From the NCBI RefSeq assembly GCF_003946275.1, contig NZ_RHNQ01000027.1:1-33647 (forward strand): a stretch of 33,647 bases of DNA, in the 5' to 3' direction. This stretch comes from Loigolactobacillus backii (lineage in GTDB: Bacteria > Bacillota > Bacilli > Lactobacillales > Lactobacillaceae). The notes under the pieces are model-generated. The model made no database searches. It was not told the origin of the DNA and worked only from the letters and a program-made list of their open reading frames with translations. Within the stretch, counting starts at the first letter, position 1. Each line of letters starts with the position of its first letter. Both the position numbers and the translations under genes were made by a program. Positions 1 to 33,647 of the stretch are shown here, piece by piece.

Positions 1-37
1 CTTTTTTATTTTTCTGATTTTCAAAACAGACAAAAAA

Positions 38-206
38 CCGGTATTAGTTATTCACCAATACCAGAAAGTGTAGACCCTTATTTGTTTGATCATTGCACTA
101 GAACGTGCGCCAAAAGTCTGGATTTAGCTGTAGTTACGCAGTAAACCCAAAACCGACTTTTGTCCCACTTTCTTTATCCGAAGTAGGTCATTCACTAATA
201 CCGGGC
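38..206. repeat. Inverted repeat pair upstream of hemH
   Basis: CCGGTATTAGTTATTCA at about 38-54 is matched in inverted orientation by TTCACTAATACCGG at 191-204. The left arm also forms its own small hairpin, GGTATT...AATACC, at about 40-62. About 135 bp lie between the arms, and they hold one copy of the composite dispersed repeat. The sequence shows the inverted match directly. Whether it marks the ends of a small mobile element or is a transcript structure is not known. Confidence 0.5.
88..169 (+). repeat. Composite dispersed repeat, copy R1
   Basis: Two modules that recur across the window. Module A (88-121) contains GATCATTGCACTAGAACGTG followed by CGCCAAAAGTCTGG. Module B (142-169) contains AAACCCAAAACCGACTTTTG followed by TCCCACT. 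Module B is nearly identical at 12912, 16653 and, reversed, 20594. Module A recurs at 4576 and, reversed, at 20905. No open reading frame covers it. Confidence 0.7.
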
Positions 207-218
207 CAGTTTAATTTA

Positions 219-227
219 TGGGATAAT
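219..227 (+). promoter_or_regulatory. Extended -10 promoter candidate of hemH
   Basis: TGGGATAAT is an extended -10 element (TG-N-GATAAT) 25 nt before the GTG start of hemH. No convincing -35 hexamer is present at the usual distance. The leader would be very short, with an AAGGAG ribosome binding site at 237-242. Confidence 0.4.
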
Positions 228-251
228 TGAATACCTAAGGAGTTGTGAATT

Positions 252-1214
252 GTGAAAAAGGGAATTTTATTAGTTAACTTGGGAACACCCACTGCACCAG
301 AAGCGAAGCCAGTCCGTGTTTATTTAAGTCGCTTCTTAGCCGATCAGCGGGTCATTGATACACCACGTTTTTTATGGTGGCCGATTTTACATGGTATTAT
401 TTTGCGTTTTCGACCGCGACATTCGGCGGCGCTTTATAAAAAAATTTGGTCGGCGGAGGGATCACCATTATTACTATACACGCAGCAGCAAACACAGCAA
501 TTACAAGAATTACTGCCTAACTATGTTGTTCGTTTTGCTATGTGTTATAGTGCACCATCCGTACCCACAGCGCTCAGTGAACTAGCTAATCAGGGCGTTG
601 ATGAGTTAACGGTTATTCCGCTATACCCGCAATATTCAGGGACGACAACTGGTTCGGTTTTTGATCAGGTAATGACTTATTTTCAAAATAGTTCCAATAT
701 TCCGCAGTTATATTTTCAACAAAGTTTTTTCCATGAACCACTCTATATAGCAGCCTTGGCCAATCAAATCAAACTAGAATTAAAAAATCAGTCGTATGAT
801 CAACTGATTTTCTCTTATCACGGTATTCCGCAAAAATATGCTGATAACGGGGATCCATACCCCCAACAATGCACTGAAACAACGCAGCAAATTATGCAAT
901 TGGTCGGCGATCAGCCATACCAGCAAAGCTATCAATCTAAATTTGGTCCTAGTCAGTGGCTATTACCGGCAACGGATCAGACGTTAAAAAATTTGGCCAG
1001 TAATGGCTGTAAAAGTGTTTTAGTTATTACACCAAGTTTCGTAGCGGACTGTTTGGAGACACTACAAGAGATTAACCGCGAAAACCGGCAGTACTTTATG
1101 GAAAGTGGTGGGCAACGCTTTACCTATTTACACCCACTTAACGGTAGTACAGACTTTACCGCGATATTGGCAAAGCTTGCAGTGAATAATGAACGTGTTC
1201 AGCAGACTCATTAA
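252..1214 (+). CDS. hemH: Ferrochelatase
   Basis: Inserts ferrous iron into a porphyrin, the last or near-last step of heme synthesis. The 320-residue length fits the family. The catalytic histidine is H190 in FSYHGIP, and the conserved glutamate is E269 in FVADCLETLQE. The GTG start is fixed by AAGGAG nine bases upstream. The N-terminal half (DQRVIDTPRFLWWPILHGII, then SPLLLY) reads like the protoporphyrin-type enzyme of Proteobacteria rather than the coproporphyrin enzyme of most Firmicutes, judged from memory of both families. No other heme-synthesis gene lies in the window. Lactobacilli usually lack the full pathway, so the enzyme would act on imported porphyrin. It stands alone on the plus strand and its 3' end overlaps the convergent acetyltransferase gene by 59 bp. 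Confidence 0.93.
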   Translation: MKKGILLVNLGTPTAPEAKPVRVYLSRFLADQRVIDTPRFLWWPILHGIILRFRPRHSAALYKKIWSAEGSPLLLYTQQQTQQLQELLPNYVVRFAMCYSAPSVPTALSELANQGVDELTVIPLYPQYSGTTTGSVFDQVMTYFQNSSNIPQLYFQQSFFHEPLYIAALANQIKLELKNQSYDQLIFSYHGIPQKYADNGDPYPQQCTETTQQIMQLVGDQPYQQSYQSKFGPSQWLLPATDQTLKNLASNGCKSVLVITPSFVADCLETLQEINRENRQYFMESGGQRFTYLHPLNGSTDFTAILAKLAVNNERVQQTH

Positions 1215-1683
1215 TTAGTGACTTAAACCCAACTCGCTCAAGTAATTTTTGAGCGGGTTTATTTTTTTTCGTTGTAATTGCGGTTAATTCAGTTAATTTA
1301 AGTTCTTCAAAACTAAATTGAACGATGTGCTGTAAAACTTCCGTCATGACGCCTTGCCGTTGAAATTGAGCTAATAGTTCATAGTGGACACTGGCCGATG
1401 TGGTTGTTTCACTAAAGGGTCCTAATTCAAAAGTACCTAGAAAAGTATTACTTTTGCGATCTTGAATTGCCCAGATCAACATTTCATTGCGCATAACGCG
1501 GCCCATTGCAGAATTAACGTAACGGGCCGTGTCCATAATTGTCGAGTCAGGTTGACGATCCGCTGCCTGAGCAATGGATTTGTCGTGACGCAATGCGAAA
1601 ATCTCTTTGATGTTACTCCCAGTCAACCAGTCAAGCGTGTAGTGCGCGGTCATAATTGGGTGGTACTTTTCAAATATTGTCAT
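1156..1683 (-). CDS. GNAT family N-acetyltransferase (RimJ/RimL-like)
   Basis: A 175-residue protein with the layout of the GNAT acetyltransferase fold. It has an N-terminal substrate region, central beta strands (LIWAIQDRKSNTFLGTFELG), an acetyl-CoA region around residues 105-125 (AQFQRQGVMTEVLQHIVQF) in a degenerate R/QxxGxG/A form, and the C-terminal signature NKPAQKLLERVGFK near residues 140-153. It probably acetylates an amino group of a small molecule or a protein N-terminus; the substrate cannot be read from the sequence. The ATG at 1683 has only a weak AAAGAG upstream. An internal ATG at 1653 lacks any ribosome binding site. The gene ends inside the 3' end of hemH, and the hemH terminator lies within its coding region. 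Confidence 0.85.
   Translation of the reverse strand: MTIFEKYHPIMTAHYTLDWLTGSNIKEIFALRHDKSIAQAADRQPDSTIMDTARYVNSAMGRVMRNEMLIWAIQDRKSNTFLGTFELGPFSETTTSASVHYELLAQFQRQGVMTEVLQHIVQFSFEELKLTELTAITTKKNKPAQKLLERVGFKSLINESAEHVHYSLQALPISR
1225..1269 (+). terminator. Rho-independent terminator of hemH
   Basis: A stem built from AAACC...GGTTT and CTCGCTCAA...TTGAGCG with a short loop, followed by A and eight T. It lies just after the hemH stop codon but entirely inside the antisense acetyltransferase coding sequence. Confidence 0.8.
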
Positions 1684-1755
1684 TGGTTATTCAGCTCTTT
1701 CTTCAGGTAGTCTAATTGTGTTTATGCTACCGCAGATTATAGTGTAAATAAACAT

Positions 1756-3648
1756 TTAGATATTTATTGGAAGGTCGAGACCGACCTCGGCCGCATCAAC
1801 AATTGTTTCGGCAAGCGTTGGGTGAGCGTGAATTGTGTTAGCAACGTCATCTAAGGTCAGTTCGTTTTCAATCACTGTAGTGAGCTCGGCAATTAATTCA
1901 CTGGCGTTGGGACCAACAATTTGCGCGCCAATAATTTGGTTAGTTTTATCGTCAAAAATAAGTCGTAAAAAGCCTGTGGTGACATTTAACGTTAAGGCCC
2001 GGCCATTAGCGCCAAATGGGAATTGTGCGGTTGCGGCGTGATAGCCAGCCTCGATAGCCGCTTTTTTCGATAAACCAGTAACGGCCATTTCAGGATCGCT
2101 ATAAACAATTTCAGGTAGTGCCTTGTAGTTAACGTGAGTTTCCTTACCGGCCAAAATGGCCCCCAAAACACGAGCCTGATTTGTTGCCCGGTGTTCTAGC
2201 ATAATTCCCGGCGTAACATCACCAATTGCAAAAATGTGTTCGCGGTTAGTTTGGCACTGGTCATTAATTATAATTTTGTTTTGTTTAGTTAGGTTAAGCC
2301 CTAGGTTTTCTAAACCAAGATCTTCAGTATTGGGCAAACGACCAACAGTGACTAGTAAATAGTCGCCATTAATTATTTGTTGCTCCCCATTCTTTTCATA
2401 AGTGACTGTGACCGCTGTTTTTGTGTTTTCGACCTTTTTAATTGGTGCCTCAGTAATTATTTCCACGCCTTTACGTTGCAGGTTAGCCGTAACTACTTTA
2501 ACAAGACTTTCGTCAAATTTAGATAAGAGTCGCTTGGAGTGTTGAATAATTGTGACCTTAGCGCCTAGATCTGCATAGGCCGAGGCTAGCTCGGTACCGA
2601 TGTAGCCACCACCGTCAACCAATAAATGTTCTGGAATCTTAGGCAAACTAAGCGCGCTCGTTGAATCAATAACGCGCTTTTCAAACGGAAAATCTGCTAA
2701 TGGTCGCGGTCGCGAGCCTGTTGCAATTACAGCGCGCTTAAAAGCTAGAATAGTCGTTTTAGTTCCACTAACTAAGCGTAAATGATGCAAATCAAGAAAA
2801 TCTGCGTTACCATAACGTAAATCAACCTGATGTTCTTTAATTAAATCCTGAACGCCACCGACTAATTTATCAACAATACTTTGTTTCCACTGTTGGGTTT
2901 TAGTGTAGTCCAGATTCTTTTTACCACCCTGCGTCATACCTAATTGCTCATCACTAGCCATAGCGGCAAAACGATGACCAGCGTTAATTAAAGCCTTTGA
3001 GGGAATACAGCCAATGTTTAGGCAAGTTCCGCCAACTTTATTTTTTTCAATGAGGGTTACTTGTTCACCTAACTCACTGGCGCGGATTGCTGCCGTATAA
3101 CCACCAGGGCCAGCCCCGATAATAACGGTGTCGATATTCTCGGCTTCAGGATAGTCTTTTTCTTTGGCCGGTTGTTTGCTGAAGAGATTACGAAAATTAA
3201 TTTGGTTATCAATATCCGTCTTTTTAATCATTTTTGCGGTGTTACCTAACACAATTTTACTAAGATCAACATTATTATGAAGTGCATAACAGCGTAACGC
3301 TGGTGTTATGTTAACGCCGGCTAGAGTTTTTGCCTCTGCCTTTGCGGCGTCATCCCGGGCCTTTTGCGCTAATTGCGTTTGTTTCTTTAAGTTAGCAGCC
3401 AGGTTTTGACCAGGTTCCTCGTCAATTTCAAATAGAACATCAGTGTAACTGAAGGGTTCACCTTCCTGGATATTTATTTTTTTTACTGTACCGGCTAAGG
3501 GTGCCTTTAGATCGAGGACCAATTTGTGGCCCTCTAATTCCAACATGTCCTGATTAAAATCTAGATGCTCGCCGGCCTTAATTCGCCAAGCGATAACAGT
3601 ACCATCAACGGATTTAGTATAAAGATCGGCCAAACGTAATGAACGCAT
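1756..3648 (-). CDS. lpdA: Dihydrolipoamide dehydrogenase with N-terminal lipoyl and E3-binding-like domains
   Basis: Flavoprotein (E3) that reoxidises dihydrolipoamide with NAD+ in 2-oxoacid dehydrogenase or related complexes. Residues 1-77 form a lipoyl domain; the lysine in LEGHKLVLDLKAPLAGT (K42) sits where lipoate is attached. Residues about 113-147 (ITPALRCYALHNNVDLSKIV and on) resemble the peripheral subunit-binding domain of E2 proteins. From about residue 173 comes the FAD domain (VIIGAGPGGYTAA), the redox disulfide GGTCLNIGCIPSK (C209, C214), the NAD domain, and the C-terminal catalytic HPTLAE (H609, E614). The ATG at 3648 has AAAGGAG eight bases upstream; the GTG at 3657 lies in that site. 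No E1 or E2 gene is nearby. The gene is divergent from ohr. A lipoate ligase at 11.2 kb could supply its cofactor. Confidence 0.9.
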   Translation of the reverse strand: MRSLRLADLYTKSVDGTVIAWRIKAGEHLDFNQDMLELEGHKLVLDLKAPLAGTVKKINIQEGEPFSYTDVLFEIDEEPGQNLAANLKKQTQLAQKARDDAAKAEAKTLAGVNITPALRCYALHNNVDLSKIVLGNTAKMIKKTDIDNQINFRNLFSKQPAKEKDYPEAENIDTVIIGAGPGGYTAAIRASELGEQVTLIEKNKVGGTCLNIGCIPSKALINAGHRFAAMASDEQLGMTQGGKKNLDYTKTQQWKQSIVDKLVGGVQDLIKEHQVDLRYGNADFLDLHHLRLVSGTKTTILAFKRAVIATGSRPRPLADFPFEKRVIDSTSALSLPKIPEHLLVDGGGYIGTELASAYADLGAKVTIIQHSKRLLSKFDESLVKVVTANLQRKGVEIITEAPIKKVENTKTAVTVTYEKNGEQQIINGDYLLVTVGRLPNTEDLGLENLGLNLTKQNKIIINDQCQTNREHIFAIGDVTPGIMLEHRATNQARVLGAILAGKETHVNYKALPEIVYSDPEMAVTGLSKKAAIEAGYHAATAQFPFGANGRALTLNVTTGFLRLIFDDKTNQIIGAQIVGPNASELIAELTTVIENELTLDDVANTIHAHPTLAETIVDAAEVGLDLPINI

Positions 3649-3696
3649 AAAAAGCACTCCTTTTTTTAATAAAATGTAAAGGCTATCATTGATAAT

Positions 3697-3722
3697 TTGA
3701 TATAAATTGTGTACAATATAAT
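3697..3722. promoter_or_regulatory. Promoter/operator candidate between lpdA and ohr
   Basis: The 103-bp divergent gap holds the inverted repeat ATTGT-GT-ACAAT (3706-3717) running into a TATAAT (3717-3722), with TTGATA 14 bp upstream. The arms resemble half sites bound by MarR/OhrR repressors (AATTGT/ACAATT). The spacing to the -35 is short, so the promoter assignment is uncertain. Peroxide control of ohr through this site is an inference. Confidence 0.35.
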
Positions 3723-3751
3723 TATACGATAACTAAAGGGGGAATTCAATT

Positions 3752-4153
3752 TTGAACAAACTTTACACAACAGTTATGACGAACGAAGGTGGCCGTGAAG
3801 GTCAAGTATGGTCCAATGACAAGAAATTAGACTTAAAGATTACGGCCCCAGGCGAAGGTAAGGAAGGTACGAACCCAGAACAGCTCTTTGCTGCAGGCTA
3901 TGCTTCTTGTTTTAATAGTGCACTGAGTGTCGCTTTAGAACAAGGCAACGTTTCCGGTAAGAGCACAATTCGTGCTGAAGTTTCATTATTCCAAGGTGAT
4001 GGCCCTGATTTTAAGATTGCAGTTAAATTAATCGGCCACATTGATGGTTTAGACAAAGAAGAGGCAGCAAAGTATATGCAAATTGCCCACCAAATTTGTC
4101 CTTATTCAAAGGCAACTAGTGGTAATGTTGACGTTGAATTAGTAACTGAATAA
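3752..4153 (+). CDS. ohr: Ohr-type organic hydroperoxide resistance protein (OsmC family)
   Basis: Thiol peroxidase that reduces organic hydroperoxides in the cytoplasm, usually recycled by lipoylated proteins and dihydrolipoamide dehydrogenase. It has 133 residues, near the family norm of about 140. The two catalytic cysteines are C53 in AAGYASCFNSAL and C116 in HQICPYSKAT; both are in the Ohr-specific context. The start is a TTG nine bases after AAAGGGGG. The neighbouring divergent gene is a lipoyl-domain dihydrolipoamide dehydrogenase, which is the biochemical reductant known for Ohr in other bacteria, so the pair may work together (inference). A terminator follows at once. Confidence 0.92.
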   Translation: MNKLYTTVMTNEGGREGQVWSNDKKLDLKITAPGEGKEGTNPEQLFAAGYASCFNSALSVALEQGNVSGKSTIRAEVSLFQGDGPDFKIAVKLIGHIDGLDKEEAAKYMQIAHQICPYSKATSGNVDVELVTE

Positions 4154-4163
4154 TTTTAGCTTG

Positions 4164-4208
4164 GCGTGTATCGAAGTTTTGGTAACATAACTTTGGTGCA
4201 CGCTTTTT
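4164..4208 (+). terminator. Terminator of ohr
   Basis: GCGTG...CACGC outer arms enclose ATCGAAGTT...AACTTTGGT, followed by TTTTTGCTT, ten bases after the ohr stop codon. Confidence 0.75.
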
Positions 4209-4527
4209 GCTTGATTAAAATTCTGACGTGTAGTATGGCAGATTAGCATTTGATTATTTTCGACTATCCTATTAAGAAAACTTGCTCTTTTTAAATAATT
4301 AAGTGTGCACCTTAGCAAGTGACTCGTCAGTTATTATTCAGGCAGCTTTTTAGACGAGAGGCTTGCTTTTTTCTTTGATTTGAAATACGGAGATCGGTTA
4401 AATCACATAAAATCGTCAGTTTGTTTGACGTCAGAAATGTATTAATTGCTGGTTTCATCACTAATGTTAAGCAATTTTGTGAGTTTAGTAGCGTATCCTT
4501 GATTTCAAGATTGAGTGTCCAGATAAA
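4209..4527. other. Intergenic region between ohr and the adhesin gene
   Basis: About 320 bp with no credible gene; short reading frames here lack ribosome binding sites and domain similarity. The only structure seen is the set of alternative pairings at 4280-4373, described separately. The composition is AT-rich, like other gaps in the window. Confidence 0.6.
4280..4373 (+). other. Mutually exclusive hairpins with terminator-like end
   Basis: AGCAAGT at 4314-4320 can pair with ACTTGCT upstream (4280-4286). Alternatively, together with CTCGTC (4323-4328), it can pair with GACGAG (4353-4358) and CTTGCT (4362-4367), the latter followed by a T run to 4372. One pairing precludes the other, as in an attenuator or a small regulated RNA. 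No gene follows on the plus strand, so the role is unknown. Confidence 0.4.
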
Positions 4528-4573
4528 AAATAGTAAGGAGGCTAGGACAAAAGCCCTAGCCTCCTTACTATTT
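4528..4573 (-). terminator. Strong terminator of the surface adhesin gene
   Basis: A perfect 19-bp stem (AAATAGTAAGGAGGCTAGG and its complement) with an 8-nt loop. On the minus strand it is followed by a run of T, 40 bp after the adhesin stop codon. The stem is a variant of the hairpin at 20956-20988, and both lie beside a copy of repeat module A. Confidence 0.85.
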
Positions 4574-4575
4574 CC

Positions 4576-4609
4576 GATCGCTACTCTAGAATATGTGCCA
4601 AAAGTCTGG
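4576..4609 (+). repeat. Composite dispersed repeat, copy R2 (module A)
   Basis: GATCGCTACTCTAGAATATG followed by TGCCAAAAGTCTGG closely matches 88-121 and the reverse complement of 20905-20945. It joins directly to the terminator hairpin at 4528-4573, the same arrangement as at 20905-20988. Confidence 0.65.
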
Positions 4610-4612
4610 TTT

Positions 4613-7600
4613 CTATTCTTTTTCATGCTTACGTTTTTGATCAAATATACCTAGTATGCCTGTCAATAACATAACACCGATTGTAGCCAAAAGTGTTCTC
4701 TCACCTGTAGCCTCACCAGTTTGTGGTAATTTACTAAGTACCGAACCAGCAACGGTTGTGTTTGTTTTCTTAGTTGATTTTTCCTTAGTCAAAGTAGTAT
4801 TACCAGTTTGTTTTTTGGCCAAATTAATTGTGCTGGTAGTATTGTTATTAGTTGTTTTGCTCATGTTGTTAGCAGGAGTGTTATTGTCAGTGGCTGTACC
4901 AGTGGTGTTGTGAGTATTGTTGCTAGTAACCGTACCAGCACTGCCAGTAGTTTTATTACCAGTAACCGTGCCACCGTTATTAGCAGGGGTATTATTGCTG
5001 GTAGTTGTGCCAGTACCAACATTATTACCGGTCGTGTTATTACCAGTAGTTGTGTCAGTGTTACCGCCAGTATTGTTGTCACCAGTAGTTTTTGCTGGTG
5101 TGACGGTTAAGATTCCATTTTGTAAAGTAACAGTGTAGTTACTGTTCGTTGCGTTATTTGCTGTTAACGTCAAGGTAACAGTATTACTACCAACATTAGT
5201 TCGACTGTTGCCAGTAACGCTATAGGCCAATGTGTCACCATTAAGCAGACCAGTTGGTGTGATGGTTAAACTATGCGCCTGGCCATCGTAAACGTAACTG
5301 GCCGAGTCTGCCGTTAAAGTAGCCTTCGCTGGTATGATAGTAAGTAGTCCACTTTGGACATCAGCGGCTGTGAAGTCGTAGTTTGGATTGGCATTTTGTA
5401 GTTTAGTTATGCCAGCCGTACTTAATTTGACGGTGTAACTACCCACATTTTGACTTGTAATGCCACTTAAATCAAAGTCACTTGCAGTCAACTGGGGTAC
5501 GACAAAGCTCTTATCGGCACTTGGTGCTAAAACAGTGTAGGTTGTTGGATCGGTACTGGCAGTACCATCGTAAACTTTAGTTGCGCCTTGAACTACCAAG
5601 CTAGTGGCCAACTGTGGATTATCACTAGGTTTAGTCGGATTAACTGGCGCACTTGGATCATTTGGGTTGGCCGGTGTAGTTAAGGCTAACGGTGTGACGG
5701 TTAAAGTCCCATTCTGTAAAGTAACAGTGTAGTTACTATTGGTCGTGTTATTTTCGGCCAACGTCAAAGTAACAGCATTACTACCAGCGTTGGTTCGACT
5801 ATTGCCCGTAACACTATAAGTCAAGGTATCGCCATTGAGCAGGCCATTCGGTGTGATGGTTAGGCTATGCGCCTGCCCATCATAAACGTAACTGGCTGAG
5901 TCTGCCGTTAAACTAGCCTTTGCGGGCGTAATGGTAAATAGCCCACTTTGGACATCAGCGGCTGTGAAGTCGTAGTTTGAATTGGCGTTTTGTAGTTTAG
6001 TTATGCCAGCCGCACTTAATTTAACGGAGTAACTGCCAACATTCTGGCTTGTAATACCACTTAAATCAAAGTCACTCGCAGTCAACTTGGGTACGACAAA
6101 GTCCTTATCCGCACTTGGTGCTAAAACAGTGTAGGTTGTTGGATCGGTATTGGCAGTACCATCGTAAACCTTGGTCGCACCTTGAACCACTAAGCTAGTG
6201 GTCAACTGTGGATTATCACTAGGATTAGTCGGATTAATCGGTGCACTTGGATCATTTGGGTTGGCCGGTGTAGTTAAGGTTAACGGTGTGACGGTTAAAG
6301 TCCCATTCTGTAAAGTAACAGTGTAGTTACTATTGGTCGTGTTATTTTCGGCCAACGTCAAAGTAACAGCATTACTACCAGCGTTGGTTCGACTATTGCC
6401 CGTAACACTATAAGTTAATGTATCGCCATTGAGCAGGCCATTCGGTGTGATGGTCAGGCTATGCGCCTGACCATCGTAAACGTAACTGGCCGAGTCCGCC
6501 GTTAAACTAGCCTTCGCTGGCGTAATAGTGTCTGTTGCCGCATTACTTTCCAATGCCGTTGCATTTTGTAAATTCAGTGTTGGTTCAGCGGCAGCAAGGT
6601 GCTTCAATCCTTGTGCAGTTAAGGCCAATGTATAGGTACCCACTGTAATTGGGGTTACTTTAGATTGTCCTGGTTGTGTGAAGACATAGTCGCCAGTCTG
6701 CAACTGATAGGTTGTAGTAGTCCCATCTGCGGCGGTTAATGTCAAAACTGGTGCGGTGGTGAAAACTGGCGTATTAGCGTAAACTTTTGTGTTATTTGGA
6801 ACATTACCAGTTGCGTTTAATTGATAGTAGAAATTAACGACCCCATTAGGAGCGAAGGTACCCTTTTGTGTAGCGGCACCGACTAAAGTATAGTTGGCAA
6901 TATCGGCAGCAGTAGCCGTATAGGCTGTGCTGTAGTTACCAGTCAAAGTTGTACTGGCAGCTAATTTAGTTGTAGTGCCAACTAAATAATAGTTAACCGG
7001 TAAATTTTCTGTTGCCAAGGCAAGTTGGGCACCAATCGTGTTTGTCGCTGTAATTTTGTTGCCTGTACTATCGGTTGCTACTGTGTTGGTCTGGGTTAAG
7101 TCAATTTCACCTACATCGGCTGGTGTTGCATCAGTGGCTACTTGCATTGGCGCATATAACTCAATCATATCTTTGGCACCAAGATTAGTCGTCGTTATAA
7201 TAAATGAACGTACTTGTGACCAATTTTTAATTGAACTAGCAGGAAGGTAGCCGGCACTATCAATATTATCCGTCGTACTGTCACCATAACCAGTACTATA
7301 AAGAACCGTCTCGCCACTGGCAGGTGTGGTTACGGGACCAGTTAATTCAAGCCCGTAGGCATCACCGTTTGCAGTGCTAGGTAAGGCGACATATTCTGCG
7401 GCAGTGGCCAAGGCATTATCCGTTCCGTTATATAAAGTAAAACGGTAATCACCAGTGGTTGAGCCACCTAAAGTAAAGGTAGCCGATGTATTGGTTGGAT
7501 CAGCGGTATCGTATACGCTATAGGGAGTATCTGTAGTATTTTTTAATCCATCTTGAGTTACTAATTCAGATGGTGCACTGATTAACCAAGTAAAGTCATT

Positions 7601-10555
7601 ATTGTCCATGTATAACTGATTGTTTTCAACGGTCCAATCACTACCAACCACTTGTGAGTCAGCATTACCGGCCACGTTGATCGCATAGTCATGACCGTTG
7701 TACGTATATTGGATTAAATTCATCTTTGAGGTGATGAAGAATGTGCCACCATCATTATCACTGCTAACTGTGATCTTATCGCCAGGTAGCTCATCCGCGT
7801 TAACAACAAAATTTGCTTTTAAATTACCATTGATTACTGGTGAAATGCCTGTACCAGTCCAATTAAGTTCGATTACCTGCCGTCCATCGGCAGTATCCGC
7901 CAATTGTGTTACTTTGGCGGCCTGTAAATCAGCGGTACTCATAGTAAGTGCTTTGGATAAATCGCCATTACCAGCGAAAGAAGTACCTGCCGGGGCCACA
8001 ATGTAGACAATTGGTTCAAACGGTAAAGTCTCATTTTCTGGGCCTTCGTACGTGTCAGCGACATTAGTGACCGAATTATAGAGAGCCGTAATTGTATCAC
8101 CAGTATTTATGACACTATCATTATTCTGCGCCGTATAGGTATTTACATTACTAATTGCAGAAACTGGAACATCGGTGGCTGTAACTGTACCCTTAGCCGT
8201 AGCTCCTGAGGTCAGATCCTTTTCATTGATCACTAACTTGGTGCCAGAAGTAACTGCCGTGCCATTTTGATAATTTTGAATTACATAGCCATAATAATGG
8301 AAATTTTGAGTGCCATCGTTGCTGCTAACATAGGTCCCAGTATAGCCAATACCCGGTGCTAGATTAGTCTTGACTTCAAAACTAGCCACACCTTGATTGG
8401 CTGCAAAGTCGGGTTTAAATAGCTCACCTAAACCAATTGTTTTTGTTTCTGGAGTGCCATCCCAAGCAATTGCAGTAATGGTAAAGGTTGTCCCAGCAGG
8501 ATAGCTGTCTGAGTTGTTGCCAGTAGTTGGTGTGCGCATACTTGTAACGTACAGGCCGTTTGGCACCGTCACTAATGTATCGTTGGTGACGGTGTGATTA
8601 CTTAGATTCTTAAAATTGGTCATGAAAAGCAGGTTGTTGTCCTTACCAGTTTGCTCTTTATCGTGGTTAGCATAAGCAGTTTGACCTAATAACAGAGAAT
8701 TACTTTCGTTAGAGTTTAAGATACTAAAATATGAACTATACGTTGGTTCAGTTAAGTTGTCAGTCAAAGGTGTCGTAGCCGTCACGGTTAGTGGTGTGCC
8801 TAGAAAAGTGCCAGTAACACTAGGTGTGCTGGCCGCCTCGATATCACCATCAGTAGGGGTACCAGTAACGTATGAGCCTAAAATTTTAACGAAGATATCA
8901 CTTTTCAATGTCGTAGCCGGATAAGTTACAATCACATCACTCCCAACGCCATCCTGCGTGAAGGTTGCCTTATTGTCTGTATCAGAAAGTCCGTTAGTTG
9001 TTAACAAGGTTGAATTAGCCGCATCTAACTGGAAGCCAGCTGGTACTGGAATTGTTACGACAATGTTGGCTAGCTGGGTTCGATAGCTGTCATTAGATTC
9101 ACCTCCGTTAATGTTGTAAGTGCCGGCGGAAAAGCGAATCTGATAGCCATATTCTTCACCAGTAGTTACGGTTGGTGTATCAGAAGTAGTTGGTTGTACT
9201 CGCGTAATTTCTTGAGTTGTTGTATAGGCCGTTGGATTAGTAAACGTAATTGGAATGGTAGCTAATGTTGTTGCGCCGCTGACTAGATTTAGGCTGGCCT
9301 GTGATTGGTCAGCAATTTGGAGGTAATCATTTGCGGCTTCAACGAAAACGTTAAGGCCAAAACTACCAGACGAATCAGTGGCGGTAAAAGTTAGTGTTTC
9401 TGGATTGGTTTTACTAGTAGCACTACCAGATGGCGTTACTGTAAATAGATTATGATCATAACCGACGACGTGTAGGCCATAGGGTAGGACAAGCTGGAAG
9501 GAATCACCGGCTGCTACGTGACCAGAGATAACAATGTGCGCCTCACCACTAGCTGTATCACTAGTTAGTAAGTTAATTGCCGCGCTGGTACTGCTGCCAT
9601 TGAGCGTAATTCCGACGGCACTAGTGCTGGCCAGATTAGTTGTTGGTGCGGTTGCGGAAGTAGCATTCAGCGTAACGGCCACTGGTGAAGTGGAAAGCAA
9701 GGTTTCTAATCGCTGTAATTCTTCCTCAGAAACGCCGCTATTTAAATTAACGACTAACTGATTATCACTGGTTGTGACGTTGACGCCGGCTGGCAATTTA
9801 TTTTGAATTGTTGTTGCGTAAGTGGCAGCGGCATTAACGTTAGCCGTTATTTTGCTATCAATGTTAGTTGCTGCGGTTGAAGTATTTGCTGCAGTTTTTT
9901 GTGGATTTGTAGTGGCACTAGCTGAAGGATTAGTGCTAATTTTATTTGGTGTGTTAGTTGCGGCCGTGCTAGTGGTGGCGGGCACTGAATCAGTTGTTGC
10001 AGTTGAAGCAGTGTCTGTGCTAGCCGAACTGGCCGTTGTTGAAGTATTACTACTGGCACTAACTGTGGTGCTAGCAGTACTAGTTGTCGTTGTATTACCA
10101 TTTGCTGCGGTGCTTGTCGAGGAAATATCGTTGGAAGCCGTTGCGGTCGCTGTGCTGCTAACCGCTGTTGACTTATTGGTTGTGTTACTAGTTGCTGCAG
10201 TGGTACTGGTAGCTGCACTACTGGCCTGACTCGCAGTAGCGGCTGAACTTGCAGTGGTACTAGCGGCACTTGCGGTACTGGTCTTAGCCAGCGAATTAGC
10301 ATTGGAATTTGCTGTACTTGCACTAGTTGCCGTGGATTTAGCAACAGGCAAAACTGTACTTGCTGGTTGCAATGTTGCCGTAGCGTTACTCGTTGTGACC
10401 GCCGTTGCAGCATCAGTCGTAGCCGCGTTAACCTGATCGACTGCTAAAAATGATCCTAAAGCAACTACAGAAATGCCGGCAACTAACCAGCGTTTCCCCG
10501 CCTTGTACATTTTGTAATGTTGTTTAGTGTCTAATTGACTAAATTTATTATTCAA
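4613..10555 (-). CDS. Giant LPxTG cell-wall adhesin with MucBP and MBG repeats
   Basis: A 1980-residue surface protein. The start is a TTG eight bases after GGAGG; an upstream TTG at 10570 overlaps that site. Residues 15-23 (KMYKAGKRW) are the KxYKxGKxW motif. A hydrophobic stretch to A44 completes the signal peptide. Residues about 45-260 are Ser/Thr/Ala-rich, a likely glycosylated stalk. A long Thr/Asn-rich central part (about 330-1180) is unassigned. Residues about 1181-1241 look like a MucBP domain. Residues about 1343-1820 alternate MBG-like units (SYVYDGQAHSLTI) with YDG-type units (KVYDGTA). A Gly/Asn/Thr linker follows, then LPQTG at 1943-1947, a membrane segment and a basic tail for sortase anchoring. 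A mucus- or polysaccharide-binding adhesin is the likely role; the ligand is unknown. Confidence 0.9.
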   Translation of the reverse strand: MNNKFSQLDTKQHYKMYKAGKRWLVAGISVVALGSFLAVDQVNAATTDAATAVTTSNATATLQPASTVLPVAKSTATSASTANSNANSLAKTSTASAASTTASSAATASQASSAATSTTAATSNTTNKSTAVSSTATATASNDISSTSTAANGNTTTTSTASTTVSASSNTSTTASSASTDTASTATTDSVPATTSTAATNTPNKISTNPSASATTNPQKTAANTSTAATNIDSKITANVNAAATYATTIQNKLPAGVNVTTSDNQLVVNLNSGVSEEELQRLETLLSTSPVAVTLNATSATAPTTNLASTSAVGITLNGSSTSAAINLLTSDTASGEAHIVISGHVAAGDSFQLVLPYGLHVVGYDHNLFTVTPSGSATSKTNPETLTFTATDSSGSFGLNVFVEAANDYLQIADQSQASLNLVSGATTLATIPITFTNPTAYTTTQEITRVQPTTSDTPTVTTGEEYGYQIRFSAGTYNINGGESNDSYRTQLANIVVTIPVPAGFQLDAANSTLLTTNGLSDTDNKATFTQDGVGSDVIVTYPATTLKSDIFVKILGSYVTGTPTDGDIEAASTPSVTGTFLGTPLTVTATTPLTDNLTEPTYSSYFSILNSNESNSLLLGQTAYANHDKEQTGKDNNLLFMTNFKNLSNHTVTNDTLVTVPNGLYVTSMRTPTTGNNSDSYPAGTTFTITAIAWDGTPETKTIGLGELFKPDFAANQGVASFEVKTNLAPGIGYTGTYVSSNDGTQNFHYYGYVIQNYQNGTAVTSGTKLVINEKDLTSGATAKGTVTATDVPVSAISNVNTYTAQNNDSVINTGDTITALYNSVTNVADTYEGPENETLPFEPIVYIVAPAGTSFAGNGDLSKALTMSTADLQAAKVTQLADTADGRQVIELNWTGTGISPVINGNLKANFVVNADELPGDKITVSSDNDGGTFFITSKMNLIQYTYNGHDYAINVAGNADSQVVGSDWTVENNQLYMDNNDFTWLISAPSELVTQDGLKNTTDTPYSVYDTADPTNTSATFTLGGSTTGDYRFTLYNGTDNALATAAEYVALPSTANGDAYGLELTGPVTTPASGETVLYSTGYGDSTTDNIDSAGYLPASSIKNWSQVRSFIITTTNLGAKDMIELYAPMQVATDATPADVGEIDLTQTNTVATDSTGNKITATNTIGAQLALATENLPVNYYLVGTTTKLAASTTLTGNYSTAYTATAADIANYTLVGAATQKGTFAPNGVVNFYYQLNATGNVPNNTKVYANTPVFTTAPVLTLTAADGTTTTYQLQTGDYVFTQPGQSKVTPITVGTYTLALTAQGLKHLAAAEPTLNLQNATALESNAATDTITPAKASLTADSASYVYDGQAHSLTITPNGLLNGDTLTYSVTGNSRTNAGSNAVTLTLAENNTTNSNYTVTLQNGTLTVTPLTLTTPANPNDPSAPINPTNPSDNPQLTTSLVVQGATKVYDGTANTDPTTYTVLAPSADKDFVVPKLTASDFDLSGITSQNVGSYSVKLSAAGITKLQNANSNYDFTAADVQSGLFTITPAKASLTADSASYVYDGQAHSLTITPNGLLNGDTLTYSVTGNSRTNAGSNAVTLTLAENNTTNSNYTVTLQNGTLTVTPLALTTPANPNDPSAPVNPTKPSDNPQLATSLVVQGATKVYDGTASTDPTTYTVLAPSADKSFVVPQLTASDFDLSGITSQNVGSYTVKLSTAGITKLQNANPNYDFTAADVQSGLLTIIPAKATLTADSASYVYDGQAHSLTITPTGLLNGDTLAYSVTGNSRTNVGSNTVTLTLTANNATNSNYTVTLQNGILTVTPAKTTGDNNTGGNTDTTTGNNTTGNNVGTGTTTSNNTPANNGGTVTGNKTTGSAGTVTSNNTHNTTGTATDNNTPANNMSKTTNNNTTSTINLAKKQTGNTTLTKEKSTKKTNTTVAGSVLSKLPQTGEATGERTLLATIGVMLLTGILGIFDQKRKHEKE
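5097..6530 (-). repeat. 594-bp in-frame tandem repeat in the adhesin gene
   Basis: The same sequence recurs at 5097, 5691 and 6285, an exact 594-bp (198-codon) period. There are two full units and one partial unit. Each full unit encodes one MBG-like and one YDG-type domain. The two copies toward the protein's N-terminal side are closer to each other than to the last one. Copy number could change by recombination without loss of frame. Confidence 0.9.
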
Positions 10556-10570
10556 TAAAAATCCCTCCAA

Positions 10571-11177
10571 ATATTAATCTACCCAAATTCCAACTTAATG
10601 AGATGTTATTCATTACGGGTCGTTTATATAGTGGACGGAAAACTTGAAATAAGCGGCTTAAATTTACTTGCTTCCGCAGCAATAAAGCACATTAGAAGCT
10701 TTCATTAAAATAAACTCATCAAATTAGCATATGAATCTAATCACAACTTACTTATACTAAATTAATAAAATCGTGTCAAGCCGGCTTTGCGGGCACTATA
10801 ATTAAGTATTAACGTTAAATACTTTAATATTATTCAACCTGAATAATTAGCAGCACCTGTAAGCAGTATAAACTCTTACTTATAATTTATATATTATGTT
10901 ATATTAACGATAATTAAATAAATAAAAAAGTCAAATATCAAAGAAATTTTATTAAAAATAGATATTTTTTATGTCAATTTTTAACCGCTATTTCACTATG
11001 TCATTTAATTTTTGCCGTCATTTGCAGGTTAAAATATAATCAAGATTGGGGTCCACATGATTTATTTAATGACTTTTATCAAAATTAAGGTGACTTTATA
11101 GTTCACTTGGGTGTGATTTCGAAAATGCTATGTTGTTTGAATGTAAGTAGCTATCTTTTGTAGAAAAGGGCGATTCT
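10571..11177. other. AT-rich divergent intergenic region
   Basis: A 607-bp gap between the adhesin and lplA with no gene seen. It contains the palindrome AAGCCGGCTT (10778-10787) and the inverted repeat AAGTATT-N7-AATACTT (10804-10824), which could be protein-binding sites. It also holds the lplA promoter at 11012-11040. A very AT-rich stretch at 10860-10990 could carry the adhesin promoter. TTGATA-N17-TTTAAT can be read there on the minus strand, but the long leader this implies makes the call weak. Confidence 0.5.
11012..11040 (+). promoter_or_regulatory. Promoter of lplA
   Basis: TTGCCG, a 17-bp spacer, and TATAAT. It leaves an untranslated leader of about 130 nt, in which AAGGTGA...TCACTTG (about 11087-11108) can fold into a hairpin. 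Confidence 0.7.
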
Positions 11178-12191
11178 ATGTATTACGTTTTAATGAAATC
11201 TCACGATATTCGCCAAAATTTGGCAACTGAGCAGTATTTAATGAATCAGAAAAACTTTACTGAGCCACTGGTGCTTTTTTATAGTGAAGGGCCATCAATT
11301 ATTGTTGGACGCAATCAAAATACGTTGGCGGAGATCAACCAGAAATATGTTGCGGAACAGAAAATTGTGGTGACGCGGCGGCTGTCAGGTGGTGGGGCTG
11401 TTTACCATGACCTAGGGAATCTTTGTTTTAGTTTTGTGGTCGATGCTGCCGACGAAAAATTTGGTGATTTTAAAACTTTTACGCAACCAATTGTAACGGC
11501 CTTGCAAAAAATGGGGGTGCAAGATATTGAGGTTTCTGGGCGAAATGATATTTTAGTTGCTGGGAAAAAATTCTCTGGTAGTGCAATGTACACTAAAAAT
11601 GGCAAAATATTTTCCCACGGAACTTTAATGTTAAACGTTGACCTAAATGTGGTCACGCACGCGTTGAATGTACCGGCCGATAAAATTGCGTCAAAGGGCA
11701 TCAAGTCAATTCGTAGTCGGGTCACTAATTTACGTCCTTATTTAGCGCCAGAATTTCAAGATTTAACCACTGAGGAATTTCGCGATAAACTGTTACTTCA
11801 ATTGTTTGCCGCGCCAAACTTGGCTGCAATAAAGGAAAAAGAATATCAAATTACGGCCGCAGATCAAAAACAAATTAACCAAATTTATACAAGTACTTAT
11901 AATAATTGGAATTGGATTTATGGTAAATCACCGGACTTTACGTTGCAAAAAAGACAACATTTTACAATGGGCACAATTGATGCACGCTTGTTAATTCAAC
12001 AGGGTAGGATTAATGAAGTGACTTTCTACGGTGATTTCTTTGGTTCAGAAGATGTTAAAGCTGTTGCGACCGTTTTAAACGGTGTTATTTATGATCGCCA
12101 ACATATTAGTCAGGTCCTTGCCAAGCTAGATTTAGCAAACTACTTCAAAGGAATTAAACCAGCGGCGATTATTGATTTATTAGCGCAATAG
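11178..12191 (+). CDS. lplA: Lipoate-protein ligase A
   Basis: Activates free lipoate with ATP and attaches it to lipoyl domains, the salvage route used by lactobacilli. It has 337 residues, typical for the family. It carries the nucleotide and lipoate loop RRLSGGGAVYHDLGN (68-81) and the catalytic lysine region VAGKKFSGSAM (K131), followed by HGTLMLNVD. A C-terminal accessory domain begins near residue 250. The start ATG has AAAAGGGCG upstream. Within the window the only lipoyl domain is the one fused to dihydrolipoamide dehydrogenase at 1.8-3.6 kb, a possible substrate. Own promoter at 11012. Confidence 0.92.
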   Translation: MYYVLMKSHDIRQNLATEQYLMNQKNFTEPLVLFYSEGPSIIVGRNQNTLAEINQKYVAEQKIVVTRRLSGGGAVYHDLGNLCFSFVVDAADEKFGDFKTFTQPIVTALQKMGVQDIEVSGRNDILVAGKKFSGSAMYTKNGKIFSHGTLMLNVDLNVVTHALNVPADKIASKGIKSIRSRVTNLRPYLAPEFQDLTTEEFRDKLLLQLFAAPNLAAIKEKEYQITAADQKQINQIYTSTYNNWNWIYGKSPDFTLQKRQHFTMGTIDARLLIQQGRINEVTFYGDFFGSEDVKAVATVLNGVIYDRQHISQVLAKLDLANYFKGIKPAAIIDLLAQ

Positions 12192-12270
12192 GGCTTTTTT
12201 AACTGGTGTTATGTGGTATATTGAAACCTAAAGTTAAACGGATACGATCGCTTTTTATAGGAGGTTCATC

Positions 12271-12885
12271 TTGACTGAATTTTATTTTATTCGCCACGGC
12301 CAAACGCTTGCTAATACGCAAGGTGTGAAGCAGGGCACCACAAATACACCGGCGACTTATTTGAACAAAACGGGGAAGGCCCAAGTAACGAGGCTGCACG
12401 AACATTTTGATATTAGTTTTGCCGATCGTTTGCTTAGTAGCCCGTTAGAACGGACTAAGCAAACCGCAGCAATTTTAAACGCTACAGCCAAATTACCGGT
12501 GAGTTATGATGAACGCTTGACGGAAATTTCCTACGGTGAATGGGATGGCCTGCCGAATGCCACTTTACAAAAACAGTTTCCAGCAGCCTTTTCTTTGGCC
12601 ACCGGAGATGTTTTACCTAGTTATGCCGTTCTTGCCAATGGTGAGACGTTTGCGGCGGTTGAGCAGCGGACGGCGGACTTTATGGCGGAAATGGCGACGC
12701 GTTATCCAACGCAACGCCTTATTATTGTTACGCATGGATTTACCGTTCGCAGTTTTGCCTACAATGCTGTTCAGGCCAGCGATCCACTGGCAATCCTTGA
12801 ACCGGACAATGCTAGTGTGACCAAAATAACTGGTGACGCAAAAACGAAACAATTAGCGTTAATTTACTATAACCGTCTTTTTTAA
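12271..12885 (+). CDS. Histidine phosphatase family protein (phosphoglycerate mutase-like)
   Basis: A 204-residue member of the branch-1 histidine phosphatase superfamily. The phosphate-accepting histidine is H9 in FIRHGQT. The supporting motif SSPLERTKQTA is at 56-66, an acidic residue lies in EISYGEWDG, and the second catalytic histidine is H155 in IIVTHG. The enzyme dephosphorylates a small metabolite; many such paralogues exist and the substrate cannot be told. The start is a TTG six bases after AGGAGG. It lies 79 bp after lplA and may be co-transcribed. A terminator is at 12972. Confidence 0.85.
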   Translation: MTEFYFIRHGQTLANTQGVKQGTTNTPATYLNKTGKAQVTRLHEHFDISFADRLLSSPLERTKQTAAILNATAKLPVSYDERLTEISYGEWDGLPNATLQKQFPAAFSLATGDVLPSYAVLANGETFAAVEQRTADFMAEMATRYPTQRLIIVTHGFTVRSFAYNAVQASDPLAILEPDNASVTKITGDAKTKQLALIYYNRLF

Positions 12886-12905
12886 CGTGATTTGAATTGG
12901 AACTG

Positions 12906-12935
12906 GCGTGCGCCAAAACCGACTTTTGTCCCACT
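12906..12935 (+). repeat. Composite dispersed repeat, copy R3
   Basis: GCGTGCGCCAAAACCGACTT followed by TTGTCCCACT. It fuses the end of module A (GTGCGCC) to module B (CCAAAACCGACTTTTG), 20 bp after the phosphatase stop codon. Confidence 0.65.
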
Positions 12936-12971
12936 CCCGTGTTTGTACATTAGTACTGATAATTACTTACG

Positions 12972-13007
12972 GCATAATTTTTAGCAACAATAGAAATTAT
13001 GCTTTTT
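12972..13007 (+). terminator. Terminator after the histidine phosphatase gene
   Basis: GCATAATTT...AAATTATGC, a perfect 9-bp stem, followed by five T. Confidence 0.8.
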
Positions 13008-13093
13008 AATTACGCCGATATTTTTACCGGATGGGGATAATTTTTAAGTAACGATTCTAGAGTGAGCAACAATGGCCACTTCATTTCGGTGAG

Positions 13094-13102
13094 TGGTATA
13101 AT
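13094..13102 (+). promoter_or_regulatory. Extended -10 promoter candidate of the PTS IIA gene
   Basis: TGGTATAAT (TG-N-TATAAT) about 90 bp before the start codon. No good -35 hexamer is at the standard distance, as is usual for extended -10 promoters. Confidence 0.5.
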
Positions 13103-13192
13103 GGCTTGTCAGGTTAACATTATCCGGGTATGCTACTTAATGAACGTGGCGTACTGACTGTTGTAGTTATCTAAAAAAGGTTGGGGTTTGTA

Positions 13193-13525
13193 ATGATGGA
13201 GACTAAGAAAAATAGTGTCATTGAGAGCGTAATGGCATTAATTAATGACGCGGCAACAATTAAGACTATTATTCTAGCGGCAATTGAAGATGCAAAGAAA
13301 AGTCAGTTTACCGCTGCCACAACAAAATTAGAAGAAGCCGATAAAAAATTAATAGCGGCCCATGAAATCCAAACGCATTTGTTATCCCAAGAAGCAGCCG
13401 GCCAGAAAGTTCAAGTGACCTTACTACTAGTGCACGCGCAGGATCATATTATGAGTGTGTCAACTTATCGAGAGTTAGCAAGTGAAATTATTGACTTATA
13501 CCGGCGTTTAGCTGAGACCAAGTAA
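13193..13525 (+). CDS. PTS lactose/cellobiose-family IIA component
   Basis: Cytoplasmic IIA phosphocarrier of a lactose/cellobiose-type sugar phosphotransferase system. It receives phosphate from HPr and passes it to a IIB partner. About 110 residues, all-helical, the normal size. The phosphorylated histidine is H81 and the trimer-metal aspartate is D84 in LLLVHAQDHIM, typical of cellobiose/chitobiose-type proteins. The best start is the ATG at 13193 (or 13196) after AAAAAAGG; a TTG at 13181 directly abuts that site. No IIB or IIC gene is in the window, so it either serves a remote permease or has a regulatory role (inference). The transcript ends in a very large hairpin. Confidence 0.85.
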   Translation: MMETKKNSVIESVMALINDAATIKTIILAAIEDAKKSQFTAATTKLEEADKKLIAAHEIQTHLLSQEAAGQKVQVTLLLVHAQDHIMSVSTYRELASEIIDLYRRLAETK

Positions 13526-13534
13526 AATTATAGT

Positions 13535-13610
13535 AAACGACATTAATAGTCGTTAGTGTGAGATAAATTTATTTATTTTCTCACCTGACGATTGGAAATG
13601 TCGTTTTTTT
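13535..13610 (+). terminator. Long two-level terminator hairpin
   Basis: Outer arms AAACGACATT (13535-13544) and AATGTCGTTT (13597-13606) enclose a second stem, AGTCGT...GTGAGA with TCTCAC...ACGATT. A T run ends it. It spans over 70 nt, much longer than a usual terminator, and begins ten bases after the PTS IIA stop codon. Confidence 0.75.
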
Positions 13611-14019
13611 GTTGCTCAAATTCAGAAAATATAGGAAGTGTTTAGGCCTTGAGTGTTAGTTCAATTAACAATTGGGAAGCATTTCTTATTTGGAACGCCT
13701 GAATTTTGCTACTGGCCAGGATAGTGTTTGTGAGTCCAAGCAGCGGTGTTTTTCTAAATATATTTAGGCCGAATTAGGCACAAGAATGATAGTAAAGCTG
13801 CTTTTCAAATATATTATCGCGTAAGAAGCCTAATAAAAGGCGCTTTATGGGAAGTGGGCCGCTCCAATCAGTTCTAATTGTGAAATAAGATTGAAGAAAA
13901 AAGGTAAATTCTGTATAAGTTATGGATCACATAAGATTATGGTGATATATTGAATTCATCGACAAAAACAAGTTACTAAGTTTAAAAATACACAAAGAAA
14001 TTTTAGGAGGAGTAAATTT
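13611..14019. other. Intergenic region upstream of spx
   Basis: About 400 bp without a credible gene. Visible elements are a perfect 14-bp palindrome CTAAATATATTTAG (13754-13767) and an extended -10 promoter at 13943-13951. Stretches such as GCTGCTTTTCAAA (near 13817) recall the ends of the inverted-repeat element family but are too short to call. No further structure was recognised. Confidence 0.5.
13943..13951 (+). promoter_or_regulatory. Extended -10 promoter candidate of spx
   Basis: TGATATATT (TG-N-TATATT) about 70 bp before the start codon; the -35 region is weak. Confidence 0.45.
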
Positions 14020-14418
14020 ATGATTACATTATTCTACAGCTCAAACTGCACATCATCACGGAAGGCCTTAAAATGGCTGGAACAACAACAAATTCCCTTT
14101 GTTAAGCGTTACATCAAGAAGGCACCGCCAACAGTCAACGAAATTAAACAAATCATGCAATACGTTGATAACGGGATTGATGATATCCTAGCGACACGTT
14201 ATAAAGGGTATCCGGCCTTTGCGCGTGAGATGGGAGAAATGACAACTAGTCAAATTTTTCAACGACTTCATGAAGAACCTGAATTACTCAGACGACCAAT
14301 TATATTAAGTGAACGAAAAGTTAATATTGGCTACAATTCAGACGCAATTCGTACATTTATCCCGCGGGAACGTCATCATTTTGATCGAATGGTTGCACTG
14401 TTGAATAGTGGAATGTAA
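14020..14418 (+). CDS. spx: Spx/ArsC-family regulator with CxxS motif
   Basis: A 132-residue protein of the Spx family. These bind the alpha C-terminal domain of RNA polymerase and redirect transcription under thiol and envelope stress. Family features seen are the thioredoxin-like N-terminus MITLFYSSNC, the KALKWLEQQ helix, and the conserved block RRPIILSERKVNIGYN followed by IRTFIPRE. The redox switch, CxxC in typical Spx, is C10-T-S-S13 here, so an intramolecular disulfide cannot form. This suggests a redox-insensitive paralogue, probably one of several in the genome (inference). The ATG start follows AGGAGG. The gene stands alone, with repeat-rich DNA downstream. Confidence 0.88.
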   Translation: MITLFYSSNCTSSRKALKWLEQQQIPFVKRYIKKAPPTVNEIKQIMQYVDNGIDDILATRYKGYPAFAREMGEMTTSQIFQRLHEEPELLRRPIILSERKVNIGYNSDAIRTFIPRERHHFDRMVALLNSGM

Positions 14419-14422
14419 GAGA

Positions 14423-14639
14423 GTGCTTGAAAAGCGGTTAGATTATGGAGTATAGCCTACTACTCCGCAATGCAGAAGGAATATTAGAAAAAAACACTAA
14501 TATTCTTTGATGCTACGAACGTTGTCCATTCTTGTGGCGAAAACCTTGCCGCAAGAAACATGGCAGCTAGGCGAAAAGAGACGCGCAGCTGATCGTTCGA
14601 CTGGCGTAGCTATACGCAATAATCTGCTTTTCCAAGCAC
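14423..14639 (+). repeat. ~215-bp inverted-repeat element, copy 1
   Basis: Bounded by GTGCTTGAAAAGC (14423-14435) and GCTTTTCCAAGCAC (14626-14639), which are inverted repeats with one extra base. Internal blocks shared with copy 3 (20680-20893, reversed) include ACTACTCCGCAAT, GATGCT, GTTGTCCATTC and GAAACATGGCA. It starts five bases after the spx stop codon and has no open reading frame of its own. It could be a non-autonomous mobile element or a repeated structured RNA. Confidence 0.75.
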
Positions 14640-15004
14640 GTTTACACTAAATTAGTCAGGTAAATACTAGTAATGGCATTTACCAAACACGGACTAGGAT
14701 GAACCAAAGTCCGAGTCGCGGCCAAGTACACTAATAATCTTGATGCTACGAACGATGGCCATTCTTGTGGCAAAGGCTAAGGAGCACAGTTATAAAGTCC
14801 ATAACTGCTCGCGACTCAGTTCGTCTCGGTCATCGCAATAATCTGCTTTTTCAAGCACGTTTACACTAAATTAGTCAAAAAAAACACTAATAAAAGCAGT
14901 CGCCAAATATTTACCTGTTGTAAGATTGCTAAATATTTCACTAAATTGGCCGAATGGCTTGACCAAAGCAGTCTCTTTTTCTAGAATTGAAATGTAAGTG
15001 ATTT
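14640..15004. other. Modular repeat array upstream of the aldo/keto reductase
   Basis: CGTTTACACTAAATTAGTCA follows the right end of both copy 1 (14639) and copy 2 (14858). After each come partly similar segments, CTAGTAATGGCATTTACCAA (from 14667) and, more diverged, CTAATAAAAGCAGTCGCCAA (from about 14890). Both later contain a version of GACCAAAG near a GTC. GGTAAAT...ATTTACC (14659-14684) can form a hairpin. No gene is seen. The array looks built by duplication and divergence of modules. Confidence 0.5.
14729..14858 (+). repeat. ~215-bp inverted-repeat element, copy 2 (left end missing)
   Basis: Shares CACTAATAATCTTGATGCTA and on through CGAACGATGGCCATTCTTGT with copy 1. It also shares the right end CGCAATAATCTGC-TTTTTCAAGCAC (14834-14858). 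The middle is different and carries its own hairpin, AGTTAT...ATAACT flanked by GAGC/GCTC. The left inverted repeat is not recognisable, so this is a truncated or recombined copy. Confidence 0.65.
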
Positions 15005-15023
15005 CTTGAAAGGGGAAAATAAC

Positions 15024-16016
15024 GTGTATTTAGCAAATAATGAGCGCTACACACAATTACCTTCTCGTCGTGTAGGGCGGACTGGTTTACAATTACCAAT
15101 TATTACTTTAGGGCTTTGGCATCACTACAGTAGTACAGACCCAATTGCGGATCGTAAAAAAGTATTACTGAAGGCTTTTGATTCAGGTGTTTTCAGTTTT
15201 GATGTTGCTGACCATTACGGTGCACCAGATTTTGGTTCCGCGGAAGAATTGCTCGGCAGTATTTTGCAATCTGATTTAAAACCTTACCGGCATGAATTAG
15301 TTATCGCAACTAAAGTGGGCTACAAGATGTTTGCTGGTCCATATGGTGAGATGTTGTCTCGTAAGGCAATTTTGCAGGGTATTGATGCCAGCTTACAGCG
15401 TTTAGGAACAGATTACGTTGATATCTATTACGCACACCGAGTTGATCCTGAAACTGACATGCAAGAAACTGCACAGGCTCTTGATCAAGTTGTCCGCGAA
15501 GGCAAGGCACTTTACATTGGAATCTCTAACTATGATCCAAAACAAACTGCGACGATGGTTAAGTTATTCAAGGATATGGGTACGCCGTTTACGGTTAACC
15601 AGGCTTCTTACAATTTGTTTAACCGGACAGTCGAAACTAGTGGTTTGTTAACGGAGCTTGAGAAAGACGGTGCCGGTCTGGTAGCTTACGGGCCATTATC
15701 AGAAGGCTTACTTAGTCAGCGTTATCTAAATGGTATTCCTAATGATTTTGCGATTCATCCAACTAATAAGGCAACTTTGGCCCAAGGAAAAGATGTTGTC
15801 GTTAAAAAGCTGAACGCACTAAACAATTTGGCTAAAAATCGTGACCAAACCTTGTCCCAGATGGCTTTAGCTTGGTTACTACGGCACAAGACAGTGACGA
15901 GTGTTATTATTGGCACAACCAGTGAAGAGCATTTGGCCGCTAATCTGGCTGCTGCAAAACATCTAGATTTTTCGGCAGATGAACTAGCAGAAATTGAACG
16001 AATTTTACGGGCTTAA
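15024..16016 (+). CDS. Aldo/keto reductase (YghZ/GpR-like)
   Basis: NADPH-dependent reductase of the AKR superfamily. The close family is the glyceraldehyde-3-phosphate reductase/Kv-beta-like group, recognised from its N-terminus (RRVGRTGLQLPIITLGLWHH). It has 330 residues. The catalytic tetrad is D60 and Y65 in FDVADHYG, K97 in IATKVGY, and H138 in IYYAHRVD. The C-terminal cofactor region has SVIIGTTSEEHL. The start is a GTG eight bases after AAAGGGG; a TTG at 15006 lies just before that site. It likely detoxifies aldehydes or methylglyoxal; the true substrate is unknown. It is a single-gene unit with a shared bidirectional terminator facing hsp20. Confidence 0.9.
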   Translation: MYLANNERYTQLPSRRVGRTGLQLPIITLGLWHHYSSTDPIADRKKVLLKAFDSGVFSFDVADHYGAPDFGSAEELLGSILQSDLKPYRHELVIATKVGYKMFAGPYGEMLSRKAILQGIDASLQRLGTDYVDIYYAHRVDPETDMQETAQALDQVVREGKALYIGISNYDPKQTATMVKLFKDMGTPFTVNQASYNLFNRTVETSGLLTELEKDGAGLVAYGPLSEGLLSQRYLNGIPNDFAIHPTNKATLAQGKDVVVKKLNALNNLAKNRDQTLSQMALAWLLRHKTVTSVIIGTTSEEHLAANLAAAKHLDFSADELAEIERILRA

Positions 16017-16027
16017 CTGTTTTAGAC

Positions 16028-16076
16028 AAAAAAATCGGTACGACGAAATTTTTATTTTCGCCGTACCGATTTTTTA
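16028..16076. terminator. Bidirectional terminator between the aldo/keto reductase and hsp20
   Basis: ATCGGTACG...CGTACCGAT with flanking A6 and T6 and a GAAA/TTTC inner pairing. It works on either strand and separates the convergent genes. Confidence 0.88.
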
Positions 16077-16114
16077 GTTAATATTCAGAACCTAAACGTT
16101 TTTTGAGACACCTG

Positions 16115-16561
16115 CTAATTAATTTCGATTTTGTGTTCGCTGTTTTGATCACTAGATTTTGGTAAGTTAATCTTTAAAACACCACCATCGTAGTTAGCAG
16201 TGATCTTTTTTTGATCAATATTTGGTAAGCGGTATTGGCGACTGGATTGACCATATTGACGTTCGCTGCGAATAATAGCACCGTCTTTGTCAGTGTCGTC
16301 CTTGCCATGTTCTAATTTGCCACTTACGGTTAAGACGTCATGATCATAATTAATATTGATATTCTCTTTCTTTAGGCCAGGTAAATCAATTGTGACTGTG
16401 TAGGCCTTTGGAGTTTCAGCGATATCTGTTTTCATAGCGTTGGCCGCTTCGCTTGGAAATGAAAGTGCGTTGCCAAAGAAGTTATGCGCCAAACGATCGA
16501 AGAAACGATCTGCACCTGTATCCATTAAATCATACTGACGATCCATCATATCATTTGCCAT
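16115..16561 (-). CDS. hsp20: Small heat-shock protein Hsp20
   Basis: ATP-independent chaperone that holds unfolding proteins. It has 148 residues. The N-terminal arm is MANDMMDRQYDLMDTGADRF. The alpha-crystallin domain spans about 43-140, with YTVTIDLPGLKKENI and the signature GVLKINLPK. A short C-terminal tail ends in HKIEIN. The start is the ATG at 16561, with AAAAGGGGAG about nine bases upstream; an in-frame extension to 16678 is leader sequence containing a dispersed repeat. Transcription is from 16753-16726 on the minus strand, with a CtsR operator in the promoter spacer. So it should be heat-induced by release of CtsR (inference from the site). Confidence 0.92.
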   Translation of the reverse strand: MANDMMDRQYDLMDTGADRFFDRLAHNFFGNALSFPSEAANAMKTDIAETPKAYTVTIDLPGLKKENININYDHDVLTVSGKLEHGKDDTDKDGAIIRSERQYGQSSRQYRLPNIDQKKITANYDGGVLKINLPKSSDQNSEHKIEIN

Positions 16562-16633
16562 AAAAAAGACTCCCCTTTTCAAAATTTGATTATGCGGAGG
16601 CTGAAACAAATGGCCTAGCTTCTGATTGTTCTC

Positions 16634-16678
16634 GAACATTACTCTAGAACGTAAACCCAAAACCGACTTTTGTCCCAC
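16634..16678 (+). repeat. Composite dispersed repeat, copy R4
   Basis: GAACATTACTCTAGAACGT (module A) is joined directly to AAACCCAAAACCGACTTTTG and TCCCAC (module B). It lies in the predicted 5' untranslated leader of hsp20, on the opposite strand. A degenerate GGAGGCT...GGCCTAGCTTC hairpin at about 16597-16624 matches the terminator module seen beside other copies. Confidence 0.7.
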
Positions 16679-16725
16679 GCCGCCTACTGTTAAGCTGTTG
16701 TTTTCCTTATCAGCTTACAAATTCT

Positions 16726-16753
16726 ATTATAGTCAGTATTGGTCAAATGTAAA
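16726..16753 (-). promoter_or_regulatory. hsp20 promoter with CtsR operator
   Basis: On the minus strand, TTTACA, a 16-bp spacer and TATAAT. On the plus strand the spacer reads AGTCAGT-ATT-GGTCAAA (16731-16747), which fits the CtsR operator of two direct heptads spaced by three bases. One heptad is perfect and one has two mismatches. Binding would block RNA polymerase. Confidence 0.75.
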
Positions 16754-17066
16754 CTAGTTAGCACAAAAAATATTAAGTGATAACACAATTTTTCTATTTG
16801 AATTAAATTGTCATGGGTATTATAGTTAATAGCTTATATGAATTTATTATAGTGGTAGACTATTTAATGAGTATTGTACTTTTTCATCTAGTTGCGGGAA
16901 AATAGTAGGGAATTCTTTTTTAAGCACGTTTAGGTAACTTTTTATGTAGTAGGTTTAAAAAGGCCATAGGATACGCGCTAGATAATTAGACAATTTTATA
17001 GTGTAATTCTCATGTGATCTTCATATTCTTTTGCAATAAAGGGTCTACTATTGTTAGCATTTAAAC
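16754..17066. other. Intergenic region upstream of opuCA
   Basis: About 310 bp, AT-rich, no gene seen. CTTTTTTAAGCACGTTTA (about 16915-16932) resembles the right end of the inverted-repeat element family and may be a remnant. No osmoregulatory operator or confident promoter for opuC was recognised. Confidence 0.4.
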
Positions 17067-18341
17067 ATGATTCAAATTCTAAGCGAAGGCGATGGTAAAG
17101 GTATGTTACTATCAATGGAACACTTAACTAAAGTTTATTCGGGTGGCAAAACTGCCGTTGACGATTTCAATCTTGAGGTCGAAAAGGGAGAGTTTATTTG
17201 TTTTATTGGGACTTCCGGTTCAGGTAAAACAACAACGATGCGAATGATTAATCGAATGCTGGAACAATCTTCGGGCACAATTAAAATTAATGGTGAAGAT
17301 ATTGCACAAATGAACCCAGTTAAATTACGGCGTAAAATTGGATACGTTATTCAGAACGTTGGTCTGATGCCCCACATGACCATTCGAGACAACATTACGT
17401 TAGTTCCAAAACTACTTAAATGGCCCGTTGAAAAGCGGAATGAACGTGCTAAAGAGATGATTAAGCTCGTTGAATTACCAGAAGAATTCTTGGATCGTTA
17501 TCCTTCCGAATTATCTGGTGGACAACAACAGCGGATTGGTGTTATACGTGCTTTAGCGGCTGATCAGGACACTATTTTAATGGATGAACCATTTGGTGCC
17601 TTAGACCCGATTACGCGTGAATCACTACAAGATTTAGTTAAGGATTTGCAAGAAAAATCAGGTAAAACTTTTATTTTTGTAACCCATGACATGGATGAGG
17701 CACTAAGTTTGGCAACGAGAGTTGTAATTATGTCTTATGGTAAGCAAGTTCAGGTAGATACGCCGGACAACATTTTGCGGCATCCAGCCAATAAATTTGT
17801 TGCCGATTTAATTGGTCAGGATCGTTTAATTCAGGCACGGCCAAGTATCACGACGGTTGGTCAGGTGGCCACAAAGGCTATTTCTGCGCGGGAAGATCAA
17901 ACCTTGAAGCAAGCCTTAGGTGAAATGCATACGAAACGTGTTGATACCTTGTTAGTGACTAATAATGAGGGCAAGCTGACTGGATTTGTTGGTATTGAAC
18001 GCTTGAACCATTACTATGGTTCCGGTAAACGAATTGGTGACATCATGGATAGCAATGTTTTTTATGTTAGGAAGGATTCCGTTATTCGCGATACTGTTGA
18101 CCGGATTTTGAAACGTGGTTTCCGCAATGTTCCAGTTATCGATGATGACGGGAAATTAATCGGAATTGTAACGCGAGCCACTTTAGTGGATATAGTTTAC
18201 GATGCTTTATGGGGCGAGGCTGATAAGAGTAGCTCTAACGATAGTGGCCAAGCAAAAGAAACAAAAGATACTACGGATAAAGAAACAGGTAAACCACAGG
18301 CTGAGGTAACGCAAACAACGGAGGATGGTGATCAGAAATGA
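17067..18341 (+). CDS. opuCA: Osmoprotectant ABC transporter, ATP-binding protein
   Basis: ATPase of the OpuC-type importer for glycine betaine, carnitine or choline, which takes up compatible solutes under osmotic stress. It has 424 residues from the first ATG. Walker A is [10 protein letters not shown] (about 48-57). The signature is LSGGQQQ, and Walker B is [12 protein letters not shown]. After about residue 250 comes a pair of CBS domains ([28 protein letters not shown]), which in relatives sense ionic strength or cyclic-di-AMP. A Ser/Thr/Lys/Asp-rich tail of about 40 residues follows. The start is uncertain: ATGs at 17067, 17103 and 17115 all lack a well-placed ribosome binding site. First gene of four; its stop overlaps opuCB by four bases. 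Confidence 0.93.
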
Positions 18342-18970
18342 TCAACTTCTTTAATGAATTTGGTGGTCAACTTGTATTTAAGACTTGGCAGCATATCTAC
18401 ATTTCAGGAATCTCATTGGGCCTTGGTGTGATTGTTGCAATTCCATTAGGGGTTATTTTAACGCGTTACAAACGAATCTCTGGTTTTGTTATTGGCTTGG
18501 CTAGTGTTTTGCAGACAATTCCTGCAATGGCACTACTAGCGATGATGATCCCTATCTTTGGGATTGGTGCCAAACCAGCGATCGTTGCGCTGTTTATTTA
18601 TTCATTATTACCAATTCTACGGAATACTTATTTAGGGATGGAGAATGTTGATCCAACTTTACGGGACGCCGCTAAGGGAATGGGAATGAGTAACTTTCAG
18701 TCAATTATGCGCGTTGAGTTGCCTTTAGCCGCGCCGGTGATCATGGCAGGTGTTCGCTTATCAGCAACCTACGTTATAGCGTGGACAGCGTTGGCTTCTT
18801 ATATTGGTGCTGGTGGCCTTGGGGATTTCATTTTTAATGGTTTAAATCTATACCGTTCTGATCTAATTCTTGGTGGTTCAATTCCAGTTATCATTTTGGC
18901 CTTAATCGTTGACTTTCTATTAGGCCGTTTGGAGCTGTTACTAACGCCAAAAACAACAGAGGAGGGTTAA
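18338..18970 (+). CDS. opuCB: Osmoprotectant ABC transporter, permease
   Basis: One of two membrane subunits of the importer, 210 residues with five to six transmembrane segments. The permease loop that contacts the ATPase is visible (EAA-like region, [20 protein letters not shown], then [20 protein letters not shown]). The ATG overlaps the opuCA stop, showing translational coupling. It pairs with the opuCD permease at the end of the operon. The assignment of OpuC over OpuB rests on the gene order ATPase-permease-lipoprotein-permease, which the two systems share, so the exact solute is open. Confidence 0.92.
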
Positions 18971-18971
18971 G

Positions 18972-19907
18972 ATGACAAAGAAAATGAAACGTGTTATCAA
19001 GCTATTTTTACCCCTCGTGGCCTTAGTGGTTACCCTCAGTGGCTGTAGTTTGCCTGGTTTAGGTGGTACCTCTGATGATACGGTGCGGATTGCTGCTCAA
19101 AATACAACGGAGCAACAAATTATGGCGGCAATTATTCAAGGGATGATTAAACACTATTCTAATTTGGATACAACCGTTATTAATAACCTTGGTTCAGCTA
19201 CCGTAAGCTTTCAGGCTCAGAAAAATGATGAGGCCGATTTAACTGCGATTCGATTTAACGGGACAGATTACCAGACAATTTTGAAAAAATCGGCAACTAA
19301 AGATCCTAAGGTAATCGCGGCTACTGTAAAACGAGATTTTCAAAAGAAGTACCACATGACTTATTTCCCAAGTTATGGTTTTGCGGATACTTATCAATTT
19401 ATGGTGACGCAAAAGTACGCTAAAGAGCATAATCTAAATACTGTTAGTGATCTGAAAAAGACTGCACCACAAATGCAAGTTGGGATTGATCAGATTTGGA
19501 TGAATCGTAAGGCTGATGGTTACGGTGCTTTCCAAAAGACGTATGGCTTCAGTTTTGGTCATGTCTACCCCATGCAAATTGGGTTGGTTTACAATGCTTT
19601 GGCCAGCAATAAGATGGATGCTATCTTAGGTTATTCTACGGATGGTCGAATTGGTAGCTATAATTTGAAGTTGTTAAAAGACGATAAACAATTTTTCCCA
19701 CCCTATCAAGCTAGTGTAGTTGCCAACGATAAAGCGTTGAAGCGAAATCCACAATTACGACCAATTTTAAAACGCTTAGACGGTAAAATTCCATTGAAGA
19801 CAATGCAACGTTTAAATTACCAAGTTGATAATAATTTACAGGAACCAGCAACAGTGGCCAATAAGTTCTTGAAAGACAACAATTATTTTGAAGGGGGACA
19901 AAATTAA
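18972..19907 (+). CDS. opuCC: Osmoprotectant ABC transporter, substrate-binding lipoprotein
   Basis: Extracellular solute receptor of the importer, 311 residues. A basic N-terminus and hydrophobic stretch end in the lipobox LSGC with the lipid-modified cysteine at C25. The mature part is an OpuAC-type two-lobed binding fold (VRIAAQNTTEQQIMAAIIQG at the start). Aromatic residues for quaternary amines cannot be placed with certainty by eye. ATG one base after the opuCB stop, with GGAGGG upstream; overlaps opuCD by one base. Confidence 0.92.
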   Translation: MTKKMKRVIKLFLPLVALVVTLSGCSLPGLGGTSDDTVRIAAQNTTEQQIMAAIIQGMIKHYSNLDTTVINNLGSATVSFQAQKNDEADLTAIRFNGTDYQTILKKSATKDPKVIAATVKRDFQKKYHMTYFPSYGFADTYQFMVTQKYAKEHNLNTVSDLKKTAPQMQVGIDQIWMNRKADGYGAFQKTYGFSFGHVYPMQIGLVYNALASNKMDAILGYSTDGRIGSYNLKLLKDDKQFFPPYQASVVANDKALKRNPQLRPILKRLDGKIPLKTMQRLNYQVDNNLQEPATVANKFLKDNNYFEGGQN

Positions 19908-20569
19908 TGCAAAATATGAATATTGTTCAACAACTATTCTATTACTTTGCCCATAACGGTATGTACGTCCTCAGTCAATTTGATCGGCACTTTTTAATCT
20001 CAATTTATGGGGTTGTTTTTGCGGCGATTGTTGGTATTCCAATTGGTATTTTTATTGCTAAACACCGTAAGCTCAGTGGTTGGGTGATTGGAATTGCAAA
20101 CGTGATTCAAACCGTGCCGTCGTTAGCAATGTTGTCACTCATAATGTTGGCACTTGGTCTTGGGGTTAATACGGTTATCGTGACGGTCTTCCTCTACGCA
20201 TTATTGCCAATTATCAAAAATACTTATACGGGCATGTTAAACGTCAACGCCGATGTTTTAGATGCCGGTAAAGGTATGGGCATGACTCGGGTTCAGATTT
20301 TACGATTAATTGAAATACCGCTATCTTTATCAGTTATCATGGCTGGCATTCGAAATGCGTTAGTATTAGCCATTGGGATTACGGCCATTGGTTCCTTCGT
20401 TGGTGCTGGTGGGTTAGGTGATATTATTATTCGTGGAACGAACGCTACAAATGGTGGTGCAATTATTTTAGCAGGTGCGTTACCAACTGCATTAATGGCG
20501 ATTATTTCCGATAGTGTGCTTGGATTTTTTGAACGGAAATTTGATCCAACAAACAGAACTAGTCAATAA
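19907..20569 (+). CDS. opuCD: Osmoprotectant ABC transporter, permease
   Basis: Second membrane subunit, 220 residues. It is homologous to opuCB, with the loop MGMTRVQILRLIEIPLSLSV and GAGGLGDIIIRG. The start overlaps the last base of opuCC, with AAGGGGG upstream. Last gene of the operon. There is no terminator right after the stop: the next strong hairpins are the perfect inverted repeat at 20635-20673 (no T run) and the true terminator at 20956-20988. Confidence 0.92.
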   Translation: MQNMNIVQQLFYYFAHNGMYVLSQFDRHFLISIYGVVFAAIVGIPIGIFIAKHRKLSGWVIGIANVIQTVPSLAMLSLIMLALGLGVNTVIVTVFLYALLPIIKNTYTGMLNVNADVLDAGKGMGMTRVQILRLIEIPLSLSVIMAGIRNALVLAIGITAIGSFVGAGGLGDIIIRGTNATNGGAIILAGALPTALMAIISDSVLGFFERKFDPTNRTSQ

Positions 20570-20593
20570 ATGAATGAATGTTTAAATTTAAGG

Positions 20594-20622
20594 GAGTGGT
20601 CCAAAAGTCGGTTTTGGGTTTA
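20594..20622 (-). repeat. Composite dispersed repeat, copy R5 (module B, reversed)
   Basis: AGTGGTCCAAAAGTCGGTTT followed by TGGGTTTA is the reverse complement of module B at 142-169, with three differences. It lies 25 bp after the opuCD stop codon. Confidence 0.7.
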
Positions 20623-20634
20623 TTGCGTGACGTA

Positions 20635-20673
20635 AGCCAATCCAATAACCGTACTATGGTTATTGGATTGGCT
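20635..20673. repeat. Perfect 16-bp inverted repeat
   Basis: AGCCAATCCAATAACC (20635-20650) and its exact complement (20658-20673) around a 7-nt loop. No T run follows on either strand, so it is not a standard terminator. It sits between copy R5 and the inverted-repeat element. Confidence 0.85.
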
Positions 20674-20679
20674 GTAGTC

Positions 20680-20893
20680 GTGTTTGAAAAAACAGATTCC
20701 TGCGGTTGCCATGTTTCAACTTGGCGGTTTTTGCCGTAGTTGAATGGACAACGGATGAAGCATCTAGATTATTAGCGTTTTGTGCTAATAATCCTCAATT
20801 GCGGAATAGTAGCTACAACAGCCAAATCACCTTTTTCAAAGGTAATTCGTCTGTTCAGGCTAATCCTCAGAATCTAATCGTTTTTTCAAACAC
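20680..20893 (-). repeat. ~215-bp inverted-repeat element, copy 3
   Basis: Bounded by perfect 14-bp inverted repeats, GTGTTTGAAAAAAC (20680-20693) and GTTTTTTCAAACAC (20880-20893); a GATT follows each end inward. Reversed, its interior matches copy 1 at several blocks (GTTGTCCATTC, GAAACATGGCA, TCCGCAAT) in the same order. A 76-codon reading frame through it has no ribosome binding site and is probably chance. It is flanked by R5 on one side and R6 on the other. Confidence 0.8.
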
Positions 20894-20904
20894 TTCCGTT
20901 AGGC

Positions 20905-20945
20905 ACGTGAACCCAAACTTTTGGCGCACGTTCTAGAGTAATGAT
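20905..20945 (-). repeat. Composite dispersed repeat, copy R6 (module A, reversed)
   Basis: Reverse complement reads GATCATTACTCTAGAACGTG and CGCCAAAAGTTTGGG, nearly the same as 88-121. It runs into the terminator hairpin at 20956, as copy R2 does at 4528-4609. Confidence 0.7.
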
Positions 20946-20955
20946 CGAAAATAGT

Positions 20956-20988
20956 AAGAGGCCAGGACAAAAGTCCTGGCCTCTTTTT
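20956..20988 (+). terminator. Terminator upstream of the pur operon
   Basis: AAGAGGCCAGGAC, loop AAAA, GTCCTGGCCTCTT, then more T. A perfect 13-bp stem. It would end opuC transcription before the pur promoter. Confidence 0.88.
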
Positions 20989-21061
20989 GGGTTCTATATA
21001 AAGTTGTTTTGATACTGAAAGTAGATTAGCTAATATAAAAAAATAAATTTTTCATTATCCT

Positions 21062-21072
21062 AATGTTCGGAT
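21062..21072 (-). promoter_or_regulatory. PurR box (upstream, reversed)
   Basis: AATGTTCGGAT is the reverse complement of ATCCGAACATT, a full match to the PurBox core CCGAACAT known in Lactococcus and Bacillus. It lies in the loop and flanks of a small palindrome, CCTAAT...ATTAGG. Confidence 0.65.
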
Positions 21073-21141
21073 TAGGGCCTAATTCAACGTCTAACTAGGT
21101 GAATTTTAATTGCTTTATAATAAATAAAATTATAATTTTTA

Positions 21142-21156
21142 AAATACGAACATTTT
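21142..21156 (+). promoter_or_regulatory. PurR box next to the pur promoter
   Basis: AAATACGAACATTTT matches the PurBox core CGAACAT and flanks. It ends four bases before the -35 hexamer. With the reversed box about 80 bp upstream it probably binds PurR, which senses PRPP. Activation is the mode known in Lactococcus, repression in Bacillus; the sequence does not decide. Confidence 0.7.
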
Positions 21157-21160
21157 AGCG

Positions 21161-21188
21161 TTGACAAAGTAGAAATGTTAAGTATTAT
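21161..21188 (+). promoter_or_regulatory. Promoter of the purine operon
   Basis: TTGACA, a 16-bp spacer and TATTAT, about 50 bp before purE. There is no room for, and no sign of, a guanine riboswitch in the short leader. Confidence 0.75.
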
Positions 21189-21237
21189 TTGAACTATAAA
21201 CCTGTTAGGTCTTTTAGTTAGAAAGGAAGATAAACTA

Positions 21238-21726
21238 ATGGCGAATAATATTGGTGTTGTTATGGGATCAATTTCGGACTGGTCAACGATGAAATTGACC
21301 TGCGATTGGTTGGATAAGTTTGGAATTGGCTACGAAAAACACGTTATTTCTGCTCATCGAATGCCAAATGAACTGTACACTTACGGTAGTAATGCCGTAA
21401 CTAAAGGCCTAAAGGTTATCGTTGCTGGAGCAGGTGGTGCCGCCCACTTACCAGGTATGTTAGCGGCAAATACAACATTACCGGTAATTGGAGTACCAAT
21501 AAAAACACGAACATTAAATGGCGTTGACTCTTTATTATCAATTGTTCAGATGCCATTTGGTGCTCCAGTTGCAACTGTCAGTATTGGTGAAGCAGGGGCC
21601 AAAAATGCGGCCTTGTTAGCCATACAAATTTTAGCGATCAATGATTCCAAGCTAACGGCCAAATTGATGGCGTTTAAGGAGCAGCAGCGGCAGGAGGCGA
21701 TTACCAGTGAGCAACAATTCAACTAA
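21238..21726 (+). CDS. purE: N5-carboxyaminoimidazole ribonucleotide mutase
   Basis: Converts N5-CAIR, the PurK product, to CAIR in de novo purine synthesis. It has 162 residues, normal for class I PurE. Signature motifs are VMGSISDWSTM (9-19), the catalytic histidine region ISAHRMPNE, and GAGGAAHLPGM. ATG with GAAAGGAAG upstream. First gene of an eleven-gene operon in the order E-K-C-S-Q-L-F-M-N-H-D, with tight spacing or overlaps. Its 3' end overlaps purK by 20 bases. Confidence 0.96.
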   Translation: MANNIGVVMGSISDWSTMKLTCDWLDKFGIGYEKHVISAHRMPNELYTYGSNAVTKGLKVIVAGAGGAAHLPGMLAANTTLPVIGVPIKTRTLNGVDSLLSIVQMPFGAPVATVSIGEAGAKNAALLAIQILAINDSKLTAKLMAFKEQQRQEAITSEQQFN

Positions 21727-22840
21727 AGTAATTTTACCGCCAGCTACGATCGGAATTGTTGGTGGCGGTCAATTAGGCCAGATGATGGCTTTAAGTGCCA
21801 AGGCAATGGGCTATAAAGTTGGTGTCCTCGATCCAACGTCCCACGCACCAGCCGGTCAGGTAGCCGATTTTCAAATTAAGGCCGCTTACACTGATACAGC
21901 GGCCTTAATGGAATTGGCACGGCGCAGTGCGGTCCTAACCTATGAATTTGAAAATGTTGATGAGCAGGCCTTGATTAAGGCCCAGACGGTAACTAAATTG
22001 CCACAAGGAACTGAATTATTACATATCACCGGTGATCGATTAAATGAAAATAATTTTCTACGTTCAGCTGGCCTGCCGGTAACTGATTTTGTCGCTGTTA
22101 CTGATAGCGTAAGTTTGACGGCCGCTATTAAGCAAATCGGTTATCCGGCAATTCTAAAAACAGCCGCCGGTGGCTACGATGGTCACGGCCAACTTGATCT
22201 TAATGTAGCCGCGGATTTACCTGCTGCTGCAAAGCTTTATCAACAAGCCGACTGTATTCTTGAAGCGCGGCAAAAGTTTATTGGTGAAGCAGCCATGATG
22301 GTCACGCGAACTGCGGCCGGTAAAATTATTACTTTTCCACTGGTAGAAGATTTCCATAAGCACCATATTTTACACACTACGATTGCTCCAGCACGATTTG
22401 GTGGGACCATCGAGGAACTGGCCAAGGCGGCCGCGGTTAAGATTGCGGCCGAATTAAATTTACGTGGCGTTCTAGGCATCGAATTTTTCATTCTTGATGA
22501 GCAACATCTGTTAATTAATGAGTTGGCGCCACGCCCACATAATTCTGGGCACTACAGTATTGAAGCTTGTAATATTTCTCAGTTTGAGGCCCATATTCGT
22601 AGCATTTGTGGGCTACCTATTCCGGCTATTAAACAAGAAAAAACGGCCGTAATGACTAACCTTTTGGGGTCTGATTTGACCAAGGCCCGGCAACTTTTGG
22701 TCGATCACCCTGAATGGCACTTTCACGATTACGGTAAAGATGCGGTTCGGCCACAACGAAAATTAGGGCACATCACTGTTTTAGGCGATAACGTTGAACA
22801 ATTGTTGGCAAGTACGCAGGCATTAAAGGGAGACGATTAA
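21707..22840 (+). CDS. purK: N5-carboxyaminoimidazole ribonucleotide synthase
   Basis: ATP-grasp enzyme that carboxylates AIR with bicarbonate and ATP to give N5-CAIR for PurE. It has 377 residues. The N-terminal dinucleotide-like loop is IGIVGGGQLGQMMA. ATP-grasp residues include KTAAGGYDGHGQ, and the C-terminal signature is LINELAPRPHNSGHY. The start is a GTG nine bases after AGGAGG, placed inside purE; translational coupling is likely. Confidence 0.95.
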   Translation: MSNNSTKVILPPATIGIVGGGQLGQMMALSAKAMGYKVGVLDPTSHAPAGQVADFQIKAAYTDTAALMELARRSAVLTYEFENVDEQALIKAQTVTKLPQGTELLHITGDRLNENNFLRSAGLPVTDFVAVTDSVSLTAAIKQIGYPAILKTAAGGYDGHGQLDLNVAADLPAAAKLYQQADCILEARQKFIGEAAMMVTRTAAGKIITFPLVEDFHKHHILHTTIAPARFGGTIEELAKAAAVKIAAELNLRGVLGIEFFILDEQHLLINELAPRPHNSGHYSIEACNISQFEAHIRSICGLPIPAIKQEKTAVMTNLLGSDLTKARQLLVDHPEWHFHDYGKDAVRPQRKLGHITVLGDNVEQLLASTQALKGDD

Positions 22841-22841
22841 T

Positions 22842-23573
22842 ATGGTAGATTACGAGAAAAGGGAATTATTGTATCGCGGTAAGGCCAAGGAAATGTTTGC
22901 CACGAACGTTGCGGATGTTGTTTGGGTTCATTACATGGATCAAGTTACGGCTTTAAATGGTAAAAAGAAAGTCCAAATGACTGATAAAGGGACAACGAAT
23001 AACCAAATTTCCAGTTTGATTTTCTCTGATCTAACGGCAAATGGTATCCCCAATGACTTCATCAAACAAATTGACGCCAATAATCAACTAGTCAAAAAAG
23101 TACAAATAATTCCGCTAGAAGTAGTCATTCGCAATTTTTCTTCTGGCAGTTTCGAACGCAAATTTGCGGTTGATCATTTGCTGAAATTTGAACAACCGGT
23201 CAAAGAATTCTTCTATAAAAGTGATAAATTAGATGATCCATTTATTAATGATTCGCAAATTAAGGCACTAAATATTGCGACACAGCAACAATTAGACCAA
23301 ATGCGCGACTTGGCACTTAAAATTAACCAGCGTTTACGAACTATCTTTGCCGCAATGCAAATTGAGTTAATTGATTTTAAAGTTGAATTTGGTTTAGATC
23401 AAACTGGTGAAATCATTTTAGCGGATGAAATTTCGCCAGATAGTTGTCGTTTAGTCGATCAAAAAACCAAAGAATCTTTAGACAAAGACGTTTTTCGTAA
23501 AGGGCTAGGTGAATTGGTTCCCGTTTATAAAACCGTTTTGCAACGTCTGCAGAAAGTGGAGGGCCATAACTAA
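22842..23573 (+). CDS. purC: SAICAR synthetase
   Basis: Phosphoribosylaminoimidazole-succinocarboxamide synthase joins aspartate to CAIR with ATP. It has 243 residues, normal for the bacterial form. Motifs: LLYRGKAKEMF (substrate loop), EVVIRNFSSGSF, and LADEISPDSCRL near residues 193-204. One base after the purK stop, with AAGGGAG upstream. The next enzyme, adenylosuccinate lyase (purB), is not in this operon; in Bacillus it sits between purK and purC. Confidence 0.96.
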   Translation: MVDYEKRELLYRGKAKEMFATNVADVVWVHYMDQVTALNGKKKVQMTDKGTTNNQISSLIFSDLTANGIPNDFIKQIDANNQLVKKVQIIPLEVVIRNFSSGSFERKFAVDHLLKFEQPVKEFFYKSDKLDDPFINDSQIKALNIATQQQLDQMRDLALKINQRLRTIFAAMQIELIDFKVEFGLDQTGEIILADEISPDSCRLVDQKTKESLDKDVFRKGLGELVPVYKTVLQRLQKVEGHN

Positions 23574-23836
23574 TGTATTTAGCGAAAATCCACGTTAATT
23601 ATAAGCGTTCAATTTTGAATCCTGAAGCACAAGCAATCCAAACGGCCTTGTTGCGTTTAGGTTATCAGGATGTTGCCTCCGTCAAGTTGGGTAAGTACTT
23701 TGAATTGAAACTGACCAATTCGCAATCCAAGGAACAGGCTGCAAAGGAAGTAGACGAAATTTGCGATCGACTACTCGCTAATGTGAACATGGAAAGTTAC
23801 CACTATCAACTTGAAGAATTGGTGGTGGCAAAATGA
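23573..23836 (+). CDS. purS: FGAM synthase subunit PurS
   Basis: Small structural subunit of the three-part formylglycinamidine ribonucleotide synthase (PurS-PurQ-PurL), which helps ammonia pass from PurQ to PurL. It has 87 residues, usual size. The pattern [20 protein letters not shown] is typical. ATG overlaps the last base of purC, and its end overlaps purQ by four bases. Confidence 0.94.
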
Positions 23837-24516
23837 AATTCGCAGTTGTTGCCTTCCCAGGTTCCAATTGCGAAATGGATTTAGTCTACGCAATCGAGGA
23901 CGTGGTTAAGGAGCAAGTAGAGTTAGTTCCGTCTACGGCCACCGATTTGAGTGACTACGGCGCCGTGTTACTTCCTGGTGGGTTTTCTTACGGTGATTAT
24001 TTACGTAGTGGGGCAATTGCGCAGTTGGCGCCGATTATGCCGGCTGTTAAAAGATTTGCGGCCGCCGGGAAACCTGTTTTGGGTATTTGCAACGGTTTCC
24101 AGATACTAACTGAGGCCAGGTTACTACCTGGTAGTTTACAACGGAATCAAGAATCTAAGTTTGTTTGTAAGGTCGCCGACTTAGTCGTTACAAATGATCA
24201 AACGCGGTTTACAACTGATTATCAGGCACAACAAACAATTCAACTACCGATTGCGCACGGTGATGGTAATTATTATTGTGATCCGATCACTTTGGCGGAA
24301 TTAAGAAAAAATAACCAGATTATTTTCACCTATCAAAATAATCCCAACGGCAGTGTTGCTGCTATTGCCGGAATTTCCAATCGACAGGGCAATGTTTTGG
24401 GTATGATGCCCCATCCAGAGCGTGCGGTAGAAGCAATTCTTGGTTCAACTTCAGGCCGCGAACTTTTCAGTTCGTTAGTCAATTCGGTAAGAAAGCGTGG
24501 GCTAATTCATGAGTGA
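23833..24516 (+). CDS. purQ: FGAM synthase, glutaminase subunit PurQ
   Basis: Class I glutamine amidotransferase that supplies ammonia to PurL. It has 227 residues. The nucleophile is the cysteine in GICNGFQIL, and the His-Glu pair is in [10 protein letters not shown]. The N-terminus [14 protein letters not shown] is characteristic. Overlaps purS by four bases and purL by eight. Confidence 0.96.
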
Positions 24517-26727
24517 AACAGCAGCACTTACACCAGAAACAATTCAGACCACGAAGTATTATCAGGGTTTAGGTCTGACGGATGCTGAATATCAATTAAT
24601 TACGACGAAAATTTTACAACGCTTACCAACTTACACTGAAATTGGTTTGTATTCTGGAATGTGGAGTGAACACTGCTCTTATAAAAATTCAAAACCAGTT
24701 TTGAAGAAATTTTGGACTAAGGCTAAACAAGTGGTTGAAGGACCTGGTGAAGGCGCAGGAATTATTGATATTGGTGACAATCAGGGAATTGTATTCAAGG
24801 CCGAAAGTCACAATCATCCTTCGGCAGTTGAACCATTTCAGGGTGCAACTACTGGCGTTGGTGGTATTTTACGGGATATTTTTTCAATGGGGGCTCGGCC
24901 AATTGCTTTGTTGGATAGTTTGCGTTTCAGTGAACCTAAAACCGCTCACGATAAATATCTGATCAACCAGATTGTCGCCGGAATCGCTGCCTACGGAAAT
25001 TGTATTGGGGTACCAACGGTTGGGGGTGATACAGCCTTTGATGCGACCTACGCCACCAATCCCTTAGTAAACGTTATGTGTGTGGGCTTAATGGATTTAA
25101 CTAATCGTGAAAAAGGCCAAGCAACCGGCGTAGGTAACAGTATTATCTACGTTGGCGCAAAAACTGGTCGTGACGGGATTAATGGGGCTTCCTTTGCTTC
25201 AGCTCAATTTGATTCTAAACATAAAAGCCAACGCTCCGCCGTTCAAGTGGGTGATCCGTTTACGGAAAAATTGGTGATGGAAGCTTGTTTGGACGTTATT
25301 CATAAGCATCAGGATACATTAGTTGGTATTCAAGACATGGGTGCTGCCGGACTAGTTTCTTCATCCGCCGAAATGGCTTCCAAGGCCGGTAGTGGTATGA
25401 CCTTAAACCTAGATTTAGTCCCACAACGTGAAGCTAATATGACTGCTTTTGAATTAATGTTGTCTGAATCACAGGAACGGATGCTGCTTTGTATCAAGGC
25501 CGGTAGTGAAAATGAAATTTTAGATCTATTTACTGACTACGGACTTACTGCTGCCGTTATTGGGCAGGTCACAACGGGCCATCAATACCAATTGAGTCAC
25601 CACGGCCAAATAGTAGCGGATGTACCAGTGGACTCACTGGCAACCGCGGCGCCAGTTTACCACCGTGAAAAGGCCGTTCCGGAGCATATTTTACGGCAAG
25701 CAACCACTCAGTTTTCACCAAAGATTACAGAACCAACACAAATTTTAAAGCAAATGCTCCAACAACTGACGATTGCGTCTAAAAAAATGATTTACGAAAC
25801 TTATGATACTCAGGTTCAAACGAATACAGTTGTTCGGCCAGGTTCTGATGCAGCGGTGGTGCGAATTCGCCACACCGACAAGGCCTTGGCAATGACCACC
25901 GATGTTAACGGGCGTTACCTTTACTTAGATCCCTATGTGGGCGGAGAAATCGCGGTTGCTGAGGCTGCACGTAATATTGTGGCGACTGGTGGCGTTCCGT
26001 TGGGCATTACTGATTGTTTAAATTTTGGTAATCCAACAAAACCTGATCAATTCTATGAATTAGATGAAGCAGTTATGGGGATGACGGCCGCCTGTAAAGT
26101 GTTTAACACGCCGGTTATTTCCGGGAATGTTTCGTTAAATAATGAATTTAATGATGTTGCTATTTACCCAACGCCGATGGTTGGCATGGTTGGTCTAATC
26201 AAAGGATTAAACCGGATTACGACGCAGAATTTTAAACAGGTCAACGATAAGGTTTACGTTGTTGGTCAAACTGGTAATGATTTTAATGGTACGGAAATTC
26301 AAAATTACTGACTGGTAAAATTGGTGGAAAACTTTTTTCTTTCAATTTAGCTGAAGAACAGCGAATTCAGCAATTAATTCTACGCGCAAACCGGCAAGGT
26401 TTAATTGCTAGTGCTCACGATATTTCTGAGGGTGGTCTGATTGTGGCGGTTGCTGAAAGCTGTTTTGGTAAAGATTTAGGTGTGGCACTGAACAGCGCAT
26501 TAACAACAGCGCAGTTTTTTGCTGAGACGCAAGGTCGGTTTCTGATTTCGGTTAAACCAGAAAACCAATTGATTTTTGAACAATTAATGGGTCGTGATGC
26601 AACACTTCTTGGAAAGGTAACTAACCAGCAGCGACTTTTAGTTGCAGCAATTGATGGTGAATTTAAGCTGGCACTTCCTGAAGCCAAAAGATTATGGGAA
26701 GGAGCTTTGGCATGCAGTCTGAAGTGA
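24509..26727 (+). pseudogene. purL: FGAM synthase, large subunit PurL, with a one-base frameshift
   Basis: Catalytic subunit that makes FGAM from FGAR, ATP and ammonia. The first frame runs 600 codons to a stop at 26309-26311; it holds the N-terminal [13 protein letters not shown], the ATP and metal region [17 protein letters not shown], and the second AIRS-like domain. The remaining about 139 residues continue in another frame ([28 protein letters not shown]). One extra A in the run AAAA at about 26302-26305 restores [12 protein letters not shown] and a 739-residue protein, the normal small-PurL size. So this is a single-base deletion or a read error. If real, C-terminal conserved residues are lost and purine synthesis should fail. 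The 3' end overlaps purF. Confidence 0.9.
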
Positions 26728-28172
26728 AGAGTCTTAATGAAGAGTGTGGCGTTTTTGGTATCTGGGGAACGCCGGATGCGGCTAAATTAACCTATTTTGG
26801 CCTGTTTGCACTACAACATCGTGGTCAAGAAGGTGCGGGCATTACCGTTAATGAGCAAGGAAGGCTACGGACTGAACGTGGCCTAGGTTTGTTAACGGAT
26901 GTGTTTTCGTCACAGCAAAAGCTTAACGATTTGCGCGGGACTGCCGCCATTGGCCATGTCCGTTACTCGACTGCAGGGGCCAACACATTGGAAAATGTTC
27001 AACCCTTGCCGTTTAACTTTAGTGATACACAGTTTGCCCTGGCACACAATGGTAATTTGACTAACGCAATTTCTTTAAGAAAAGACCTTGAGGCAAGTGG
27101 GGCAATTTTTCATTCTAGTTCGGATAGTGAAATTTTAATGCACTTAATTCGCTGTAGTAAGGCGGCTACTTTAGATGAACAGGTCAAGGCTGCCTTACGT
27201 AAAATTAAAGGTGGTTTTGCCTACTTGTTACTTACGAAGGATCGGTTATACGCAGCACTTGATCCCAATGGTTTTCGGCCGTTAGTCGTTGGTCAATTAG
27301 CCAATGGCGCCTATGTTGTTTGCAGCGAAACTTGTGCGTTGAACGTTGTGGGTGCCACGTTTAAGTGTGATGTTCATCCTGGTGAGCTCTTAATTATTGA
27401 CGCAGCTGGTTTGAGAATTGAACGGTACACTAATAAAACGAAGCTGGCCATTTGTTCAATGGAGTTCATTTATTTTGCTCGTCCTGATTCGGAAATCTAC
27501 GGAGTCAATGTTCATTCCGCCCGTAAGCGAATGGGTAAACTGTTAGCTCGCGAGCACCCAGCAGATGCGGATATGGTTATCGGCGTCCCGAACTCATCCC
27601 TTTCAGCGGCCAGTGGTTACTCTGAGGAAAGTGGCCTGCCTTATGAAATTGGTTTGGTTAAGAATCAATATTCGGCCCGAACTTTCATTGAACCAACGCA
27701 AGAATTACGCGAACAGGGCGTTTTTTTAAAGTTATCCGCGGTTAAAGGAGTTGTTGCTGGAAAACGAGTTGTGCTGGTAGATGATTCGATTGTTCGGGGA
27801 ACAACTAGCCGCCGAATTGTGAAATTATTAAAGGATGCCGGCGCCAAGGAAGTTCATTTGCGAATTGCATCACCACCGTTACGTTTTCCCTGTTTTTACG
27901 GAATTGATATTCAAAGTGCGCGTGAATTAATTGCCGCCAATCAAAGTGTTGCCGAAATGGCCGTCACCTTTGGTTGTGACTCTTTAGCCTTCTTAAGTAC
28001 CGCCAATTTAATCAAGGCAATTAATTTAAAGTCTGCTGCGCCCTATCATGGTTTGTGCGTTGCCTATTTTAACGGTGATTATCCAACACCACTTTACGAT
28101 TACCAAGAAGAATATGATGCGGAACAACAACAATTGGCACATGAACGAGGTGAATTCAATGGATGCGTATAA
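26712..28172 (+). CDS. purF: Amidophosphoribosyltransferase
   Basis: First committed step of purine synthesis: PRPP plus glutamine to phosphoribosylamine. The ATG at 26712 has AAGGAG seven bases upstream; an upstream in-frame start at 26694 overlaps that site. The short propeptide [11 protein letters not shown] is followed by the N-terminal nucleophile C12 (CGVFGIWG). The glutaminase domain runs to about residue 240. The phosphoribosyltransferase domain carries the PRPP motif [16 protein letters not shown]. The C-terminal region reads YHGLCVAYF where, from memory, the Bacillus enzyme has a CxxC pair for an iron-sulfur cluster; only one of those cysteines appears here. It overlaps the frameshifted purL and purM, with which it may be coupled. 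Confidence 0.95.
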
Positions 28173-29172
28173 AAAAGCCGGTGTCGATATTGCGGCAGGC
28201 AATCAGGTTGTCACCGATTTAAAAAAATTATCTGGCAATCAGGCACTAGGTTCATTCGGCGGACTTTTTCCATTAGACTTGGCTGGGTACAAACGGCCGG
28301 TTTTGGTTTCCGGTGCGGATGGGGTGGTGACTAAATTATTAGTTGCTCAAAAGGCCCAAGAACACGCCACGATTGGGATTGATTTAGTTGCAATGTGTGT
28401 TAATGATATTGTGGCCCAGGGTGCGCAACCACTATTTTTCTTAGACTACTTGGGTGTTGGTCATTTGCAGCGGGCACAAACCCAGGCGATTTTAAAGGGA
28501 ATTGTTGCTGGTTGCCAAGACGCACAAGTTCAGTTAGTTGGTGGCGAAACCGCCGAGATGCCCGACATGTACCACGCTGGCCATTATGATCTAGCTGGTT
28601 TTGCGGTGGGAATCGCCGAGGCGCAACAATTGATGCAGCCTGAAAAAATGGCATTAGGTGATATTTTGCTAGGCTTGCCGGCCCAGGGGCTTCATTCAAA
28701 TGGATTTAGTCTCGTTCGGCAGATTTTATTTAAGCAACATCACTTTGAACTGAGTGCCCAATTACCGCACTGCAAAATGGATTTAGCCCACGAATTATTA
28801 CGGCCCACTAAAATTTACGTTAAGGCGTTATTACCCTTAGTTCAACAAAACTTAGTCAGTGGCATTGCCCACATTACTGGGGGTGGTTTGTTGGAAAACG
28901 TTGCGCGTATTTTACCGACTGACCTTGATGCAGTGATTGATTGCTCAACCTGGACACTTCCTGGAATTATGCAGGACTTAGCTAGTTTAGGCCAGCTTTC
29001 ATTTACCGATCTTGCCAGCACTTTTAACTTAGGAATTGGAATGGTGTTAGCCGTTCACCCTAAAAATTTGGAACAAGTTAAGCAGGTACTAGCGGAACGA
29101 CAACAGCCAGTTTTACAGATTGGGCAAGTTACCACTGGGCAGCAAAAGGTTATCTTACAGGAGCAAAAGTAA
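28159..29172 (+). CDS. purM: AIR synthetase (phosphoribosylformylglycinamidine cyclo-ligase)
   Basis: Closes the imidazole ring of FGAM to give AIR. It has 337 residues from the ATG at 28159 ([11 protein letters not shown]), preceded by GAGGTG. A longer reading frame upstream is only purF in another frame. Family motifs are [39 protein letters not shown] and [11 protein letters not shown]. Starts inside the last 14 bases of purF and abuts purN. Confidence 0.95.
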
Positions 29173-29760
29173 ATGGGACAAAAAGAAAAAAATATTGCAA
29201 TTTTTGCATCTGGTGAAGGCACTAATTTTACGGCTTTAGTAACGGCTTTTCGCCAGCAAAATTTGCCCTTAAAGGTTAAATTACTTATTTGTGACCACCC
29301 AGCAGTTAACGTCTTACGCCGAGCAGAAGAAGAAAAAGTCCCTAGTTTGATGGTTGATTTTAAAGCGTACCCAAACAAGGCGGTCGCTGAGCAGCAAATT
29401 ATTAAACAATTACAGGCCAGACAGATCGATTTTATTTTGTTAGCCGGATATATGCGGATTATTGGCCCAACCTTGCTTGCCGCCTACCCACATAAAATTA
29501 TCAATATTCATCCCGCCCTATTACCGCACTTTTCTGGGCGTCACGGAATTGAAGATGCTTTTGCTGCAGGCGTTACAACAACTGGGGTGACAATTCACTG
29601 GGTTGATTCTGGAATTGATACGGGTAAGATTATTGCCCAACGAATCGTTACGGTTTTACCCCAAGATGATCTTGCTTCATTAGCCAAACGAATTCACGCA
29701 ACTGAGCACCGGCTATACCCGCAAGTGGTTGAACAATTATTGAATGAAGGAGAGATTTAA
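29173..29760 (+). CDS. purN: Phosphoribosylglycinamide formyltransferase
   Basis: Transfers formyl from 10-formyl-tetrahydrofolate to GAR. It has 195 residues, usual length. N-terminus [16 protein letters not shown]. The catalytic set is visible in [12 protein letters not shown] (Asn, His) and [10 protein letters not shown] (Asp). Starts directly after the purM stop, with AGGAG nine bases upstream. Confidence 0.95.
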
Positions 29761-29761
29761 A

Positions 29762-31291
29762 TTGACGAAGAGAGCTCTTTTAAGTGTTTCGGATAAAACA
29801 GGTTTGGTGGATTTTGCTAAGCAGTTACAACAGTTAGGCTATGAATTAGTTTCAACTGGGGGCACTAAAAAAGTGCTAGAAGCGGCCGAAATCGTGGTTA
29901 CCGGCGTTGAAACCGTCACGGGCTTTCCGGAGATGCTAGATGGACGGGTAAAAACACTGCACCCCAACATTCACGCTGGTATTTTGGCCAAACGTGATAA
30001 CGCCAGCCACATGCAACAATTAAAAGAAGTACAGATTGTGCCAATTGACCTCGTTGTTGTTAACCTTTACCCATTTAAAGCAACAATTGAAAAACCAACA
30101 ACAACTCAGGCGCAGGCAATTGAACAAATTGATATCGGTGGACCATCAATGTTGCGAGCCGCGGCAAAAAACTTTGCTGGCGTTATCCCCGTCGTTGATC
30201 CGACCGATTACACTAAAGTCATTGCGGCTTTACAAGCAGGAGTTGTTGACCAGGATTTCCGTAAACAGTTAGCGGCCAAGGTTTTTCGCCACACTGCGGC
30301 CTACGATGCATTAATCGCCAATTACCTCACAACTGAAGAGTTTCCCCAACAACTGACGCTGACGTACGAAAAACAGCAGGCATTACGTTACGGTGAGAAC
30401 AGCCATCAAAAGGCCGCCTTTTATCAAAATGCTATTCCATCGGCCTATTCAGTGGTTACTAAGCAGCTTCACGGTAAAGAATTATCCTACAATAATATTA
30501 AAGACGCCGACGCAGCAATGAAAATGATTCGTGAATTTGAACAGCCGACCGTGGTTGCGATGAAGCACATGAATCCCTGTGGTGTTGGTGTTGCCGCTAC
30601 ATTGAGTGCGGCTTGGGATAAGGCCTATGAATCGGATACTATGTCGATTTTTGGCGGAATTATTGCAGTTAATCGTGAAGTAGACGCAGCAACTGCTAGC
30701 AAAATGCACGAACTCTTTTTGGAAATCATTATTGCGCCTTCATTTAGCGATGAAGCCTACGCTATTTTAGCCAAAAAGAAAAATGTTCGTTTACTGCAGG
30801 CCGATTTTAGTCGCAAGGACCAAGCCGATCAATTTGAAACTATTTCCGTTAGCGGTGGTCTTTTAATGCAAGAAGTTGATAAAAAGGTTGATACCCCAGC
30901 CGATTTCACGGTTGTTAGCAAAAAGCAACCAACTAAACAACAGTTGGCGGCCTTGGCCTTTGGACAACACATTGTGAAACACGTTAAAAGTAACGCCATT
31001 GTTGTGACCACGGACACGCAAACTTTAGGCATTGGTTCTGGGCAACCAAACCGAATTGATTCCACTAAAATTGCTGTTCAAAAGGCAATGTCTAAGGCTG
31101 GTTATGAAAACGCAATTATGGCCTCTGACGCCTTTTTCCCAATGGATGACTGTGTGGCATACGCTGCCAAACATGGTATAAAGGCGATTGTTCAGCCAGG
31201 TGGCAGTATTCGTGATCAAGATTCAATTGATATGGCCGATAAATGGGGAATTGTTTTAGTAACGACTGGCATTCGGCACTTTAGACATTAG
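29762..31291 (+). CDS. purH: Bifunctional AICAR transformylase/IMP cyclohydrolase
   Basis: Last two steps to IMP. It has 509 residues. The N-terminal cyclohydrolase domain (about 1-195) contains [25 protein letters not shown] and [16 protein letters not shown]. The transformylase domain contains [28 protein letters not shown], and ends in [19 protein letters not shown]. The start is taken as the TTG at 29762, nine bases after AAGGAG. An ATG at 29744 is immediately before that ribosome binding site and overlaps purN, so it is unlikely. One base after the purN stop. Confidence 0.95.
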
Positions 31292-31308
31292 TAAAGGCGG
31301 GGATGCAG

Positions 31309-32547
31309 ATGGCAAAGGTACTTGTGATTGGTTCGGGAGCGCGGGAACACGCAGTTTGTGTGGCCTTTCTAAAGAGTTCGCAGGTGACGGCGGTTTACTG
31401 TGCACCGGGCAATCCTGGAATGCAGCGGGATGGTATTAACTGTGTCAACATTGCAATGCTTGCCTTCGCCAATTTGGCACAGTTTGCAAAAACGCAGGCG
31501 ATTCATTTAACGTTTGTTGGGTCAGAAGAACCATTGGCCGCTGGGATTGTTGATTATTTTCAGACGCACCAATTAACTATCTTTGGTCCACACAAAGCCG
31601 CGGCTCAATTGGAAAGTTCAAAAAAGTTTGCGAAACAATTTATGCAGCAACAACAGATTCCAACGGCAAATTACCGTGCCTTTAATGATGAAGCACAGGC
31701 GTTAAGTTATGCGCAAGACCGTTCGCTGCCGTTAGTGGTTAAGGAAAATGGTTTGGCCGGTGGTAAAGGGGTAACAATTGTTAGGGCTAGTGCTGACCTT
31801 GCCGCGGTTATCCATGAGGGGTTACAACACGCCACCGAAATATTAATTGAGGATTATTTAAGCGGGGAAGAGTTTTCGTTAATGCTACTTGTCGGTGGCA
31901 CCCAAATGGTTCTCTTACCGCTTTCCCAGGACCATAAGAAACTTTGTGCAGGTGATGAAGGGCCCAACACTGGTGGTATGGGGGCGTACTCACCACTGCC
32001 GCAGATGACAAGCACAGTGTATCAGCAGGCATTAGCGCAAATTGTGCAACCAACGATGGCCGGTTTAGTAGCAAAAAAACTGACCTTTGCGGGGGTAATT
32101 TATATTGGCTGCGTGGTCACTGCTGAAGGGCCCAAAGTAATTGAATATAATTTACGGCTAGGTGATCCTGAAACCCAGGTCATTTTGCCGCAATTACGCA
32201 GTGATTTTTATCAATTAATTATGGCCTTAATTGCTGGTAGGACACCTCAGATTGAGTGGCAAAAATCAGAAACCTATTTAGGTGTGGTTGTTGCCGCACC
32301 AGGTTACCCGCACAAACCACAAGTGGGATTAATGTTGCCACCATTACCCCAAAATGGCTATTACGCAAATGTAACGGCTAAAGACGGCCAATTATATAAT
32401 GCGGGTGGCCGTATTTTTACATTAGTGGTGCACGGAAAAAATTTAGCAAGCGCCCAAGAAAAGGCCTACCACCAACTTGAACAGTTAAAGCTAGCTAAAT
32501 TTTATTACCGCAAAGATATCGGTTTTAAAGGTTTGGAAAATATTTGA
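31309..32547 (+). CDS. purD: Phosphoribosylamine-glycine ligase (GAR synthetase)
   Basis: ATP-grasp enzyme that joins glycine to phosphoribosylamine. About 412 residues. Signature: VLVIGSGAREHA at the N-terminus, ENGLAGGKGVTIV (ATP-binding), DHKKLCAGDEGPNTGGMGAY, and EYNLRLGDPETQ near residue 280. The ATG at 31309 is eight bases after AAGGCGG; the in-frame ATG at 31303 is two residues longer and less well spaced. Last gene of the operon. No strong terminator follows; a weak GCGCT-AATG-AGCGG hairpin with a T run lies at about 32592-32615. Confidence 0.95.
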   Translation: MAKVLVIGSGAREHAVCVAFLKSSQVTAVYCAPGNPGMQRDGINCVNIAMLAFANLAQFAKTQAIHLTFVGSEEPLAAGIVDYFQTHQLTIFGPHKAAAQLESSKKFAKQFMQQQQIPTANYRAFNDEAQALSYAQDRSLPLVVKENGLAGGKGVTIVRASADLAAVIHEGLQHATEILIEDYLSGEEFSLMLLVGGTQMVLLPLSQDHKKLCAGDEGPNTGGMGAYSPLPQMTSTVYQQALAQIVQPTMAGLVAKKLTFAGVIYIGCVVTAEGPKVIEYNLRLGDPETQVILPQLRSDFYQLIMALIAGRTPQIEWQKSETYLGVVVAAPGYPHKPQVGLMLPPLPQNGYYANVTAKDGQLYNAGGRIFTLVVHGKNLASAQEKAYHQLEQLKLAKFYYRKDIGFKGLENI

Positions 32548-32664
32548 AAAGGTGCTCCGAATTTACTTGGCAAATAAGCAACAGAGTCTAAGCGCTAATG
32601 AGCGGCCAATTTTTTAGTTATTATTAGGCGGCAAACTTTAATGAAACTTGTGGTAGCATATTAG

Positions 32665-32693
32665 TTGTATCCGTTTCCAATGCGTGCTATATT
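32665..32693 (+). promoter_or_regulatory. Promoter of the structured RNA
   Basis: TTGTAT, a 17-bp spacer and TATATT, with TGC before the -10 (extended -10). It would start transcription at about 32700, right at the first base-paired position of the RNA below. Confidence 0.7.
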
Positions 32694-32699
32694 ACAGTT

Positions 32700-32980
32700 A
32701 AGGAAGACGGAGAGACTAATTAACGGTGATGATTATCATCACTTCAAGGCGCCAACGTGAGATTGGTAGGTTAGTAACGATCAGCGTTGTGCTCAAGTTA
32801 GCTCTGGCGAATAGGAATAACAAACGTATCGTACTACTTGAGGTAGTGTAACGGCGCTAGTTGCAGAACTAGGTTGTTCCGAAAGTTTTGTGTAGTAAGG
32901 ATTACACTATAAAATTGGTCTCGGAAGCAGTCTTCCGCAAGTATCAATCCGCGAATCGATCTGGTTCGCGGTTCTTTTTG
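32700..32980 (+). ncRNA. Orphan structured RNA with intrinsic terminator
   Basis: A ~280-nt non-coding stretch with dense pairing. The 5' end GGAAGAC (32702-32708) and GAGACTAATT (32712-32721) pairs with AATTGGTCTC (32913-32922) and GTCTTCC (32930-32936), closing the molecule. Inside are GTGATGA/TCATCAC (32726-32742), CGCCA/TGGCG (32750-32754, 32805-32809) with inner TGAG/CTCA and AACG/CGTT, ACTAC/GTAGT (32833-32847), CTAGTT/AACTAG (32857-32872) and GTGTA/TACAC (32890-32907). A terminator follows, CCGCGAA/TTCGCGG (32949-32971) plus TTCTTTTT. It lacks the T-box sequence and the conserved cores of the purine, TPP, SAM, FMN, lysine and cobalamin riboswitches. It could be a stand-alone RNA or a leader of the next gene, whose ribosome binding site follows the terminator by about 10 nt. 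Confidence 0.75.
32949..32979 (+). terminator. Terminator of the structured RNA
   Basis: Perfect 7-bp stem CCGCGAA/TTCGCGG with a 9-nt loop, then TTCTTTTT. It lies just upstream of the ribosome binding site of the next gene. Confidence 0.85.
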
Positions 32981-33004
32981 TCACTTGGATGAGGAGGATG
33001 AGTT

Positions 33005-33454
33005 ATGCCAAAATTGCCTGAAGGAATCTGGAATCAGCAACCAAAAGAAAAAACATTTATTTATCACGGTTATAAGGCCACAATTCGCCAAAATAAATTA
33101 GGTGCCATGTACGGCTACGTCACGATTCCGGAAACCAATGGTCACTACGAAAAATCGCGGTTGGCCGACTGGGCTAATTTTGACGTTCATGGTGGGGTGA
33201 CATACGTTAATTACAGCAAGGGCAATTTGATTGTAGGCTTTGATGCAGAACACATGAATGACTTGGTTCCGGCCAAGCTGGAAGCACAACAGCAAATGAT
33301 TGAAAATGAATACCGAAATGCCGTTGAATTACAAAAAGAATTTGGTTCAGGAGAGCAACCTGATGCTACTTTATTCCAGCTTTCATACAAGGATGCTGGC
33401 TTTATTAAAAAAGAACTCAAACATTTGATTGACCAAATGTTTGTTTTGGAATAG
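33005..33454 (+). CDS. Conserved protein of unknown function, 149 residues
   Basis: ATG preceded by GAGGAGG, a strong ribosome binding site. No signal peptide and no membrane segment, so cytoplasmic. The N-terminal half (YHGYKATIRQNKLGAMYGYV, IPE, DVHGGVTYVNY, LIVGFDAEHMNDL) has the pattern of a small domain seen in many phage-encoded and bacterial hypothetical proteins, recalled as HGY...GYV...VHGGLTY...GFDCAH; this is recognition by eye. The C-terminal part (about 90-149) is helical and charged. No function is known to me. The gene follows the structured RNA and its terminator and is itself followed by an IS end 48 bp on. Its expression may depend on read-through of that terminator. Confidence 0.8.
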   Translation: MPKLPEGIWNQQPKEKTFIYHGYKATIRQNKLGAMYGYVTIPETNGHYEKSRLADWANFDVHGGVTYVNYSKGNLIVGFDAEHMNDLVPAKLEAQQQMIENEYRNAVELQKEFGSGEQPDATLFQLSYKDAGFIKKELKHLIDQMFVLE

Positions 33455-33534
33455 TGGTGCAAGCTATAATCTGTTGGGGAAAATTATCTGCGAATATTAA
33501 AAGGCTCTCTGTCAAATCCTGTTGATAGCCAATT

Positions 33535-33576
33535 TTACAGTGTTAGAAGTTAGGCAACTTCTAATGCTGTTTTTTT
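33535..33576 (-). terminator. Hairpin at the transposase 3' end
   Basis: ACAG-TG-TTAGAAGTT and AACTTCTAA-TG-CTGT form a 13-bp stem with one two-base mismatch. T runs follow on the plus strand; the minus-strand side has AAAATTGG. The transposase stop codon is in the loop and stem. On the plus strand it could end transcription coming from the 149-residue gene. Confidence 0.6.
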
Positions 33577-33647
33577 ATTTGGTTTGGTGCGCATTTGTTG
33601 TAGTTTGATCCGTGAAACTAAATGGTGATAGTTGCGAAAACCAAAGG
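33550..33647 (-). CDS. Transposase, C-terminal fragment (ISL3-like)
   Basis: Only the last 31 residues are in the window (FGFRNYHHLVSRIKLQQMRT and on, ending EVA). The GFRN(Y/F)xxxxxRI pattern is typical of the C-terminus of ISL3-family (DDE) transposases as I know them. The catalytic residues lie outside the window, so integrity cannot be judged. Confidence 0.6.
   Translation of the reverse strand, partial: FGFRNYHHLVSRIKLQQMRTKPNKKTALEVA

What the first reader, a model, noticed from the sequence alone, without database searches (positions are those of the whole stretch)
32700..33454. Orphan multi-stem RNA with its own promoter, followed by an unknown small protein
The 450-bp gap after purD holds an extended -10 promoter, an RNA of about 240 nt closed by a 17-bp long-range stem with at least five internal hairpins, a terminator, and then a strong ribosome binding site for a 149-residue protein. 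The layout (structured leader, terminator, ribosome binding site) is that of a riboswitch or attenuator, or of an independent RNA. I cannot match it to a known class. The downstream protein has a phage-like domain pattern, so the pair may be a mobile or regulatory unit.
Basis: partly seen in the sequence, partly recalled or inferred. Interest (0 to 1): 0.75.

Follow-up and report, generated by a model that had tools for sequence, protein, structure and literature searches.

The report
Genus-specific structured RNA gene
The gap after purD holds a free-standing gene for a folded, apparently non-coding RNA of about 280 letters, found so far only in Loigolactobacillus lactic acid bacteria, whose promoter carries a likely site for the sugar-response repressor CcpA, so it is probably a regulatory RNA made when preferred sugar runs out.

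Summary
Window 32700-32979 is an RNA gene of its own: promoter, multi-branched RNA with a long-range closing stem, terminator. It is in 6 of 8 held Loigolactobacillus genomes, in two genomic settings; model searches of overlapping sets of 397 family, 395 order and 398 class genomes gave no convincing relative outside the genus. No Rfam family fits; 6S RNA lies elsewhere. Ten pairs in four internal helices have compensatory changes, and consensus folding beats column shuffles (z about -9). The closing stem is invariant, so covariation neither supports nor refutes it. The 149-residue protein is in only 2 of the 8 genomes, so the RNA is not its riboswitch or attenuator. New here: an exact cre core (CcpA operator pattern) overlaps the -35 box of the RNA promoter in 6 of 6 genomes, 10 bp apart in two lineages, and is the only exact match in the window. 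Best reading: a CcpA-repressed, genus-specific regulatory RNA, working like RsaI of S. aureus. Expression, CcpA binding and targets are untested.

The parts
32666..32679 (.). cre-like operator (TGGAAACGGATACA on the - strand) overlapping the -35 box
   Evidence: only exact TGNAANCGNWNNCW match in the window; an exact match lies in the RNA promoter of 6 of 6 genomes
32665..32670 (+). -35 box TTGTAT
   Evidence: read; 17-nt spacer to the -10; not listed by the scan
32685..32693 (+). extended -10 TGC TATATT
   Evidence: TGNTATATT invariant in six genomes
32700..32979 (+). RNA gene, about 280 nt from inferred start to the end of the T run
   Evidence: both ends are inferred, not measured
32702..32708 (+). 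closing stem P1, 5' strand GGAAGAC
   Evidence: invariant but for one pair-keeping change in L. iwatensis
32930..32936 (+). closing stem P1, 3' strand GUCUUCC (CUUCCG can also pair with CGGAAG just upstream)
32712..32720 (+). closing stem P2, 5' strand GAGACUAAU
   Evidence: invariant in 6 of 6
32914..32922 (+). closing stem P2, 3' strand AUUGGUCUC
   Evidence: invariant in 6 of 6
32725..32743 (+). hairpin P3
   Evidence: three pairs with changes on both sides
32748..32793 (+). hairpin P4
   Evidence: two pairs with changes on both sides, every cell with letters on both sides paired
32814..32880 (+). helix P5 enclosing P6 (32825-32856) and P7 (32857-32872)
   Evidence: P6 two and P7 three pairs with changes on both sides; P5 has none in that count (83.3% paired on an alignment that ignores an indel), but its strands are complementary in both lineages: GAUAAC/GUUAUC and GAAUAAC/GUUGUUC or GUUAUUC
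32890..32907 (+). hairpin P8
   Evidence: complementary arms in six sequences, read by eye; columns are misaligned for G000 and L. iwatensis, so its three both-sides pairs are left out of my count
32949..32979 (+). intrinsic terminator
   Evidence: 10-pair stem and T run; three stem pairs with changes on both sides in relatives
33005..33454 (+). 149-residue protein of PHROG 2164 type; a neighbour, not part of the RNA unit

Best explanation
An independent regulatory RNA gene specific to Loigolactobacillus. Shown by sequence: conserved promoter, conserved multi-branched fold, conserved terminator, independence from the downstream gene, and a cre-like operator over the -35 box. The step after CcpA is the least certain.
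For: RNA in 6 of 8 genomes of the genus; two settings with promoter and terminator kept. Pairs with changes on both sides: 13 of 70, 10 of them outside P8; 0 of 500 shuffles reach the 13 or the covariation score 0.243 (shuffled mean 0.154); slides of 1-3 columns score at most 0.096. Column-shuffle z -9.2, SCI 0.83. RNA more conserved than its flanks. No reading frame kept across the six. Exact cre core in 6 of 6 RNA promoters and nowhere else in these six loci of 2.5-3.3 kb; the only one in the window; 45 in the 2.57-Mb genome, i.e. about 0.001 expected per 55 bp; 16 and 19 of 20000 letter shuffles of the promoter block hold one. In G000 and L. iwatensis it lies 10 bp nearer the RNA than in the other four, yet overlaps the -35 box in both layouts. 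For 6S RNA of lactic acid bacteria a cre over the -35 box is read as repressing (PMC8414754, passages).
Against: No expression data. The closing stem shows no covariation. In one search one of five measures goes the other way: 27 further pair types against 30.4 in shuffles (491 of 500 as high). The counts are made on an alignment fitted to the structure, from two groups of close relatives, so independent changes are few. Single-sequence minimum-energy folds of G003, G004 and G005 depart from the consensus in the interior. The cre was noticed by eye in G002-G005 and tested afterwards; in G000 and L. iwatensis it is exact on the - strand only (one mismatch on the + strand). One match per window is what chance gives (1.47 expected): the weight rests on position and conservation. 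Other LacI-family repressors use similar sites (recalled). No target is known, and two genus members lack the RNA.
Confidence: 0.62

Rival explanations
1. A standalone structured RNA whose main job is structural or protein-binding (as thought for large orphan RNAs such as OLE or ROOL, recalled), not base-pairing; the cre only sets when it is made.
For: Multi-branched fold, long closing stem and invariant segments in junctions and loops (such as AAGUUAG, GUAUCGU, ACGGCGCU, CGAAAG) look more like a compact folded RNA than a short pairing sRNA.
Against: No protein partner known; found in one genus only; no Rfam similarity to such RNAs.
Confidence: 0.25
2. A strand-exchange switch: the 5' strand GAGACUAAU pairs early with AAGUUAG (plus UC, or CUCU in G000 and L. 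iwatensis) and later with AUUGGUCUC, while CUUCCG can pair with the 5' end or with the adjacent CGGAAG; the double duty would explain why the closing stem does not vary.
For: In 5' partial transcripts the early pairing has probability 0.68-0.98 in six sequences; CGGAAG/CUUCCG is complementary in 6 of 6; the early helix is extended by different bases in the two lineages.
Against: The closed fold is favoured by 5.2-7.3 kcal/mol, P1 probability 0.985-0.997. The early pairing fails its control: 64 to 152 of 500 shuffles give as strong a partner, and in G002 the best partner lies elsewhere. Several other chance complementarities of 5-6 pairs are also kept in all six.
Confidence: 0.1
3. Riboswitch or attenuator leader of the 149-residue protein.
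For: Layout in the window: structured RNA, terminator, ribosome binding site, ORF.
Against: The protein is not beside the RNA in four of six genomes; another gene or an inserted group II intron follows there. An antiterminator pairing was looked for by eye only, without result; it was not searched systematically.
Confidence: 0.03

Closest known systems
RsaI of Staphylococcus aureus (CcpA-repressed sRNA)
   Same: Standalone RNA; repressed by CcpA at high glucose, derepressed when glucose is short (passages of PMC9598941 and PMC9266662). Here the CcpA link is a prediction.
   Different: No match to any Rfam family; longer and multi-branched with a closing stem (RsaI is shorter, recalled); no target known.
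6S RNA (SsrS) of lactic acid bacteria
   Same: RNA gene whose promoter has a cre at the -35 box in about a third of lactic acid bacteria (PMC8414754, passages).
   Different: The genome's 6S RNA lies elsewhere (G000:C86:5528-5718, 62.9 bits), and its locus L009 holds no exact cre core; this RNA is multi-branched, not a rod, and does not match RF00013.
Large orphan RNAs (raiA, OLE, ROOL, GOLLD; recalled)
   Same: Large, structured, independent of a protein gene.
   Different: No match to those families at E up to 5; found here in one genus only.

Membership tests
Any Rfam 15 family | score over the family's gathering cut-off | tested here: not met
   0 matches in the window. At E up to 5 the RNA region gave one chance match (ACEA_U3, 12.8 bits, cut-off 55); isrK matches of 21.3 and 18.2 bits (cut-off 50) touch the 3' end of the G004 and G003 copies
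6S RNA | match to RF00013; rod with central bubble | tested here: not met
   6S found elsewhere at 62.9 bits; no RF00013 match here; multi-branched consensus
Riboswitch or attenuator | conserved link with a downstream gene | tested here: not met
   downstream gene differs between lineages
Riboswitch or attenuator | ligand or signal alters termination or translation | not testable with these tools
   needs experiment
Type III toxin-antitoxin | tandem repeats in the RNA | tested here: not met
   none in 32600-33010 at score 30 or more
Type III toxin-antitoxin | toxin of a known family downstream | tested here: not met
   no Pfam, NCBIfam or PADLOC match at E up to 1
CcpA-controlled sRNA (works like) | conserved cre in the promoter | tested here: met
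   exact cre core in 6 of 6
CcpA-controlled sRNA (works like) | CcpA binding and glucose repression | not testable with these tools
   needs experiment
CcpA-controlled sRNA (works like) | mRNA targets | not tested
   no target search was made; the genome was not available as a file

The most novel reading that the evidence does not exclude
A new genus-specific RNA family under carbon catabolite control that works as a strand-exchange switch: its closing stem is frozen in evolution because each half has two alternative partners, so that the RNA folds early into one state and is locked into the closed state only when complete or when a partner binds.
Probability: 0.1. Interest if true: 0.65.

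Novelty: new member of a known kind. Interest (0 to 1): 0.45.

Why it matters
If true, it is an undescribed structured RNA family confined, as far as searched, to one genus of lactic acid bacteria. It comes with a testable rule for when it is made (CcpA control), a natural comparison (two species of the genus lack it at the same gene junction) and a fold backed by compensatory changes in its internal helices. It would add an RNA layer to sugar control in fermenting bacteria.

Tried and rejected
Riboswitch or attenuator, 6S RNA and type III toxin-antitoxin: see the membership test. Small peptide: the longest closed frame in the window's RNA (41 codons, GTG, 32726-32851) is shared only by L. iwatensis; at the same place G003, G002, G005 and G004 have an ATG frame of 3, 3, 7 and 24 codons; a GTG frame of 34-36 codons or more, open at the end of the stretch, is alike in G003, G005 and G004 but not in the other three. 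Retron or other mobile RNA: I saw no reverse transcriptase or transposase beside the window's copy (judged by eye); the reverse transcriptase near the G005 copy belongs to a group II intron inserted behind the terminator.

Wider homologues: a pattern scan of genome contigs gave 6 stretches, four of them Loigolactobacillus and two Oscillospiraceae that the model does not match; G005 was not among them although its letters fit. Viral contigs gave 1 stretch, not matched by the model. Plasmids (searched with the window's copy) and phages (searched with the G005 copy): none. Three weak model matches in the order search (E 0.17 to 0.535) were taken as chance; only the best, L051, was examined: 13.7 bits, less than a short inverted repeat in the same locus (14.6). 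The two others were not examined. The large-group searches scored about 5 candidates per genome with stricter filters, so diverged relatives could be missed. The early-pairing idea failed its shuffle control.

Full report
What is there. The 457-bp gap between purD (31303-32547; GARS domains) and the ORF at 33005 holds a promoter, an RNA that folds at -92.3 kcal/mol (z -4.10, 0 of 200 shuffles as stable), a terminator and a ribosome binding site. The simple promoter scan does not list this promoter (0 found, 3.1 expected); by my count it matches 8 of 12 bases, one below the cut-off.

Relatives. A DNA search of 100 related genomes found the RNA in 6, each of the window's genus, at 98% identity (G007) and 74-76% (G002-G005). 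A covariance model of the six found the same 6 among 397 family genomes; among 395 order genomes it found G000 and three matches at E 0.17-0.535, among 398 class genomes G000 alone. These sets overlap and were scored with stricter filters. The two other held genomes of the genus, G001 and G006, have no match.

Setting. In G002, G003, G004 and G005 the RNA lies behind an ABC-transporter permease gene (BPD_transp_1; osmoprotectant type by my reading) and before a methyladenine glycosylase gene; in G005 a group II intron with its reverse transcriptase stands between RNA and glycosylase gene, starting at the terminator's T run. In G001 and G006 the two genes are direct neighbours, and the model with filters off scores at most 8.8 bits on those loci. 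In the window the permease gene with the nearest match (87%) is at 19904-20563; genes that I read as the pur operon follow (only purD was checked by Pfam) and the RNA comes after purD. In L. iwatensis permease and RNA are likewise about 12 kb apart on one contig. A tree of 8 concatenated permease and binding proteins needs two changes of presence; it is poorly resolved (1 of 5 inner branches starred) and fits loss in two lineages as well as two gains. The 149-residue protein is in G000 and L. iwatensis only (2 of 8); of 201 family genomes one more has a weak match (33% over 55 residues). The RNA is therefore a unit of its own.

Fold. Consensus of six: P1 and P2 close the RNA; P3, P4, P5 (with P6 and P7) and P8 lie inside; the terminator follows. 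Consensus energy is -66.0 against -27.3 +/- 4.2 in 200 column shuffles that keep gap pattern and number of different letters per column. On the model-fitted alignment 94.5% of cells pair (90.2% in shuffles), 13 of 70 pairs have changes on both sides (6.1 in shuffles, 0 of 500 as high), and sliding by 1 to 3 columns drops pairing to 32-48%; against this, further pair types are 27 where shuffles give 30.4 (491 of 500 as high). Three of the 13 are in P8, where two rows are misaligned, so I count 10, in P3, P4, P6 and P7. The alignment leans towards the structure and the rows are two close groups. P1 and P2 are invariant apart from one pair-keeping C to U in L. iwatensis and loose inner pairs. Single-sequence minimum-energy folds of G000, L. 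iwatensis and G002 agree with the consensus; those of G003, G004 and G005 keep the closing stem but differ in the interior.

Not coding. No frame is kept across the six.

Selection. Window against L. iwatensis: RNA 232/238, terminator 44/44, promoter 35/39, ORF 413/450, purD 1084/1240, intergenic stretch before the promoter 76/106.

Promoter and cre. All six have TGNTATATT with a -35-like box 17 nt upstream. In G002-G005 the -35 TTGCAA overlaps the end of TGTAATCGCTTGCA, identical in the four; I noticed this by eye and then tested the pattern. In G000 and L. iwatensis TGTATCCGTTTCCA (exact on the - strand as TGGAAACGGATACA, one mismatch on the + strand) starts in the -35 box, 10 bp nearer the RNA. 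I searched a 14-base core of the published motif WTGNAANCGNWNNCWW (PMC9598941, passage); by eye the G000 site fits all 16 bases and the other four 15. It is the only exact core match in the window, where chance gives 1.47, and one of 45 in the genome (the pattern read backwards gives 124); the six loci hold no other. Of 20000 single-letter shuffles of the 55-bp block 16 (G000) and 19 (G003) hold one. For 6S RNA of lactic acid bacteria cre sites at the -35 box occur in about a third of species and are read as repressing (PMC8414754, passages); the 6S locus of this genome has no exact core match.

Mechanism. I take CcpA repression as likely (about 0.7) and a trans-acting regulatory role as the best guess (about 0.5). 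RsaI of S. aureus is the closest working model: repressed by CcpA, derepressed at low glucose, represses translation of target mRNAs (passages of PMC9266662 and PMC9598941). There is no sequence relation to it. A switch in which the 5' strand of P2 first pairs with AAGUUAG shows in partial folds of six sequences (0.68-0.98), but 13-30% of shuffles give as strong a partner and the closed fold wins by 5-7 kcal/mol.

Print. In the held library no paper has both Loigolactobacillus and small RNA; two have Lactobacillus coryniformis and noncoding RNA, unrelated by title (listing); none has Lactobacillaceae with structured noncoding RNA and motif. Subscription papers and supplements were not searched, so 'undescribed' is limited to that.

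Verdict. A real RNA gene of narrow spread, not in Rfam; a new member of a known kind (standalone bacterial regulatory RNA). Interest 0.45.

Noticed in passing
L004:1794-3265: In G005 a group II intron with a reverse transcriptase starts directly behind the T run of this RNA's terminator, a usual landing place of group IIC introns (recalled).
   Followed up: partly
window 20570-32547: Genes read as the pur operon lie between the transporter permease and the RNA, whereas in four relatives permease and RNA are adjacent: a rearrangement beside the RNA.
   Followed up: partly
window 33005-33454: 149-residue protein of PHROG 2164 (unknown function, E 7.2e-17), in 2 of 8 genomes of the genus; no Pfam, NCBIfam or PADLOC match.
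   Followed up: partly
window 4613-10573, - strand: Open frame of 1986 codons; its start (KMYKAGKRWLVAG) looks like the signal of a large surface protein (recalled motif, not tested).
   Followed up: no
G000 genome: The cre core pattern has 45 exact matches against 124 for the same pattern read backwards, as if such sites were avoided elsewhere.
   Followed up: no
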